From: Pseudomonas sp. GM78
GTDB lineage: Bacteria; Pseudomonadota; Gammaproteobacteria; Pseudomonadales; Pseudomonadaceae
NCBI RefSeq assembly: GCF_000282475.1
Contig: NZ_AKJF01000021.1
Coordinates: forward strand, 1 to 64,000
Direction of reading: 5' to 3'
DNA length: 64,000 bases
Positions 1-64,000 of the stretch are shown piece by piece (position 1 is the stretch's first letter; each line of letters begins with the position of its first letter). A model generated the notes under the pieces. The model did not search any database, was not told the DNA's origin, and was given only the letters and a program-made list of their open reading frames with translations. Both the position numbers and the translations under genes were made by a program.

Positions 1-246
1 TGGCTCGCCGAGCCATTGCGGGCGCGCAGCGGCGCTCAGCAACAGCAACCAGAGCAGCAGGAACGGCGCCTGCTGGCGCCAGGCCGGCAGGTTGGCGCGG
101 GCGCGGCGCCGGGCCAGGCCTTCGAGGTCACTGAGGAAACTGACCTTGAGCGCCGGTTCGCCACTGTCGGCCACCGGCAACAGCACACGCATCAACCAGG
201 GCAGCGGCAGCAGGGCGAAGATCCACGGCCAGGCGAACTCAAACAT
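1..246 (-). CDS. VWA-domain membrane protein, BatA-like (N-terminal part only)
   Basis: The 5' end of a minus-strand gene that runs off the left edge. Its ATG at 246 overlaps the end of the DUF4381 gene by 8 bases, and the reading frame is open to base 1. The visible 82 residues begin MFEFAWPWIF, form a short membrane segment, continue with a basic arginine-rich loop, and then a second hydrophobic stretch (FLLLWLLLLSAARP) just before the edge. This matches the N-terminus of BatA-type proteins, where two membrane segments precede a von Willebrand A domain. The VWA domain itself lies outside the window, so the call rests on the N-terminus and on gene order (MoxR, DUF58, DUF4381, then VWA). It is inferred to be an inner-membrane protein with a periplasmic or cytoplasmic VWA domain working with the MoxR ATPase at 1680-2639. 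Confidence 0.75.
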   Translation of the reverse strand, partial: MFEFAWPWIFALLPLPWLMRVLLPVADSGEPALKVSFLSDLEGLARRRARANLPAWRQQAPFLLLWLLLLSAAARPQWLGEP

Positions 247-733
247 GTTTGCGAATCCAGGTGTCGACGGCCTGGGTCAAGCCGGCGATGGCCTTGTCGT
301 CGAGCTTGCATTCGGGCTTGTAGGCGCCTTCGACCAGCACCATCCAGCGGGTCAGGCCCGCTGCGGGGCAACGGTTGTCGAGAAACGCCAGCCATTTGCG
401 GCCATTGAGGGTATGGCTCTGGCTGTAGGGGTAATGGTTACGGCACAGACGCTTGAGCAGGCCATTGAGCTGCTGCAGCCAGGCACCGGCGGGCGCGCCG
501 TCGTAAGGTTTGGGCATGCGCGCCAGCTCCGCCAGTGCGGCCACGCGCACCGGGTCCAGGGGTTGTTCGACGGGTGCCTCCGGCGGCTTGCCAGGCCACA
601 GGTGGCGCAGTTTCCACAGGCCGAAGCCAATGGCTGGTAGCAACAACAGCAGCAACCACCAACCCGGTGCCGGCGGCCAGAAAGCTACGGGGGGCGGGGA
701 AATCAGTGGCTGCAGTTGCTCGAGACCGTTCAT
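239..733 (-). CDS. DUF4381 domain membrane protein
   Basis: A 164-residue protein with a proline- and tryptophan-rich N-terminus, one transmembrane segment at about residues 25-42 (GWWLLLLLLPAIGFGLW) and a soluble C-terminal half. This is the DUF4381 layout, a family found almost only between DUF58 and VWA genes in MoxR operons. The start codon overlaps the stop of the DUF58 gene (ATGA, 730-733), implying translational coupling. The function is unknown; it is probably an inner-membrane partner of the VWA proteins. The paralogue at 37174-37752 has the same LLKR...KW segment but carries an inserted REP element, so this copy shows what the undisturbed protein looks like. Confidence 0.85.
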   Translation of the reverse strand: MNGLEQLQPLISPPPVAFWPPAPGWWLLLLLLPAIGFGLWKLRHLWPGKPPEAPVEQPLDPVRVAALAELARMPKPYDGAPAGAWLQQLNGLLKRLCRNHYPYSQSHTLNGRKWLAFLDNRCPAAGLTRWMVLVEGAYKPECKLDDKAIAGLTQAVDTWIRKHV

Positions 734-1683
734 CGACCTTTTCCCGGCTTCTGTGGGTTGAGGTACTCACGCAGTTGCTCGACCATTTCACTTTGCGTGC
801 TCAACGGCATCAGTAACACCCGCAGCTTCTGCGCGAGCAACTCCCAGCGGGCGATGCGGTCTTCGGCCTGGGCGCGATAGGTCTGGCGCAGGTCGAAGTT
901 GAGCGTGTCCAGTTCCAGTTGTGCGCCACGCTCGGCGAAGCGCAACAGTCCGGCGGCGGGCAGGGCATGGTCCAGTGGATCGGACACCGGCAGCAGCAAC
1001 AGGTCGCAATGGCGTGACAACAGGCTCAGCTGTTGTTCGGCGTTGCCGGACAAGGCACGTTCATCGCAGATCACGATCACCAGGCTGCCAGGGCGCAACA
1101 CTTCGCGCGCGCGGCGCAAGGCAATGCCGAACGCATCGCCAGCGGGCTCGCTTTCGGTGTGCAGCGACTGGTTGACCCGTACCAGGCGGTTGAGCAACTG
1201 CAGCAGGCTCTGTTTGCTGCGCCTTGGCTTGATTTCGTAATGCTCGTTGTCGCCGAACACCAGGCCGCCAACCCGGTCGTTATGCCCCAGGGCGGCCCAG
1301 CCAATCAGGCTCGCGGCCTGGGCGGCCAGCACCGACTTGAACATCAGCCCCGAGCCGAAAAACAGGCGACGGCTTTGCTCGACCATGATGAAAATCGGCC
1401 GCTCACGCTCTTCGTGGAACAGTTTGGTGTGGGGCTCCTGGGTCCGGGCGGTGACGCGCCAGTCGATGCTGCGCACATCGTCGCCGGCCTGGTAGACCCG
1501 CACCTGATCGAAATCCACCCCACGGCCACGCAGCTTGGAATGGTGCAGGCCGATCAGCGGGCTGCGCTGGCTCGGCGTGGAAAACAGCTGCACTTCGCGC
1601 ACGCGGTGGCGCATCTCGATCAGCTCGGCGAGCGTGACACGGATGCCCGGTTGGGGCGGCAGGAGGGCGTTCATCGGGCTCAA
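730..1683 (-). CDS. DUF58 domain protein
   Basis: A 317-residue DUF58 protein. The family signature is clear: a region near residue 50 with LRGRGVDFDQVRVYQAGDD followed by IDWRVTART, then the VWA-like segment beginning near FIMVEQS. DUF58 proteins are partners of MoxR AAA+ ATPases and are thought to act as adaptor or substrate-binding factors; the biochemistry is not settled. The start codon overlaps the end of moxR by four bases and the gene ends in a four-base overlap with the DUF4381 gene, so the set is one operon. The protein appears cytoplasmic, as no membrane segment is evident. A paralogue lies at 37749-38684. Confidence 0.9.
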   Translation of the reverse strand: MSPMNALLPPQPGIRVTLAELIEMRHRVREVQLFSTPSQRSPLIGLHHSKLRGRGVDFDQVRVYQAGDDVRSIDWRVTARTQEPHTKLFHEERERPIFIMVEQSRRLFFGSGLMFKSVLAAQAASLIGWAALGHNDRVGGLVFGDNEHYEIKPRRSKQSLLQLLNRLVRVNQSLHTESEPAGDAFGIALRRAREVLRPGSLVIVICDERALSGNAEQQLSLLSRHCDLLLLPVSDPLDHALPAAGLLRFAERGAQLELDTLNFDLRQTYRAQAEDRIARWELLAQKLRVLLMPLSTQSEMVEQLREYLNPQKPGKGR

Positions 1684-2639
1684 GCGACAGCTACGACGTC
1701 GAGAATCCGCTGGACCACCCGGTCCTGGTCGATACCGGCGGCTTCGGCTTCAAAGGACAGGATGATGCGGTGGCGCAGCACATCGAACAGTACCGCCTGG
1801 ATGTCTTCGGGGCTGACGAAGTCGCGACCGGCCAGCCAGGCGTGGGCCCGCGCACAACGATCCAGGGCAATTGAACCGCGGGGGCTGGCGCCGTAGGCGA
1901 TCCATTCGGCCATTTCCGGATCGAACTTGGCCGGGTTGCGCGTGGCCATGACCAGTTGCACCAGGTATTCCTCCACGGCGTCGGCCATGTACAGCCCGAG
2001 AATCTCCTTGCGTGCGGCGAAGATCGCCTGCTGGCTGACCCGGCGCTCGGGCTTGGTTTCGCCGTTCAAGGCTTCGCCACGGGCCTGTTGCAGGATACGG
2101 CGTTCGACGGCCGCGTCCGGAAAACCGATTTTCACGTGCATCAGGAAGCGGTCCAGCTGCGCTTCCGGTAGCGGGTAGGTGCCTTCCTGCTCGATCGGGT
2201 TTTGCGTGGCCATCACCAGGAACAATGGCGAAAGCTCATAGGTGCTGCGTCCGACACTGACCTGACGCTCACCCATGGCTTCGAGCAGCGCCGACTGGAC
2301 CTTTGCCGGGGCGCGGTTGATTTCGTCCGCCAGCACCAGATTATGGAAGATCGGGCCTTGCTGGAACACGAAGCTGCCGGTTTCCGGGCGATAGATCTCG
2401 GTACCGGTGATGTCGGCGGGCAACAGGTCGGGGGTGAACTGGATGCGATGGAACTGCGCTTCGATGCCTTCGGCAAGTTCTTTGATGGCCTTGGTCTTGG
2501 CCAGGCCAGGAGCCCCCTCGACCAGCATGTGGCCGTCGGCAAGCAGGGCGATGAGCAAGCGCTCGATGAGTTTTTCCTGGCCGAGAATCTGCGTTGAAAG
2601 AAAGGTTCGCAGCGCGAGCAGCGCTTCACGATGTTCCAT
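1680..2639 (-). CDS. MoxR-family AAA+ ATPase
   Basis: A 319-residue AAA+ ATPase of the MoxR family. The P-loop reads EGAPGLAKTKA near residue 45, Walker B reads LVLADEINRAPAK, and an MATQNPIEQEGTYPLPEAQ sensor segment follows; the C-terminal lid carries ASPRGSIAL. An open frame extends to 2834, but the upstream codons run through AT-rich intergenic sequence. I chose ATG at 2639 (MEHREALLAL) because it matches the family N-terminus. MoxR proteins act as chaperone-like ATPases with VWA cochaperones, assembling cofactor or multi-subunit complexes. It heads the operon continuing to 1. In P. aeruginosa a similar operon lies close to gdhB, as here. Confidence 0.92.
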   Translation of the reverse strand: MEHREALLALRTFLSTQILGQEKLIERLLIALLADGHMLVEGAPGLAKTKAIKELAEGIEAQFHRIQFTPDLLPADITGTEIYRPETGSFVFQQGPIFHNLVLADEINRAPAKVQSALLEAMGERQVSVGRSTYELSPLFLVMATQNPIEQEGTYPLPEAQLDRFLMHVKIGFPDAAVERRILQQARGEALNGETKPERRVSQQAIFAARKEILGLYMADAVEEYLVQLVMATRNPAKFDPEMAEWIAYGASPRGSIALDRCARAHAWLAGRDFVSPEDIQAVLFDVLRHRIILSFEAEAAGIDQDRVVQRILDVVAVA

Positions 2640-2816
2640 CGATGACTGTTCCTGGAAAGGGTGACCTAGACGCTCGAATAACGCCAGGGCTGGGGGCGTT
2701 ACTTTAATCCATCGCGGGGGGCGGCGACTAACGGCATTTTGTGCAAAGTGCGGGAAATGATTGGGGAAATTGTGGGATTTGGCTGGCGGGGAGTGATTGG
2801 GTGGCTGTGCCGACCC

Positions 2817-2888
2817 CATCGCGAGCAGGCTCACTCCTACAGTGACGGTGTACGCCGCTCAATTGTAGGAGTGAGCCTGCTCGCGATG
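2817..2888. repeat. REP/BIME palindrome pair
   Basis: Two inverted REP units face each other: catcgcgagcaggctcactc at the left and its near-exact complement ending at 2888, separated by about 22 bases. This is the most common P. fluorescens REP form (GCGAGCAGGCTC core). It lies between the moxR promoter region and the end of the 2906-3259 gene, so it may also end or buffer transcripts. Confidence 0.9.
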
Positions 2889-2905
2889 AGGGCCGCTCAA
2901 ACACC

Positions 2906-3259
2906 TCAAATCTGGCTGATAAAGGTGCCGGTACCGTCAAGGATGTTCTTCAGGGTTTCCTCAACTTCCGCCAGATCCACCATGTCCGGGTTGAAGGTGA
3001 TCTCCAGCACATCATCCCCATTCAACGCATCGGCATCCGCGGCAGCGATTTCGATCTTCACCAGGGTAGGGCTTAAGGTGACTTTCACGCCGTCGAGGGT
3101 CGAAGGCTCGCCATCCAGGGTGATTTCCAGCTCGTCCTCGTCCGGGTAACGGCTCATGAGAAACATCTCACCCTTTTCGCTGTGGCAGCACAGCATGGCC
3201 ATGTTGTCTTCCTCGTCGTCGCACGGGTTGACGATCAAGAGGGCGGTGGTCATTTGCAT
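2906..3259 (-). CDS. Small acidic hypothetical protein
   Basis: A 117-residue, strongly acidic protein beginning MQMTTALLIVNPCDDEED. I chose ATG at 3259 because AGGAATT sits at the right distance upstream; a longer open frame to 3307 has no such site. The middle resembles a two-layer alternating strand pattern (GEMFLMSRYPDEDELEI, then repeated short beta-like stretches), and there is no signal peptide or membrane segment. It is single-standing, with a REP element behind it and a 358-base gene-free stretch in front. I do not recognise the family. Codon use is like the neighbours, so it is probably a real, resident gene. Confidence 0.7.
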   Translation of the reverse strand: MQMTTALLIVNPCDDEEDNMAMLCCHSEKGEMFLMSRYPDEDELEITLDGEPSTLDGVKVTLSPTLVKIEIAAADADALNGDDVLEITFNPDMVDLAEVEETLKNILDGTGTFISQI

Positions 3260-3617
3260 GGGGAATTCCTGGCTCGGCGAGCGTGATGAACGTGACAAAA
3301 AAAGCAATTCTGCCAGCCCGTGGGAATTTCTGCTGCCTCAGGTGCTGGAGCGACGGGAAAAAACCGATTTCCATTATCAGTCTGATGTATCGAGAGGCCG
3401 ATAAAATTCGACTTTGTGAATGGTGAAAGGTGCTTCTCACAGACTTTTCCTAACATGCCCTAGGAAATTTCCGAGCCCGTCGCAGGACGTTTGCAAGAGC
3501 CAAAAATAACGCTCTGCCCACCGGTTTTTTACTTGTATTGGCGTCATTCAATCCCTTAGCGTGATCGCCCAGACGCAAAGGATTGCGCAGTCAATCATGA
3601 AAAAAGGACCTCTTTCG
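3260..3617. other. Intergenic region between divergent genes
   Basis: 358 bases between the minus-strand acidic protein and the plus-strand zinc-ribbon gene. The stretch around 3380-3560 is AT-richer than its surroundings and must hold both promoters. I see no hairpin terminator, REP unit or convincing small gene. The short open frames here lack ribosome sites. Confidence 0.5.
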
Positions 3618-5012
3618 ATGAGTCAGTATTTCGAATGGGCGGATGAGATCAAGCACCTGTCCGAGGAACAAATCGAGCAACTGTACCAGCGGTATCTGGA
3701 CGGTGAAAAAAGTGCCGATCTGAAAATCGAGTTCAACATTGCGCCTGAAGTGCGCAGTCTGTTGAAAATATTGCCGCCGATTATCAGCAAGGACCTGACT
3801 TGCCCGTACTGCGACCTGCCCATGTGGGTGCGCCGGCACGCCAAGGGTACCCCTGTCTCAATTCGTAACCATTTCAAGTGCGTACGTTGCGAGCACTATC
3901 ACCATGAGCCCGGCCACTATGGGCGAAACAAGCCCTGTACTTGCAATGAGTGCTACAAGCTGCGCCAGCAGGAAATCGCCGCCCGGGCGCAACGCGATCG
4001 TCTCGAGCTGGAGAAACGCTACGCAACGTCACGTCCGTCGGTGCCTTATGCGTCGCTGGGTTTCGTCCAGAAACTGACATTGCTCGCCTTGCTGGACGAC
4101 GGCCATGTCGCTGGCGCCGAGCGCATTGCCTCGCTCGACGCCGGGTTGCGCAGCGAACCGTTGGCGCCCACCGATGAGGCCTGTGAAGCGCTGGTGAGGA
4201 ACCTGTACGATGCCGGCGTGCTGAACGTCGATCTGGATGGCGACATCAAGGCCTTCGATCGAGCGGCCGGCTACCTGATCAAAGACTTTTCCTGCGTGAG
4301 CTGGCTACCCAATGTCGCGCTGGAAACCGGCGTACGCAGCACTCGCGACGCCCTGTACCAGGCGTTGTATCAGGAACTGTCCGGCAGTGTTCAGCCGTCC
4401 TGGAAAAGCGAGCTGTATGCCTTGATGTTGAGCCTGGCCCGGGACGAGTCGATTCAGTACATCCAGGTACTGGCCAGCGAAGTGAGCTTTGTGTTCAGTG
4501 CCCGAGGGCGTTCCGAAACCGTTGTCGGCCAGCTTCTGCAGGACTTCTCGGTGAGCCATGTCTACTACTTTGCGCGATTGGCGGTGAAGAATGCCGCGCA
4601 TTTTTATGCCACCGGCAACTCCAAGGGCCGAAACCACGCTTGCAACACCATCCCGGGCAACATGTTGGGCACGGCTCAGGATGCCAAGGCGCGAAACTGG
4701 CGCAAAACCGCCTATCGCGATTCGCGAGTGCCGCAGTCGTCCTTGCATCGAATCCTGTACGACGTGGTGCTGAAGGACAGCGGGGCCGGTTTTTCCAAGT
4801 CTCCCGGCCTCTACTGGCGTGATGAACTGGTGCCACGGTTTTTTTCCGGCGATGCCTGTGGGGCGGACCTGACCGGGCATCTGCAGCTGTTCTGCCGCGA
4901 GTGTGAATCGAGTAACGTCGATGCCAGCATGGACCGGATGACGATTCAAATGCTCTGTTACGACTGCGCGACAGTGAGCAAATTTCAGGCGATCGAAGAC
5001 TTGATCGACTGA
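3618..5012 (+). CDS. Zinc-ribbon hypothetical protein with CxxC clusters at both ends
   Basis: A 464-residue protein starting MSQYFEWADE. ATG 3618 is preferred over in-frame ATGs at 3561 and 3597 because AAAAGGACC lies 9 bases before it. Cysteine pairs mark two metal sites. One is N-terminal (C62-x2-C65 and C88-x2-C91, followed by C107, C109, C112 in a CTCNEC knot); the other is close to the C-terminus, with FCREC and LCYDC pairs about 25 residues apart. The middle is helical, without recognised catalytic motifs. Such terminal zinc ribbons suggest a nucleic-acid-binding or protein-docking role, but that is inference. There is no signal peptide, so the protein is cytoplasmic. It stands alone. 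I do not recognise the family. Confidence 0.75.
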   Translation: MSQYFEWADEIKHLSEEQIEQLYQRYLDGEKSADLKIEFNIAPEVRSLLKILPPIISKDLTCPYCDLPMWVRRHAKGTPVSIRNHFKCVRCEHYHHEPGHYGRNKPCTCNECYKLRQQEIAARAQRDRLELEKRYATSRPSVPYASLGFVQKLTLLALLDDGHVAGAERIASLDAGLRSEPLAPTDEACEALVRNLYDAGVLNVDLDGDIKAFDRAAGYLIKDFSCVSWLPNVALETGVRSTRDALYQALYQELSGSVQPSWKSELYALMLSLARDESIQYIQVLASEVSFVFSARGRSETVVGQLLQDFSVSHVYYFARLAVKNAAHFYATGNSKGRNHACNTIPGNMLGTAQDAKARNWRKTAYRDSRVPQSSLHRILYDVVLKDSGAGFSKSPGLYWRDELVPRFFSGDACGADLTGHLQLFCRECESSNVDASMDRMTIQMLCYDCATVSKFQAIEDLID

Positions 5013-5500
5013 ACTGGTCAAGGTTTTTTCAACGCGCCCAATAGCGTCCATGGTCGGTTCGGCGATCATGGATGCTGTCAATTTCTGGTTGAGGCGTGGC
5101 GCAGGCGTGCTGGTCGATCGCGCTGGCACGAATATCCTGCAAAAAACGTGCACTCAGCCCCGAAATCGACTCCGACTGCTAGTGTTGTTCAGTGTGCGCC
5201 TGCAGAGCAGCGTACCGTTGACCGAATATGTCGCAGCACCGCAAGCATGGGCCTTGCCGCACTCGTTAAGCTGCGCAACGGATGAGCACCCGTAAAGGCA
5301 TTGCGTTGCCCGCAGCCCAGTCGCTTTTGCAGATGCCCATTCACGGAAGGTGAATGTGACCCGAGTGTCTCGTTTAGCTTCACCCACCTGTCACCCTGTT
5401 TCCTCTGCCCGAGAATCAGGAACAGGGTGACGGGTAGCCCCTGACAGGGGTTTTGCACGCGACGCTTCCATCAATAACAAGCCCAAGCGGAGTACCACAG
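5013..5500. other. Gene-free upstream region of gdhB
   Basis: 488 bases between the zinc-ribbon gene and gdhB. Short open frames occur on both strands but none has a ribosome site or a recognisable product, and they overlap one another. A GGAG at 5489-5492 serves the gdhB start. I see no REP unit and no clear terminator for the upstream gene, only a T-run shortly after 5020 without a good stem. The region must hold the gdhB promoter. Confidence 0.5.
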
Positions 5501-8500
5501 ATGGCGTTCTTCACCGCAGCCAGCAAAGCCGACTTCCAGCACCAACTGCAAGCGGCACTGGCGCAGCACATCAGTGAACAGGCACTGCCACAAGTGGCGC
5601 TGTTCGCTGAACAATTCTTCGGCATCATTTCCCTGGATGAACTGACCCAACGTCGGTTGTCTGACCTCGCTGGCTGTACCCTTTCTGCGTGGCGCCTGCT
5701 TGAGCGCTTCGATCATGCGCAACCGCAAGTGCGCGTCTACAACCCCGATTACGAACGCCACGGCTGGCAGTCGACCCACACCGCGGTCGAAGTGCTGCAC
5801 CACGACCTGCCGTTCCTGGTGGACTCGGTGCGTACCGAGCTGAACCGTCGCGGCTACAGCATCCACACCCTGCAAACCACCGTGCTGAGCGTGCGTCGCG
5901 GCAGCAAGGGCGAGTTGCTGGAAATCCTGCCTAAAGGCACCCAGGGCGACGACGTGCTGCAAGAGTCGTTGATGTACCTGGAAATCGACCGTTGCGCCAA
6001 CACCGCCGAACTGAATGTGCTGACCCGGGAACTGGAGCAGGTGCTGGGTGAAGTGCGCGTCGCGGTCAGCGACTTCGAACCGATGAAAGCCAAGGTCCAG
6101 GAAATCCTCACCCACCTGGACAACAGCCAGTTCGCCATCGATGCCGACGAAAAGAGCGAAATCAAGGGTTTCCTCGAATGGCTGGTGGGCAACCATTTCA
6201 CCTTCCTGGGCTACGAAGAGTTCGTGGTCAGCGATGAAGCCGATGGCGGCCACATCGTCTATGACAAGGACTCCTTCCTCGGCCTGACCAAACTGCTGCG
6301 CGCCGGCCTGACCTACGATGACCTGCGCATCGAAGACTACGCCGTGAACTACCTGCGCGAACCGACCCTGCTGTCGTTCGCCAAGGCCGCGCACCCAAGC
6401 CGTGTACACCGCCCGGCTTACCCGGACTACGTGTCGATCCGTGAAATCGATGCCAACGGCAAGGTCATCAAGGAATGCCGCTTCATGGGCCTGTATACCT
6501 CCTCGGTGTACGGCGAGAGCGTGCGGGTCATCCCGTACATCCGCCGCAAGGTCGCGGAAATCGAACGCCGTTCGGGCTTCCAGGCCAAGGCTCACCTGGG
6601 CAAGGAACTGGCGCAGGTGCTTGAAGTGCTGCCGCGCGACGATCTGTTCCAGACCCCGGTGGACGAGCTGTTCAGCACCGTGATGTCGATCGTGCAGATC
6701 CAGGAACGCAACAAGATCCGCGTGTTCCTGCGCAAGGATCCGTACGGTCGCTTCTGCTACTGCCTGGCCTACGTGCCGCGTGATATTTACTCCACCGAAG
6801 TGCGGCAGAAGATCCAGCAAGTGCTGATGGATCGCCTCAAGGCCTCGGATTGCGAGTTCTGGACGTTCTTCTCCGAGTCCGTGCTGGCCCGCGTGCAGCT
6901 TATTTTGCGCGTCGACCCGAAAAACCGCATCGACATCGACCCGCAGCAACTGGAAAACGAAGTGATCCAGGCGTGCCGCAGCTGGCAGGACGATTACTCG
7001 GCCCTGACCGTCGAAACCTTCGGCGAAGCCCATGGCACCAACGTGCTGGCCGACTTCCCGAAAGGCTTCCCGGCCGGTTACCGCGAGCGTTTCGCAGCGC
7101 ATTCGGCGGTGGTCGACATGCAGCACCTGCTGAACCTCAACGAAAAAAATCCGCTGGTGATGAGCTTCTACCAGCCGCTGGGCCAGGTCGGCCAGCGTGA
7201 GTTGCATTGCAAGCTGTACCACGCCGATACCCCGTTGGCCCTGTCCGACGTCCTGCCGATCCTGGAAAACCTCGGCCTGCGCGTGCTCGGTGAGTTCCCG
7301 TACCGCCTGCGCCACAACAGTGGTCGCGAGTTCTGGATTCACGACTTCGCCTTCACCGCCGCCGAAGGCCTGGACCTGGACATCCAGCAACTCAACGACA
7401 CCCTGCAGGACGCGTTCGTCCACATCGTGCGCGGCGATGCCGAAAACGATGCATTTAACCGCCTGGTACTGACCGCCGGCCTGCCATGGCGCGACGTGGC
7501 GCTGCTGCGTGCGTACGCCCGTTACCTCAAGCAGATTCGCCTGGGCTTCGACCTGGGCTACATCGCCAGCACCCTGAACAACCACACCGACATCGCCCGC
7601 GAGTTGACCCGGTTGTTCAAGACCCGTTTCTACCTGGCGCGCAAGCTCAGCAGCGACGATCTGGAGCAACGTCTGGAACATGCGATTCTGACTGCACTGG
7701 ACGACGTTCAGGTACTGAACGAAGACCGCATCCTGCGTCGCTACCTGGACCTGATCAAGGCCACCCTGCGTACCAACTTCTACCAGACCGACGCCAACGG
7801 CCATAACAAGTCGTACTTCAGCTTCAAGTTCAACCCGCACCTGATTCCTGAACTGCCGAAGCCGGTGCCGAAGTTCGAAATCTTCGTTTACTCGCCGCGC
7901 GTCGAAGGCGTGCACCTGCGTTTCGGCAACGTTGCCCGTGGTGGCCTGCGCTGGTCGGACCGTGAAGAAGACTTCCGTACCGAAGTCCTGGGCCTGGTAA
8001 AAGCCCAGCAAGTGAAGAACTCGGTGATCGTGCCGGTGGGCGCCAAGGGCGGCTTCCTGCCGCGTCGCCTGCCACTGGGCGGCAGCCGGGACGAGATCGC
8101 GGCCGAGGGCATCGCCTGCTACCGCATCTTCATTTCCGGCCTGTTGGACATCACCGACAACCTCAAGGACGGCGCGCTGGTGCCACCGGCCAACGTCGTG
8201 CGTCATGACGATGATGACCCGTACCTGGTAGTTGCTGCGGACAAGGGCACCGCGACCTTCTCCGACATCGCCAACGGCATCGCCATCGACTACGGCTTCT
8301 GGCTGGGTGACGCGTTTGCGTCCGGTGGTTCGGCCGGTTACGACCACAAGAAAATGGGCATCACCGCCAAGGGCGCGTGGGTCGGCGTACAGCGCCACTT
8401 CCGCGAGCGCGGAATCAATGTCCAGGAAGACAGCATCACCGTGGTCGGTGTCGGCGACATGGCCGGTGACGTGTTCGGTAACGGCTTGTTGATGTCCGAC

Positions 8501-10390
8501 AAGCTGCAACTGGTCGCAGCGTTCAACCACCTGCACATCTTCATTGACCCGAACCCGAACCCGGCGACCAGCTTCGCCGAGCGTCAGCGCCTGTTCGACC
8601 TGCCACGTTCGGCCTGGTCGGACTACGACACCAGCATCATGTCCGAAGGCGGCGGTATCTTCTCCCGTAGCGCCAAGAGCATCGCGATTTCCCCGCAGAT
8701 GCAGGAACGCTTCGACATCCAGGCCGACAAGCTGACCCCGACCGAACTGCTGAACGCCTTGCTCAAGGCGCCGGTGGACCTGTTGTGGAACGGCGGTATC
8801 GGTACTTACGTCAAGGCCAGCAGCGAAAGCCACGCCGATGTCGGCGACAAGGCCAACGACGCACTGCGCGTGAACGGCAACGAACTGCGCTGCAAAGTGG
8901 TGGGCGAGGGCGGTAACCTCGGCATGACCCAGCTGGGTCGTGTGGAATTCGGCCTCAATGGCGGCGGTTCCAACACCGACTTCATCGACAACGCCGGTGG
9001 CGTGGATTGCTCCGACCACGAAGTGAACATCAAGATCCTGCTGAACGAAGTGGTTCAGGCCGGCGACATGACCGACAAGCAACGCAACCAGTTGCTGGCG
9101 AGCATGACCGACGAAGTCGGTGGTCTGGTGTTGGGCAACAACTACAAGCAGACCCAGGCACTGTCCCTGGCAGCCCGTCGTGCCTTGCCGCGGATTGCCG
9201 AATACAAGCGCCTGATGAACGATCTGGAAGGTCGGGGCAAGCTGGATCGCGCCATCGAGTTCCTGCCGGCTGAAGACCAGCTCAACGAGCGCGTCGCGGC
9301 GGGCCATGGCCTGACCCGTGCCGAGCTGTCGGTGCTGATCTCCTACAGCAAGATCGACCTCAAGGAGCAGCTGCTGGGCTCCCTGGTGCCGGACGACGAC
9401 TACCTGACCCGCGACATGGAAACCGCTTTCCCGCCGACCCTGGTGAACAAGTTTTCCGAAGCCATGCGCCGTCACCGCCTGAAGCGCGAAATCGTCAGCA
9501 CCCAGATCGCCAACGACCTGGTCAACCACATGGGCATCACCTTCGTTCAGCGACTCAAGGAGTCGACCGGCATGAGCCCGGCGAACGTGGCTGGCGCTTA
9601 CGTAATCGTGCGTGACATTTTCCATCTCCCGCACTGGTTCCGTCAGATCGAAAACCTGGACTACAAGGTTTCCGCCGACGTGCAACTGGAGCTGATGGAC
9701 GAGCTGATGCGTTTGGGTCGTCGTGCCACGCGCTGGTTCCTGCGTGCCCGTCGTAACGAGCAGAACGCTGCCCGTGACGTCGCGCATTTCGGTCCGCACC
9801 TGGCGGCATTGGGCCTCAAGCTCGACGAGCTGCTCAGTGGCGAGATCCGCGAAACCTGGCAGACCCGTTATCAGGCGTACGTCGCAGCCGGTGTGCCGGA
9901 GTTACTGGCGCGCATGGTGGCTGGCACCACGCACCTGTACACCCTGCTGCCGATCATCGAGGCCTCCGACGTGACCGGCCAGGACCCTGCGGACGTGGCC
10001 AAGGCCTACTTCGCCGTGGGCAGTGCGCTGGACATCACCTGGTACCTGCAACAGATCAGTGCCCTGCCGGTGGAAAACAACTGGCAGGCCTTGGCCCGTG
10101 AAGCGTTCCGCGATGACGTCGACTGGCAGCAACGTGCGATCACCATCTCGGTCCTGCAAGAGGGCAACGGCACCCAGGACGTGGAAACACGCCTGGCGTC
10201 GTGGATGGCGCAGCACGAAAGCATGATCGGGCGCTGGCGCGCCATGCTGGTGGAAATTCGTGCCGCCAGCGGTACGGACTACGCCATGTACGCGGTAGCC
10301 AACCGCGAGTTGCTGGACCTGGCGTTGAGCGGGCAAGCGGTGGTGCCTGTCACTGCCAACGCCAGCGCCGAGCTGGAACCGGCGGCCTGA
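5501..10390 (+). CDS. gdhB: NAD-specific glutamate dehydrogenase, giant form
   Basis: A 1629-residue enzyme of the 180-kDa NAD-dependent glutamate dehydrogenase family, which oxidatively deaminates glutamate to 2-oxoglutarate and ammonium and feeds carbon into the TCA cycle during growth on amino acids such as arginine. About the first 700 residues are the regulatory, ACT-like part; the catalytic core carries VPVGAKGGF near residue 845 and the nucleotide-binding VVGVGDMAGDVFGNG near 985. ATG 5501 (MAFFTAASKA) was preferred over 5453 because AGCGGAG lies just upstream. The frame is intact throughout, and a terminator follows at 10412. P. aeruginosa GdhB is of similar length. The gene stands alone and is probably controlled by amino-acid signals from its long upstream region. 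Confidence 0.96.
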   Translation: MAFFTAASKADFQHQLQAALAQHISEQALPQVALFAEQFFGIISLDELTQRRLSDLAGCTLSAWRLLERFDHAQPQVRVYNPDYERHGWQSTHTAVEVLHHDLPFLVDSVRTELNRRGYSIHTLQTTVLSVRRGSKGELLEILPKGTQGDDVLQESLMYLEIDRCANTAELNVLTRELEQVLGEVRVAVSDFEPMKAKVQEILTHLDNSQFAIDADEKSEIKGFLEWLVGNHFTFLGYEEFVVSDEADGGHIVYDKDSFLGLTKLLRAGLTYDDLRIEDYAVNYLREPTLLSFAKAAHPSRVHRPAYPDYVSIREIDANGKVIKECRFMGLYTSSVYGESVRVIPYIRRKVAEIERRSGFQAKAHLGKELAQVLEVLPRDDLFQTPVDELFSTVMSIVQIQERNKIRVFLRKDPYGRFCYCLAYVPRDIYSTEVRQKIQQVLMDRLKASDCEFWTFFSESVLARVQLILRVDPKNRIDIDPQQLENEVIQACRSWQDDYSALTVETFGEAHGTNVLADFPKGFPAGYRERFAAHSAVVDMQHLLNLNEKNPLVMSFYQPLGQVGQRELHCKLYHADTPLALSDVLPILENLGLRVLGEFPYRLRHNSGREFWIHDFAFTAAEGLDLDIQQLNDTLQDAFVHIVRGDAENDAFNRLVLTAGLPWRDVALLRAYARYLKQIRLGFDLGYIASTLNNHTDIARELTRLFKTRFYLARKLSSDDLEQRLEHAILTALDDVQVLNEDRILRRYLDLIKATLRTNFYQTDANGHNKSYFSFKFNPHLIPELPKPVPKFEIFVYSPRVEGVHLRFGNVARGGLRWSDREEDFRTEVLGLVKAQQVKNSVIVPVGAKGGFLPRRLPLGGSRDEIAAEGIACYRIFISGLLDITDNLKDGALVPPANVVRHDDDDPYLVVAADKGTATFSDIANGIAIDYGFWLGDAFASGGSAGYDHKKMGITAKGAWVGVQRHFRERGINVQEDSITVVGVGDMAGDVFGNGLLMSDKLQLVAAFNHLHIFIDPNPNPATSFAERQRLFDLPRSAWSDYDTSIMSEGGGIFSRSAKSIAISPQMQERFDIQADKLTPTELLNALLKAPVDLLWNGGIGTYVKASSESHADVGDKANDALRVNGNELRCKVVGEGGNLGMTQLGRVEFGLNGGGSNTDFIDNAGGVDCSDHEVNIKILLNEVVQAGDMTDKQRNQLLASMTDEVGGLVLGNNYKQTQALSLAARRALPRIAEYKRLMNDLEGRGKLDRAIEFLPAEDQLNERVAAGHGLTRAELSVLISYSKIDLKEQLLGSLVPDDDYLTRDMETAFPPTLVNKFSEAMRRHRLKREIVSTQIANDLVNHMGITFVQRLKESTGMSPANVAGAYVIVRDIFHLPHWFRQIENLDYKVSADVQLELMDELMRLGRRATRWFLRARRNEQNAARDVAHFGPHLAALGLKLDELLSGEIRETWQTRYQAYVAAGVPELLARMVAGTTHLYTLLPIIEASDVTGQDPADVAKAYFAVGSALDITWYLQQISALPVENNWQALAREAFRDDVDWQQRAITISVLQEGNGTQDVETRLASWMAQHESMIGRWRAMLVEIRAASGTDYAMYAVANRELLDLALSGQAVVPVTANASAELEPAA

Positions 10391-10411
10391 TCAGGCGCTG
10401 AATGAAAAAGC

Positions 10412-10442
10412 CCCGCATCGAGAGATGCGGGTTTTTTTTTTT
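10412..10442 (+). terminator. Rho-independent terminator of gdhB
   Basis: An eight-base perfect stem (cccgcatc / gatgcggg) with a GAGA loop is followed by eleven T residues, 22 bases after the gdhB stop. It is a textbook intrinsic terminator. Confidence 0.93.
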
Positions 10443-10470
10443 CGCCGATTATTTTTGTAGCGCCTGTTCC

Positions 10471-10564
10471 GGCCTCTTCGCGGGCAAGCCCGCTCCCACA
10501 GGTGAGCGAGTATTTCCAAAAAAAAGCGATCCACTGTGGGAGCGGACTTGCCCGCGAAGAGGCC
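10471..10564. repeat. REP/BIME palindrome pair
   Basis: Two inverted units with the GCGGGCAAGCCCGCTCCCACA core, ending in cttgcccgcgaagaggcc, separated by about 35 bases. It lies just beyond the gdhB terminator and immediately downstream of the minus-strand lipoprotein stop, where it could stabilise mRNA ends. Confidence 0.9.
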
Positions 10565-10571
10565 TTTTCAG

Positions 10572-11282
10572 TCAATACAACTTCTGACCCTTGTTATCGT
10601 CAAGCATCGACACTTTATCTGTCGGCTTGGACAACAAATTATTGAGCGACTGGTCAAACTTCTGCAGTGCCCTTACTTGCACATTCTGTTGCTCGTTAAT
10701 GTCGGCGACAATCTCTTCGCTGCGTTTAAAGTCCGCCCAAACCGGACTTAGCGCCTTCGCGTCATGCCCTTTTGCAGTGCCAATATAACTCAGGTTCTTA
10801 TCATAGAAGTCCACACTGACATTCGCTTCGACGTCCGAACTGCGCGAGGTGATCAGTTGGCTGCGGCTGTCGACGACGGCGACCACATCCGGTTTTGCCG
10901 CCTGCAGGCTCTGCATGTCCGGGTACACCGTGACCGAACCAAATTGCCGTTGCAGGGAGGCCTTGACCCAGTCCACCGCCAGATCCGGTTTTGACGTCGC
11001 CACATAGGCGTCATGGATCGACTGCACCAGCAGGCTCTGGCCGAAACCGGTGCCGGCATTGGCCTGGTAGTCTTGCAGGTAGGCACGGTTGGCCTGGGTA
11101 TTGCGGCTGTAGACGATGCCAAGCGTTACATCGCTGCCGTTGGGGATGCTGGTTGCGCTGCTGCGACCTACCGGTTGCGTGAAGATACCGTCGAGCGGTG
11201 TCACCGCTGAAGGCGCCGTGGGAATCGAGCATCCGGTGATTAGAATGCTCATGGTCAATGTACTGACAAACGCAAGTTTCAT
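10572..11282 (-). CDS. Predicted lipoprotein, unknown function
   Basis: A 236-residue protein with a lipoprotein signal: MKLAFV, a hydrophobic stretch, and lipobox LITGC, giving a lipidated cysteine at about residue 18. ATG 11282 is chosen over 11303 because GGAG stands 7 bases upstream and the signal begins there. The mature part is a mixed alpha/beta domain without motifs I recognise; DVVAVVDSRSQLIT and AWVDFKRSEEI-like stretches suggest a periplasmic domain related to lipoproteins with an ABC-sugar-type or GNA1162-like fold, but this is only impression. It is transcribed alone, convergent with gdhB. Confidence 0.75.
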   Translation of the reverse strand: MKLAFVSTLTMSILITGCSIPTAPSAVTPLDGIFTQPVGRSSATSIPNGSDVTLGIVYSRNTQANRAYLQDYQANAGTGFGQSLLVQSIHDAYVATSKPDLAVDWVKASLQRQFGSVTVYPDMQSLQAAKPDVVAVVDSRSQLITSRSSDVEANVSVDFYDKNLSYIGTAKGHDAKALSPVWADFKRSEEIVADINEQQNVQVRALQKFDQSLNNLLSKPTDKVSMLDDNKGQKLY

Positions 11283-11455
11283 GGTGTTTCTCCAGTGAAA
11301 CAACTTCGGTCGGAAAGTTACAGTTGCCGCATGGGGGCGGCAGTGACTCCAGACTAAACCGTGCGCTGATTAATGAAATAGCCAATCCGTGAAGTTATAC
11401 AGTGGCCAATAGTTTTGTTCGGTTTAAGTAAGGGTGGTTAATTGCCTGAGGATAT

Positions 11456-11490
11456 AAAAACGCCCGAATCATGAGTTTGGGCGTTTTTAT
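11456..11490 (-). terminator. Bidirectional hairpin terminator after the cupin gene
   Basis: AAAAACGCCC pairs with GGGCGTTTTT around a short loop, giving an A-run on one side and a T-run on the other. It lies 22 bases beyond the stop of the minus-strand cupin gene, which it probably ends. Confidence 0.85.
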
Positions 11491-11511
11491 TTATGGCTGT
11501 GGGTTTAACCA

Positions 11512-11922
11512 TCAGTTTTGCAAGGGGACCAACACTTTCTCGTCCGGCGACAACACCATGAATACCAACAGCTTGGCTGGTTTTGTTTTGCTGGCATTTT
11601 TCGAGACAAGATGTTCCGAGCCTGCAGGTTCGTACCAATACTCACCGGCCTTGTACGTGACCTCTTTTTCGCCCTTCACCTGGGAAGTGATCGATCCCGA
11701 AAGCACATAGGCCATGGCGGTGCCGTCATGTTTGTGCGCGATGGACGCCTGGCCTGGCTTGTAGTCGACCTCAATCATCAAGGCTTTTTTGCCCGGGGCG
11801 TTTTTCAGCATCTGGTCCTGCAACACCGTGACCTTTTCTGAAGGGTCACCGGCCTCATGGGCAAACGCCGAAGCGCAAACGGTCAAGGCAAGGGCAGCGA
11901 GAGAGCAGCGCAAAAGGTTCAT
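11512..11922 (-). CDS. Exported cupin-domain protein
   Basis: A 136-residue protein with a signal peptide (cleavage probably after CASAFA, about residue 21) followed by a single cupin barrel. The metal-binding cupin motif 1 is visible as AHKHDGTAMAYVLSG (His-x-His), and motif 2 as EYWYEPAGSEHLV. AGGTG lies 7 bases before the ATG. Periplasmic single-domain cupins are common in Pseudomonas and their substrates are generally unknown, so I give no specific enzyme activity. The gene is monocistronic, with its own terminator at 11456-11490. Confidence 0.85.
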   Translation of the reverse strand: MNLLRCSLAALALTVCASAFAHEAGDPSEKVTVLQDQMLKNAPGKKALMIEVDYKPGQASIAHKHDGTAMAYVLSGSITSQVKGEKEVTYKAGEYWYEPAGSEHLVSKNASKTKPAKLLVFMVLSPDEKVLVPLQN

Positions 11923-12046
11923 GGTTCATCACCTGCAATGGTTGGTTGTCAGGGATCAATCTATTGCGCCAGAGGGGATAAACAAACAGCCAATTCTCGC
12001 GAAGGCCAGGGGACCAATGTGCGGCGGTGGAAGGCGCTGGAATGAA

Positions 12047-12118
12047 AAAGATCGCAGTCCCCGGAACGTTTGCAGAGGTACCCATACTCTGCAAACGCGA
12101 CCAAGGACTGCGATCTTT
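12047..12118. repeat. Nested inverted repeat, possible terminator
   Basis: An outer 14-base perfect stem (aaagatcgcagtcc / ggactgcgatcttt) encloses a second stem (cgtttgcagag / ctctgcaaacg). It lies just beyond the stop of the monooxygenase gene at 12127. The outer sequence AAAGATCGCAG recurs at 57520-57598, so this is a repeat family as well as a likely transcript end. Confidence 0.8.
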
Positions 12119-12126
12119 AACCGTGT

Positions 12127-12420
12127 CTATCTGATCGGAAAGCTGTTGAAGTCGACGGCGTTGGCCAGCTGGCAATCGATCAGGTCGATGAAGCCTTGCA
12201 CTTGGGGACTGTTGAAATGCGATTGCATCGCCGATTCCGATTGCCAGTGGGCGCTGACAGTCCAGCGATTACTGTCCTCAGGGCAGCGGTCGACCATATA
12301 GGATTCACAGCCCGGTAGTTCGCGCAGGGTGTCGACAATTTTTTGCAATTGCTTGCCCAGATCTTCCGAGCGGCCGGCGGCGGCCTGAACCTGTACGGTA
12401 TTGATCACTTTGTAGGACAT
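12127..12420 (-). CDS. Antibiotic biosynthesis monooxygenase (ABM) domain protein
   Basis: A 97-residue single ABM-fold protein (dimeric ferredoxin-like alpha/beta barrel). It shows the strand INTVQVQAAAGR, a helix ending in LRELPGC, then ESYMVDRCPEDSNRWTVSAHWQ, where the SxxW-type strand is typical. GAGGAG lies 10 bases before the ATG. These proteins are small quinone or haem monooxygenases, or act as substrate-binding proteins; the specific substrate cannot be read from the sequence. It sits 100 bases downstream of the MocR gene on the same strand and may be co-transcribed with it, with the nested hairpin at 12047 as the transcript end. Confidence 0.85.
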   Translation of the reverse strand: MSYKVINTVQVQAAAGRSEDLGKQLQKIVDTLRELPGCESYMVDRCPEDSNRWTVSAHWQSESAMQSHFNSPQVQGFIDLIDCQLANAVDFNSFPIR

Positions 12421-12520
12421 TGGCTCACACTCCTCATTGAGGGATAACGCCTATGCAGGATAGGCCTGCACCTGCGGACCACCAATAGCCAATCGCCGGA
12501 TAAAAACGCAGACCAATCCG

Positions 12521-13954
12521 TCAGGCAACTTGCTGCAAAATGTCCCGGAAACGATCCAGGGCGATGTCGATGTCCAGGGTCTCGATGGCGCCAAAACCGA
12601 GGAAAAACCCCGCCTGGGGCGCTTGCTGGTAGAAAAAACTGTCGATGGCATAAAGTCCGACTTCTACTTTTTTTGCCAGCTCGATCACCAATGGCACGTC
12701 GATCGCGACCTTGCACAACACCACCATGTGAAAACCCGCTGTGGTCGGCACCGCTTCAAGCCAGGGCGCGAGATCACCGGCCATGCGCGCCAGGATCCGC
12801 TCGCGCCTGCCTGCGTAGATCGTATGGCAGCGACGAATGTGCTTGAGCAGGCAGCCTTCGGCGATGAATTTGGCCAGCGCCCATTGGGGCAGGGTGGAGG
12901 TGTGCAGGTCGGTGAGCTGCTTGGCGCGCACCACCGCCTCGAGAATCGCCGGCGGCAGGATCGCGTAACCCAGGCGCAGCTCTGGTAAAAGGGTTTTCGA
13001 GAAGGTCCCGACATAGGCAACGATCCCGCGCTCGTCCATGCTTTGCAGCGAGTCCGTGGGGCGGCCTTCGTAGCGAAACTCGCTGTCGTAGTCGTCCTCG
13101 ATGATGATCGCCCCCAGTTCATGGGCGCGTGCCAGCAGCGCGGCCCGGCGCTCCTGGCTCATGGGCATGCCCAGCGGGAACTGGTGCGAGGGGGTGACAT
13201 AGATCAGCCGCGTTCCGAGGGGGATTTTCTCCACCACAATGCCTTCGGCGTCCACCGGCACGCCAATCACCGTGGCGCCATGGGTGCCGAACAGCAGGCG
13301 CGCCGGCGGATAACCGGGGTCTTCCATGGCGACGATGCTGCCCGCTCGTATCAGCACCCGGGCAATCAGATCCAGCGCCTGCTGCGCGCCATTGCACACC
13401 ACCACGTCCTCATCCTGGCAATTGACCCCGCGAGAAAAGGCGATGTGCTGGGCGATGGCATTGCGCAGCGCCGGCAGGCCTTCGGGCAGGCTGTAGAAAC
13501 CCTTGGACCCGGCGATCTGGCGCAAGGCGTGGGACGTGCAGCGTCGCCAATCGTCCTGGGGAAACTGGCCCTTGCTGGTGGCGCCGCCAATGAAGTCGTA
13601 GCGCAGCGAGCCTTCCAGCGTCGGATGACGCAAAAATACCGGCAGGTTGCGCCAGGATTCGATCACCTCGCACCCGGCGAGCTCCGAATGGCTCTGCTTG
13701 CGCTCGATTTTCGAGACCCGGGCGTTGACGTAGGTGCCTTTGCCGATCACCCCGGTGAGGAAGTTTTCATAGGTCAGCTGGGCATAGGTATCGGAAATGG
13801 TCTTGCGCGAAATGCCCAGTTGCTCGGCCAGCAGGCGACTGGGTGGCAGTTGCGTCCCGGCGGCCAGGCGTCCCGATTCGATAGCGCTGCGCAGTTGCGT
13901 ATACAACTGGCCCGCCAGGTCCTTGCGTCCGTTAATGACAACGTGTAGTTCCAT
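12521..13954 (-). CDS. MocR/GntR-family regulator with aminotransferase domain
   Basis: A 477-residue MocR-type regulator: an N-terminal GntR winged helix (residues about 10-75, with LPPSRLLAEQLGISRKTISD as the recognition part) joined to a fold-type I PLP aminotransferase domain. The PLP lysine is in YVGTFSKTLLPELRLGY, and the phosphate-binding DDYDSEFRYEG region is present. ATG 13954 (MELHVVING) has GGAG 10 bases upstream; the longer frame to 13975 does not. MocR regulators normally control a divergently transcribed neighbour, here the AhpD-like gene at 14158. That pairing is common in proteobacteria, with the carboxymuconolactone-decarboxylase family protein as the target. The effector is probably a PLP-linked amine or amino acid. 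Confidence 0.92.
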   Translation of the reverse strand: MELHVVINGRKDLAGQLYTQLRSAIESGRLAAGTQLPPSRLLAEQLGISRKTISDTYAQLTYENFLTGVIGKGTYVNARVSKIERKQSHSELAGCEVIESWRNLPVFLRHPTLEGSLRYDFIGGATSKGQFPQDDWRRCTSHALRQIAGSKGFYSLPEGLPALRNAIAQHIAFSRGVNCQDEDVVVCNGAQQALDLIARVLIRAGSIVAMEDPGYPPARLLFGTHGATVIGVPVDAEGIVVEKIPLGTRLIYVTPSHQFPLGMPMSQERRAALLARAHELGAIIIEDDYDSEFRYEGRPTDSLQSMDERGIVAYVGTFSKTLLPELRLGYAILPPAILEAVVRAKQLTDLHTSTLPQWALAKFIAEGCLLKHIRRCHTIYAGRRERILARMAGDLAPWLEAVPTTAGFHMVVLCKVAIDVPLVIELAKKVEVGLYAIDSFFYQQAPQAGFFLGFGAIETLDIDIALDRFRDILQQVA

Positions 13955-14051
13955 ACCGGCAAGGCTCCATGGCAATTGAGGCGCGTGTGCAGTGCCAGAT
14001 TAACCTCAACTGGCGTTTATGCAGTAGTTGTGTGGCGCAAAAACCGCCAAT

Positions 14052-14073
14052 TGGTCTGGGGCCCGGTGGACCA
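14052..14073. promoter_or_regulatory. Candidate MocR operator in the divergent intergenic region
   Basis: Within the 203 bases between the divergent mocR and ahpD-like genes, TGGTC (14052-14056) and GACCA (14069-14073) form a dyad around a GC-rich centre. MocR proteins often bind TGGTCC/GGACCA-like half sites between their gene and the target. It is a candidate only. Confidence 0.35.
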
Positions 14074-14157
14074 CTGAAATTTCGCGCAATTGGATATGTA
14101 ACGCAGCATTAACAACGGCTACCTTGGCGGCAAATCATCGTCCTATGAGGTCGCACC

Positions 14158-14598
14158 ATGAACCCCCGCCTGGATTACTACAGTGCCTCGCCCAAGGCGA
14201 TGAAAGCGATGATCGCCATGGAAGCCCTGACCAGCAGCCTGAGCATCGAGCCGGCGCTGCTGCACTTGATCAAGATCCGCGCTTCGCAGCTCAACGGCTG
14301 TGCGTTCTGCACCGACATGCACTCGGTGGACGCCCGGCGCCTGGGCGAGACCGACCGCCGCCTGTACTCCATCGTGGTCTGGCGCGACAGCAACTTTTTC
14401 AACCCGCGCGAGCGCGCCGCCCTGGCCTGGACCGAAGCGGTGACACTGCTTTCGCAGGACCACGTGCCGGACGCTGTCTACGAGCAAGCCCGAGAGCAGT
14501 TCAGCGAGGGTGAACTGGTGGACCTGACCATCGCGGTCACCACCATCAACAGCTGGAATCGACTGGCCGTGAGTTTTCGCCAGGCGCCTAGCGCCTGA
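14158..14598 (+). CDS. AhpD/carboxymuconolactone decarboxylase-family protein
   Basis: A 146-residue all-helical protein of the AhpD-like family. The active-site motif is complete: ASQLNGCAFCTDMHS, a CxxC with the downstream histidine, near residues 43-57. AhpD-like proteins with CxxC act as peroxidase or thiol-redox proteins. The gene is divergent from the MocR regulator at 12521-13954 and is its likely target. Start ATG 14158 follows a cctATGAGGT stretch with AGG about 9 bases upstream. No signal peptide is present, so it is cytoplasmic. This regulator-target pair probably answers oxidative or electrophilic stress, though that is inference. Confidence 0.92.
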   Translation: MNPRLDYYSASPKAMKAMIAMEALTSSLSIEPALLHLIKIRASQLNGCAFCTDMHSVDARRLGETDRRLYSIVVWRDSNFFNPRERAALAWTEAVTLLSQDHVPDAVYEQAREQFSEGELVDLTIAVTTINSWNRLAVSFRQAPSA

Positions 14599-14671
14599 GC
14601 GGCTGTCATACGTCGTTCATGCAGATTGCGCAGGATGGAACTCCCAGTGAAAGATCGACAGGGAGTCATCG

Positions 14672-15652
14672 ATGTCATTCATGGAAACCCGGGGCGTTCA
14701 GCCTGTAGCGCAATACCCCACACCTCTCGATAAAACCACGTCCTGGCGCACCCGCGCGGCGCAGATCGATCCACTGCAGGCGCAGTGCTTCAGCGTGATC
14801 GCCCGTTGCGGCTGCTTCATGCAGGCAGCCCGCCGTCTCAACATCAAGGCAACCCGGCTGCGCAAGCAATTGGCGCAGCTGGAAAAGCAGTTGCAGTGTT
14901 CACTGTTCAGCCCTTCGGAGAACGGGCTGGTGCTCAGTCGTGACGGCCTGCAACTGCACAAGCAGCTGACCGCGTTGGCGCATGAACGCGACCTGCCGGT
15001 GATCGAGCAACCCATTGTGCGCCTGGCTGTCGCCGAGACGATCCTGCACGACATCCTCGGTCGTGATCTGGTGGCGTTGTTGCGACGCAATGCCAGTGCA
15101 CGCCTGGACATCATTACCCTCGACAGCGAATTGTCCCTGCAGGCGGTCAGTGCCGACGTCGTGGTTTGGCTGGCGGGTACCGACTCGCCGCTGCCGGGCC
15201 CGAGTTTTGCCGTCAGCGAGCCGCAATGCCTGGCGCAATTCGACTACGTTCCGCACATCGCCAAGCGCTATTCACGGGTCGCCTCGCGACCCGACAGCCT
15301 CGATGACCTGGCCGACTTCATGCTGGTGCAGTGGCAGCATGATCGGCAGATCGACAGCTTTCGGCCCTGGAACGACCTGGTCGACCAGCGCCCGGCCGGG
15401 ATCGTGCAGTCGCATTCCTATCCACTGATGCTGGAGATGATCCGTTGCAGCGCCTGCATCGGCCTGCTGCCCGGCTACATGAGCCACTTTGACCGTGGCT
15501 TGATCGGTTTGCCGGGGTTGTTCCAGCCGCCGATGCAGCGCCAGGTGTGGCTGGCGGTGAATGCCGAGTCAGAGGGCGAGGCGCAGGTGCAGATGATTGT
15601 CGAGTTGATCCAGAACACTTTCAGTGAGCGTCGGGACTGGTTCGAGAGCTGA
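14672..15652 (+). CDS. LysR-family transcriptional regulator
   Basis: A 326-residue LysR-type regulator. The winged helix occupies about residues 36-95 (IARCGCFMQAARRLNIKATRLRKQLAQLE, with the LysR alanine-rich turn and the RxxxQLAQLEKQL helix), preceded by an unusual 30-residue N-terminal extension. The effector domain follows from about residue 115. GGGAG lies 6 bases before the ATG. It does not face a divergent gene closely: the AhpD-like gene ends 73 bases upstream on the same strand. Its target is unclear, and could be the gene upstream or distant loci. Confidence 0.85.
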   Translation: MSFMETRGVQPVAQYPTPLDKTTSWRTRAAQIDPLQAQCFSVIARCGCFMQAARRLNIKATRLRKQLAQLEKQLQCSLFSPSENGLVLSRDGLQLHKQLTALAHERDLPVIEQPIVRLAVAETILHDILGRDLVALLRRNASARLDIITLDSELSLQAVSADVVVWLAGTDSPLPGPSFAVSEPQCLAQFDYVPHIAKRYSRVASRPDSLDDLADFMLVQWQHDRQIDSFRPWNDLVDQRPAGIVQSHSYPLMLEMIRCSACIGLLPGYMSHFDRGLIGLPGLFQPPMQRQVWLAVNAESEGEAQVQMIVELIQNTFSERRDWFES

Positions 15653-15665
15653 GCACAGCTCAAAA

Positions 15666-15759
15666 AATGTGGGAGCGAGCCTGCTCGCGATAGCGGTGGG
15701 TCCGCCAACATTAATAGCGACTGATACATCGCCATCGCGAGCAGGCTCGCTCCCACATT
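15666..15759. repeat. REP/BIME palindrome pair
   Basis: Inverted units aatgtgggagcgagcctgct and its complement ending ctcgctcccacatt enclose about 40 bases. It lies 14 bases after the LysR gene and before the GNAT gene. Confidence 0.92.
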
Positions 15760-15828
15760 GGTTCTCGCCATGTTTGAAGAATGCGTTGTAGAGTGGGCGG
15801 CCATGTCTGTATCAAGGATGAATCACCC

Positions 15829-16350
15829 ATGAGCGCTACCGACGCTGTCATCACCCTCGAACGCTTCGACGAATCCCACCTCGTCGGCGTTACCGCGCTC
15901 TACAACGACCCTGCGGTCACCCGTCAAGTGTTGCAAATGCCATATCAGTCCGTCGAAGCCTGGCGCAAACGCCTGGAAGCGGACAACGTACGCTCGGTCA
16001 AACTGGTCGCGTTGCATCAGGGCGTCGTGGTCGGCGAGCTTGGCCTTGAACAGTTTTCACGTATCCGACGCAGTCATGCCGGCAGTTTTGGCATGGGCGT
16101 GGCGCCAGCCTGGCAGGGCAAGGGCGTGGGTTCGCAACTGCTGGCAGCGGCGCTGGATATTGCCGACAACTGGATGAACCTGCGGCGGGTCGAACTGAGC
16201 GTGTATGCCGACAACGAAGCCGCCATCGGCCTGTACCGCAAGTTCGGCTTCGAGACCGAAGGGCTGTTTCGCGACTATGCGGTGCGTGATGGCGGCTACG
16301 TCGATACCTTGAGCATGGCGCGTTTGCGACGCATGCCCAATAGCGATTGA
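15829..16350 (+). CDS. GNAT-family N-acetyltransferase (YhhY-like)
   Basis: A 173-residue GNAT acetyltransferase that moves an acetyl group from acetyl-CoA to an amine. The acetyl-CoA pyrophosphate loop reads GVAPAWQGKGVGSQLL near residue 92, and the C-terminal strand is NEAAIGLYRKFGFETEG, both diagnostic. ATG 15829 (MSATDAVITL) was chosen over 15781; AAGGA stands 10 bases before it. The length and order of motifs resemble E. coli YhhY, an amino-acid N-acetyltransferase, but the substrate is not certain. It may be co-transcribed with the hypothetical at 16443, which starts 93 bases on. Confidence 0.88.
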   Translation: MSATDAVITLERFDESHLVGVTALYNDPAVTRQVLQMPYQSVEAWRKRLEADNVRSVKLVALHQGVVVGELGLEQFSRIRRSHAGSFGMGVAPAWQGKGVGSQLLAAALDIADNWMNLRRVELSVYADNEAAIGLYRKFGFETEGLFRDYAVRDGGYVDTLSMARLRRMPNSD

Positions 16351-16442
16351 TCCATACCGCTCGCGCTTTTAGTCGTACGCGGGCGGCGCGCATCTGCCAT
16401 GCTGAACGTCCGCAACACCGCTTCAATCAAGGGAACACCGCA

Positions 16443-16937
16443 ATGGACGACGTACGGCAACTGGGCGAGATGCTTCGTCATTACGCAGAAAGCGAAGCGC
16501 ACAAAAAGCAGCTGTTCGAGACGCAATCGGCCGAGTGGGCCAGGCGCATTGGTGAGCTATTTGACCAAATCCAGCAGTGGCTGGAGCCGGTTCTGGCGCC
16601 GAATCTGCTGGAGGTGAGCCGCGAAGCGTATGTCGCGTCCGGGCCGAGTGTTCCGGTGGAAACCTCCACCTTCAAGACTGAAAAGCTGAGCATCCTGATC
16701 GCCGGCAAACCGGTGGAGTTCGTGCCGGATGTGATGGGGGCCGGTGGGCAGATTTCCCTGGCGGTCATGGGCTTTACCGCGGCCCGCTATGGCAGTGTTT
16801 CGCTGGTGTGTATGCCGCCGTCCAATGGCTGGCAGTGGCGCAAGACCAACGGTCTTAAAGACCCGGATACCTTTGTCTTCGAGGCGGATTTTCTGGCGCA
16901 GCAGTTGCAGAGTTTGATTCCGCGCGAACGCGCTTGA
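16443..16937 (+). CDS. Hypothetical protein with N-terminal coiled coil
   Basis: A 164-residue protein beginning MDDVRQLGEM. AAGGGAA sits 7 bases before this ATG; the longer open frame from 16347 overlaps the GNAT gene end without a ribosome site. Residues 1-45 form a charged helix with coiled-coil character (SEAHKKQLFETQSAEWARRI), and the rest is a beta-rich domain with VSLVCMPPSNGWQWRKTNG in its middle. No signal peptide or membrane segment is visible. I do not recognise the family. It lies downstream of the acetyltransferase on the same strand. Confidence 0.7.
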   Translation: MDDVRQLGEMLRHYAESEAHKKQLFETQSAEWARRIGELFDQIQQWLEPVLAPNLLEVSREAYVASGPSVPVETSTFKTEKLSILIAGKPVEFVPDVMGAGGQISLAVMGFTAARYGSVSLVCMPPSNGWQWRKTNGLKDPDTFVFEADFLAQQLQSLIPRERA

Positions 16938-16946
16938 TCCGAGACC

Positions 16947-16972
16947 GCCATCGCTGGGAAGCCAGCGATGGC
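16947..16972. terminator. Perfect 11-bp hairpin between convergent genes
   Basis: GCCATCGCTGG pairs perfectly with CCAGCGATGGC around a GAAG loop, 9 bases after the plus-strand gene ends and 15 bases before the minus-strand gene's stop. No T-run follows on either side, so it may act as a rho-linked end or an mRNA-stabilising hairpin rather than a true intrinsic terminator. Confidence 0.45.
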
Positions 16973-16987
16973 ACTCTAAGCATCGCC

Positions 16988-17209
16988 TCAAATCTCGATA
17001 TTCCCCCAACCCTTTGCGGGCTCTTCTGGCGCGACAGCATGTATGCGCTTGCCAGTAGCGGCTTCGACCCGCCGGGCGACCTCAGGGTCATCGGCAAACG
17101 GCATCAGGCTGGCATCGTCCAGACTTTCGGCGGTCTGGTGGCGCAGGCAGTTTTCGATGGCGAACCACAGGAACACCACCCCCAGGCTATTCAACACGAA
17201 TTCAGTCAT
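16988..17209 (-). CDS. Small membrane protein, partner of orphan CcoN
   Basis: A 73-residue protein with one transmembrane segment right at the N-terminus ([20 protein letters not shown]) and a charged, soluble tail ending in GWGNIEI. Its ATG overlaps the ccoN stop (TGATG at 17207-17211), a strong sign of translational coupling. It is the size of a CcoQ/CcoS-like accessory subunit but does not match either by eye. In P. aeruginosa a small hypothetical gene (PA4134, by my recollection) follows ccoN4 in the same way, so this is probably its counterpart. A role in assembly or stability of the alternative oxidase is inferred. Confidence 0.78.
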   Translation of the reverse strand: MTEFVLNSLGVVFLWFAIENCLRHQTAESLDDASLMPFADDPEVARRVEAATGKRIHAVAPEEPAKGWGNIEI

Positions 17210-18636
17210 CAGGCTATCTGCGCCTCGCATTCCGCCAGCGCCACGTCGGACACCCGCACCGTCCGCCACACGTTGTAAGCCATCACCAGCATGCCAGTGA
17301 GAAACAGCACGCCACCGGCAAAGCGCACCACGAACCCCGGATGGCTGGCCTGCAAGGTTTCGACGAAGGAATAGGTCAGCGTGCCGTCATCGTTGATCGC
17401 ACGCCACATCAGGCCCTGGGTGATGCCGTTGACCCACATCGAGGCGATGTACAGCACGGTGCCGATGGTCGCCAACCAGAAGTGCAGGTTCATCAGGCCT
17501 ACGCTGTGCATTTGTGCGCGACCGAAGACCTTCGGCACCATGTGGTAAGTCGCGCCGAAGGTGATCATCGCCACCCAGCCGAGGGCGCCGGCGTGGACGT
17601 GGCCGATGGTCCAGTCGGTGTAGTGGGAGAGGGCGTTGACCGTCTTGATCGCCATCATCGGCCCTTCGAAGGTCGACATGCCGTAGAACGCCAGGGACAG
17701 CACGAGAAAGCGCAGGATCGGGTCGGTGCGCAACTTATGCCAGGCGCCCGAAAGCGTCATCATGCCGTTGATCATCCCGCCCCAGCTCGGCGCCAACAGG
17801 ATCAGCGACATGGCCATGCCCAGCGACTGCGCCCAGTCCGGCAAGGCGGTGTAGTGCAAGTGGTGGGGGCCGGCCCAGATGTAGAGGGTGATCAGCGCCC
17901 AGAAATGCACGATCGACAAACGATAGGAATACACCGGCCGGCCCGCTTGTTTGGGCACGAAGTAATACATCATCCCGAGGAAACCGGTGGTCAGGAAAAA
18001 GCCCACGGCGTTGTGCCCGTACCACCACTGCACCATAGCGTCGGTCGCCCCCGAATACACCGGATAGGACTTGAACCAGTCCACTGGAATCGCCAGGTGA
18101 TTGACCACGTGCAGCATCGCGATCACCACGATGAACGCACCGAAGAACCAGTTGCCGACATAGATGTGCCGGGTCTTGCGCTGCACCACGGTGGTGAAGA
18201 ACACGATGGCGTAGGCGACCCAGACCAGGGTCATCCACACCGCGCCGGAGAACTCGATTTCGGCGTATTCCTTGGTGGTGGTGTAGCCCAGCGGCAACGT
18301 GATGAGCATCACCACGATGACCGATTGCCAGCCCCAGAACGTGAAGGCGGCGAGTTTGTCCGAGAACAGTCGCACCTGGCAGGTTCGCTGCACCGCATAG
18401 TAGCTGGCGGCGAATTGCGCGCTGCCAGCGAAACCGAAAATCACCAGGCTGGTGTGCAACGGGCGCAAGCGCCCGAACGTGGTCCAGGGCAGGTCCAGGT
18501 TCAACTGCGGCCACACCAGCTGCGAGGCGATCCACACGCCCATCGCCATCCCCACGACGCCCCAGATCACGGTTGCCACGATGAATTGGCGCACGACCTT
18601 GTAGTTATAGGCCTGTCCGGTAGTTGTTGTGCTCAT
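17209..18636 (-). CDS. ccoN4: cbb3-type cytochrome c oxidase catalytic subunit, orphan (CcoN4-like)
   Basis: A 475-residue subunit I of a cbb3 oxidase with about 12 membrane helices. Haem and copper ligands are present: H61 in LRPLHTS, the CuB histidine in [11 protein letters not shown], the His pair in AGPHHLHY, and [12 protein letters not shown]. The helix VII PVYSYRL holds the crosslinked tyrosine of the family. ATG 18636 ([10 protein letters not shown]) follows GGAAG by 8 bases; the frame extends to 18693 without a site. No ccoO or ccoP lies nearby, so this is an orphan subunit that must pair with CcoO/CcoP made elsewhere, as shown for extra CcoN proteins in P. aeruginosa. I found no convincing ANR box in its upstream region. 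Confidence 0.93.
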
Positions 18637-18858
18637 GATCAATGCTTCCACGGTTGCAATGGCGGGCAACTGTAAAAACATTGGCAAATTCAAAACAGAC
18701 TCAGGGAAAAGTCATTTATGCGGATCAGATCTGCATCGAGTCAAGCTGTGTGCATTTAACCCTGATACGGTTTTTTCATGAGTAGCTGAATCTGTAATGA
18801 AAACTAGCACGCGTCCATAGTCACTACCTCGAAACGAGCCGCCGTTGATGCCGTCCAC

Positions 18859-18953
18859 CCTGTGGGAGCGAACCTGCTCGCGAAGAGTCCAGCACATTCA
18901 ACATCGATGTCGCCTGATACTCCGCCTTCGCGAGCAGGCTCGCTCCCACAAGG
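18859..18953. repeat. REP/BIME palindrome pair
   Basis: cctgtgggagcgaacctgct at the left and its complement ending ctcgctcccacaagg at the right, separated by about 40 bases. It lies in the 369-base divergent region between ccoN and the reductase gene, closer to the latter. Apart from it, that region shows only AT-rich, probably promoter, sequence. Confidence 0.9.
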
Positions 18954-19005
18954 ATCGCGCCAGGCATCAGCAACAGAGCCCGATCAAACCTGATGAGGTA
19001 GCCAG

Positions 19006-20679
19006 ATGTATCAGTACGACGACTATGACCGGGCACTGGTGTTCGAGCGGGTTGCGCAGTTTCGCGATCAGGTCGAACGCTTCATGGCGGGCGAACTGAG
19101 CGAGGAAGAGTTCCTGCCGTTGCGCCTGCAAAACGGCCTGTACCTGCAAAAACATGCCTACATGCTGCGCGTCGCCATTCCCTACGGCACCCTGAGCGCC
19201 CGGCAGATGCGCACCCTGGCGAGCATCGCCCGGGATTACGATCGCGGCTACGGCCACTTCACGACGCGGCAGAACATGCAGTTCAACTGGATCGAACTGG
19301 CCCAGGTGCCGGACATCCTCGAACGCCTGGCCCAGGTCAACATGCACGCCATCCAGACCTCCGGCAACTGCGTGCGCAACATCACCACCGAAGCCTTTGC
19401 CGGGGTGGCGGCCGACGAAATGATCGACCCGCGCCCGCTGGCGGAAATCCTGCGGCAATGGTCGACCATCAACCCGGAGTTCCTCTACCTGCCGCGCAAG
19501 TTCAAGATCGCCATCTGCTCGGCCGAACAGGACCGCGCGGCAATCATGATGCATGACATCGGCCTCTATCTTTACCCGGGCGACGACGGGCAGATGCTGC
19601 TGCGGGTGATCGTCGGCGGCGGTCTTGGGCGCACGCCGATCCTCGGCTTGCAGATTCGCCAGGACTTGCCGTGGCAGCACCTGTTGTCCTACGTCGAGGC
19701 GGTGTTGCGGGTGTACAACCGTCATGGCCGGCGGGACAACAAGTACAAGGCGCGGATCAAGATTCTGGTGAAAGCCCTGGGCATTGAAGCGTTCGCCAGG
19801 GAAGTCGAGGAGGAGTGGACGCACATCAAGGATGGCCCGGCGCAACTGACCCTGGACGAGTTCGAGCGCGTGGCCGCTGCCTTCGTTGCGCCGCAATATC
19901 GCGACCTGGCGGATACCAGTCTAGATTTCGGCACGCACCTGGCCGAGAACCCGGCGTTCGCCCGCTGGGTGCAGCGCAATGTGCAGGCACACAAGGTAAT
20001 GGGTTATGCCAGCGTGGTGCTGTCGACCAAACCGGGCAGCAGCGCGCCGCCGGGGGATGTCACAGCCATGCAAATGGAGGCGGTGGCGCAGTGGTCAGAG
20101 CATTTCGGCTTTGGCGAGATCCGCATCGCCCACGAGCAAAACATCGTGCTGCCGGACGTGTCAAAAGCCGATTTGTTCATGCTCTGGCGCCTGGCTTGCG
20201 AGCATAACCTCGGCAGCGCCAACGCCGGTTTGCTCACGGACATCATCGCCTGCCCCGGTGGTGATTTCTGTGCGCTGGCCAACGCCAAGTCGATCCCCAT
20301 CGCCCAAGCCATTCAAGCGCGCTTCGAAGACCTCGATTACCTGCATGATCTGGGCGACATCAGCCTCAACATCTCCGGCTGCATGAACGCCTGCGGTCAC
20401 CACCACATCGGCAACATCGGCATCCTGGGGGTCGATAAGAACGGCAGTGAGTGGTACCAGATCACCCTCGGTGGCGCCCAGGGCAAGCACAGCGCGTTGG
20501 GCAAGGTTATCGGCCCGTCGTTCAGCGCGGCGCAAGTGCCTGGGGTGATCGAGCACATCGTCGACACGTTCGTGCGTTACCGAGAAAACGAGGAATTGTT
20601 CGTCGACACCTTGCAGCGCATCGGCCTGGAACCGTTCAAAGAGGCGGTTTATCCGAAAGTGCTGGAGGTGTCGACATGA
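19006..20679 (+). CDS. Nitrite/sulfite reductase haemoprotein, CysI-like
   Basis: A 557-residue sirohaem/4Fe-4S reductase. The two duplicated ferredoxin-like halves are visible, and the cluster-binding cysteines are complete: ACPGGDFCALAN (about residues 414-425) and NISGCMNACGHHH (about 455-467). TSGNCVRNITTE is the sirohaem-side motif. GAGG lies 7 bases before the ATG. It reduces sulfite to sulfide or nitrite to ammonia using six electrons. The next gene, a DUF934 protein, overlaps its stop; this pairing is shared by the assimilatory CysI operon. Because it neighbours orphan ccoN, it is more likely the PA4130-type paralogue than the main CysI, so the physiological substrate is uncertain. 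Confidence 0.92.
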   Translation: MYQYDDYDRALVFERVAQFRDQVERFMAGELSEEEFLPLRLQNGLYLQKHAYMLRVAIPYGTLSARQMRTLASIARDYDRGYGHFTTRQNMQFNWIELAQVPDILERLAQVNMHAIQTSGNCVRNITTEAFAGVAADEMIDPRPLAEILRQWSTINPEFLYLPRKFKIAICSAEQDRAAIMMHDIGLYLYPGDDGQMLLRVIVGGGLGRTPILGLQIRQDLPWQHLLSYVEAVLRVYNRHGRRDNKYKARIKILVKALGIEAFAREVEEEWTHIKDGPAQLTLDEFERVAAAFVAPQYRDLADTSLDFGTHLAENPAFARWVQRNVQAHKVMGYASVVLSTKPGSSAPPGDVTAMQMEAVAQWSEHFGFGEIRIAHEQNIVLPDVSKADLFMLWRLACEHNLGSANAGLLTDIIACPGGDFCALANAKSIPIAQAIQARFEDLDYLHDLGDISLNISGCMNACGHHHIGNIGILGVDKNGSEWYQITLGGAQGKHSALGKVIGPSFSAAQVPGVIEHIVDTFVRYRENEELFVDTLQRIGLEPFKEAVYPKVLEVST

Positions 20680-21155
20680 ACAATCTGTTGCGTCTGGAGG
20701 AGGGCGGGGCGCGGATTGACCTGGATGATCCGTGGACGCTTATCCGCGATCTGGAGCCGCCATTGCCAAGGGGCAAGGTGATCTTGCCATTGGCGCGCTG
20801 GCTGGAAAGTCCACGCGAACACGCTGTGTGGCTGGGGCCGGACGATGAGGTGGAGGGGCTTGAACAGTGGTTTGGCCAGTTGCCGTTGATCGCCCTGGAT
20901 TTTCCGAGTTTTCGCGATGGCCGGGCCTATAGCCAGGCCTATTTGCTGCGCACCCGATTGGGCTGGCGTGGGGAATTGCGTGCGGTGGGTGATGTGTTGC
21001 GCGACCAGCTCAGTCATATGCGCCACTGTGGATTCGACAGCTTTGCCGTGCGTGAAGACAAATCGGCCGAGGACGCGCTCAAGGGGCTGGCCGGGATGAG
21101 CGTGTCATATGGGCGTTCGGTGATTGAGCCGCGGCCGTTGTTTCGGCGGCGTTGA
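20676..21155 (+). CDS. DUF934 family protein, reductase partner
   Basis: A 159-residue DUF934 protein whose ATG overlaps the reductase stop (ATGA, 20676-20679), with GGAGG 7 bases before it. Recognisable family pieces are LPLIALDFPSFRDGRAYSQAYLLR and DVLRDQLSHMRHCGFDSF. DUF934 genes follow CysI-type reductases in many proteobacteria and are thought to help with electron supply or oxidoreductase assembly. A longer frame starting at 20451 runs inside the reductase gene and was rejected. The last eight codons and the stop (PRPLFRRR*) are repeated, with only synonymous changes, at 25102-25130; see the repeat entries. Confidence 0.9.
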   Translation: MNNLLRLEEGGARIDLDDPWTLIRDLEPPLPRGKVILPLARWLESPREHAVWLGPDDEVEGLEQWFGQLPLIALDFPSFRDGRAYSQAYLLRTRLGWRGELRAVGDVLRDQLSHMRHCGFDSFAVREDKSAEDALKGLAGMSVSYGRSVIEPRPLFRRR

Positions 21156-21306
21156 CGTAAATTATGCATTGGCAGGGCTGACGCTTTCGCGAAGGGGCCA
21201 TTGGATCAGCCCCCCGATCATTTCAACGCGGGTTCCCCCATGTTCATTTTCTTCCAGCCCTGCAACAGCACCGGGGCCTTCGGTACTTGGCCGCTGTCCA
21301 GGTAGT
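21128..21306. repeat. Left copy of the gene-junction duplication flanking the PLC/FN3 insert
   Basis: A 179-base direct repeat of 25102-25316. It holds the last codons of the DUF934 gene, a short intergenic segment, and the last 29 codons (inverted) of the octahaem cytochrome gene. In the part after the REP site (21191-21306) I count about 6 differences and one indel against the right copy. The left copy lacks the REP hairpin that the right copy has at 25158-25206. Confidence 0.93.
21218..21306 (-). pseudogene. 3' remnant of the octahaem cytochrome gene
   Basis: In the minus strand this segment reads in frame YLDSGQVPKAPVLLQGW then KKMNMGEPALK and a stop, nearly identical to the C-terminus of the protein encoded at 25228-27588 (three amino-acid differences and two silent changes over 29 codons). 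It has no upstream coding sequence, so it is a cut-off copy left outside the insert. Confidence 0.9.
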
Positions 21307-21335
21307 CATGGTGACTGGCTGAGGGAGCGCCGCTG

Positions 21336-24300
21336 TTACTTTGTAGTGAACTCAGAGATCAGCGGCGATGAATGACCGTTTTCATTGCGAGCTGTAATGG
21401 TTACATCGTAACGGGTGCGTGGAAGCAAAACCGGCTTCGTAAAGGTCAGGGCTGTAAAATAGTGCGAGGTGCTTCCCAGTGGTCCGGTGATCGCTATGTC
21501 ATATTCGAGTACATCTCCTGAAGATTTATCCCATTCCAGGGTCGGTATGGGTATTAATGATGTTTGTGTATAGCGGAAGTTGCTCGGTGCGCTCGGTAAT
21601 TCGCCTTCAATAATTACCGCTATCGACGCCGTTTCGGAGATGTTGCCAAATAGATCCATGGCGCAGATTTTAATGTTGTATTCGCCGGGCAGTAGGAACA
21701 CTGTGTATTGGGTGAGTGGCGTACTGTCGAAATATACATCCTCGAGATAGATAACATATTCAAGCGCGCGGGTGTCATCGGTCGCCGCATCCCAGGTAAA
21801 TGTGCTGGAGTTCGAAGTCGACTCCGTCGTTTTTAAGTTGGTTGGCATGCTGGGCGGCGTTATGTACTTTGGTTCATAGTGAAGAGTGGTGGGCTCAGAC
21901 ATCGCACCTACAGCATCAAAAGAAAATAATTCTACGATATAGGTAAAGCCTGGAATCAAGTCTCTTAAAACTGCAGAATTGGTAATCAACGACGTTTCGT
22001 AATGGTAGCCATCAACCATAATCATCACCCCTGCCGGATAGAGGGCGTCGGGAGCATGAGACCAATCCAGTCTGGCGGTAGTAGAAGTCAGAGCCTTGAT
22101 GGAGGCACTGGGTGAGGGATACACAGGTGCTGTCCCCGTGGTTCTGAACACAGTTCGTTCACTGGCCAAGGATAGATTTCCGTCCTTGTCCTCTGCACGG
22201 ACATAGACAGAGTGGACTTGTCCAGAAGCTATCTTATCAAGAGTGAGTTCGTTGGTTGGGGTGTATCGGACACTTATACCATTGCGCACCAATTTGTAAC
22301 GGGTAACACCTGTGTTGTCGCTTGCCGAAGTCCAACTCACATATGCCGAGTTGTTGGTAATATGGCTGATTAAAGGTTTGCCCGGTTGAGTTGGAGGTGT
22401 CACATCATCCAATACAGTATTGAAGGTAGTTGTTTCAGAGGTGGCTCCGTCCAGTATGGTTTTTACCATAAAGGTGAAGTGGTGGGGAGGTTCACCAGGT
22501 GAAAACTGCTCAAGATTAAAGCTGTGGCCTAACGCGCCTGCTGTGAACGGCTGACCATTAATCGTTCCCTCATGAGTTGGAGACCTTGCAAAAATCGGGT
22601 CCCAGGAAAGTCTGCAGGTTCCGGAGTTATGTTTTAGTTTCAGATTTGTCGGTGGTCTTAACAAGGTTTTAAATGCTTTCGGGCTGGGTTGTGACGTGCC
22701 TATCCTATTGACTGCGCGGACCTCGACAAGATAATGGGTACTGGTTCGTAAGTAATTAAGCTCGGCAGAAGGATGATTGGTTTGTCTAACCAGAACACCG
22801 TTGAGGTAAATTTTGTAGCGTATGGGCCCAACGCCAGACGATGGCGCCCAAATCAATGACGCTGAACTGTGACCCAAGGCAATGAGTTCGGGAATGCCAG
22901 GCGTCGTCGGTGGTGCGTAGCTTAAATTTATCGAAATGGGTGCAGAAACGTTATCGGTATTTTCATCAATTGCCCAGACTTCGTAGAGATAGTCAGTGGT
23001 AGAGTCGGGATTGATATTGGTAGCCGTGTAGGAACAAGGTGATGAGGGAACCAGAACGGGGGCTTCTTCGTTGCGAGAGATCGCATACCCGGTTAATCTT
23101 GTATCGGTCGAGGGGCACCACGTCAAAGTAAAGGATCCAGGGGCGATAGATGAGCCCTCTAAGTTGTCTGGCGCAGTAAGCTTGTTAAAGCATACGGTAT
23201 ACTCTGTAGTTTCTGAGCGCTCCTCCTTATCTGTTCCATAATTCATTACATACTGGATGCCGAACGTGAGGTCACGATCAGTCGGGGTTTTGTGGCTGAA
23301 GGAAAATCCGCTGGTGAATTCGCCAACTGGTTCGGTTTTAATTATAGTTCCATCTAAAGTGATTATAATGGTGAATTTCGCGAGAGCGTTGTTTGTAATG
23401 AGCCAGCCAATGTACATGACCTGACTCTCTGTAAAGGTCTTAACGCTTATCTCATTCCTTTGAGGTACCATCGGCCTTTGCGGAATGGACATGTTTGCCC
23501 ACTCCGAGCTATTATTGCTCCAGTCTCTTGCGCATACTTTAATTGAAGCGTATTCCGCAGGATTTAGATTCGTAAGTGTGTATTCGACTCCGTCCACAAA
23601 ATCGAGAAATGCTCCATTTTTTTGTATTTCGTAGCCTTTAATTCCAGCGCTATCCTGTGATTCGTCCCAGAATATAGATATTGTATAAAAACTTATATTT
23701 CTTATGAGAGGTCCCCCGGGTTTTGTGGGTGGGATGTTATCTTTTAAGTGGCTGAATACCTTGCTTGAAGGTGCGGAAATATTGCCCATTATATCAAAGG
23801 CGCGAATTGTATAGTTGTAGGGTCTGGCTAGGACGTTCGTGGAATATTCGTTTTCGTTAGTGGAAAAAAATAGATGCTCATCCTGATAGATTTGATGTCC
23901 CACTACGCCAGTGTTGTCGGTGCCGCGACTCCATTTGAAACTAGCAGCCTCTACGGGTTTCCCATTATCAATGAGTTGAGTTATTGTTAGATCGTTAGGT
24001 GCGACAGGAAGTGTCGTGTCCTGGCCGCGGGCAATATTAAGTGCGATGCAGCGATCAACAATTCCCGTTCTTTCAATAAAATCTACGTTGATGATGTTCC
24101 CGGTCTGCTGGCCCGGTTTGAAAACTGTATTCCCCCATAACCTGTGAGATGAATTCAGCACCGCTGGCCCTGAACTGTTATAAGCCGTCGCGGACAGTGA
24201 CCAGAGGTTAGGCAGAGGCTCGGCCATCATTGTATTGCAAAATTCGACAATGTCACTCTCTGAAACGGAATCTTTATTTAGCCACGCATGCCTCAATGTG

Positions 24301-24929
24301 CCCCAGAATCCATTTCCATGCCCCCATGCAATGATAATGTTCTGCCTGGAGAATTTAGCACGAATTTCGCCAATGGTCAGATTCGCCGCGGAGGGCGGAA
24401 TCAGCATTTCAAGTATGGGGTTAAAATATTTCAGGCATCGAGTTACACTGTCGGATGCATATTTTCCTCTGTCGTACTGATGAATATCTAATATGATGAT
24501 TTCACCAGGGTTTTTTGTTGAAAATTCACGAACTTCGTCAATGCAGCTCTGAAGTGTTCGTCCCGTTACTATGGCGTGATTAAATACAAATTCTTCTTTA
24601 AAGATCCAGGTTGGAGAGTGATTTCCTACAAGTTTTTTATAGCTGGCATCATAGAGTCGAAGGTCTAAAACTCGTGCCCCCGCTTCCAATTGAAAACCAA
24701 ATGAATTTGTCTGGCACGCGGCCCACAATTCCTCCAGACCCCAAAGGTGCGATGTATCCATGCCTGCGTTGTGAGCAGACGGCAAAGCCAATTGATAAAG
24801 TTTCATATTGGCGATAGCGGTAGCGTTATCAGTCATCCAGCGACTGTAATTGACTACAGATCGTTGTGCGACAGTAGGCTGCGTTGAATTTGACTCAACG
24901 TTCTGGGGCGTCGTTTGAGGGGTGCTCAT
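21336..24929 (-). CDS. PI-PLC X-domain protein with about ten fibronectin type III domains
   Basis: A 1197-residue protein. Residues about 27-275 form a phosphatidylinositol-specific phospholipase C X-like domain: catalytic histidines H53 (LPSAHNAG) and H118 (FVFNHAIV), and LDLRLY with D89 and R91, fit bacterial PI-PLC. The rest is about ten FN3-like repeats of 85-95 residues, several with the signature WSRGTDNTGVVGHQIYQ or WTSASDNTGVTRYKLVRNG. No signal peptide or membrane segment is seen, so export, if any, needs another route. ATG 24929 has GGAA 6 bases upstream; the longer frame starts on TTG. The gene is far richer in A+T than its neighbours (23 G+C in the 60 bases from 24421), and it lies inside duplicated flanks, pointing to horizontal transfer. 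Substrate and target are unknown; a surface-binding lipase or toxin is possible. Confidence 0.88.
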   Translation of the reverse strand: MSTPQTTPQNVESNSTQPTVAQRSVVNYSRWMTDNATAIANMKLYQLALPSAHNAGMDTSHLWGLEELWAACQTNSFGFQLEAGARVLDLRLYDASYKKLVGNHSPTWIFKEEFVFNHAIVTGRTLQSCIDEVREFSTKNPGEIIILDIHQYDRGKYASDSVTRCLKYFNPILEMLIPPSAANLTIGEIRAKFSRQNIIIAWGHGNGFWGTLRHAWLNKDSVSESDIVEFCNTMMAEPLPNLWSLSATAYNSSGPAVLNSSHRLWGNTVFKPGQQTGNIINVDFIERTGIVDRCIALNIARGQDTTLPVAPNDLTITQLIDNGKPVEAASFKWSRGTDNTGVVGHQIYQDEHLFFSTNENEYSTNVLARPYNYTIRAFDIMGNISAPSSKVFSHLKDNIPPTKPGGPLIRNISFYTISIFWDESQDSAGIKGYEIQKNGAFLDFVDGVEYTLTNLNPAEYASIKVCARDWSNNSSEWANMSIPQRPMVPQRNEISVKTFTESQVMYIGWLITNNALAKFTIIITLDGTIIKTEPVGEFTSGFSFSHKTPTDRDLTFGIQYVMNYGTDKEERSETTEYTVCFNKLTAPDNLEGSSIAPGSFTLTWCPSTDTRLTGYAISRNEEAPVLVPSSPCSYTATNINPDSTTDYLYEVWAIDENTDNVSAPISINLSYAPPTTPGIPELIALGHSSASLIWAPSSGVGPIRYKIYLNGVLVRQTNHPSAELNYLRTSTHYLVEVRAVNRIGTSQPSPKAFKTLLRPPTNLKLKHNSGTCRLSWDPIFARSPTHEGTINGQPFTAGALGHSFNLEQFSPGEPPHHFTFMVKTILDGATSETTTFNTVLDDVTPPTQPGKPLISHITNNSAYVSWTSASDNTGVTRYKLVRNGISVRYTPTNELTLDKIASGQVHSVYVRAEDKDGNLSLASERTVFRTTGTAPVYPSPSASIKALTSTTARLDWSHAPDALYPAGVMIMVDGYHYETSLITNSAVLRDLIPGFTYIVELFSFDAVGAMSEPTTLHYEPKYITPPSMPTNLKTTESTSNSSTFTWDAATDDTRALEYVIYLEDVYFDSTPLTQYTVFLLPGEYNIKICAMDLFGNISETASIAVIIEGELPSAPSNFRYTQTSLIPIPTLEWDKSSGDVLEYDIAITGPLGSTSHYFTALTFTKPVLLPRTRYDVTITARNENGHSSPLISEFTTK

Positions 24930-25101
24930 GGCAATTTCCAATAAGGGAGAGATTGGTATTTTTTACTACCTTTAAGAGTTGCTCGCCACTATCAGAACTG
25001 CTAGTTGTTGTTTTTGAAGTTGTATCTATGCTTTAGGGGTTTGACTTTTGAAGTTCACCTTTGGTTGTAAGTTTCTGCAGTTCCTGGTTAAACCTGAAGG
25101 C
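24930..25101. other. AT-rich upstream region of the PLC/FN3 gene, right end of the insert
   Basis: 172 bases with low G+C and no open frame of note. They must hold the promoter of the minus-strand gene. No inverted terminal repeat, integrase or tRNA end is visible, so the insert boundary is defined only by the start of the duplicated sequence at 25102. Confidence 0.5.
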
Positions 25102-25316
25102 GCCGCGGCCGTTATTTCGGCGACGTTAACCTGAGTTTTTAATTGGCGGTACTGACGCCTTCGCGGGCAAGCCCGCTCCTGTAGGAGCGAGGCTTGCCCG
25201 CGAAGGGGCCATTGGATCACCCCCCGATCATTTCAACGCCGGATCCCCCATGTTCATTTTCTTCCAGCCCTGCAACAGCACCTGGGCCTTCGGTTCCTGG
25301 CCGCTGTCCAGGTAGT
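25102..25316. repeat. Right copy of the gene-junction duplication
   Basis: The 215-base partner of 21128-21306. It starts with the last codons of a DUF934 gene (same residues, but codons TTA, CGA and stop TAA instead of TTG, CGG and TGA), continues with intergenic sequence containing a REP hairpin, and ends inside the functional octahaem cytochrome gene. The length difference from the left copy is the REP hairpin. Confidence 0.93.
25158..25206. repeat. Compact REP hairpin
   Basis: ccttcgcgggcaagcccgct and its complement form a tight palindrome of about 49 bases directly beyond the stop of the cytochrome gene. The left junction copy has only ctttcgcgaagg at this place, so the hairpin was gained by one copy or lost by the other. 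Confidence 0.9.
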
Positions 25317-27588
25317 ACTGGATAAGCGACAGCCGCGCATTGCGGTTGGCTGGCTGCATTTTCAACAGCCTTTCCAGCTCCTCGCACGCGGCATCGACCT
25401 TGCCGCTGTCATGCAGGGCCACGGCCAGCACATAGCCGTATTGCGGACTCTGCGGTTCCAGTTGCGCGGCTTTGCGCAGGAAGGGCATGGCCTGATCGGA
25501 TTTGCCTGCACGTACCAGTGACAAGCCCTGGGTGTGTTGCAGCAGTGCGGCGTCGGGGTGTTCCTTCAGGTTTTGCGCCAGCAGCGTTTGGGCTTCCTGA
25601 CCGCGACCGTTGGCTTCCAGCCATTGCACAAGGGTCACCAGCGCCGGGTAGAAGTCCGGGTCGCGCTGGAGTGAGGTGCGCAACAAACCTTCGACTTCGC
25701 CGCTGCGGCCGCTGGCCTGGTAGAGCATGGCCAGGTTGAGGTTGGCTTCGGCGCGTTCGGCCAGGCTCTTCTGCACGGTCTCGTATTCGGCGATGGCCGC
25801 ATTCCAGTTGTCCTGGGCCGTGCCCAGGCCATTGCGTGCCACGCTGAGTAGATCCCGGGCCGCGGCAATGCGTACCGCCTTGACCGGGTCGCTCAGCAAC
25901 GGCGTCAACAGCGGCGCACGCTCCGGCGGTGGCAGGAAGGCACTGATCGCCCGCACGGCGCTTTCACGCACTTGCGGCGCCGCATTGCCCAAGTCCCGGG
26001 TGGCCAGTTTCAGCGCCTGCTCGCTGGGGTACAGCGGCAACTCGGCAAGCAGGGTCGCCCGTTGAATCGCTGGCAGGTTGCTGCGCTGCAATTGCTCGTA
26101 CAGGGTTTGCGCGGCGCCAGGCTGGCCGTTGCGGATCAGCCACAGGCTTTCGTCGTAACGCGGGGCCTGGGCGGCGGTGGAGGTGTTCCAGAGCTTGAAC
26201 TGCTCGGTAACCTTGTCGCCGGCCTTGCCCCGGTGACAGGTCAGGCAGGCGTCCGGAGTGCCGAGCTTTTTCGCCCGCTCGGGGTTGGGGATGCTGAAAC
26301 TGTGGTCATGCCTAAAGTCATTGCCCATATAGAACTTGCCGGGCATATGGCAATCGATGCACTGCGACCCCGGCTGGCCCATGGTGTGGCGGGTGTGTTC
26401 GATGGAATCGTAGTTTTTCGCTTGCAGGCCCTTGCCGTCGACGCCTTCGACGGAGGTCTTGCCAGCGGTGTTGTGGCATTGCAGGCACACGCCATTGCCC
26501 GGCGCCTTCAATTCGCTGCTGTGGGGGTTGTGGCAGTTGCTGCAGCGCACGCCCTTGTCGAACATTTTGCTCTGGGCGAACGAACCGTGTTCGAACACTT
26601 CATCCTTGATCTTGCCATCCAGCGCATACAGCTCGCGGGTCAGGGCACTGGGCAGGTAGTCGTCCATCAGGCGCTTGCCAACGGTGAAGCCGTCGCCCAG
26701 TGGCGCACGACGCGAGTGACAGCGGGCACAGGTTTCGATCTCGACGGTGGCGTTTTTGTCCTTGAGGTCGACGGCAAAACCCGAGTGGACCAGATCGCCT
26801 TTTTTCGTCGTCCATTGCAGGTGATTGGAGGCCGGGCCGTGGCAGGCCTGGCAGCCGACGCCGAGGCTGTTCCACTGGCTGTCGAAGGTGTTTTTCGCGG
26901 TATCGAAATTGCGCTTGTAGCCGGTGGTGTGGCACTCGACGCACATGAAGTTGGCGTTCTGGCTCGGCTTGCTCCAGTGCAGCGGGTCCTTGAAGGTCAC
27001 ACCCTGGCCTGGATAGAGATGAAACCAGCGCTGCTTCTCGGTATCCCAGGCAATGCCGAGGGCTTGCAAGCGACCTTCGCCGACCTCTATCAGGTATTGC
27101 TGCAAGGGTGCGATGCCAAAGGTGTAGGCGACCTTGAAGTCGGCGTTCTTGCCGTCGATGCCAGGGGTGTTGACCCAGAAGCCGTCGTCCTTGCGCGAGA
27201 ACCGGGTCGTTTCGTTTTCGCCCTTGAAAGTGACGTTGTTGAAGTCGCCGAGCATGGTCTGCGCGTTGGCCTCCTGCATCGCCAATTGGTGATGGGAACC
27301 TTGCCAGTCCATGACCTGTGCGCTGTGGCAGCCCTGGCATTGCTGCTCGTCGACCATGGTCGCCGGCGCCATGGCGACGGGTTGCGGTTGCGCTTTTGCG
27401 GGTTGCGCGACAGGTGTATTGACCGGCGCATAGCTCACCGGAGCCGGTTGGCTGCTGAGCAGGAACCAGCCGATGCCCGCGACCGCCAGCAATAAGGCGC
27501 CGATGGTGACGGGGAACAGGTAGCGATGAATCAGGGTCGGTTGCGAATCAGGGTTTGGCTCTACTGCTTTATTTTTATGTTTCGGCAT
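25228..27588 (-). CDS. Membrane-anchored octahaem cytochrome c with HEAT/TPR repeats
   Basis: A 786-residue protein with an N-terminal membrane anchor (about residues 25-45, LFPVTIGALLLAVAGIGWFLL) and a periplasmic body. Eight CxxCH haem motifs begin at residues 84, 216, 246, 287, 349, 368, 410 and 448 (CQGCH, CVECH, CQACH, CARCH, CSNCH, CLQCH, CIDCH, CLTCH). After residue 480 come HEAT-like helices (ATRDLGNAAPQVRESAVRAI) and then TPR repeats to the end. Related multihaem proteins shuttle electrons in the envelope. GGAAG lies 5 bases before the ATG. The gene precedes no terminator; a REP hairpin follows. The membrane-fused spermidine-synthase-like gene lies upstream in the same direction. The redox partner is unknown. 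Confidence 0.9.
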   Translation of the reverse strand: MPKHKNKAVEPNPDSQPTLIHRYLFPVTIGALLLAVAGIGWFLLSSQPAPVSYAPVNTPVAQPAKAQPQPVAMAPATMVDEQQCQGCHSAQVMDWQGSHHQLAMQEANAQTMLGDFNNVTFKGENETTRFSRKDDGFWVNTPGIDGKNADFKVAYTFGIAPLQQYLIEVGEGRLQALGIAWDTEKQRWFHLYPGQGVTFKDPLHWSKPSQNANFMCVECHTTGYKRNFDTAKNTFDSQWNSLGVGCQACHGPASNHLQWTTKKGDLVHSGFAVDLKDKNATVEIETCARCHSRRAPLGDGFTVGKRLMDDYLPSALTRELYALDGKIKDEVFEHGSFAQSKMFDKGVRCSNCHNPHSSELKAPGNGVCLQCHNTAGKTSVEGVDGKGLQAKNYDSIEHTRHTMGQPGSQCIDCHMPGKFYMGNDFRHDHSFSIPNPERAKKLGTPDACLTCHRGKAGDKVTEQFKLWNTSTAAQAPRYDESLWLIRNGQPGAAQTLYEQLQRSNLPAIQRATLLAELPLYPSEQALKLATRDLGNAAPQVRESAVRAISAFLPPPERAPLLTPLLSDPVKAVRIAAARDLLSVARNGLGTAQDNWNAAIAEYETVQKSLAERAEANLNLAMLYQASGRSGEVEGLLRTSLQRDPDFYPALVTLVQWLEANGRGQEAQTLLAQNLKEHPDAALLQHTQGLSLVRAGKSDQAMPFLRKAAQLEPQSPQYGYVLAVALHDSGKVDAACEELERLLKMQPANRNARLSLIQYYLDSGQEPKAQVLLQGWKKMNMGDPALK

Positions 27589-27702
27589 TACGACTTCCGT
27601 AGTCCAGGTGCGTTTGCCGTCAGGCGCGCGTTCATGCTCGATGCAGCTTTGCCGGATGGCCGGTTTCTGTCAAATGATGGTTGTGGTGAAGCTGATGGCC
27701 CA

Positions 27703-27792
27703 ATCGCTGGCAAGCCAGCTCCCACAGGGAGTTGTGTCGTACCTGAATGTTGTGAACGACGCCAAAACTGTGGGAGCTGGCTTGCCAGCGAT
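27703..27792. repeat. REP/BIME palindrome pair
   Basis: Inverted units with an atcgctggcaagccagctcc core and the complement ending ccagcgat, about 40 bases apart. It separates the MFS/spermidine-synthase gene from the cytochrome gene; the 225-base gap holds nothing else I can identify. Confidence 0.88.
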
Positions 27793-27813
27793 AGCGGCCT
27801 GACAGGCGCCGCA

Positions 27814-30327
27814 TCACTCCCCGACAAACCACCGGAAATACGGATTCCCCCCATCCCCGCGCATCACCTCGCGCACATCCCTGGCCCAGGCATCCCGGTC
27901 ACCGTCATAGGCGTGCAGGCTCGCCCGGTAGAACTGCATCAGGCGCTGTTGGTGGGTGTTCATTCGCTCGCTAAACCCCTGATTGGCGTTCACCAGCACC
28001 GGCGGTTGGTGCAAGTCCAGCAGGGCCGGCAGCACGCGGGTGATCTCCTTGGCTCGCACCCACGGCGCGTATTCGATTCGCGGCTGGTCATCCGTCACTG
28101 CGGGTGCATCAGCGGCAAAGCGCTCCAAGCCGGCGCGGTCGGTGACCCAGGTCGCGAGCAGGGCGGCGGCCGAGCCGATACCGACGTCTTGCAGAGTGCT
28201 GCGCACAGTGTCCTGCTGGAAACGTTGAGTGATTTTGGCGGCATCCAGCTCGATCGGCTCCAGCGACCCCACCAGCAGCATTTCGTGGAACTCGCTGGTC
28301 CATAGGGTGGCGTAGGGGAAGACATCAAGGAAACTGCGCACCAGCGAGCGCGAGTCGTCGATGTTTTGCGTTGGCAGCGGCAGCCATTGTGCGACCAGGC
28401 CCTGTTTCTGCAAGCGGCTGGCGGCCAACTGGTAGAAGTCCCGGGAATACAGGTTGACCACGCCGGCAGCGGAGGGCGGTGGCGGTTCGAGGGTGATCAA
28501 GTCGTAGCGTTGCGGGTTGCGCAGCAGTTCCTGGCGACCGTCGCGCAGGCGCACGTCGACACCCGGGTCGGCGGCGGCATTGAAGTTGCCCTTGAACAGC
28601 GGCGCGGCCTTGACCACCGACGGCAGCAGTTCAGCGACAACGCGCTGCTCCAGGCCCGGATAGCGCGTCAGGGCGCCGGCGGTGATGCCCGTGCCGAAAC
28701 CGATCACCAGTGCCGAGCGCGGTTCGCCGTTGTGGATCAACAATGGCAGCAGCGCCTGGATGCGCATGTAGCGCAGCGAAGGCATGGCGTCGCCGGTGTT
28801 TGAGACACCCTGGATGTACAAGCGCTGGAACGCCCTCTGGCCCTTGCCCTGGGTGACCACGGCGACGGTACCGCCGCGACCCTCCTCATAGAACGCCAAG
28901 GTGCCGTTGCGCGCGCCGGGCAGCAGGCTGGCCAGCTTGTCCACCGGGGTCAGCAGCGCCAGCGCCACCGATACCAGGCCGACGGCGATCACACCCTGTC
29001 GCCGTCCCTTCTTCACGCCATGGCCCTTGCGCACGGCACAGTAGCCAATCCCCGCGGCGATGATCGCCAGCAGTCCCAGGGTTCGAACCAGGCCCAGCAG
29101 CGGGATCAGCACAAAGCCGCAGAGCATCACCCCGACGATACCGCCCAGGGTATTGAACGCCACCACCTCGCCGACATTGCGCCCTACATGGTCGCGCCCG
29201 ACGCTCAAGCGCAGCGCCACGGGAAACGCCGCGCCTAGCAGCAGCGTCGGCACGAACACGATGCTCAGCGCCGCCACGGCGAAGCGTGTGCTCATGCCGA
29301 GCAATTCACTGGCGCCCAATGACAGCACCCAGGCTTCGGCCGCGCTTTGCGCGAGCACCAGCCAACGCCCCAGCAGTGCAATTTCCAGCAATGCGATCAA
29401 GCCGGCACCGGCGATCAGCAGGCCGAACACACCCCAGGGATCGCGCAGGCGATCCACCCGACGGGCGAGCAGGGCGCTGCCGAAGAACAGCCCGGTGAGG
29501 TACGTCGCCAACACCACGGCAAAGGCATAGGTGCGGGTACTCATGAACTGCACGATGGATTGCGACCAGACCACTTCGTAGCCCAGGGCCACGCCGCCGG
29601 CAATCGAATACAGCCACAGGGCCAGGCGATCCGGCGCTTTGTCGGCGTGGTGGTGGACCGGGGTTTCAACGGCCAGGACACGTTGACGCTGGAACCACAG
29701 GGCACCGGCGGCGGCCAGCAGATTGAGCATCGCGGCGGCCAGGGCACTGCCGCGCACCCCGAAGGTGGCAATCAATACGAACGCCGCGAGCAGAGTGCCG
29801 GCAATGGCGCCCGCAGTGTTGGCCGCGTAGAGGTGACCACCGGCCTTGCCCAATTGCTGCGGATCGGCGGCCAGGGAACGCACCAGCACCGGCAGCGTGC
29901 CGCCCATCAGCAACGCCGGAAGGCCCACCAGCGCAAACGGCAACACCCAGGCCAACAGGCCCACCTGCTGCTCCAGCCAGGCAAACGGACTGGCCGCCAG
30001 GCTCATGGCGAAGGTCGCGCCGACCCCCAGCACCGCCACCAGCACTTCCAGCCCGGCATACAACAGGACCGGTTGCTGCAAGCGGTCCGCCCAGCGGCCG
30101 AACAACAGGCCGCCCAGGGCCAGACCGGCGAAAAAAGCGCTGATCCCGGTGGTGATGGCGTACACCTCGACGCCCACCACCAGCGACAGCTGCTTGATCC
30201 ACAGCACCTGATACACCAGCGCGGCGGAGCCAGAGACGAACAGCAACAGGGCGGGGATCAACAGCGCCGGGGAGGCGACGTGGGGGGCAGGTATGGCCGA
30301 CGACTTGCTGGCGACACGTGAGGACAT
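27814..30327 (-). CDS. Membrane-fused spermidine-synthase-like protein
   Basis: An 837-residue fusion. The first roughly 460 residues hold about a dozen membrane helices of MFS or spermidine-synthase-associated type (LLFVSGSAALVYQVLWIKQL is the typical first helix). The C-terminal part, about 500-740, is a spermidine-synthase-like Rossmann domain with SALVIGFGTGITAG as the S-adenosyl-binding loop and YDLITLEPPPPSA in place of the classical catalytic aspartate region. AAGG lies 9 bases before the ATG. Such fusions accompany multihaem cytochromes in several proteobacteria. Real aminopropyltransferase activity is doubtful because the key acidic residues are changed; a methyltransferase-like or sensing role is possible. 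Confidence 0.88.
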   Translation of the reverse strand: MSSRVASKSSAIPAPHVASPALLIPALLLFVSGSAALVYQVLWIKQLSLVVGVEVYAITTGISAFFAGLALGGLLFGRWADRLQQPVLLYAGLEVLVAVLGVGATFAMSLAASPFAWLEQQVGLLAWVLPFALVGLPALLMGGTLPVLVRSLAADPQQLGKAGGHLYAANTAGAIAGTLLAAFVLIATFGVRGSALAAAMLNLLAAAGALWFQRQRVLAVETPVHHHADKAPDRLALWLYSIAGGVALGYEVVWSQSIVQFMSTRTYAFAVVLATYLTGLFFGSALLARRVDRLRDPWGVFGLLIAGAGLIALLEIALLGRWLVLAQSAAEAWVLSLGASELLGMSTRFAVAALSIVFVPTLLLGAAFPVALRLSVGRDHVGRNVGEVVAFNTLGGIVGVMLCGFVLIPLLGLVRTLGLLAIIAAGIGYCAVRKGHGVKKGRRQGVIAVGLVSVALALLTPVDKLASLLPGARNGTLAFYEEGRGGTVAVVTQGKGQRAFQRLYIQGVSNTGDAMPSLRYMRIQALLPLLIHNGEPRSALVIGFGTGITAGALTRYPGLEQRVVAELLPSVVKAAPLFKGNFNAAADPGVDVRLRDGRQELLRNPQRYDLITLEPPPPSAAGVVNLYSRDFYQLAASRLQKQGLVAQWLPLPTQNIDDSRSLVRSFLDVFPYATLWTSEFHEMLLVGSLEPIELDAAKITQRFQQDTVRSTLQDVGIGSAAALLATWVTDRAGLERFAADAPAVTDDQPRIEYAPWVRAKEITRVLPALLDLHQPPVLVNANQGFSERMNTHQQRLMQFYRASLHAYDGDRDAWARDVREVMRGDGGNPYFRWFVGE

Positions 30328-30376
30328 TGCGGATTGCCTTGTTCCAGTTCAAAAGCATCTGCGACTGCGCCGGCCT

Positions 30377-30453
30377 CATCGCGAGCAGGCTCGCTCCCAC
30401 AGTAGATCTTCGGTGCAACCAAAATCCCTGTGGGAGCGAGCCTGCTCGCGATG
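30377..30453. repeat. REP/BIME palindrome pair
   Basis: catcgcgagcaggctcgctc and its complement ending cctgctcgcgatg, about 28 bases apart. It sits between the start of the fused synthase gene and the terminator of the sulfatase operon. Confidence 0.92.
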
Positions 30454-30475
30454 GGGACGACGCGGTCCCAAGTCT

Positions 30476-30509
30476 AAAATAGAGCCGCTCGCCGATGAAG
30501 GCGAGCGGC
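30476..30509 (-). terminator. Rho-independent terminator of the sulfatase operon
   Basis: On the minus strand a perfect ten-base stem (gccgctcgcc / ggcgagcggc) with a six-base loop is followed by TCTATTTT, 13 bases past the sulfatase stop. It ends the long operon that starts near 42913. Confidence 0.85.
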
Positions 30510-30521
30510 GGTCAAGCGGTC

Positions 30522-32099
30522 TTACTTGGCGCCCGCTTTCATTTTTTCTGCGATTTTCTTGTCAACTTCCTCTTGTACCTGGTCGATGCTGAAGCTCGCC
30601 GGGCGTTGGCTAGGCGGGTAATCGACAAAGGTTTGCAGGAAGGCTGCGGATTTCGAGATACCCTGGAATATCAGATAGTCGTTCTTCGCAAGCCAGTCAT
30701 AGTATTGGTCAGATACAACATCGGCACGCTCGTAGGGGTCCATGCGCAAGTTGAAAATCTTCGGCACGCGCAGGCAGGTGAACGGTTCGCTCCAGACCTT
30801 GAAGCCCCCCGGCGCACGTTGCTCGCAGAAGACGAACTTCCAGTCGTTGTAACGCATGCTCACCAGCACGCCATCATCGTTGAAGTAGAAGAACTCGTTA
30901 CGCGCACTCTTGTCGGCCTTGCCGGTCAGATAATCCAACTGGTTGTAACCGTCCAGGTGCACCTTGAAGTTCTTCCCGCCCAGGTCGGCGCCCTTGAGCA
31001 GGCGGTCCTTGATATCGGTATCGCCGACAGCCGCCAGCAAGGTCGGGAACCAGTCCAGTCCGGAGAACATCTGTGTCGACACTTCACCAGGCTTGACGTG
31101 GCCCGGCCAGCGAATCATCGCCGGAACCCGATAGGCACCTTCCCAGTTGGAGTTTTTCTCGTTGCGGAACGGGGTGGTTGCCGCATCCGGCCAGGACCAT
31201 TGGTTCGGGCCGTTGTCGGTGGTGTAGACCACGATGGTGTTATCGGTGATCTTCAGGTCATCCAGCGTCTTCAGCAACTTGCCGACGTCGCCATCGTGTT
31301 CAAGCATGCCGTCGGCATACTCGTTACCGGGCATGCCGCTCTGGCCCTGCATGGATTCGCGCACGTGAGTGAAGGCATGCATGCGGGTGGTGTTCATCCA
31401 GACGAAGAACGGTTTGTCTGCCTTGGCCTGTTTCTCGATGAACGCCTGGGCGGCGGCGGTGGTTTCGTCGTCGATGGTTTCCATGCGTTTTTTGGTCAGC
31501 GCGCCGGTGTCTTCGATCTTGCCATCGGCGAAGCTGTGGATCACGCCGCGCGGAGAGGCTGCCTTGACGAACTCGGCATCGTCCTTCGGCCAGTAGGGGC
31601 GTTCCGGCTCTTCTTCGGCGTTGAGGTGGTAGAGGTTGCCGAAGAACTCGTCAAAGCCATGGTTGGTGGGCAGGTACTCGTCCTTGTCACCCAAATGGTT
31701 TTTACCGAACTGACCCGTTGCGTAACCCTTGGCCTTGAGCGCCTGGGCAATGGTCACGTCCCTGGCCTGCAAACCCACCGGCACGCCCGGCATGCCCACT
31801 TTGGACAGGCCGGTGCGCAGTGCGGACTGGCCGGTAATGAAGGTCGAGCGCCCGGCCGTGCAACTGTTCTCCGCGTAATAGTCGGTGAACATCATGCCTT
31901 CCTTGGCAATGCGGTCGATGTTCGGCGTCTTGTAGCCGACCACACCCATGGAGTAGGCGCTGATATTGGTCTGGCCGATGTCGTCGCCGAAGATCACGAG
32001 AATGTTGGGCTTATCCGCGGCCCCGGCTGTCGCCGAGAACGCCATCACCGAAGCCGCCAGCAAGGCCGCCTTCGGTAACCACTTGCGTATGCCAGTCAT
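30522..32099 (-). CDS. Exported arylsulfatase
   Basis: A 525-residue sulfatase with a signal peptide (cleavage near residue 27, after SATAGA). The metal-binding start ILVIFGDDIGQ and the formylglycine motif C80-TAGR84 (SCTAGRSTFITG) are intact, as are the later GKNHLGD and TDNGPNQW segments of the family. It hydrolyses sulfate esters in the periplasm after Cys80 is converted to formylglycine; the modifying enzyme is not in the window. ATG 32099 follows AAGGAG by 8 bases. It is the last gene of an 11-gene operon, 71 bases after the HAD gene, with a terminator behind. Sulfate scavenging is the simplest role, but the context with MoxR proteins is unusual. Confidence 0.92.
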   Translation of the reverse strand: MTGIRKWLPKAALLAASVMAFSATAGAADKPNILVIFGDDIGQTNISAYSMGVVGYKTPNIDRIAKEGMMFTDYYAENSCTAGRSTFITGQSALRTGLSKVGMPGVPVGLQARDVTIAQALKAKGYATGQFGKNHLGDKDEYLPTNHGFDEFFGNLYHLNAEEEPERPYWPKDDAEFVKAASPRGVIHSFADGKIEDTGALTKKRMETIDDETTAAAQAFIEKQAKADKPFFVWMNTTRMHAFTHVRESMQGQSGMPGNEYADGMLEHDGDVGKLLKTLDDLKITDNTIVVYTTDNGPNQWSWPDAATTPFRNEKNSNWEGAYRVPAMIRWPGHVKPGEVSTQMFSGLDWFPTLLAAVGDTDIKDRLLKGADLGGKNFKVHLDGYNQLDYLTGKADKSARNEFFYFNDDGVLVSMRYNDWKFVFCEQRAPGGFKVWSEPFTCLRVPKIFNLRMDPYERADVVSDQYYDWLAKNDYLIFQGISKSAAFLQTFVDYPPSQRPASFSIDQVQEEVDKKIAEKMKAGAK

Positions 32100-32169
32100 A
32101 TGACTTGCTCCTTTTGCTTGAGTCGCTCGGGTGCGACAAACGTTCATTGCGGTCCTGCGTCACGCTTTT

Positions 32170-33198
32170 TTATTGCACTTGCTCAGGTTTGGCGGCATCG
32201 AACGGATAGATCCGGCGCCACTCGGCAGCCATGTCCACAACGGTCCAGCCACGGTTTTTTGCTTCGTCCAGGGCCTTGTCCAGGCGGCCGATCTGCGACT
32301 GGCGGTCATAGGCCCATTCACGCTTGGCGTCGGTGTGATGCACCAGCCCCATGAAACGTTTGCCCGGCCCGGCAGCGGTCCACTGCAGCATTTGCAGGTC
32401 GCCGTCGGAGTTGCCGAACGCCAGGATCGGTCGGCGCCCGATCACGGCGTCGATACTCACCGGCTTGCCCGGCCCGTCATCGTTGTGGGCCAGTTTCGGC
32501 GTGCGCAGGATCGACGCCTTGCCATCCTTGTATTCAAACGAGGTGACGAATGTGGTGCCGATCACCTGCTCGGGCGGGATGCCGTAGACCTTTTCGGCGA
32601 AGGCGCGCATGAAGCCGGTGTCGCCACCGGAAACGATGTAGGTCTTGAAGGACTGGCCGCGCAGGTAGTCGAGCATTTCCAGCATCGGCTGGAAGATCAT
32701 TTCGGTGTACGGCTTGCCGGTTTTCGGGTGGCGGGCCTGGCTCAACCAGGTCTTGGCGTAATCGTCGAAGGCTTCGGTGGTCATGCCGGTGTGGGTTGCA
32801 CCGAAGATTTTCATCATGCCGTCGAGGCCGCTGGCGGCCAGGGCCTGGTGATCGTTTTCGAGCACGGCCTGGAATGGCTGGGTGGTCTTCCATTCCGGGT
32901 GCTGCGGCGCGGTGCGCTTGACCTCTTCCAGGGCGAACAGCAATTCGAAGTACATCGGCTGCTCGCTCCACAAGGTGCCGTCGTTATCGAACACGGCGAT
33001 ACGGTCCTCGGGTTTGACGAAGTCCTTGCTGCTTTGGTCGGTCACGGCCTGGACGAATTCGATGATGTTCTTTTTCGACGGACCGTCGTTCCACGACGGC
33101 AGTGGTTCGGCGGCCTGCGCCAGCAATGGCAGGCTCAGGGCCAGTGCCAGCAGCAGCTTTAACCCGTGGAACTGGCGGTGCGCTATCGGGTTCGTCAT
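32170..33198 (-). CDS. Exported HAD-superfamily phosphatase-like hydrolase
   Basis: A 342-residue HAD hydrolase with a signal peptide ([15 protein letters not shown], cleavage near residue 29). The catalytic pair D71 and D73 is in [11 protein letters not shown]; motif II is [11 protein letters not shown]; and the acidic motif IV is [14 protein letters not shown]. It therefore is a periplasmic phosphoryl-transfer enzyme, probably a phosphomonoesterase, on an unknown substrate. Its ATG overlaps the batD stop (ATGA at 33195-33198), which couples it to the MoxR/VWA genes. The arylsulfatase follows 71 bases later. The pair suggests combined removal of phosphate and sulfate groups in the periplasm. 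Confidence 0.9.
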
Positions 33199-34616
33199 GG
33201 GAAATCCTTCTCGTGAACGGGGTTGAGTGGTCGTAGTGCGCTAGCGACTGATTCTTGCTTGTGTTCGGCCTGACTATGCAGCGTAGTCAAGGATTGCCTG
33301 AGTTGAAGCAGTGCCTGATCTTTGGCCGGCTGCCGGCCGTAGCACGCACGCAGGAACGCTTGCAGGCGCGGGCCGAAGGCGGTGAGTTTCAGGCCCTTGC
33401 GCCGGCGCCGGGTCCACAGGTACAGGGCGCTCAACTGCGCGGGTTGGCCTTCAAGTTGTGGCGGGATCTGGCGCCAGGCGTACTCGGACGATTCCAGCCA
33501 GGCTGCGTGACGGGCACGGCGGCGCGCCTGCCAGGCGAGGTGCGCACGATGAATGAACGGGCGCGCCAACCACACCAACAGCGCCACGCCCAACAGCAGC
33601 GCCAGCAGGCCAAAGGCGAATCCCGAGAGGTGCAGGCGGTTTTGCTGGCCGAGTTTTTTCAGGTCTTCGGTGATCGAGAAAACCGGTTTGTAGGCGCTAT
33701 CGGCAACGGCGTCGAAGCTCACCGCGGGCACCTGGGCCGTGCGGGTCTGCTGGCTGCCGGTGTCCCACCATTTCAGCTCGATGGCCGGCAGGTTGTGCTG
33801 GCCTTGCGTGTCGATGCGGTAGGTCACGCTGTCGATGCGCTGGCCACCTGTGAAGTTGCCGCGACCGTCGTCCAGATTGCTGACCTGCGGGTTTTTCGGG
33901 TAGCGGCTGAGGCCACTGACATCCCCCAGCGTCGGCGTCGGCAACGACATGGCCAGAGCGCCGTCGGCTTGCAGGGTCAATTGGCGGGTGAGGCTGTCGC
34001 CGACTTTCAACGCAGTGGCCGGTTTGATGATGTCCTGGGTGAAACGCAGCCCATGGGCAACCAGTACCGGCTCGCCGGGCTTGAACCCCGGCGGTTGTGT
34101 CGCGGTGAAGTGCAGCGGTTGGCTTTGCGCACTGAGCTCGAGGGTGGCTTGCCCCGGGGTTGCTCGGACCGTCAGCGGCGCAATATCGAAAGTCTGGGCG
34201 ACGTTTGGTGTGATCAGGTAGCTGTAGCGCATGCCGTTGAAGGATTTGCCGTCGAGCGTCTGGTTCAGGTGTTCGGCGTGACCGTCCGACGGCAGCACCA
34301 GGGCACCGGGCAATTTCAGGTCGGGCAGCGTGGGGGCGCTGGTGAACCAGGTGTCGGTGAGCACATCCAGGCGTAATTCGATGAGGCTGCCGACCATGGC
34401 GGTGTCGGCGGGTTGCAGGCTGGCCTGGACGCGCAGTTCGGGTTCGGCGGCGAGAGCGGTGGTGCTGATCATGCAAAGGAGCAGGGCGCCGAGCTTTGTG
34501 GTGAATGATCTGGCGTCTTCGCGAGCAGGCTCGCTCCCACAGTGGATCTGCGATGCACAAAAATCCCCTGTGGGAGCGAGCCTGCTCGCGAAGAGCGCGA
34601 CTCGGTCAATGATCAT
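33195..34616 (-). CDS. BatD-like membrane protein with REP-encoded N-terminus
   Basis: A 473-residue BatD/oxygen-tolerance family protein. A signal-like stretch ([16 protein letters not shown]) ends near residue 57; the mature part has beta-sandwich repeats ([18 protein letters not shown]) and a single C-terminal membrane helix ([19 protein letters not shown]) before a basic cytoplasmic tail. The only ATG coupled to the previous gene is 34616 (ATGA overlap), but from there the first 40 or so codons run through a REP/BIME, so the N-terminus is odd. A start at the internal ATG near 34472 would cut the signal sequence. No GTG or TTG start fits better. The true start is therefore uncertain; a REP insertion may have reshaped it. 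Confidence 0.8.
34517..34593. repeat. REP/BIME inside the 5' end of batD
   Basis: cttcgcgagcaggctcgctc and its complement ending cctgctcgcgaag, about 27 bases apart. Its flanks carry near-identical 11-mers, ggtgaatgatc at 34500-34510 and ggtcaatgatc at 34604-34614, like a target-site duplication with a 104-base period. Confidence 0.9.
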
Positions 34617-36193
34617 GGCTTGCCCTCTGCCTGATCCTGCAAACTGAACTTCTGCTTCAGGAACTTCGCCGGCGATGTCGTCAGGTTCTGCAACCACTGC
34701 GCATCCGAAGCCGCCTGTTCGGTTTGCAACGCTTTGCTTTGGCCCTTGCCCGGTGCCTTGTCCATCTTGATTTCGTCCGGTTTGACCTCGGGGGCATTCT
34801 GTTCGGCGCTTTCGGTGTCTTTCTGCAAGGCGATAGCCAGCGCCAGGTTGGCCGTGGCCTCAGGGAATTGCGGCTGCAACTTCAGCGCCTGGGTGTAGGC
34901 CGCGATGGCCTCGTCGAATTTGAAGCGGCGCACGTAAATGTTGCCCAGGTAGAAATACGCCTGGGGTGTTTGCAGCCGCGCGAAGCTGGCCAGGGCCAGG
35001 TCGAAGTCGGCGGCGTTGTAGGCGGCGATGCCTTTCCAGTACGGGTCGACAAAGTGCGCGGCGGCCAGGGGGAAATGTTCATGTTCGAAGGCCCAGCGAC
35101 CTTGCTGGTCCGGGGTGAAAAAGGCATCGGTCAGCACATTGGCGTGCGCTGGGGCCGGCTGCACGATAAGGCCGACAGCCAACAGCAAACCGGCCATCCA
35201 GTTCAAGCTCCAGCCCTTGCGCACACTGAAAAACGCAATCAGCAACAGCGGCCAGCACAGCCAGTAGCCGGCGTCCTTCCAGTGCAATTCATGCTGCTCG
35301 TCACTGGCGCTCTGGAAATGCTGTTGGGCGTGCAGCTCCACCCAATCCAGGTCGTCGTCATTGAGCGTCAGGCTGCCCAGCGGCGCATCCATGGCTGACG
35401 CGAGTTGCTTGAGTGCGGCCTGATCAAAACTGCCCAGTGCCGGGCGACCATTGCTGTCGGTGCGCGGCTGGCCATTGGCATCGCGGATCATCCCGCCGTC
35501 CTCGCTGCCGACCGCGAGGATCAGCACCTGCAGCGCGCTGTCGGCCATTTGTTTGTCCAGGCCCGCCAGGGCCGAGGTGTCTGCGCCGTCGGTGAGCAAT
35601 AACAGGGTGCCCGGGGATTTTTCCGCCGCCAGCAGGCGCTTGGCCTGATCGATCACCGCCGCGACATTTTTCCCCGGTTTGCCGATCAGATCGGTGCTTA
35701 GGGCTTGAATGAAGCTGTCGAGCAGGGCCGGATCGTCAGTCGGTGGCAATACCAGGTGTGCGCTGCCCGCGTAGGCGATCAGCGCATTGCGCGCGCCGGC
35801 ACGACGCTGAATCAGGTCATGCAGCTTGTGCTTGGCCGCTTCCAGCCGAGTCGGTTGCACGTCGCTGGCATCCATCGATGGCGACAGGTCGATGGCGATG
35901 ATCAGCGGCGCCCGGTTTTCAAGGAAGTCCGGGCGATCCTGTTCCCAGGTCGGTCCCGCGGCGGCAACCGCCCCCAACATCAACAGCGCGCAGACCAGAT
36001 GCACCGGGCGTAGCCATTGCTGGTCCCGGGGGGTAATCAGCAAGTGCGGCAGCAAGTGCCCGGCGATGTTGCTGCGCAAACGCCGCTGCAAGTCACGGCT
36101 GCGGCGCCACAGCAGTGGCAACAGGGCAGCAAACGGCAGCAGCAACAGCCAGAGTGGGCGCAGGAAGTGGAAGTCGCTGAGGTTGATCTCCAT
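34613..36193 (-). CDS. VWA-TPR membrane protein (BatB/BatC fusion)
   Basis: A 526-residue protein: two N-terminal membrane helices (about 12-30 and 62-80), a von Willebrand A domain with a complete MIDAS start (D102 in [10 protein letters not shown]), two more helices near 315-350, then a TPR region ([22 protein letters not shown]) and a charged tail. This is the fused BatB plus BatC arrangement. VWA proteins bind MoxR ATPases and their substrates. The gene begins one base after the preceding VWA gene ends and overlaps batD by the ATGA. Presumed site is the inner membrane with the VWA domain facing the cytoplasm or periplasm. Confidence 0.9.
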
Positions 36194-36194
36194 C

Positions 36195-37187
36195 TCAGGC
36201 CTCCTGCTGCTGACGAGCGATGGACAGGCGCGGCAGTAGCATCGCGCACAGGTGGTAGAGCGAAAGCAGGGCGATCGCGGCGCCGAGCGGCCACCAGAAC
36301 AGGTCTCGCTTGGGTTGGTGGCTGAGGGTTTTAACTTGATGCGGGGTGAGTGTGTCGAGGGTGCTGTAGACCTGGTTCAGCGCGTTGCGGTCTTCGGCGC
36401 GGAAGAACTTTCCGCCTGTCGCCGTGGCGATCTGCTGCAGGCCCTGCAAGTTGACCTTGGCCTCACCGGAGGCGTCAGGGTCGCCAATGCCGATGGTGTG
36501 AATCACCACGCCCTTGGCCGCGGCCATTTGCGCCGCGTGGTCCGGGGTGATCGCACTGCTGGTGTCGTTGCCGTCGGTGAGCAGGATCACGACTTTTTCC
36601 TGCTCATGGGCCTGGTCGAGCAGTTTCAGGCTCAGGCCGATGGCATCGCCAATCGCCGTGTTGGGGCCGGCCATGCCGATGCCGGTGTCGTCCAGCAACA
36701 GCGAAAGGCTGGCGTGATCGAGGGTCAAGGGCGCCTGGGGGTACGCGCCACTGCCGAACACGATGAGGCCGAGGCGATCCTCTTTGCGCTTGTCGATAAA
36801 GCCATGCACGACTTCCTTGACCGCTGCCAGGCGATTGATCTTCTGGCCATTGGCGTCGGTGAAGTCGGTGGTTTCCATGGACTGGGATATGTCGATGGCC
36901 AGCATCAGGTCGCGCACCGGTTGCTGGCGCTCGATGGGCTTTTCCACGTACACCGGCCGGGCCGCCGCCAGCAGCAACAGTGCCCACACCAGCAGGTTCA
37001 GCAGCAATTGCCAGGGGTTGGTACGCGTACCGGCCTCACTCGGCACCTGGCCGACTGCGCGGCTCATGGCACCGAAAAACGGCACGCGCACGGCGCTGCG
37101 CGCCTCACGGTAATCGGGCAGGTAGCGATAACCGAACCACGGCATCGGCAGCAGAAGTAACAGCCAGGGGTAATCAAGCTGCCACAT
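36195..37187 (-). CDS. VWA-domain membrane protein, BatA-like
   Basis: A 330-residue BatA-type protein starting MWQLDYPWLL, with two N-terminal membrane helices (about 5-20 and 58-76), a VWA domain from about residue 92 with MIDAS D99-x-S-x-S (LAIDISQSME) and VVILLTDGNDTSSA, and a membrane helix near the C-terminus (WWPLGAAIALLSLYHL). ATG 37187 lies 14 bases inside the end of the DUF4381 gene; the longer frame to 37265 is a shadow of that gene. It is the paralogue of the truncated protein at 1-246, with a complete domain here. Confidence 0.9.
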   Translation of the reverse strand: MWQLDYPWLLLLLPMPWFGYRYLPDYREARSAVRVPFFGAMSRAVGQVPSEAGTRTNPWQLLLNLLVWALLLLAAARPVYVEKPIERQQPVRDLMLAIDISQSMETTDFTDANGQKINRLAAVKEVVHGFIDKRKEDRLGLIVFGSGAYPQAPLTLDHASLSLLLDDTGIGMAGPNTAIGDAIGLSLKLLDQAHEQEKVVILLTDGNDTSSAITPDHAAQMAAAKGVVIHTIGIGDPDASGEAKVNLQGLQQIATATGGKFFRAEDRNALNQVYSTLDTLTPHQVKTLSHQPKRDLFWWPLGAAIALLSLYHLCAMLLPRLSIARQQQEA

Positions 37188-37752
37188 GATGACGCTCCAC
37201 CCAAAGTTTGCAGGTGTCGAACAGCTGCTGGCGTTGCTCATTCGGCATGGCGCGCAGCACGGCATCAGGGGCGTAGGCGAGTTGCGACAGTTGTTGGCTG
37301 AAGTTGGCGGGGAGGGGCTGTGGGCTGTGTCGTTCCAGGAAGACCTGCCAATCCTTCCCGCCTAGCGCGGTCACCTGTGGGAGTGAGCCTGCTCGCGATA
37401 GCGTTGGATCAGTCGGCAAGGATTTTGAATGTGAGGGCCTCATCGCGAGCAGGCTCACTCCTACAGGTTTTGTGTTCGGTATGGAGATGGCCACACGCTT
37501 GAGCAGCTCCGGAAGCTCCCGCAACGCATTCAGGTCATCACTGCGCTTTTGCAACTGCGCCAACCGCAGCAACGCCTCACGCCGATAACGGTCTCGCCGC
37601 CATTGCCGGTAACGCCGCGCACCCAGCAGCACCACCGCCATCACAAACACAGCCAACAACAGCCACCATCCCCAGGTCTGCGGCGCGTAGCTGACCGGCG
37701 CCGGCAGTGCGATCTCCTTGAGTTGCTCGATGCTCGGAACGTTCGGATTCAT
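37174..37752 (-). CDS. DUF4381 membrane protein interrupted in frame by a REP element
   Basis: A 192-residue DUF4381 protein, one membrane helix at about residues 27-45 (WGWWLLLAVFVMAVVLLGA) followed by a basic arginine-rich stretch. Residues about 95-127 (beginning KPVGVSLLAMRPS) are the translation of a complete 96-base BIME at 37373-37468, which is 32 codons, so the frame is kept. The paralogue at 239-733 goes straight from LLKR to RKW without this segment. The C-terminal family part continues from VTALGGKDWQVFLE. The protein may still fold if the insert loops out. It overlaps both neighbours (ATGA with the DUF58 gene). Confidence 0.88.
   Translation of the reverse strand: MNPNVPSIEQLKEIALPAPVSYAPQTWGWWLLLAVFVMAVVLLGARRYRQWRRDRYRREALLRLAQLQKRSDDLNALRELPELLKRVAISIPNTKPVGVSLLAMRPSHSKSLPTDPTLSRAGSLPQVTALGGKDWQVFLERHSPQPLPANFSQQLSQLAYAPDAVLRAMPNEQRQQLFDTCKLWVERHHVAA
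37373..37468. repeat. REP/BIME inside the DUF4381 coding sequence
   Basis: acctgtgggagtgagcctgc and its complement ending ggctcactcctacaggt, about 45 bases apart. REP units are normally extragenic; this one is 96 bases long and lies wholly within an open, translated gene. Confidence 0.93.
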
Positions 37753-38684
37753 CGCCGCGCTCCCGCCTGCTTGCCCAGCTCGGCCCGCAGCTGTTCGTGC
37801 GCTTCGGTGGCGGTGCTGAACATCATCAACGGCACCTGGCTGCGCCGCAGCAACGTGGCCACGTCCTTGAGCCGGCCACTTAGAAAATCGCCCAACGGCT
37901 GGTGCACCTGACGCCGCTCCACCGCCAGTTCAACCTGCAGCTGGCCTTGGGTGACCAACAGGCGGCCATTTTTCGGCAGGTTCAACGCCAAGGGGTCGTA
38001 GACCTGCATGGCGATCACATCGTTGTGCGCCGCCAGTTGCCGCATCAGCTGCAAGGTGCGCTCGCCGGCGCCGGCAAAGTCACTGACGATGCAGATCAAA
38101 TGATCATGGCCGGCCAGCGCCAGGCACTGTTGCAAGACCTTGTCGAGCTGGTCTTCGCCTTCGGCGTCCGGGTTGGCCGCGTTCAGTTCCTGATTCTGCT
38201 GGGCGATACGGCTGCACAGCGCTTCGATCCGCTTGCGGCTGCGCAGCGGGGCAATCGCGTCGATACGCTGATCGTTGAACACCAGTCCGCCAACCCGATC
38301 CCCCGCGTTGAACACCATCCACGCCGCCAAAGCGCCGAGCTCGGCGGCAATGGCGGATTTGAAGCTGCGTTGCGAGCCGAAAAACATGCTCATGCGCTGG
38401 TCGACCAGGATCAGCGCCGGGCGGTCGCGCTCTTCGGTGAAGGTGCGCACCACGGGTTTGCCGGTGCGCAGCGAGGCGCGCCAGTCGAGGTGGCGCAAAT
38501 CGTCCCCCGGCTGATAGCGGCGCAGCTCATCGAAATTCAAGCCACGGCCACGCAGGCGCGAGGCATGGTTGCCGGCGAGGATGCTGCCTTGCGGCTGGCG
38601 CGCGAGAAAACTCAGGTCACGGGCCTTGAACTCCAGGGCCATCAATTGCGCCAGAGAGACGTAGACCAGGCCGTCGATGTTCAT
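37749..38684 (-). CDS. DUF58 domain protein
   Basis: A 311-residue DUF58 protein, paralogue of the one at 730-1683, with LRGRGLNFDELRRYQPGDD then LDWRASLRTGKP, and PALILVDQRMSMFFG as the VWA-like start. Its ATG overlaps the moxR stop by four bases and its own stop overlaps the DUF4381 start, so the operon reads moxR, DUF58, DUF4381, VWA, VWA-TPR, batD. It is presumed cytoplasmic, acting with the MoxR ATPase. Confidence 0.9.
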   Translation of the reverse strand: MNIDGLVYVSLAQLMALEFKARDLSFLARQPQGSILAGNHASRLRGRGLNFDELRRYQPGDDLRHLDWRASLRTGKPVVRTFTEERDRPALILVDQRMSMFFGSQRSFKSAIAAELGALAAWMVFNAGDRVGGLVFNDQRIDAIAPLRSRKRIEALCSRIAQQNQELNAANPDAEGEDQLDKVLQQCLALAGHDHLICIVSDFAGAGERTLQLMRQLAAHNDVIAMQVYDPLALNLPKNGRLLVTQGQLQVELAVERRQVHQPLGDFLSGRLKDVATLLRRSQVPLMMFSTATEAHEQLRAELGKQAGARR

Positions 38685-39661
38685 GCCGGGATCGCAACCT
38701 TGTCGAGCAAACGGTCAAGCACCTGGTCGGCCGTCACGCCGTCCGCCACCGCGTCGTAGCTCAGTTGCAGGCGATGACGCAGCACCGGGTGCACCACGGC
38801 GCGCACGTTGTCCGGCGAAACGAAGTCCTGGCCCTGCAACCACGCATCGGCGCGGGCACAGCGGTCCAGGCCGATCCCGCCGCGGGGGCTGGCACCGATG
38901 GCGATCCAGCGACCGAGGTCGGCGTCGTAATCCGCCGGGTGGCGCGTGGCGTTGATCAGGTCGATCAGGTAGCGGTCGATGGCGGGGGACACGTGCACCG
39001 CACTGACTTCCCGGCGAGCGGTGAAGATCACGTCCTGGGCCAGGGCAAAGCCTTGCACCGCCGTGGTCTTGGCGCCGAGGGCCTGTTCTTCCTCGCGCAG
39101 CAGGCGCAGCACCTGGCTTTCGTTTTCCGCGCTCGGATAATCCAGCAGCACTTTCATCAGGAAGCGGTCCATCTGCGCTTCCGGCAGTGGGTAGGTGCCT
39201 TCCTGTTCGATCGGGTTCTGCGTCGCCACCACGATGAACAGTTCCGGCAGCGTGTGGCTGTTACCAGCCACGGTGATCTGCCGTTCTTCCATGGCTTCGA
39301 GCAGCGCGGCCTGGACCTTGGCCGGGGCGCGGTTGATTTCGTCGGCCAGGATCAGGTTGCCGAACAGTGGCCCAGGCTGGAAGCGGATCTCGTTATTACC
39401 CTCGACCTGGTGCAGCACCTCGGCGCCGGTGATGTCGGACGGCAGCAGGTCGGGGGTGAACTGGATGCGGCTCATCTTCGCGTCCAGGTGCTTGGCCAGT
39501 GCCTTAACGGTGCGAGTCTTGGCCAGCCCCGGCAGGCTTTCCAGCAACAAGTGGCCGTTAGCCAGTAGGCCGACCAGAATCTGCCTGATCACCTGGTCCT
39601 GGCCGAGCACGGCTTCGGCGATGCTGGCTTGCAGGGCGTTGAGGTCAGTGAGTGCGCTCAT
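38681..39661 (-). CDS. MoxR-family AAA+ ATPase
   Basis: A 326-residue MoxR ATPase. P-loop ESLPGLAKTRTV near residue 42, Walker B LILADEINRAPAK, sensor region VVATQNPIEQEGTYP and ASPRGGIGLDRCARA at the lid are all present. GGAG lies 5 bases before the ATG. It lacks the two final elements of only one thing: no disordered tail; length is normal. It heads the MoxR/VWA section of the operon, 9 bases behind the outer-membrane gene at 39670-40617. In characterised systems such ATPases help VWA proteins insert cofactors or assemble complexes; here the possible clients are the exported hydrolases or the outer-membrane proteins encoded in the same operon. Confidence 0.93.
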   Translation of the reverse strand: MSALTDLNALQASIAEAVLGQDQVIRQILVGLLANGHLLLESLPGLAKTRTVKALAKHLDAKMSRIQFTPDLLPSDITGAEVLHQVEGNNEIRFQPGPLFGNLILADEINRAPAKVQAALLEAMEERQITVAGNSHTLPELFIVVATQNPIEQEGTYPLPEAQMDRFLMKVLLDYPSAENESQVLRLLREEEQALGAKTTAVQGFALAQDVIFTARREVSAVHVSPAIDRYLIDLINATRHPADYDADLGRWIAIGASPRGGIGLDRCARADAWLQGQDFVSPDNVRAVVHPVLRHRLQLSYDAVADGVTADQVLDRLLDKVAIPA

Positions 39662-39669
39662 GCTTGCTC

Positions 39670-40617
39670 CTAGAAAAACGCCAACGTCAGGTTGACCGAA
39701 AAACCATTGCCCTCGGGCCGGTTCTTGGTGTCGAACTCCGGGATCCAGCGGGCGTTGAAATTGGCCTGGGCATCGGCGAACTTGCCCTGCCAGCCAAACG
39801 TCGGACCGGCACCCACCGAACGCCCGCGAAAGCCGCTATTGGCGCCTGATCCGGTGTCGTCGGTGAGCTGCTGGATGTAGCCCGCCGCCAAACCGGCGTT
39901 CCAGCCGTTGCCGAAACCGTGGGTCCATAGGGCGTCGAGGGTGAAAATGTCGCCGTTTTGATAATCGGTGGCATCGTTTTCGGTGTAGAACTCAAGCCCC
40001 CCGGACAGGGTGAACTCGCCGCCCTTGCCGTCGAGGTGGGTGAAGGCCACGGTGGGCATGAAGGTGTAATTGTTCTGGCCGGCGTTGGCCAGGCGATCGT
40101 CGTTGTAGGCGCCGGTCGGCACGTAGATCGGCAGCGAGAGCGAAAGGTGGTTGACCTCGTCGAAGTGGTAGCCGGCAGCGATGGGCGTCACCAGCATGTC
40201 GGCGAACTGGGTGGCAGTGTCTTCGGTGCCCAGGGTCCTGCCGCGCGGGCCGGTGATGCTCGCGGTGATGTCGGTGTACTGCACCGGAACGCCGATGGCC
40301 GAGGCGTAGTTCCATTTGCCCTTGCCGGTATCCCAGACATGGGTGAAGTTGGCCATGGTGTAGGAGATTTTCAGGTCCAGGCCGGTACTCAGGGCGCCCA
40401 CGATGGGCACCTGTGCATTGCCCTTGAGGTCGCCGTCGTACCAGAAACTGCTCAACGACATCACCCAGCCGGGTTCCGGTGGCACGATCCCGGCATTGGA
40501 AAATACCTGCAGGCCGGTCATCGGCCGGCCGCCACCACCTTCAGCCGCCAGCAACGACGGGCTGGCGCCGACCATGCACAAGGCCAACAACGGACGTACA
40601 ACAAAAGCCCTGACCAT
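39670..40617 (-). CDS. Outer-membrane beta-barrel protein, phenol-MetA/SphA type
   Basis: A 315-residue protein with a signal peptide (LLALCMVGASPSLLAAEG) and a long series of amphipathic strands ending in the classical outer-membrane C-terminus NLTLAFF with terminal phenylalanine. Strands such as FNARWIPEFDTKNRPEGNGF and the YFEVGHYHF-like YHFDEVNHLSLSLPIYVPTG segment match the PF13557 family (MetA-pathway of phenol degradation / SphA-like channels). I chose ATG 40617 (MVRAFVVRP), with GGAG 6 bases upstream, over 40629. It follows the DUF1254 gene by 43 bases and precedes moxR by 8. It could be a channel for a hydrophobic or sulfated compound. Confidence 0.82.
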   Translation of the reverse strand: MVRAFVVRPLLALCMVGASPSLLAAEGGGGRPMTGLQVFSNAGIVPPEPGWVMSLSSFWYDGDLKGNAQVPIVGALSTGLDLKISYTMANFTHVWDTGKGKWNYASAIGVPVQYTDITASITGPRGRTLGTEDTATQFADMLVTPIAAGYHFDEVNHLSLSLPIYVPTGAYNDDRLANAGQNNYTFMPTVAFTHLDGKGGEFTLSGGLEFYTENDATDYQNGDIFTLDALWTHGFGNGWNAGLAAGYIQQLTDDTGSGANSGFRGRSVGAGPTFGWQGKFADAQANFNARWIPEFDTKNRPEGNGFSVNLTLAFF

Positions 40618-40660
40618 CAACGACTCCATTTACCTGTTTTGTTTAATTCAACACTCGGCG

Positions 40661-42112
40661 TCATTCCACAGCCGTGATGTCGTCGAGTTTCCAGCTCTTG
40701 TCGAAATAGGGCAGGGTCGGGGCGTACAGGCGGAAATAGCTGAACCAGTGTTTGCCCGGCAGGGTTTGTACCCAGTTGTTTTCGAAACCTTCTGGTGCGG
40801 TGGGACCGAAGTACAGGTCCACCGAACCATCGGCGTTCATTTTCAGGTCCTGGCGCGACGACAGGTCGGCCTTGCGCTGCGGGTTGTCGATCAGGCAGCG
40901 GCTGTCGATGTCGTATACGGTCATCGACCAGAATTGCTTGGCCGGTGGGTTGGCGCCGACGTGCAAGCGATAGTGTTTGGCGCCGTCGAGCCAGTTGCCC
41001 TTGGCGTCGGTATAGGCGCCGAGGTAGGTCTGGCCCAGCCCCGGGGTTCTCGACACCATGCCTTTGGTGTTGGTCACCGCCTCGTAGAACCAGGCGCTGC
41101 GTTCCCATAACTGGTCGTAATAGGCAACGCGCTGGGAAGGATCGGTGATGTTTAACACCTTGTCCCACTGGCGGTCCGGCCAGTATTGGGCGCCGGGGAA
41201 ACGCTTGGCGAAGGTATTGGCCTTGGCGATCAGCTCGCCGATCTGTGCACCTTGTTCCAGGGCCTTGCGTTGATTGGCGTCAGGGTTGAAGGGCTTGTCC
41301 TTCTCGATGCCCAGGCTGGCAAGCATGGCCATGTAGAAACGATCACGTTCGTTGACCGGTTCTTTCTGAATGATCTGGTGCAGGCGTTCCCAGTACGCCA
41401 TCCCCCTGGGCTGGGTGCCGGACCAGGCTTTGCCGCCGGGGGAGAGCAGTCGGGTCTGGCCTGGCTCGGCACGTCTGGCGTAGGGGTACATCCTGAATTG
41501 TTCGACCAACGCCTTGCCCTTGGCCGGATCGGGATCGAGCACGCGAAATCCCACCAGCACGTTCATGGTCTGCGACTTGGCCAGGTAATACTTGCCAGCA
41601 TCCGCCGGTGGCTCGGCGCCCGGTGGCAACACCAGGTACTTGCCGCCCTTGCCTTTGTCCGGGCCGGTCTGGCCCATGTCGATGATCGCGCGTTGCCAGA
41701 AATCGCCAACACCGCCTGCGGTCGGCCCGGGGGGCAGCTCGATCACCAGAGGACCGGTTTCATTAAGATCGACGAAACCCAGGATGTAGGGCGTGGTGGC
41801 GTTGGCGGTGATGACGCCGAGCTTGTCTTCGTAACTGTCGAGCACCATCAGGTCGCCACTGCGGGCACCCAGCTTGTCGCTGAATTCTTGCTGCCACTGC
41901 GCGTAAGACACCAGCGGCAACGCCCACAAGTAACTCTGGGTGGCTTGCTGGAAATCCAGTTCGGCATAGAGCTTGGCGATGGACTCATGGGCTGGCAGTT
42001 CACCTTCCATGTCGATCTGGCCGATCCGGGTGTCCGGTTCCTGGGCACCGACCCCGCAACTGACGAACATCGTCATCAGGCTGAAACCGGCTGCGCGAAT
42101 CGCACCGTGCAT
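40661..42112 (-). CDS. Exported DUF1254/DUF1214 protein
   Basis: A 483-residue protein with a signal peptide (cleavage near residue 23, after VSCGVGA) followed by a DUF1254 domain (about residues 45-190, with TTPYILGFVDLNETGPLVIELP) and a DUF1214 domain (about 330-475, with FWSMTVYDIDSRCLIDN and LYFGPTAPEGFENNWVQTLPG). Both are usually joined in exported proteins of unknown activity. It starts 9 bases after the stop of the preceding gene. DUF1254/DUF1214 genes often neighbour outer-membrane channel genes, as here on both sides. A periplasmic hydrolase or binding role is possible; none is shown. Confidence 0.87.
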   Translation of the reverse strand: MHGAIRAAGFSLMTMFVSCGVGAQEPDTRIGQIDMEGELPAHESIAKLYAELDFQQATQSYLWALPLVSYAQWQQEFSDKLGARSGDLMVLDSYEDKLGVITANATTPYILGFVDLNETGPLVIELPPGPTAGGVGDFWQRAIIDMGQTGPDKGKGGKYLVLPPGAEPPADAGKYYLAKSQTMNVLVGFRVLDPDPAKGKALVEQFRMYPYARRAEPGQTRLLSPGGKAWSGTQPRGMAYWERLHQIIQKEPVNERDRFYMAMLASLGIEKDKPFNPDANQRKALEQGAQIGELIAKANTFAKRFPGAQYWPDRQWDKVLNITDPSQRVAYYDQLWERSAWFYEAVTNTKGMVSRTPGLGQTYLGAYTDAKGNWLDGAKHYRLHVGANPPAKQFWSMTVYDIDSRCLIDNPQRKADLSSRQDLKMNADGSVDLYFGPTAPEGFENNWVQTLPGKHWFSYFRLYAPTLPYFDKSWKLDDITAVE

Positions 42113-42121
42113 AGGGATTCC

Positions 42122-42913
42122 TTATTTGCCGAAGGTGGCGTTGAGGCCGACGAACAGCGTGAATTGCGGCATGCCATCGCCTTTTTTCTCGACGGTCCAT
42201 TGCGGTTCGATGAAGGCATTGAGGATATTGGACCCGTCTTTCCACACTTTGCCGCCACCCAAACCGAGTGGGATGTAGTGGGTGTCGTTCTTCAGGTCGA
42301 AGGTCCAGATGCCGGTGGAGCGCAGGTACCAGCCCTTTTCCAGGTTATGGATGATGAAGGGCTGCATCGTTGCGCTTTCGACGTTGGGCCGGTCGTGGTC
42401 ACCGGCGAACGAACTCTGGTATTGCACCAGCGCGCCCAGCAGCCCGCGGGGTGAAGAGTCGATAGCGACCGCGGCCAGGCCGCCTTGCCATTTGCCCGTG
42501 CCGAGTTCGTCCTGGTCGGCAGTGGGGGCGGTGAGCATCGGGCCGATGCCCAACTGCACGCCTTCGGTCTTCACCAGGAAAATATCGAACAGGTTCAGGT
42601 CACCTTCGCCGGTGCTGTAGCCACCGTTCGGGTCCGGGTGGGTACTGATCGGCGCCGTGGCGCGGATCAATTGCGGTACGCCAATGTAATCGTTGGGCGC
42701 AATCGGCAGCGTGCCGCGTATCAGCAGGTCATTGGTATGGATGTTGGTGTCGTAGTATCTGGGGGTGTAGTAGTCCTGGGCGCTCATGCCTGGCGCGAAG
42801 TTCAGCGGGTTGTTGCTTTTGTTGGCGGTCTCGGCGTTGTCCGCATGGGCGCACAAAACAGGCGCAAGCGAAGCCATCAGAAGATAGGCGTGCATCCCCA
42901 ATTTGTTTGTCAT
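42122..42913 (-). CDS. Predicted outer-membrane beta-barrel protein, operon head
   Basis: A 263-residue protein with a signal peptide (MHAYLLMASLAPVLCAHA, cleavage near residue 24) and a chain of beta strands ending LFVGLNATFGK. The mid-part FAPGMSAQDYYTPRYYDTNIHTND and repeated glycine/aromatic strands resemble the PF13557-type channels but it may be a separate family. ATG 42913 follows GGGGAAT. It is the first gene of the 11-gene operon, and the promoter should lie between 42914 and 43124, where an imperfect dyad occurs at 43068-43095. The pair of beta-barrels flanking DUF1254 suggests uptake of a specific substrate. Confidence 0.78.
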   Translation of the reverse strand: MTNKLGMHAYLLMASLAPVLCAHADNAETANKSNNPLNFAPGMSAQDYYTPRYYDTNIHTNDLLIRGTLPIAPNDYIGVPQLIRATAPISTHPDPNGGYSTGEGDLNLFDIFLVKTEGVQLGIGPMLTAPTADQDELGTGKWQGGLAAVAIDSSPRGLLGALVQYQSSFAGDHDRPNVESATMQPFIIHNLEKGWYLRSTGIWTFDLKNDTHYIPLGLGGGKVWKDGSNILNAFIEPQWTVEKKGDGMPQFTLFVGLNATFGK

Positions 42914-43067
42914 GATTCCCCGATTCCTTGGTGGCTCATTTGGACAACCCGGCACTTGGCGGCCGTTACGACGTAGTCTCTTTCTGATCAGCCTGTAGGA
43001 CACGTCTTTTGAACCTAGCAGCTAAATGGGGGTTAGCCAGTCCAAGGGATTAATTCTTTGGTTTTTT

Positions 43068-43095
43068 GTACAAGTTTTTCGAGGTTTTTGTGTAC
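43068..43095. promoter_or_regulatory. Candidate operator upstream of the 11-gene operon
   Basis: gtacaagttttt and gtttttgtgtac surround CGAG, an imperfect dyad of 28 bases inside a long AT-rich segment about 160 bases before the 42913 start. It is also partly a direct repeat. It is only a candidate regulator site. Confidence 0.3.
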
Positions 43096-43124
43096 TAAAA
43101 AGTTAATACGAATCAAGGGATTGG

Positions 43125-43165
43125 AAAACAAAGCGCCCGCCATCGGTACGAGCACGATGGCGGGC
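43125..43165 (-). terminator. Hairpin terminator after the 43199 gene
   Basis: On the minus strand gcccgccatcg and cgatggcgggc form an 11-base stem with a nine-base loop, followed by GCTTTGTTTTCC. It lies 34 bases beyond the stop at 43199 and separates this gene from the operon below. Confidence 0.8.
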
Positions 43166-43198
43166 TTGTGGTTTTTGGTGGTGAGGCGGTAGGGGTGG

Positions 43199-43477
43199 CT
43201 AAGGCGGATCAAGATTATCCAGCACCCGATTCACCGCCATCTCTCCCAGCATGATCGACTGCTGGATCCCCAGCAGGGTGTGGCTCTGCGGCCCTTTCAG
43301 TGTCGCGGCGAAATCACTGGTCATGACATTCGCCGAGGCGAGGGACACACAGGCGTACTCCAGCAAGGTCAGATTGTCGATATCGGGGGCGATGAGGACG
43401 ATGTGGCTGGGTTGACGGCGGGATTCGGGGATGGCGTCCGGCTCGGTGTCCGGTGGATTTTGTGTCGATTGGACCAT
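43199..43477 (-). CDS. Small Pseudomonas protein, DUF6124-like
   Basis: A 92-residue protein beginning MVQSTQNPPDTEPDA, with a proline-rich head and a helical second half (SLASANVMTSDFAATLKGPQ, then IQQSIMLGEMAVNRVLDNLDPP). By recollection this is the family labelled DUF6124, abundant and often multi-copy in P. fluorescens, sometimes shortened as here. Function is unknown; no signal or membrane segment. It stands alone, with a terminator behind it and an AT-poor upstream stretch that contains the perfect palindrome ctacatgtag at 43490-43499. Confidence 0.75.
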   Translation of the reverse strand: MVQSTQNPPDTEPDAIPESRRQPSHIVLIAPDIDNLTLLEYACVSLASANVMTSDFAATLKGPQSHTLLGIQQSIMLGEMAVNRVLDNLDPP

Positions 43478-43980
43478 GGCAACGTACCTCTACATGTAGG
43501 GCCGCAACCATTTCGCTACTAAACGAAAGGGTGGCAGCTGTGCGCAAGTTAGTAGACCGGTACGTTGCCAAACCCGGCGCATCCTAAGATGCCATGCGCA
43601 CAACCGCCATCAAATGCAGGCCAATGCCTGACTGGATGACACCTATGCAACCGAAAGCAACATGCCGGGCTACTAAACCCGATCACTGAGGATCAGTGAC
43701 GCGAATCAAGTTACCGGCCGCACTCAGGGCGCACAAGCCGGCGGATTCTGGCGTAGTTGTAGGCAATGCCGCAAGGCGCTGTAGTCTCGCGCAAGCTGGC
43801 ATTTTGAAACAACTCATCACTTCCGTTAAGGCCGTTTATATCCCTGTAGGAGCGAGCATGCTCGCGAAAGACCTGAGTGCGCCGCGGGGTGTCAGGCTTC
43901 CAGCGTTATCGTTAACGACCATCGCGACGGTGCGACGATTCGACATGCTCGCTCCTACAGGGGAAAAAGCCCCAAATTCA
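43478..43980. other. Gene-free stretch with a large BIME
   Basis: 503 bases between the DUF6124-like gene and the YciI-like gene. The right third is the long REP element 43841-43964. The rest has only overlapping short frames without ribosome sites, so I see no gene in it. Confidence 0.5.
43841..43964. repeat. Long BIME with an inner conserved segment
   Basis: tccctgtaggagcgagcatg and its complement ending catgctcgctcctacaggg. The inner segment cggggtgtcaggcttccagc is almost repeated inside 61633-61748, and a 16-base gacggtgcgacgattc is inserted near the right arm, absent at 61633. Confidence 0.88.
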
Positions 43981-44403
43981 TCACTTCTTCCCCAGCCCAA
44001 ACGCTCGCTCTTCCTGCTCGCGCAACTCCGGCGTTAATTCAGCACCGAAATCCTCCAGCTCGAACACCTGGCGAATCTCGATCTCGGGTTCGGTGCCCGG
44101 CATCGGGTTGGGGCAGCGCTTGACCCATTCGATGGCTTCTTCCCTGGACTTCACCTGCCATAGCCAGTAGCCGGCGATGAGTTCCTTGGTTTCGGCGAAG
44201 GGGCCGTCGATCACCGTGCGCTTGTCGCCTGCGAAACGCACGCGGGCGCCTTTGCTGCTGGGGTGCAGGCCTTCGCCGGCGAGGAGGATGCCGGCCTTGG
44301 CCAGTTCTTCGTTGTAGTTGCCCATGGCGGTGAGCAGTTCGGTGCTGGGCATGATGCCGGCTTCAGAGTCCTTGCTGGCCTTGATGATGATCATGAAACG
44401 CAT
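43981..44403 (-). CDS. YciI/DGPF-domain protein
   Basis: A 140-residue protein of the YciI-like family with the diagnostic VIDGPFAETKELIAGYWLWQV segment near residue 64 and the N-terminal MRFMIIIKASKDSEAG strand. Members are small ferredoxin-like-fold proteins of poorly known activity, sometimes linked to sigma-factor loci, which I do not see here. No signal peptide. It reads towards the gene-free stretch, with a BIME just behind its stop; the tpx gene lies divergently 231 bases away. Confidence 0.9.
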   Translation of the reverse strand: MRFMIIIKASKDSEAGIMPSTELLTAMGNYNEELAKAGILLAGEGLHPSSKGARVRFAGDKRTVIDGPFAETKELIAGYWLWQVKSREEAIEWVKRCPNPMPGTEPEIEIRQVFELEDFGAELTPELREQEERAFGLGKK

Positions 44404-44634
44404 GGTGTGGTCTCCGCTGGATGTGGATGCTTCACTTATAGTCGAATGATCTGCGGTTGAATCGACAGCGGTGGGTCAACAAATTTCTGGAGTTCGGTAT
44501 ACGCAGGCACCCGTGCCGGTTTTGTGCACCGACACATGACAATTTGTATCCACCCCATAGGTCACCGGCGCATTTCGTGGTTAACTTCTGCCTCTTCAAA
44601 ATTCTCCACCCCAACGTTCAGAAGGACTCCGTTC

Positions 44635-45135
44635 ATGGCTCAAGTCACTCTTAAAGGCAATCCGGTTCAAGTCAACGGCCAACTGCCTCAAGCCGGTTCC
44701 AAGGCGCCAGCCTTTTCCCTGGTTGCCGGCAATCTGTCCGACGTCACCCTGCAAGACTTTGCCGGCAAGCGCAAAGTGCTGAACATTTTCCCAAGCATCG
44801 ATACTCCGACCTGCGCCACCTCCGTGCGCCAGTTCAACGCCAAGGCGAGCAGCGTCGACAACACCGTGGTGCTGTGCATCTCCGCTGACCTGCCGTTCGC
44901 CCAAGCCCGCTTCTGCGGTGCCGAAGGCCTGGAAAACGTTCAGAACCTGTCTACCCTGCGCGGTGCCGAGTTCATCGAGAACTACGGCGTTGCCATCGCT
45001 GATGGCCCGCTCAAGGGCCTGACCGCCCGTGCCGTGGTGGTTCTGGACGAGAACGACAACGTGCTGCACAGCGAGCTGGTCAAGGAAATCGCTGACGAGC
45101 CAAACTACGAAGCGGCCCTTGCCGTTCTGAAATAA
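44635..45135 (+). CDS. tpx: Thiol peroxidase Tpx
   Basis: A 166-residue atypical 2-Cys peroxiredoxin that reduces hydrogen and lipid hydroperoxides using thioredoxin. The peroxidatic cysteine C60 is in [14 protein letters not shown] and the resolving cysteine C94 in ARFCGAEGL, both at the spacing of E. coli Tpx. AAGGA lies 8 bases before ATG 44635; the longer open frame to 44524 lacks such a site. A good terminator follows at 45155. It is monocistronic and probably periplasmic or cytoplasmic as in other Pseudomonas, but no signal peptide is present here, so cytoplasmic is more likely. Confidence 0.97.
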
Positions 45136-45154
45136 GTAAAGCATTACAATTGTT

Positions 45155-45188
45155 AACGGCCTGGCCCTGTCCAGGCCGTTTTCATTTG
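45155..45188 (+). terminator. Rho-independent terminator of tpx
   Basis: aacggcctgg and ccaggccgtt form a ten-base stem with a six-base loop, followed by TTCATTTG, 19 bases after the tpx stop. Confidence 0.88.
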
Positions 45189-45313
45189 TGTTTCAGTGTC
45201 TTGGATAAATCTCCTGTTACGTAAGCCGAAGGTAAATTGCCGGTAAAGGCGCTTTGCTTAAGACCCGCCAGTGCTTATCGTTCAGCCTCATGTAAAACAA
45301 GCCCACGCGCCCA

Positions 45314-46630
45314 ATGGTTGATCACTCAATGCAATCCTCTGCTTCCCGTAGTCCTCGTCGCTGGCTGTTTGGCCTGCTTGTCCTGTTGGTCATCGCTGCC
45401 CTGTGCTGGAAATTCTGTCCCGGCAGCGGTTCGCCGAAAGAGGGCGCGCAGCCGAAAGCCGTGGCCGGCCACACCGGCAGGTCAGGCGGGATGCGGCCAG
45501 GGTTCGGCGGGGCGGCGGGGCCGGTGCCGGTGCGCGTTGCGCCGGCGGTCACGGGAGATTTCCCGCTGTATTACAAGGCGCTGGGCACGGTGACGGCGCT
45601 GAACACCATCAATGTTCGCAGCCGTGTCGGCGGCGAACTGATGAAGATCTATTTCGAGGAAGGGCAGATGGTCAAGGCTGGCGATCTGCTGGCTGAAATC
45701 GACCCGCGCCCTTACCAGAACGCCTTGCTCCAGGCTGAAGGCACCTTGCTGCAGAACCAGGCGCAGTTGAAGAATGCCCAGGTTGACGTCGAGCGTTACA
45801 CCGGCCTCTACCGCGAGGACAGCATCGCCAAACAGACCCTGGACACCGCCGTAGCGCTGGTCGGTCAGTTCCAGGGCACGGTCAAGACCAACCAGGCGGC
45901 GGTCAACGACGCCAAGCTCAATCTCGAATTCACCAAGATCCGCGCCCCCATTACCGGTCGCGTCGGCCTGCGCCAGCTCGATGTTGGCAACCTGGTAGCA
46001 GCCAACGACACCACGGCGCTGGCGATCATCACCCAGACCCAACCGATCAGCGTCGCCTTCACTTTGCCGGAAAACAGCCTTGATGTGGTGCTGGCACGCT
46101 ATCGCAGCGGCGCCAAGCTGCCGGCCGAAGCCTGGGATCGCGGCGATACCAAGCTGCAGGCCACCGGCGTGCTGCAGAGCCTGGACAACCAGATCGACGT
46201 CACCACCGGTACCCTGAAATTCAAGGCACGTTACGAGAACCGCGACCAATCGTTGTTCCCCAACCAGTTCGTCAACGTTCGCCTGCTGGCGGACACCCTC
46301 AAAGGCGTGGTGCTTGCGCCATCGGCGGCGATCCAGTTCGGCACCAACGGCACCTTCGTCTATGCCCTGGACGGCGACAAGAAGGTCAAGATCCGCCAAC
46401 TGAAAATCGGCGCCAGCGACGGCGAAAACACCGTGGTCACCGAAGGCCTGTCCGCCGGGGATCGTGTGGTGCTGGAAGGCACCGACCGCTTGAAGGACGG
46501 CAGCGACGTGGAAGTGGTCAACGACCCGCAGCAAGTGCCGACCAGCCCGGCGGGCCACCTGCAGGGTAAATCGGCGGCCAACGCGCCTGAGCCGGCGACC
46601 ACCGACAAGGCGAAAAAGGGCGGCGCATGA
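45314..46630 (+). CDS. muxA: RND efflux periplasmic adaptor, MuxA/MdtA-like
   Basis: A 438-residue membrane-fusion protein. An N-terminal anchor helix ([18 protein letters not shown], about residues 15-33) leads to the lipoyl/hairpin region: the [24 protein letters not shown] strand pair, then the coiled hairpin, then [22 protein letters not shown] and the beta-barrel. It links the inner-membrane RND pumps to the OpmB channel. No clear ribosome site precedes 45314 or the next ATG at 45329, so the start is open by five codons. The stop overlaps the muxB start by ATGA (46627-46630), so muxABC and opmB are one operon. By order it matches P. aeruginosa MuxABC-OpmB and E. coli MdtABC. Confidence 0.92.
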
Positions 46631-49600
46631 ATCTCTCGCGGCTGTTCATCCTTCGCCCGGTAGCGACCACCCTGAGCATGCTGGCCATTATCCTGGCCGG
46701 CGTGATCGCCTATCGCTTGCTACCGGTGTCGGCCTTGCCTCAGGTCGATTACCCGACCATCCGCGTCATGACCCTGTATCCCGGCGCGAGCCCGGATGTC
46801 ATGACCAGCGCCGTGACCGCGCCACTTGAGCGTCAGTTCGGGCAGATGCCCGGCCTGACCCAGATGGCGTCCACCAGCTCCGGCGGCGCCTCGGTGCTGA
46901 CCCTGCGTTTCAGCCTCGACATCAACATGGACGTCGCCGAACAGCAGGTACAGGCGGCAATCAATGCCGCGACCAACCTGTTGCCCAAGGATTTGCCGGC
47001 ACCGCCGGTGTACAACAAGGTCAACCCGGCCGACACCCCGGTGCTGACCCTGGCCATCACCTCCAAGACCATGCTGTTGCCCAAGCTCAATGACCTGGTC
47101 GACACCCGCATGGCGCAGAAAATCGCCCAGATCAGCGGCGTCGGCATGGTCAGCATCGCCGGTGGCCAGCGCCAAGCCGTGCGGATCAAGGTCAACCCTG
47201 AGGCCCTGGCGGCCAATGGCCTGAACCTTTCGGACGTGCGCACCCTGATCGGCGCGTCCAATGTCAACCAGCCCAAGGGCAACTTCGACGGCCCGACCCG
47301 GGTCTCGATGCTCGATGCCAACGATCAACTGACCTCGCCCAAGGACTACGCCAACCTGATTCTGGCCTACGCCAATGGCGCGCCGTTGCGGCTTAAAGAT
47401 GTGGCGGAAATCGTCGACGGCGCCGAGAACGAGCGCCTGGCGGCCTGGGCCAACGAAAACCAGGCGGTGCTGCTGAACATCCAGCGTCAGCCCGGGGCCA
47501 ACGTCATCGAAGTGGTGGACCGGATCAAGGCCTTGCTGCCGAGCATCACCGACAACCTGCCGGCCGGCCTCGACGTCACGGTGCTGACCGACCGCACCCA
47601 GACCATCCGAGCCTCGGTCACGGACGTACAGCACGAATTGCTGATCGCCATCGCCCTGGTGGTGATGGTTACCTTCCTGTTCCTGCGCCGGGCCAGTGCC
47701 ACGATCATTCCGTCGGTGGCCGTGCCGCTGTCGTTGATCGGCACCTTCGGTGTCATGTACCTCGCGGGCTTTTCGGTCAACAACCTGACCCTGATGGCCC
47801 TGACCATCGCCACCGGCTTCGTGGTGGACGATGCGATCGTGATGCTGGAGAACATTTCCCGGTTCATCGAAGAGGGCGACAGCCCGTTGAACGCGGCGCT
47901 CAAGGGCGCCAAACAGATCGGTTTCACCCTGATCTCCCTGACCCTGTCGCTGATTGCGGTGCTGATCCCTCTGCTGTTCATGGCCGACGTGGTGGGGCGG
48001 CTGTTCCGCGAATTCGCCATCACCCTCGCGGTGGCGATCCTGATTTCCCTGGTGGTGTCCCTGACCCTGACCCCGATGATGTGCGCGCGGCTGCTCAAGC
48101 GTGAACCCAAGGAAGAAGAGCAGGGCCGTTTCTATCGTGCGAGCGGCGCGGCAATTGATTGGATGATCGCGGCTTACGGACGCAAGTTAAAGTGGGTTCT
48201 CAAGCATCAACCGCTGACGCTACTGGTGGCGATCGGTACCCTGGCGTTGACGGTGTTCCTGTACATGGTGGTGCCCAAGGGGTTCTTTCCGGTGCAGGAC
48301 ACCGGGGTGATCCAGGGCATTTCCGAGGCACCGCAGTCGATTTCCTTCGCGGCGATGAGTGAGCGTCAGCAGGAATTGGCCAAGGTGATCCTGGCGGATC
48401 CGGCGGTCGAGAGCCTGTCGTCCTACATCGGCGTCGACGGCGACAACTCGACGCTCAACAGCGGCCGGCTGCTGATCAACCTCAAAGCCCACAACGACCG
48501 CGACCTGAGCGCGACGCAAGTGATCGCGCGCTTGCAGCCGGAGCTGGACAAACTGGTCGGCATTCGCCTGTTCATGCAACCGGTGCAGGACCTGACCATC
48601 GAAGATCGGGTCAGCCGTACGCAATACCAGTTCAGCATGTCGTCACCGGATTCCGAGCTGCTCAGCCTGTGGAGCGGGCGCCTGGTCGAAGCGCTGGCCC
48701 AGCGCCCGGAACTGACCGATGTTGCCAGCGACCTGCAGGACAAAGGCTTGCAGGTCTATCTGGTGATCGATCGCGACGCCGCGTCGCGGGTCGGCGTGTC
48801 GGTGTCGAACATTACCGACGCGCTGTACGACGCCTTCGGTCAGCGGCAGATTTCCACCATCTACACCCAGGCCAGCCAGTACCGCGTGGTGCTGCAATCG
48901 CAGTCCGGCGAGAAGATCGGTCCGCAGGCGCTGGACCAGATCCACGTCAAGACCACCGATGGCGGGCAAGTGCGCCTGTCCAGCCTTGCGCATATCGAAG
49001 AGCGCCAGGCGCAACTGGCGATCACCCACATCGGCCAGTTTCCGGCGGTGATGATGTCGTTCAACCTGGCGCCCGGCGTGGCGCTGGGGCATGCGGTAGA
49101 GATCATCGAGCAGGTGCAGCAGGACATCGGCATGCCAATTGGCGTGCAGACCCAGTTCCAGGGCGCGGCCGAAGCGTTCCAGGCGTCGCTGTCGAGCACC
49201 TTGCTGCTGATCCTGGCGGCGGTGGTGACCATGTACATCGTGCTGGGCGTGCTCTACGAGAGCTACATCCACCCGATCACCATTCTGTCGACCTTGCCCT
49301 CGGCGGCGGTCGGCGCCTTGCTGGCGTTGATCCTCAGTGGAAATGACCTGGGGATGATCGCGATCATCGGCATCATCCTGCTGATCGGCATCGTGAAGAA
49401 GAACGCGATCATGATGATCGACTTCGCCCTCGACGCCGAACGCAACCAGGGCGTGGACCCGGAGACGGCGATCTATCAGGCGGCACTGTTGCGTTTCCGG
49501 CCGATCCTGATGACCACCCTGGCGGCCCTGTTCGGCGCGGTGCCGTTGATGCTGGCCACCGGTTCCGGTGCGGAGTTGCGTCAACCGCTGGGCCTGGTGA

Positions 49601-49731
49601 TGGTCGGCGGCCTGCTGTTGAGCCAGGTTTTGACCTTGTTCACCACGCCGGTGATCTACCTGTACTTCGACCGTCTCGGTCGACGCTGGGGTCGCAAGCC
49701 TGAACCAGCGGACGCGGTAGAGCAGCCATGA
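46627..49731 (+). CDS. muxB: RND efflux pump subunit, MuxB/MdtB-like
   Basis: A 1034-residue resistance-nodulation-division transporter with 12 membrane helices and two large periplasmic loops. The proton-relay aspartates are in [18 protein letters not shown] of TM4, and the family start [15 protein letters not shown] and [14 protein letters not shown]-type docking loops are visible. With MuxC it forms a heteromeric pump energised by the proton gradient. Start and stop overlap muxA and muxC by four bases each. Substrates in the characterised systems include novobiocin, bile-like compounds and some antibiotics; this copy is inferred to be similar. Confidence 0.94.
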
Positions 49732-52700
49732 ACCTGTCGGGACCTTTCATCAAGCGCCCGGTTGCGACCATGCTGCTGAGCCTGGCGATCATGTTACTGG
49801 GCGGGGTCAGCTTCGGCCTGTTGCCGGTGTCACCGCTGCCGCAAATGGACTTCCCGGTGATCGTGGTGCAGGCCAGTCTGCCCGGCGCCAGCCCCGAGGT
49901 CATGGCGTCGACGGTGGCTACACCGCTTGAGCGTTCCTTCGGCGCCATCGCCGGGGTCAACACCATGAGCAGCCGCTCCAGCCAGGGCTCGACCCGGGTC
50001 ATTCTGCAATTCGACCTGGACCGCGACATCAACGGCGCGGCGCGGGAAGTGCAGGCGGCGATCAATGCCTCGCGCAACCTGCTGCCCAGCGGCATGCGCA
50101 GCATGCCGACCTACAAGAAGGTCAACCCGTCCCAGGCGCCGATCATGGTGCTGTCGCTGACCTCGGACGTGCTGGAAAAAGGCCAGCTCTATGACCTGGC
50201 CTCGACCATCCTGTCCCAGAGCCTGTCGCAGGTGCAGGGCGTGGGCGAAGTACAGATCGGCGGCAGCTCCCTGCCGGCGGTGCGCATCGAACTCGAACCC
50301 CAGGCGCTCAACCAGTACGGCGTGGCCCTGGACGATGTGCGCAACACCATTGCCAATGCCAACGTGCGCCGGCCCAAGGGCTCGGTCGAAGACGATCAGC
50401 GCCTGTGGCAGGTGCAAGCCAACGATCAACTGGAAAAGGCCAAGGACTACGAGTCGCTGATCATTCACTACGCGGACGGCGCAGCCCTGCGCCTGAAGGA
50501 TGTGGCCAAGGTCAGCGATGGCGTCGAGGACCGCTACAACAGCGGTTTCTTCAACAACGATTCGGCGGTACTGCTGGTGATCAACCGCCAGGCCGGCGCC
50601 AACATCATCGAGACGGTCAACGAGATCAAGGCCCAATTGCCAGCGTTGCAGGCTGTGCTGCCGGCCAGCGTCAAGCTGAACCTGGCCATGGACCGCTCGC
50701 CGGTGATCAAGGCCACGCTGCACGAAGCGGAAATGACCCTGCTGATCGCCGTGGCGCTGGTGATCCTGGTGGTGTTCCTGTTCCTCGGTAACTTCCGTGC
50801 GTCGCTGATCCCGACCCTGGCGGTGCCGGTGTCGCTGGTTGGCACCTTTGCCGTGATGTACCTATACGGGTTCTCGCTGAACAACCTGTCGCTGATGGCC
50901 TTGATCCTGGCCACCGGGCTGGTGGTGGATGATGCCATCGTGGTGCTGGAGAACATTTCCCGGCACATCGACGCGGGTGTGCGGCCGATGAAGGCCGCGT
51001 ACCTCGGTGCCCAGGAAGTCGGCTTCACCTTGCTGTCGATGAACGCGTCGCTGGTGGCGGTGTTCCTGTCGATCCTGTTCATGGGCGGGATCATCGAGAG
51101 CCTGTTCCGCGAATTTTCCATCACCCTGGCGGCGTCCATCTTGGTGTCGCTGGTGGTCTCGCTGACCTTGACGCCGATGCTCTGTGCCCGCTGGCTCAAG
51201 CCACACACACCAGGCCAGGAAAACCGCCTGCAACGCTGGAGTCAGCGGGCCAACGAATGGATGGTCGGCAAGTACGCCACCAGCCTCGATTGGGTGCTGC
51301 GTCACCGGCGCCTGACGCTGTTCAGTCTTTTCGTGACAATTGGCGTGAATATCGCGCTGTATATCGTTGTTCCTAAAGTATTTCTTCCGCAGCAAGACAC
51401 TGGGCAACTGATCGGTTTCGTGCGGGGCGATGACGGTTTGTCGTTCAGTGTGATGCAACCGAAAATGGAGGCCTTCCGCCGCGCCGTGCTCAAGGACGAC
51501 GCCGTGGAAAGCGTCGCCGGCTTCATTGGTGGCAGCAACGGCACCAACAACGCGTTCATGCTGGTACGCCTCAAGCCGATCAAGGAGCGCAACCTCTCCG
51601 CGCAAAAGGTCATCGAACGCCTGCGCAAGGAAATGCCCAAGGTCGCCGGCGCGCAGCTGATGCTGATGGCCGACCAGGACCTGCAGTTTGGCGGCGGTCG
51701 CGAACAGACCTCGTCGCAGTATTCCTACATCCTGCAAAGCGGTGACCTGGGCGCGCTACGCGAGTGGTATCCGAAAGTGGTGACCGCGCTCAAGGCGCTG
51801 CCGGAATTGACCGCGATCGATGCCCGCGAAGGCCGGGGCGCCCAGCAGGTGACGCTGATCGTCGACCGCGACCAGGCCAAGCGCCTGGGCGTGGACATGG
51901 ACATGGTCACGGCGGTGCTCAACAACGCCTACGCCCAGCGGCAGATTTCGACCATCTACGACAGCCTCAACCAGTATCAGGTGGTGATGGAGGTCAATCC
52001 CAAGTACGCCCAGGACCCGATCACGCTCAAGCAGGTGCAGGTGATCACCGCGGACGGCGCGCGGATTCCGCTGTCGACCATCGCCCATTACGAGAACAGC
52101 CTGGCAGACGATCGGGTCAGCCATGAAGGCCAGTTCGCCTCGGAAAGCATTGCCTTCGACATGGCCGAAGGCGTGACCGTGGAGCAGGGCAGTGCCGCCA
52201 TCGAGCGGGCGATTGCCTCGGTGGGCCTGCCGGAAGAGGTCATCGCGAAAATGGCCGGCACCGCCGATGCCTTCGCCGCGACCCAGAAAAGCCAGCCGTG
52301 GATGATCCTCGGTGCGCTGGTGGCGGTGTACCTGGTGCTGGGCGTGCTGTATGAAAGCTACATTCATCCGCTGACCATTCTTTCGACCTTGCCTTCGGCG
52401 GGGGTCGGCGCGTTGCTGTCGATCTATGCCCTGGGCGGTGAGTTCAGCCTGATCTCGTTGCTCGGTTTGTTCCTGCTGATCGGTGTGGTGAAGAAAAACG
52501 CCATCCTGATGATCGACCTGGCGTTGCAGCTCGAGCGCCATCAGGGCATGGCGCCGCTGGAATCGATTCGCAACGCCTGCCTGCAACGTTTGCGGCCGAT
52601 CCTGATGACCACCCTGGCGGCGATCCTTGGCGCCTTGCCGCTATTGCTGAGCCGTGCTGAAGGCGCGGAAATGCGCCAGCCGCTGGGCCTGACCATCATC

Positions 52701-52835
52701 GGCGGGCTGATCTTCAGCCAGGTGCTGACCCTTTACACCACCCCGGTGGTTTACCTCTATCTCGACAAACTGCGCCATCGCTTCAACCATTGGCGTGGGG
52801 TGCGTACCGACGTTGCTCTGGAAACTCCGCTATGA
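49728..52835 (+). CDS. muxC: RND efflux pump subunit, MuxC/MdtC-like
   Basis: A 1035-residue RND transporter, paralogue of MuxB (both start NLS-x-x-FI-x-RPVAT). Proton-relay aspartates in [19 protein letters not shown] are intact, and the length and helix pattern are typical. It carries the fused second helical bundle with [20 protein letters not shown]. MuxB and MuxC probably assemble together, as MdtB and MdtC do. The gene overlaps muxB at the start and opmB at the end. No frameshift is visible. Confidence 0.94.
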
Positions 52836-54319
52836 CTGACCGTTCGCTGTTCAACCTGGCTACACCGCTGATTACCGCCCGAGGGTCGCGGTTGCTGAGC
52901 CTGTCGCTGTGCGTGGCGATGCTCAGTGCCTGCGCCGTCGGCCCGGATTACCAGCGCCCGCAAACCGCAGACCCTGCGCAGTACAAGGAAGCGGCCGGCT
53001 GGACCCAGGCCAATCCGAGCGATTCCCTCGCCCGCGGTGCGTGGTGGGAGCTGTACGGCGACCGGCAACTCAATGGCCTGATCGAGCAACTCAACAGCGC
53101 CAACCAGACCGTTGCCCAGTCTGAAGCCCAGTACCGCCAGGCCCAAGCCTTGGTGCGCAGCGCCCGGGGTGCGTTTTTTCCGACGGTGGACCTGAGCCTG
53201 GGGAAAAACCGCTCCAGCCAGGGCACCGGCAGCAGCAGTTCCAGCCTGACCAGTTCGTCCAGTGGTATTCGTGACACCTACACCGCCCAGGCCGGGGTCA
53301 GTTGGGAGGCCGATGTCTGGGGCAAACTGCGCCGCGGCCTCGAAGCCGACACCGCCAATGCCCAGGCGAGTTTTGCCGATCTGGCGGCGATGCGCCTGAG
53401 CCAGCAGTCGGAGCTGGTGCAGAACTACCTGCAATTGCGCGTGATGGACGAGCAGAAACGCTTGCTGGAAGCGACCGTCGCGGCTTACCAGCGTTCGCTG
53501 AAAATGACTGAAAACCAGTACCGTGCCGGGGTTTCCGGCAAGGACGCGGTGGCCCAGGCCCAGACGCAACTCAAGGGCACCGAGGCGGATATGGTCGACC
53601 TGATCTGGCAGCGTGCCCAACTGGAAAACGCCATCGCCGTGCTGATCGGCCTGCCGCCGGCCGAATTCAGCCTGGCGGAAACCCAGAGCATCCCTGCCTT
53701 GCCTGATGTGCCACTGAGCCTGCCTTCGCAACTGCTGGAACGCCGACCGGACATCGCCTCGGCGGAACGCTCGGTCATCGCCGCGAACGCCAACATCGGC
53801 GTGGCCAAGGCCGCTTATTACCCGGACCTGACCCTGAACCTGAACGGCGGCTACAGCAGCAGCACGTCGAAAGACTTGTTCAGCCTGCCGAACCGCTTCT
53901 GGTCGGTCGGCCCGCAACTGGGCATGACCTTGTTCGACGGCGGTCAGCGGTCGGCGGAAGTGGACCGCAGCGAAGCGGCTTACGACGAAACCGTGGCCAA
54001 ATACCGTCAGACCGTACTCGACGGTTTCCGCGAGGTGGAGAACTTTCTGGTCCAGCTCAAGGTGCTGCAGGACGAAGCCGTGGTGCGCCAACAGGCGCTG
54101 GACGCGGCCCGCGAATCGTTGCGCCTGACCGAGAACCAGTACAAGGCGGGGGTGATCGCCTACCTCGATGTGGTGGTGGTCCAGGCCGCGGCATTGAACA
54201 ATGAACGCAGTACCCTCGACCTGTTGCAGAGCCGCCTGATCGCCAGTGTCCAGTTGATTGCGGCGCTGGGTGGCGGCTGGGACGGGCAGCTAACCCCTGA
54301 TCAACGTGCCTCATTGTAG
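52832..54319 (+). CDS. opmB: Outer-membrane efflux lipoprotein, OpmB-like
   Basis: A 495-residue TolC/OprM-family outer-membrane factor. The lipobox AMLSACAVGPDYQRP marks a lipoprotein (lipidated Cys near residue 35). The two-fold repeat of the family appears in LNGLIEQLNSANQTVAQSEAQYRQA and later ANIGVAKAAYYPDLTLNLNGGYS. It gives the outer-membrane exit for MuxABC. ATG 52832 overlaps the muxC stop (ATGA); the longer frame from 52790 is a shadow of muxC. A BIME follows directly and may end the transcript. Confidence 0.92.
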   Translation: MTDRSLFNLATPLITARGSRLLSLSLCVAMLSACAVGPDYQRPQTADPAQYKEAAGWTQANPSDSLARGAWWELYGDRQLNGLIEQLNSANQTVAQSEAQYRQAQALVRSARGAFFPTVDLSLGKNRSSQGTGSSSSSLTSSSSGIRDTYTAQAGVSWEADVWGKLRRGLEADTANAQASFADLAAMRLSQQSELVQNYLQLRVMDEQKRLLEATVAAYQRSLKMTENQYRAGVSGKDAVAQAQTQLKGTEADMVDLIWQRAQLENAIAVLIGLPPAEFSLAETQSIPALPDVPLSLPSQLLERRPDIASAERSVIAANANIGVAKAAYYPDLTLNLNGGYSSSTSKDLFSLPNRFWSVGPQLGMTLFDGGQRSAEVDRSEAAYDETVAKYRQTVLDGFREVENFLVQLKVLQDEAVVRQQALDAARESLRLTENQYKAGVIAYLDVVVVQAAALNNERSTLDLLQSRLIASVQLIAALGGGWDGQLTPDQRASL

Positions 54320-54416
54320 GAGCGAGCCTGCTCGCGATGGACGTCAACGATAACGCGGATTGTCTGGATGCCCGCGTCATCGTTGACGACCATCGCGAGC
54401 GGGCTCGCTCCTACAG
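54314..54416. repeat. BIME with nested second dyad
   Basis: ttgtaggagcgagcctgctc and its complement form the outer arms. Inside, gtcaacgataacgcg and cgcgtcatcgttgac make a second dyad around a short loop, so the element can fold as a long nested hairpin. It overlaps the last bases of opmB. Confidence 0.9.
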
Positions 54417-54586
54417 GTTCAGATTCGCTTTGATAGAGTTAATGTAAAACCTTAAAACAAGCGTTTCATCGCCTTGCTGGCATTTTGCTCATTTTGTGAG
54501 TGCGTTCTCATTTGGAATCAGTACAATCGGCCGGATTTACACCTCCGAGAATGGAAGCAGTACGGGGGTGATTGCGAGACACTTCC

Positions 54587-56668
54587 ATGCTCATCGGTAG
54601 TTATTCCCCAACGCTGGTCATCATTTCGCTCTGTGTGGCAATTCTTGCGTCATACACTGCACTGGACCTGACCGGGCGCATTGCCACGGCCAAGGGCCGG
54701 GCGGTGCATTGCTGGACGGCGGGCGGCGCGTTCGCCATGGGTATCGGTGTATGGTCGATGCATTTCATCGGCATGCTCGCCTTCAAGCTGCCCATCGATC
54801 TGGGGTACGACCTCTCTATCACCTTGCTGTCGCTGTTGATCGGCATCCTGTCATGCGGCTTCGCCCTGTGGCTGGTCAGTCAGGCACAGTTACCGGCCTG
54901 GCAGCTGGCGTTCGGTGCGCTGGTCATGGGCGCCGGCATCAGTGCCATGCATTACACCGGCATGGCGGCCATGCGCATGCAGCCGGGCATCGACTATGAC
55001 CCGACGCTGTTCAGCGCCTCGTTGCTGATCGCGGTCGGTGCCTCCGGCGCTGCACTGTGGATTGCGTTCCGCCTGCGCCAGCACACGCCTTATGTCCGTC
55101 TGATCCGCGGTGGCGCGGCGGTGATCATGGGCATTGCCATCGTCGGCATGCACTACACCGGCATGGCCGCCGCGCAATTTCCCGAAGGCAGTTTTTGCGG
55201 CGCAGCGGGCAATGGCCTGAGCGGCAACGGCCTCGACAACCTGGTACTGATCACCACCCTGGCGGTATTGAGCATCGCCTTGCTGACCTCGATCCTCGAT
55301 GCGCGCCTGGAAGCACGAACCGCCAGCCTTGCCCAGTCGCTGACCGAAGCCAACCGCGAACTCACCCAGCTGGCCTTGCACGACACCCTGACCGGCCTGC
55401 CAAATCGGGTGTTGCTGGCCGACCGCATCGATCAGGGCATTTCCAGGGTCGACAATGAGGGCGGTTGCCTGGCATTGATGTTCATCGATCTCGATGGCTT
55501 CAAGCCGGTCAATGACGCCTTCGGTCACCATATGGGCGACCAGTTGCTGCGCGAAGTCAGCCTGCGCCTGCGTGAAGACCTGCGCGGCCAGGACACCCTG
55601 GCGCGCATCGGTGGCGACGAGTTCGTGCTGCTGGTGCAATTGAGCGAGCCGGACGACGCGATGAACCTCGCCGCCCGCCAGGTGAGCTTGATCGCCCGTG
55701 CATTCCGGGTGGCCGAGCATGATCTGCAGATCTCCGCCAGCGTCGGCATCGCCCTGTATCCGGGCAATGGCCAGACCGCTCACGAATTGCTGATGAACGC
55801 CGATGCGGCGATGTACCACGCCAAGGGCACGGGCAAGAACGGCTACAGCTTCTTCGATGCCTCGATGAACAGCAACGCGCGCAAGCAGCTGCAATTGCTG
55901 CAAGACCTGCGCAATGCCGTGGACCAGAACGAGTTCAGCCTGCACTACCAGCCCAAATTCGATGCCCACAACGGCCGTCCGGTGGGGGCCGAAGCGTTGT
56001 TGCGCTGGGAGCATCCGACCCAGGGCATGCTGCTGCCGGACAAGTTCATTGAACTGGCGGAGAAGACCGGACTGATCATTCCCATCGGCGAATGGGTTCT
56101 CAACGAAGCCTGCCGCCAGATGCGCGAATGGTACGTGCTCGGCTACACCGGTTGGCGCATCGCGGTGAACCTCTCGGCCTTGCAATTTTGCCATGTGGGC
56201 CTGGTGCAGAGTGTCGCCAAGGCGCTGGCCACCCACCATTTGCCGGCCAACAGCCTGACCCTGGAAATCACCGAGACCACCGCCATGAGCGATGCCGATG
56301 CCAGCATGACGGTGCTACAGGAGCTGTCGGACATGGGCGTTGACCTGTCCATCGACGACTTTGGTACCGGCTACTCGAGCTTGATGTACCTCAAGCGCCT
56401 GCCGGCCAACGAGCTGAAGATCGACCGCGGTTTCGTCCGCGACCTGGAACGTGACAGCGATGACGCCGCCATCGTTTCGGCCATTGTCGCCCTCGGTCAG
56501 GCGCTGGGCTTGCGGATCGTCGCCGAAGGCGTGGAAACGGGCTCGCAGCAGGACTTCCTGACCCAACTCGGTTGTGATTCGCTGCAGGGCTACCTGCTGG
56601 GGCACCCGTTGCCGGCCGAACGCTTCATGAAGGAAATCCACCGCAGCGAGCAATTGGAACTGGCCTGA
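54587..56668 (+). CDS. MHYT-GGDEF-EAL membrane protein, MucR-like
   Basis: A 693-residue cyclic-di-GMP protein. The first 240 residues form a seven-helix MHYT sensor with three characteristic motifs (SMHFIGM, AMHYTGM, GMHYTGM), thought to bind copper and sense oxygen or NO. A GGDEF domain (about 255-425) has an intact RIGGDEFVLL catalytic loop, and an EAL domain (about 435-685) has AEALLRW and IDDFGTGYSS. The intact GGDEF makes it MucR-like (PA1727) rather than NbdA, where the loop is AGDEF. Either synthesis or breakdown of c-di-GMP may dominate. I chose ATG 54587, since the longer frame uses TTG. It stands alone behind the efflux operon. Confidence 0.9.
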   Translation: MLIGSYSPTLVIISLCVAILASYTALDLTGRIATAKGRAVHCWTAGGAFAMGIGVWSMHFIGMLAFKLPIDLGYDLSITLLSLLIGILSCGFALWLVSQAQLPAWQLAFGALVMGAGISAMHYTGMAAMRMQPGIDYDPTLFSASLLIAVGASGAALWIAFRLRQHTPYVRLIRGGAAVIMGIAIVGMHYTGMAAAQFPEGSFCGAAGNGLSGNGLDNLVLITTLAVLSIALLTSILDARLEARTASLAQSLTEANRELTQLALHDTLTGLPNRVLLADRIDQGISRVDNEGGCLALMFIDLDGFKPVNDAFGHHMGDQLLREVSLRLREDLRGQDTLARIGGDEFVLLVQLSEPDDAMNLAARQVSLIARAFRVAEHDLQISASVGIALYPGNGQTAHELLMNADAAMYHAKGTGKNGYSFFDASMNSNARKQLQLLQDLRNAVDQNEFSLHYQPKFDAHNGRPVGAEALLRWEHPTQGMLLPDKFIELAEKTGLIIPIGEWVLNEACRQMREWYVLGYTGWRIAVNLSALQFCHVGLVQSVAKALATHHLPANSLTLEITETTAMSDADASMTVLQELSDMGVDLSIDDFGTGYSSLMYLKRLPANELKIDRGFVRDLERDSDDAAIVSAIVALGQALGLRIVAEGVETGSQQDFLTQLGCDSLQGYLLGHPLPAERFMKEIHRSEQLELA

Positions 56669-56760
56669 TCTGGCCGGGCCGATGACGGTGCCATGCAAAA
56701 TCCGCAAATGGCGGTTATTCTTCCCCCCGACTGCATAGGCTTGAAAGGGGGAATGCTTGC

Positions 56761-57507
56761 ATGGACAAAGTCATCGTCATCACTGGTGCCAGTCGTGGCA
56801 TTGGTGCCGCTACAGCGCTGTTGGCCGCCAAACAGGGCTATCGGATCTGCATCAACTACCAGGCCGATGAGCAGGCGGCGCACACGGTGCTGGACCAGGT
56901 CCGCGCCTTGGGTGCCCAAGCCATCGCCGTGCGCGCCGACGTCAGCATCGAAGACGAAGTCATCGCCTTGTTCAACCGGGTGGACAGCGAGCTGGGGCGG
57001 GTCACGGCGCTGGTGAACAACGCCGGCACCGTGGGGCAAAAATCCCGGGTCGACGAAATGTCCGAATTCCGCATCCTCAAAATCCTCAAGACCAACGTGT
57101 TGGCGCCAGTCCTCTGCGCCAAGCACGCCATCTTGCGCATGTCGCCCAAGCACGGCGGGCAGGGCGGCAGCATTGTCAACGTCTCCTCGGTCGCCGCGCG
57201 TTTGGGCTCACCCAACGAGTACGTCGATTACGCAGCCTCCAAGGGCGCGCTCGATACCTTCACCATCGGCCTGTCCAAGGAAGTGGCGGGTGAGGGGATC
57301 CGGGTGAACGCCGTCCGTCCGGGCTACATCTACACCGATTTCCACGCCCTGAGCGGCGATCCGGATCGGGTCAGCAAGCTGGAGTCGGCGATACCGATGG
57401 CCCGCGGCGGGCGGCCGGATGAGGTGGCGGAGGCGATTGTGTGGTTGTTGTCGGACAAGGCGTCTTATGCGACGGGGACCTTTGTCGATCTTGGCGGCGG
57501 CCGGTAA
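56761..57507 (+). CDS. Short-chain dehydrogenase/reductase
   Basis: A 248-residue classical SDR with the TGASRGIGAATA coenzyme loop at residue 8, NNAG near 89, the catalytic YAASKGA (Tyr and Lys) near 158, and GIRVNAVRPGYI. It binds NAD(P) with a Rossmann fold and oxidises or reduces an alcohol or ketone; the substrate cannot be told. Glucose/3-dehydrogenase-like names in databases would be guesses. A repeat that is also a likely bidirectional terminator follows at 57520. It faces the minus-strand MocR gene convergently. Confidence 0.93.
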   Translation: MDKVIVITGASRGIGAATALLAAKQGYRICINYQADEQAAHTVLDQVRALGAQAIAVRADVSIEDEVIALFNRVDSELGRVTALVNNAGTVGQKSRVDEMSEFRILKILKTNVLAPVLCAKHAILRMSPKHGGQGGSIVNVSSVAARLGSPNEYVDYAASKGALDTFTIGLSKEVAGEGIRVNAVRPGYIYTDFHALSGDPDRVSKLESAIPMARGGRPDEVAEAIVWLLSDKASYATGTFVDLGGGR

Positions 57508-57519
57508 ACATCAAGATCA

Positions 57520-57598
57520 AAAGATCGCAGCCTGCGGCAGCTCCTACATGGGATTGCATTTCCCTGTAGGAGCTGCCGCAGGCTGCGATCTTTGCTTT
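57520..57598. repeat. Long perfect inverted repeat, bidirectional terminator
   Basis: A stem of about 29 bases (aaagatcgcagcctgcggca at the outer end, ctgccgcaggctgcgatctt on the other) encloses about 16 bases and is followed by a T-rich run on the plus side. It lies between convergent genes. The outer AAAGATCGCAG resembles 12047-12118. Confidence 0.9.
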
Positions 57599-59007
57599 TA
57601 GAAGGATCTTACAATCCGCCCCAACGTCTCCATCGCCTTCTCCGCCGCCTCATCCCAAGGGCTGCCATAATTCAACCGGATACAATTCCTGAAACGCTGC
57701 GTGGGCGAAAAAATCGGCCCCGGGGCAATGCTGATCCCTTGCGCCAACGCCATCTGGAACAACTTCAACGAATCCATCTGCTCGGGTAATTCCAGCCAGA
57801 GGAAGTAGCCGCCAGCCGGTTGGCTGACGCGGGTCTGTGCCGGGAAATAGCGCGCAATCGCCGACAGCATGGCGCTTTGCTGTTCCTCCAGGGCGTAACG
57901 CAACCTGCGCAAATGCCGATCGTAACCGCCGTGTTGCAGGTAGTCGGCAATGGCTGCCTGGGCCGGCATCGATGCGCAAAGGGAGGTCATGAGTTTGAGC
58001 CGCTCGATCTTCTGCGCATAGCGCCCGGCGGCGACCCAGCCAATGCGGTAACCCGGGGCCAGGCTCTTGGCGAAAGAACCACAGTGCATTACCAACCCTT
58101 CGGTATCGAACGCTTTCGCCGGTTTCGGCGCCTGTTGGCCGTAATAGAGTTCGGCGTAGACGTCGTCTTCGATCAATGGCACTTGATGGACGCGCAGCAA
58201 TTCCACCAGTTCGCGTTTTTTCGATTCGGGCATGGTCGCGCCCATGGGGTTCTGGAAACTGGTCATGCACCAGCACGCCTTGATCGGGTGGCGTTCCAGG
58301 GTTTGCGCGAGCACACCGAGGTCGATGCCGTCGCGCGGGTGCACGGGGATTTCCACGGCCTTGAGTTTCAAACGTTCCAGTACTTGCAGGCAGGCGTAGA
58401 ACGCCGGGGCCTCGATGGCCACCAGGTCGCCGGGTTGGGTCACGGCTTGCAGGCACAGGTTCAGGGCTTCCAGCGCGCCGTTGGTGATCAACAACTCTTC
58501 CATGGGCAGCATCAAGCCGCCAACCATGTAGCGCAGGGCAATTTGCCGGCGCAGTTGCGGGTTGCCCGGCGACATGTCGGTGACCACCATGCGCGGGTCC
58601 ATGTCCCGGGCAGCGCTGGCCAGGGAGCGGGACAGGCGTTGCAGCGGAAACAGGGTCGGGCTGGGGAATGCCGAACCGAAGGCTACGGTGTTCGGGTCCT
58701 TGATCGATTCGAGGACCGAGAACACCAGTTCGCTGACGTCGACTTCGGTGGATTCGTTGACCTGGCTGCTGATCACCGGCTCGGAAAACGGCCGGGGTGC
58801 ATGGGCGTTGACAAAGTAGCCGGAGCGTGGCCGGGCGCGAATCAGGCCGCGACGCTCGAGCAAGTAGTACGCCTGGAACACCGTGGAAGGGCTGACCCCA
58901 TGGGTCTGGCTGGCGTAGCGCACCGACGGCACGCGCTGGCCGGGCCCGAGGACGCCGGTGCGGATCAGTTCAGCGATATCATCGGCGAATTTTTCGTAGC
59001 GTTTCAT
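57598..59007 (-). CDS. MocR/GntR-family regulator with aminotransferase domain (MpaR-like)
   Basis: A 469-residue MocR regulator: GntR winged helix at about residues 8-72 (LGPGQRVPSVRYASQTHGVSPSTVFQAYY), then an aminotransferase-like domain with the PLP lysine in HCGSFAKSLAPGYRIGW and IEDDVYAELYYG. Translation ends at the long repeat; the CcoG-like gene lies 133 bases upstream on the same strand. By recollection it corresponds to PA4132 of P. aeruginosa (described under the name MpaR), which neighbours ccoN4 and ccoG there. Here it lies beside ccoG but 39 kb from ccoN. It is likely to control one or both. Confidence 0.88.
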   Translation of the reverse strand: MKRYEKFADDIAELIRTGVLGPGQRVPSVRYASQTHGVSPSTVFQAYYLLERRGLIRARPRSGYFVNAHAPRPFSEPVISSQVNESTEVDVSELVFSVLESIKDPNTVAFGSAFPSPTLFPLQRLSRSLASAARDMDPRMVVTDMSPGNPQLRRQIALRYMVGGLMLPMEELLITNGALEALNLCLQAVTQPGDLVAIEAPAFYACLQVLERLKLKAVEIPVHPRDGIDLGVLAQTLERHPIKACWCMTSFQNPMGATMPESKKRELVELLRVHQVPLIEDDVYAELYYGQQAPKPAKAFDTEGLVMHCGSFAKSLAPGYRIGWVAAGRYAQKIERLKLMTSLCASMPAQAAIADYLQHGGYDRHLRRLRYALEEQQSAMLSAIARYFPAQTRVSQPAGGYFLWLELPEQMDSLKLFQMALAQGISIAPGPIFSPTQRFRNCIRLNYGSPWDEAAEKAMETLGRIVRSF

Positions 59008-59050
59008 CTAAGTCCCGGTGCAGTCAGTCTGGGAAATCGGTGGCGATTTC

Positions 59051-59117
59051 ATCGCTGGCAAGCCGCCAGCTCCCACATGGACGATGCAGTACCTGTGGGA
59101 GCGGGCTTGCCCGCGAT
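59051..59117. repeat. Asymmetric REP pair
   Basis: atcgctggcaagccgccagc faces gtgggagcgggcttgcccgcgat; the two arms are of different REP subtypes. It lies between the MocR gene start and the end of the CcoG gene. Confidence 0.82.
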
Positions 59118-59139
59118 AGAAGCACCGCAGTCTAAAGCC

Positions 59140-60570
59140 TTAACGGTTCATCGGCGCAACAAACCGGCTCTTGGCCACGCTGAAGATGCCCGGCTCATCG
59201 CTGTCGACGATCCTGAAACTGATGCTCTGCGAGCTGCTGGCCGGCCGCTCCGTGGTCATCGCCACCGACACCGGCAGATCGACAATCTCGCCGGGTGCCA
59301 AGCTAAGCTCAGTCTTGCCATGCAGCTGGAAGCCATCGCCATCCACTAGCGCCAGGCGATAGTCCTGGCGTTGCTGGGTCTTGTTGATGACCTTGAGGCT
59401 ATAGATGTTTTCGATCTGCCCCAGATTGTTCTCGCGGAACAGGCCGCGGTCCTTGCTCACGTCCAGCGACACCATCGGCCGCTCCATCAGTGCGAAGACC
59501 AGCGCAGCGATCATCACCAGCAGAACAGCGGTGTAGCCGATCAACCGTGGCCGCAACAGGTGGGTCTTGCCGCCTTGCAACTGGTGCTCCGAGGTATAGC
59601 TGATCAGCCCGCGCTCGTAGCCCATCTTGTCCATGATCGAATCACAGGCGTCGATGCACGCCGCGCAACCGATGCATTCCATCTGCAAGCCGTCGCGAAT
59701 GTCGATGCCGGTGGGGCAGACCTGCACGCAGAGCTGGCAATCAATGCAGTCACCCAGGCCGACCTCGGCTGGCTTGACCTCGCGCTTGCGCGGGCCACGG
59801 TGCTCGCCTCGGGCCACGTCGTAGGAAATGGTCAGGGTATCCTTGTCGAACATCACGCTCTGGAATCGCGCATAGGGGCACATGTGCATGCACACCGCCT
59901 CACGCAGCCAGCCGGCGTTAATGTAGGTGGCACCGGTGAAGAACAGCACCCAGAACAGGCTGACGCCGCCCATTTGCCAGGTCAGCAGCTCTTCGGCCAG
60001 CGGGCGGATTGGCGTGAAATAGCCGACGAAGGTCAGGCCGGTCAGCAGGCTGATGGCCAGCCACAAGGTGTGCTTGGCAGAACGGCGCAGCAGTTTGTTC
60101 AGCCCCCAGGGCGCCGCTTGCAGTTTGATCCGTTGGTTTCGCTCGCCTTCGGTGATCTTCTCGCACCACATGAAGATCCAGGTCCAGGAGCTCTGCGGGC
60201 AGGTGTAGCCGCACCAGACGCGACCGGCGAACACGGTGATCGCGAACAGGCCGAACGCGGCAATGATCAGCAGTGCCGAGAGCAGGATGAAATCCTGCGG
60301 CCAGAACGTCGCGCCAAAAATGTGGAATTTGCTCTCGGAAAGATCCCAGAGCACCGCCTGGCGGCCACCCCAGTTCAACCACACGGTGCCAAAGAACAAC
60401 AGGAACAGGAAACCCGCGCCGCTGATGCGCAGGGACCGGAACAGGCCGGTGAAGCTACGGGTGTGGATCAGGTTGTCGCTGGACTTGGCCTTCATCTTTG
60501 GACGCGAAGGCTCGAAAGTCTTGACTACGGGGGCGCTTTCCAGGGTTCGGACGGGGATTCTATCGCTCAT
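59140..60570 (-). CDS. ccoG: CcoG/RdxA-type polyferredoxin
   Basis: A 476-residue membrane iron-sulfur protein of the CcoG family. There are about five membrane helices, CGYTCPQSSW and CMHMCPYARFQ motifs of the NapH type, and two 4Fe-4S binding motifs CIDCQLCVQVCPTGID and CIGCAACIDACD. CcoG reduces copper for delivery to cbb3 oxidase. ATG 60570 (MSDRIPVRTL) is the usual family start; the frame extends to 60594. By recollection it corresponds to PA4131. The usual ccoGHIS or ccoNOQP genes do not lie nearby, so it is an orphan, probably serving the orphan CcoN of 17209-18636. Confidence 0.92.
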   Translation of the reverse strand: MSDRIPVRTLESAPVVKTFEPSRPKMKAKSSDNLIHTRSFTGLFRSLRISGAGFLFLLFFGTVWLNWGGRQAVLWDLSESKFHIFGATFWPQDFILLSALLIIAAFGLFAITVFAGRVWCGYTCPQSSWTWIFMWCEKITEGERNQRIKLQAAPWGLNKLLRRSAKHTLWLAISLLTGLTFVGYFTPIRPLAEELLTWQMGGVSLFWVLFFTGATYINAGWLREAVCMHMCPYARFQSVMFDKDTLTISYDVARGEHRGPRKREVKPAEVGLGDCIDCQLCVQVCPTGIDIRDGLQMECIGCAACIDACDSIMDKMGYERGLISYTSEHQLQGGKTHLLRPRLIGYTAVLLVMIAALVFALMERPMVSLDVSKDRGLFRENNLGQIENIYSLKVINKTQQRQDYRLALVDGDGFQLHGKTELSLAPGEIVDLPVSVAMTTERPASSSQSISFRIVDSDEPGIFSVAKSRFVAPMNR

Positions 60571-60765
60571 GGTCTTTCGCTCATCAGCCTCCATCAGGCA
60601 CGAGCACTATGAGCGGCGATCTGTTTGCATAACAGACTCAGGTATTGCTTTAAAAACCGGATCAGATGGGCGCGCTTAGCCCGCCTGCGACAAGTTGAAG
60701 CACCTGTCGCGGCAGGGCCGGGCGCCAGTATCAGACGTTTCGGAGGGGGTGTTGATCCTGGTCAG

Positions 60766-60999
60766 TCAAATCACCGAACCACTGTCGGTGGCCTTCAAAT
60801 GCCGGCGACCGTCCACCGCACCTGCTACGGTCAATGCGTCGGCTTCTGCTTCGGTGATGTAGATACGCTGTCCTTCGAGGTCGACCGCCGACATGGCTTT
60901 AACGTCATCGGTGATGATGGTCACATCGGGACACAGGCGAATTTCCTCGCCGCTTTCGGTAGTAAAGAAGCAGGTCTGGTTCTCGATGCGTACGGTCAT
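60766..60999 (-). CDS. DUF3203 family protein
   Basis: A 77-residue acidic protein, MTVRIENQTCFF onward with EADALTVAGAVDGRRHLKA near the end, which is the DUF3203 family of Pseudomonas as I recall it. GGATCA lies 7 bases before the ATG. Function unknown; single strand-rich domain without a signal. It lies alone between ccoG and the MgtC/SapB gene, in an AT-balanced stretch of about 300 bases; nothing else is visible on either side of it. Confidence 0.85.
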   Translation of the reverse strand: MTVRIENQTCFFTTESGEEIRLCPDVTIITDDVKAMSAVDLEGQRIYITEAEADALTVAGAVDGRRHLKATDSGSVI

Positions 61000-61134
61000 G
61001 ACGTGATCCTTGATTTCCAGGACTGATGAAGCGTTAGGCTCCGGGCACCGACCATCGTTCTGTGCAACTGATTAATGGTCGGTGCGGTCCATCTTCCATG
61101 ACCCGTTGCAAGGCTCTTTACGAGGGAGCGCGCC

Positions 61135-61638
61135 ATGAACGCCTGGTGGCATGAAGTCTGGGTGACCCTGCAAGCCGAATTCGCCGACATCGGCGATGCC
61201 TCGCAATTGACCCGAATCACGGTGCGCCTGCTGATGGCTGCGGTACTGGGCGGCATTCTCGGTTTCGAGCGCGAGCACAAGGGCAAGGCAGCGGGGGTGC
61301 GCACCCACATGTTGGTGGCACTTGGCGCGGCGCTGTTCGTGCTCGTGCCGCAGATGTCCGGCTCCCAGGCCGACGCCATGAGCAGGGTGGTTCAAGGCGT
61401 GATTGCCGGGATCGGCTTCCTCGGTGCCGGCACCATCCTGAAAAACCAGGAAGGCGATGAGGGCCACGTCAAGGGCCTGACCACCGCCGCCGGTCTGTGG
61501 ATGACCGCCGCCATTGGAGTGTCTGCCGGGTTGGGGAGGGAGGCGACGGCGGTGTTGAGTACGTTGCTGGCGTTGCTGATTCTTGGCGTGATGCCCAGTA
61601 TCGTGAAGATGCTGGAGAAAGACAAAGACCAACTGTAG
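61135..61638 (+). CDS. MgtC/SapB-family membrane protein
   Basis: A 167-residue protein with four or five membrane helices matching the N-terminal MgtC/SapB domain (LMAAVLGGILGFEREHKGKAAGVRTHMLV, then VVQGVIAGIGFLGAGTILK). The family includes MgtC, needed for growth at low magnesium and in macrophages, though the short forms without the C-terminal domain are usually named only as family members. GAGGGAG lies 7 bases before the ATG. The REP element 61633-61748 begins at its stop. Confidence 0.92.
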   Translation: MNAWWHEVWVTLQAEFADIGDASQLTRITVRLLMAAVLGGILGFEREHKGKAAGVRTHMLVALGAALFVLVPQMSGSQADAMSRVVQGVIAGIGFLGAGTILKNQEGDEGHVKGLTTAAGLWMTAAIGVSAGLGREATAVLSTLLALLILGVMPSIVKMLEKDKDQL

Positions 61639-61748
61639 GAACGAGCCGGCTCCGGGCGGCGTTCCGACGAAAAATTAGAGAACGCCTCGGGGTGTCAGGC
61701 TACCAGCGTTTTCGTTCACGCCTATCGCGAGCATGCTCGCTCCTACAG
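61633..61748. repeat. BIME with inner segment shared with 43841
   Basis: ctgtaggaacgagcc and gctcgctcctacag are imperfect arms; the inner cggggtgtcaggctaccagc is nearly that of the 43841-43964 element, so both belong to one long subtype. Confidence 0.82.
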
Positions 61749-62170
61749 TCGGGGAGCTCATGCTGGCTGTAGTCGAAGTCCCGCTGTAGTAAATGATTCT
61801 CCAGCTCCTTGAGTATTGAGCTTCTAGTGTCCTCTTGAAGACTGCGTTCGGTTTGGAAGCAGAGAAATTCGTAGTTGAAGATTTTCAAAGTGTGGCCAGC
61901 CGTCGACGATAGGTTCACGGTTGAGCGCGTTTTCCTGTGCGCTCGCTGTTTCTGTGAATCTGCTGACGTTAAAAAATAGGGCGTTCATGGCTGGCCATAC
62001 TCAAGGCGGGTGAAGTAGTCGCTATGTAAAGCCCTGGGCAGATCTCCGTAAAGCGCCGCAGGGGCAAAAAAATCCAATTCAGGACCGGTCCTACGCACTT
62101 GCAGGAAAGGTCATTCGGTTTCTTCCTTCGATCGTTCCCCCGGCGTGGCAAGGGGAACGTTCAACTGTCT
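61749..62170. other. Gene-poor stretch before the proline-rich gene
   Basis: 422 bases between the BIME and the small proline-rich gene. Short open frames exist on both strands, the longest minus one overlapping the BIME, but none has a ribosome site or a recognisable product. The right part is likely a promoter or terminator zone for the minus-strand gene. Confidence 0.4.
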
Positions 62171-62338
62171 TCATTCAGGGATCACAATCACCGGTGGCAT
62201 CGTCGTTGGCGGCTCTTCCCGGGGTGGCGGGTTAGTGCCTGGCGGTTCCTGCTCGGGCACAGGCTGCGGATCGGTGGGTGGTATCACCGGGTCATCGATG
62301 TTCGGATCTGGGGTTTCGGCGGGGAATGGATTGTTCAT
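62171..62338 (-). CDS. Small proline-rich protein
   Basis: A 55-residue protein, MNNPFPAETPDPN then a long run with about one proline in three (PVIPPTDPQPVPEQEPPGTN and so on) ending in PPVIVIPE. It has no signal peptide. ATG 62338 follows GGAGG by 8 bases, a good ribosome site; the frame to 62392 has no such site. Such acid, proline-rich small proteins are common hypotheticals near glgE in Pseudomonas genomes in my recollection; I give no function. It is divergent from glgE, 204 bases away. Confidence 0.65.
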   Translation of the reverse strand: MNNPFPAETPDPNIDDPVIPPTDPQPVPEQEPPGTNPPPREEPPTTMPPVIVIPE

Positions 62339-62542
62339 CGTTGATGCCTCCAGTGGCACATGGCGTGAGTCGTGCTTAAGTTGGTTGACCACTGCGCGCA
62401 GGATTTGATTCCGGCAGATCGCGCTGAACTTTTCCCGGCGGCCGGCGCTCGGAACCTAAGTGAGTTCATTGCAGGGGCAATCGCCCGGCGCGATGACAAT
62501 CAGACACAAGAGCGTCCATGGGGCGTAAAGGAGTGATGCTCG

Positions 62543-64000
62543 ATGACGGCTGAAAAACCGACTGAACTGAGCTACAACCCGCACATGCCACTTTCCCAGG
62601 CCTTGCTGCTGCCGCGAATCGTGATCGAAAACACCCTGCCGACCCTTGAAGGTGGCCAGTTTGCGGTCAAGGCCGTGGTGGGGCAGGACGTGGTGGTGAC
62701 CAGCAAGGTGTTCGCCGACGGTCACGACAAGCTGGCGGTACGAGTGCGCTGGCAGGCCGAGGGCGATGAGGTCTGGCAAAGCGAGGTCATGGCCGATCTG
62801 GGCAACAATGGCTGGCAAGGCCGCTTTCGGGTGCAGAGCCAGGGCCGCTATGTGTTCTGCATCGAGGCCTGGATCGATCAATTCGCCAGCTTTTGTTACG
62901 AACTGGAAAAAAAACACCTCGCCGCCGTTTCGGTCAGTCTTGAACTGCAGGAAGGTCGCCTGCACGTCCAGCAAGCCGCCGAACGCGCCGAAGGTCAGCT
63001 GAGCGAGCAATTGGCCGCGTTGCACCACGAACTGTCGGGATTGCTCGAAACCGAGCAGGTTGCACTGTTTCTGCACCCGCGTAGCACCGAGTTGATGGCA
63101 CAGGCCGATCATCGTGCCTACCTGAGCCTGAGCCCCGAGTACCCGGTCGATGTTGAGCGAGAACTGGCACAGTTCGCCAGTTGGTATGAACTGTTCCCGC
63201 GCTCGATCACCGACGATCCAGCGCGCCATGGCACTTTCAACGACGTGCATTCACGGCTGGCGATGATCCAGGACATGGGCTTCGACGTCTTGTACTTCCC
63301 GCCGATCCACCCGATCGGCCGCAGTTATCGCAAAGGCCCGAACAACTCACTTACCGCCGGTCCCGACGATCCAGGCAGCCCGTACGCCATCGGCAGTGAA
63401 GAGGGCGGGCACGAGGCGATTCACTCGCAGCTGGGCACCCGCGAAGACTTTCGTCGCCTGGTGGCGGCGGCCGCGGATTACGGCCTGGAGATCGCCCTCG
63501 ATTTTGCCATCCAGTGTTCCCAGGACCATCCTTGGCTCAAGCAGCACCCCGGATGGTTCAACTGGCGGCCGGACGGCACGATCAAATACGCCGAGAATCC
63601 GCCGAAAAAATACCAGGACATCGTCAATGTCGACTTCTATGCCGTCGAGGCGATTCCCAGCCTGTGGGTCGAACTGCGTGACATAGTGGTTGGCTGGGTG
63701 CAGGAAGGCGTTAAGATCTTTCGCGTCGACAACCCGCACACCAAGCCGCTTCCATTCTGGCAGTGGCTGATCGCCGACGTTCGCGCGCTGTATCCGGAGG
63801 TGATTTTCCTCGCCGAAGCCTTTACCACACCGGCAATGATGGCGCGGCTGGGCAAGGTCGGTTACTCCCAGAGCTACACCTACTTCACCTGGCGCAACAC
63901 CAAGGCGGAGTTGGCAACCTACTTCACCGAACTCAACGAATCGCCGTGGCGCGAATGCTACCGGCCGAACTTCTTCGTCAATACACCTGATATCAACCCG
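62543..64000 (+). CDS. glgE: Maltosyltransferase GlgE (first 486 residues)
   Basis: The 5' part of alpha-1,4-glucan:maltose-1-phosphate maltosyltransferase, which moves maltose from maltose 1-phosphate onto alpha-glucan (GH13_3). The window holds exactly 486 codons; usual length is about 665-675. The N-terminal DUF3416 domain (about 10-200) and the TIM barrel start are present, with VLYFPPIHPIGRSYRKGPNN, the nucleophile region FRVDNPHTKP near residue 395, and LAEAFT, the acid/base glutamate, near 425. AAGGAG stands 9 bases before ATG 62543; a five-codon ORF from 62536 overlaps it out of frame. In Pseudomonas it is followed by treS and glgB genes, presumably beyond this window. Confidence 0.95.
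   Translation, partial: MTAEKPTELSYNPHMPLSQALLLPRIVIENTLPTLEGGQFAVKAVVGQDVVVTSKVFADGHDKLAVRVRWQAEGDEVWQSEVMADLGNNGWQGRFRVQSQGRYVFCIEAWIDQFASFCYELEKKHLAAVSVSLELQEGRLHVQQAAERAEGQLSEQLAALHHELSGLLETEQVALFLHPRSTELMAQADHRAYLSLSPEYPVDVERELAQFASWYELFPRSITDDPARHGTFNDVHSRLAMIQDMGFDVLYFPPIHPIGRSYRKGPNNSLTAGPDDPGSPYAIGSEEGGHEAIHSQLGTREDFRRLVAAAADYGLEIALDFAIQCSQDHPWLKQHPGWFNWRPDGTIKYAENPPKKYQDIVNVDFYAVEAIPSLWVELRDIVVGWVQEGVKIFRVDNPHTKPLPFWQWLIADVRALYPEVIFLAEAFTTPAMMARLGKVGYSQSYTYFTWRNTKAELATYFTELNESPWRECYRPNFFVNTPDINP

Follow-up and report, generated by a model that had tools for sequence, protein, structure and literature searches.

We analyzed the window, i.e., the whole 64,000-nt stretch of Pseudomonas sp. 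GM78 that covers positions 1 to 64,000 of NZ_AKJF01000021.1 on the forward strand, and all window coordinates given here refer to it. The region of interest contains an intact DUF934 gene and an intact octahaem cytochrome gene, in which eight CXXCH motifs can be read. The proteins encoded by these two genes are, respectively, 96% and 97% identical to those of G264, the only searched genome labelled as the same species. The two genes are convergent, i.e., the junction between them consists of two 3′ ends plus the bases in between. An earlier note on this DNA had claimed that this junction is present twice, with an AT-rich segment of about 3.8 kb that carries a PLC/FN3 gene lying between the copies, and our analysis located each of these features where they had been placed (Table 1). 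The copies align as direct repeats in two blocks, 21188-21306 with 25199-25316 (95% identity over 119 columns, E 8e-50) and 21128-21191 with 25102-25165 (80% over 64 columns, E 3e-11), and a 37-bp block of the REP-type hairpin is missing from the left copy. A target segment duplicated directly on either side of cargo, with both outer genes intact, is a feature of single-crossover products.

Table 1. Features of the duplicated DUF934-cytochrome junction and of the segment it encloses (window coordinates)
Feature	Position	Strand	Evidence or remark
DUF934 gene, intact; its 3′ end opens the left junction copy	20676..21155	+	Pfam DUF934, E 3.9e-38
Left junction copy: DUF934 tail, intergenic bases minus most of the REP, cytochrome 3′ end	21128..21306		direct repeat of 25102-25316
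Cytochrome 3′ end, truncated and decayed (E>V, Q>P, D>E)	21218..21306	-	5/89 private changes, 3 non-synonymous
Inserted AT-rich segment, 3,795 bp	21307..25101		GC and alignment; not in G264 or G274
PI-PLC-X-like and fibronectin-III protein, 1,192 aa from ATG; alternative TTG start at 24941	21336..24914	-
Right junction copy: DUF934 tail, intergenic bases with REP, cytochrome 3′ end	25102..25316		direct repeat of 21128-21306
DUF934 3′ fragment, stop TAA (left copy TGA)	25102..25129	+	3/28 bases differ
REP-type hairpin, mostly deleted from the left copy	25153..25211		inverted repeat; 37-bp gap in the left copy
Octahaem cytochrome/TPR gene, intact	25228..27588	-	ORF and Pfam

The GC content of the segment is 42-50%, compared with 53-68% in the remainder of 15000-32000 (500-base windows, boundary windows aside), and its ORFs of at least 80 aa are one large minus-strand ORF, one of 81 aa that runs antisense to the large one, and one of 83 aa that spans the left boundary. 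The earlier note had argued that transposition left no trace here, and in line with this no transposase or integrase was seen in the segment by ORF list, and a repeat search found no terminal inverted repeats at its ends; Rfam matched nothing in 21000-25400. Site-specific integration or transposition of a small element, in which the repeats would be att sites or a duplicated target, would explain why direct repeats bound the segment, and REPs have been reported as targets of insertion sequences (PMC1525189). Set against this are the missing recombinase gene and defined ends, and four sites elsewhere that carry long relatives of the inserted gene with no direct flanking repeats contradict it. 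It would also be unusual for a target duplication to comprise about 200 diverged bases, and we consider such an element very unlikely. Elsewhere in the window (46627-52835), two adjoining ORFs of 1,034 and 1,035 aa contain DNA blocks that are 71-75% identical at 3.1-kb spacing, a pattern which we take to be typical of paired RND efflux pumps.

The inserted gene and its family

The inserted protein consists of an N-terminal PI-PLC-X-like domain followed by fibronectin-III repeats. Pfam recognized fn3 (E 1.1e-27) and PI-PLC-X (PF00388, E 6.5e-4, under the curated cutoff), and the PLC part matched a solved PI-PLC at E 1.5e-8, which places it in this family by sequence match. We take the catalytic histidines of the B. 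cereus PI-PLC to be H32 and H82. The first of the two is aligned with the solved PI-PLC, and the histidine aligned at the second position is a different one from that in the motif FNHA, which, judged by eye against the relatives, is probably the second catalytic residue. From its sequence, the protein is predicted to act, probably, as a phosphodiesterase on phosphatidylinositol or a similar headgroup, the FN3 repeats serving as spacers. NCBIfam and PHROGs gave only partial matches, which we read as the FN3 part, and among the titles listed by a literature search on PI-PLC with FN3 in Pseudomonas, none was on the inserted gene.

With two candidates scored in each genome, this protein has matches in 113 of the 298 genomes searched in the genus, most of which involve only the PLC domain of about 300 aa, and the nearest matches in other genomes are 42-51% identical, some of them covering only part of the protein. 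Matches that run from the PLC domain into FN3 occur, among the matches listed, in five genomes, i.e., the window's own genome, G208, G172, G167, and G107. The four long relatives outside the window have a GC content of 46-51%, so that low GC characterizes the family and is no evidence of a distant source. The same observation counts against an assembly artefact, a reading that a draft genome of 235 contigs might invite; in addition, the two junction copies are not identical and the outer genes are both complete, and we regard an artefact as scarcely credible. All four long relatives sit between genes other than DUF934 and the cytochrome, and none has direct flanking repeats within 2 kb at E 0.05, the one in G208 showing a single 34-bp inverted flanking match. 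No mobile-element family is therefore indicated, and similar neighbor genes in G167 and G107 suggest vertical inheritance there. Among FN3-only relatives, one (L091) has direct and inverted flanking matches of 26-30 bp and another (L092) a 14-bp match. The two matches scored in G264 are an FN3-only paralogue elsewhere and a weak match to the PLC domain. The window's genome also contains this FN3-only paralogue (L097:8163-9887), 49% identical to part of the inserted gene, which is probably an old resident because its neighborhood looks alike in G264, G129, and G128.

A phage or plasmid origin was considered and dropped, since matches to the inserted protein came to 18 among 72,556 plasmid records and 4 among 50,697 records of phages, all at less than 60% identity and none over 80% of its length. 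A search of viral contigs and genome contigs with six octapeptides from the protein, which is a blunt test, gave no confirmed relative.

Empty and occupied junctions in relatives

Using the two flanking proteins (DUF934 and cytochrome), we searched the 298 genomes of the genus and fetched the corresponding junctions. This analysis demonstrated that the same-species genome G264 has a single junction with no insert, with 82 bp between the stop codons, and that P. umsongensis DSM 16611 (G274) likewise has a single, insert-free junction of 146 bp, which is one of the states that the earlier note had proposed to look for in P. fluorescens-group strains. The distance in Pseudomonas sp. TH41 (G129) is 83 bp. 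Of the 39 junctions fetched, 16 are shorter than 300 bp and free of genes, and 23 contain 0.84-2.26 kb of ordinary GC.

A set of 80 named loci, the best of 227 cytochrome-protein matches, contained no PLC/FN3 match within 7 kb of the cytochrome end, some of these loci ending at contig ends. DUF934 is adjacent in 49 of the 80, and 18 of these 49 have no gene between the two (about 49-231 bp) while 31 contain other genes. Of these 31, 26 contain a 322-aa protein with no Pfam match, four contain a PEGA-like lipoprotein alone (PEGA below cutoff), and one, in Pseudomonas sp. GV085 (L153:9371-12881), contains NUDIX, methyltransferase, P450, and dUTPase_2-type genes in a set of 3.7 kb with 55% GC, around which no duplicated junction pieces were detected. 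The segments with the 322-aa gene have normal GC and this gene may be inherited vertically, which leaves foreign-looking cargo only in GV085 and in the window. Different cargo at the same place, another state that the earlier note had proposed to look for, is seen in the P450 gene set, many other junctions containing a gene of ordinary GC, and the accompanying claim of an insertion hotspot stands insofar as 31 of 49 loci contain other genes and one of these sets looks foreign, and is weakened by the common gene being of ordinary GC and perhaps vertical.

Short tandem duplications are present at the junction in five of the 49 adjacent loci (L157, L162, L171, L176, and L183), and in the first three of these they reach into the end of a flanking gene. 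In Pseudomonas sp. RIT-PI-r (L162:9299-9873), for example, a tandem duplication with a 288-bp period and 91% identity comprises the cytochrome end and intergenic bases. As a control, we counted such duplications away from the junction in these loci and obtained six clusters in 713 kb; this control is mostly coding, and the enrichment is therefore only suggestive. These duplications are in favor of an in-place origin of the arrangement, in which repair or replication template switching at the REP-bearing junction doubled about 200 bp and captured a foreign fragment, both copies being native and changing neutrally later, although with such a control the enrichment is no clean test of it. REPs, often located between convergent genes, have been described as hot spots for transposition and recombination (PMC1525189). 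A broader proposal, which we hold to be doubtful, is that in the P. fluorescens complex incoming DNA lands recurrently, with no integrase, at the DUF934-cytochrome junction, whose REPs would provoke breaks or short duplications and repeatedly capture single foreign genes or gene sets; if this were true, the duplicated gene ends would be left as a datable record of such captures.

Divergence and age of the two junction copies

We compared the left copy, the right copy, G264, and P. umsongensis in a four-way alignment and scored as private any base changed in one copy alone (segment limits differ by two bases between the pairwise and four-way alignments). Left and right copies differ at 3/28 bases in the DUF934 tail, 10/36 in the intergenic bases before the REP, 0/25 after it, and 5/89 in the cytochrome end. 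In the same order, private changes number 0/28, 0/34, 0/27, and 5/89 in the left copy and 3/28, 5/34, 0/27, and 0/89 in the right copy, i.e., all 13 private substitutions (five left, eight right) are located on the insert-facing side of their copy. Under uniform neutral decay of unconstrained sites this has a probability of (151/239)^13 = 0.003 with a breakpoint chosen afterwards, or (178/239)^13 = 0.02 with the breakpoint, equally post hoc, placed after the post-REP bases. The 13 are among 18-19 differences between the copies, the other five to six lying where G264 and P. umsongensis disagree, so that their direction cannot be polarized. This reciprocal placement favors recombination with DNA carrying its own junction, since the 13/13 pattern is what a single crossover close to the REP would leave if it joined a resident with an imported junction. 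In-place duplication would lead us to expect equal change before the REP in the two copies, yet private changes there are 0 versus 5 of 34 (about 0.06 two-sided). The pattern fits a single crossover better than in-place duplication with neutral decay, with the provisos that the sequences are short and the breakpoint post hoc. We rejected a simpler comparison of the two halves (13/64 versus 5/114, Fisher p 0.0013) as proof of one-sided import, because the window and G264 show the same skew, with 7/34 differences before the REP versus 2/89 in the cytochrome end.

The two truncated gene ends were examined for the selection that the earlier note had proposed. In the right DUF934 tail, two of the three changed bases are synonymous and the third alters the stop codon from TGA to TAA, just as had been noted, and three such silent changes within nine codons have a chance probability of about 0.31^3 = 0.03. 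This mildly suits an allele that may have been functional before its arrival, and the proposed origin from a strain under selection keeps that much support. The changed states are each found, one at a time, at the DUF934 ends of other species, but no full donor allele turned up among the matches listed. Three amino-acid changes are present in the left cytochrome end (E>V, Q>P, and D>E), at residues that are the same in 38, 39, and 38 of the 39 fetched relatives, and on this evidence the fragment is decayed and not evolving as coding sequence; as read from its codons, it is no selected allele. Both cytochrome ends of the window share a serine codon that neither G264 nor P. umsongensis has, in keeping with a native origin of the left end. 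A host-type yet decayed left end is in favor of in-place duplication, as is the rate of private change (5/89 and 8/62), similar to the fourfold-site divergence from G264 of 9-15%. Taking both sides together, we regard in-place duplication as possible but rather unlikely.

At fourfold sites, the window diverges from G264 by 9% (cytochrome gene) and 15% (DUF934), and from P. umsongensis by 17% and 36%, respectively. The insert-facing private changes are of this order, which argues against a very recent event; it may date from about the time of the split from G264, or else an arrangement that was already old may have been brought in. The second option would be that the whole arrangement formed in another strain and arrived ready-made by homologous recombination in the flanking genes, leaving time for the decay. 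The left copy in the bases before the REP (21156-21191) differs at 2/34 from P. umsongensis versus 7/34 from the same-species G264, a hint that alleles were exchanged around the junction. At about 1.9-2.5 kb before the DUF934 stop, 150-base windows are also nearer P. umsongensis than G264 (e.g., 12 versus 30 differences), so that the region is a mosaic and alleles have been exchanged nearby. The windows adjoining the junction, however, are nearer G264 than P. umsongensis (8 versus 15 and 3 versus 6 differences in the last two DUF934 windows, and 4 versus 9 in the first cytochrome window), and the arrangement was found in no other genome searched. We consider a ready-made import improbable.

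Candidate origin of the insertion and known systems

The explanation that we prefer, at roughly even odds (about 0.5), is import by a single crossover of DNA bearing its own diverged junction. The incoming DNA would have carried the gene together with about 28 bp of a DUF934 end, intergenic bases with a REP, and about 89 bp of a cytochrome end, and would have been circular or concatenated. The resident junction would pair with the incoming one, and one crossover close to the REP would integrate this molecule and give, in order, an intact DUF934 gene, a hybrid junction, the inserted gene, the reciprocal hybrid, and an intact cytochrome gene, in which arrangement the insert-facing halves would be the imported ones. 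Both functional genes would survive, with the truncated ends facing the insert; afterwards, the truncated cytochrome end would decay and the left copy would lose most of its REP through deletion.

The recombination with imported DNA proposed in the earlier note thus agrees with the absence of the insert from relatives and with the reciprocal private changes, and it is the donor allele that did not turn up. Our first donor query was swamped by REP matches and was rerun with the REP removed (60 bases) against the same 398 genomes, two candidates being scored in each. Among the matches listed, no genome has the whole right-copy allele, and those at E of at most 0.001, bar the window's own two copies, end inside the DUF934 tail. 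The best outside match listed (G376), whose junction we examined alongside those of G344 and G105, has only the DUF934 tail in common, sharing one changed codon but with TGA and unrelated intergenic bases. A gapped-score comparison of 88 locus records (49 named and 39 unnamed, in overlapping sets) was too loose, with several unrelated loci scoring above the left copy, and in the window's own genome 40 of 275 candidates were scored, giving just the left copy and REP matches. Two further observations count against import: the right DUF934/pre-REP half is equally distant from the left copy (13/62), G264 (13/62), and P. umsongensis (14/62), and a circle of about 4 kb with such content corresponds to no known kind of molecule.

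The arrangement can be compared with several described systems. Integrants in E. coli, read as single crossovers with a circle carrying part of the locus, are reported with duplications of 109-950 bp in 14 sequenced clones (PMC3240628). Such Campbell-type integration has in common with the window that cargo lies between direct copies of a short target of a size within 109-950 bp, with the outer genes intact, whereas the window case is natural, old, and decayed, with diverged copies and no vector genes. Homology-facilitated illegitimate recombination (HFIR), for which there are reports from S. pneumoniae, A. baylyi, and P. stutzeri (PMC3240628, PMC5361080), has foreign DNA anchored through homology at one end. 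Its products are described as generally carrying a deletion about the size of the insertion (PMC3240628), whereas in the window the target is duplicated and, compared with the empty sites, no loss is seen except that of the REP block in one copy. We rejected a strict HFIR product, as the window shows no deletion of recipient DNA at an illegitimate end. Merodiploids reported after transformation of S. pneumoniae are also direct duplications from imported fragments, but of about 100-900 kb versus 200 bp in the window (PMC3784515). Small variable segments of bacterial genomes are, as described in PMC2884548, similarly strain-specific and in many cases intergenic, with direct flanking repeats in 10-18%, although most of the repeats there are shorter than 30 bp.

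The locus is a well-preserved, unusually readable natural example of a known integration scar, and neither a new mechanism nor a new system. When a single gene is gained in the absence of a mobile element, clean joins usually make the gain difficult to recognize. Here diverged target copies keep the geometry, and perhaps the breakpoint, of one event, to which the relatives add an empty site, different cargo, and duplications that lack cargo, all at this junction. This makes the locus a concrete test case for natural gene gain by single crossover.
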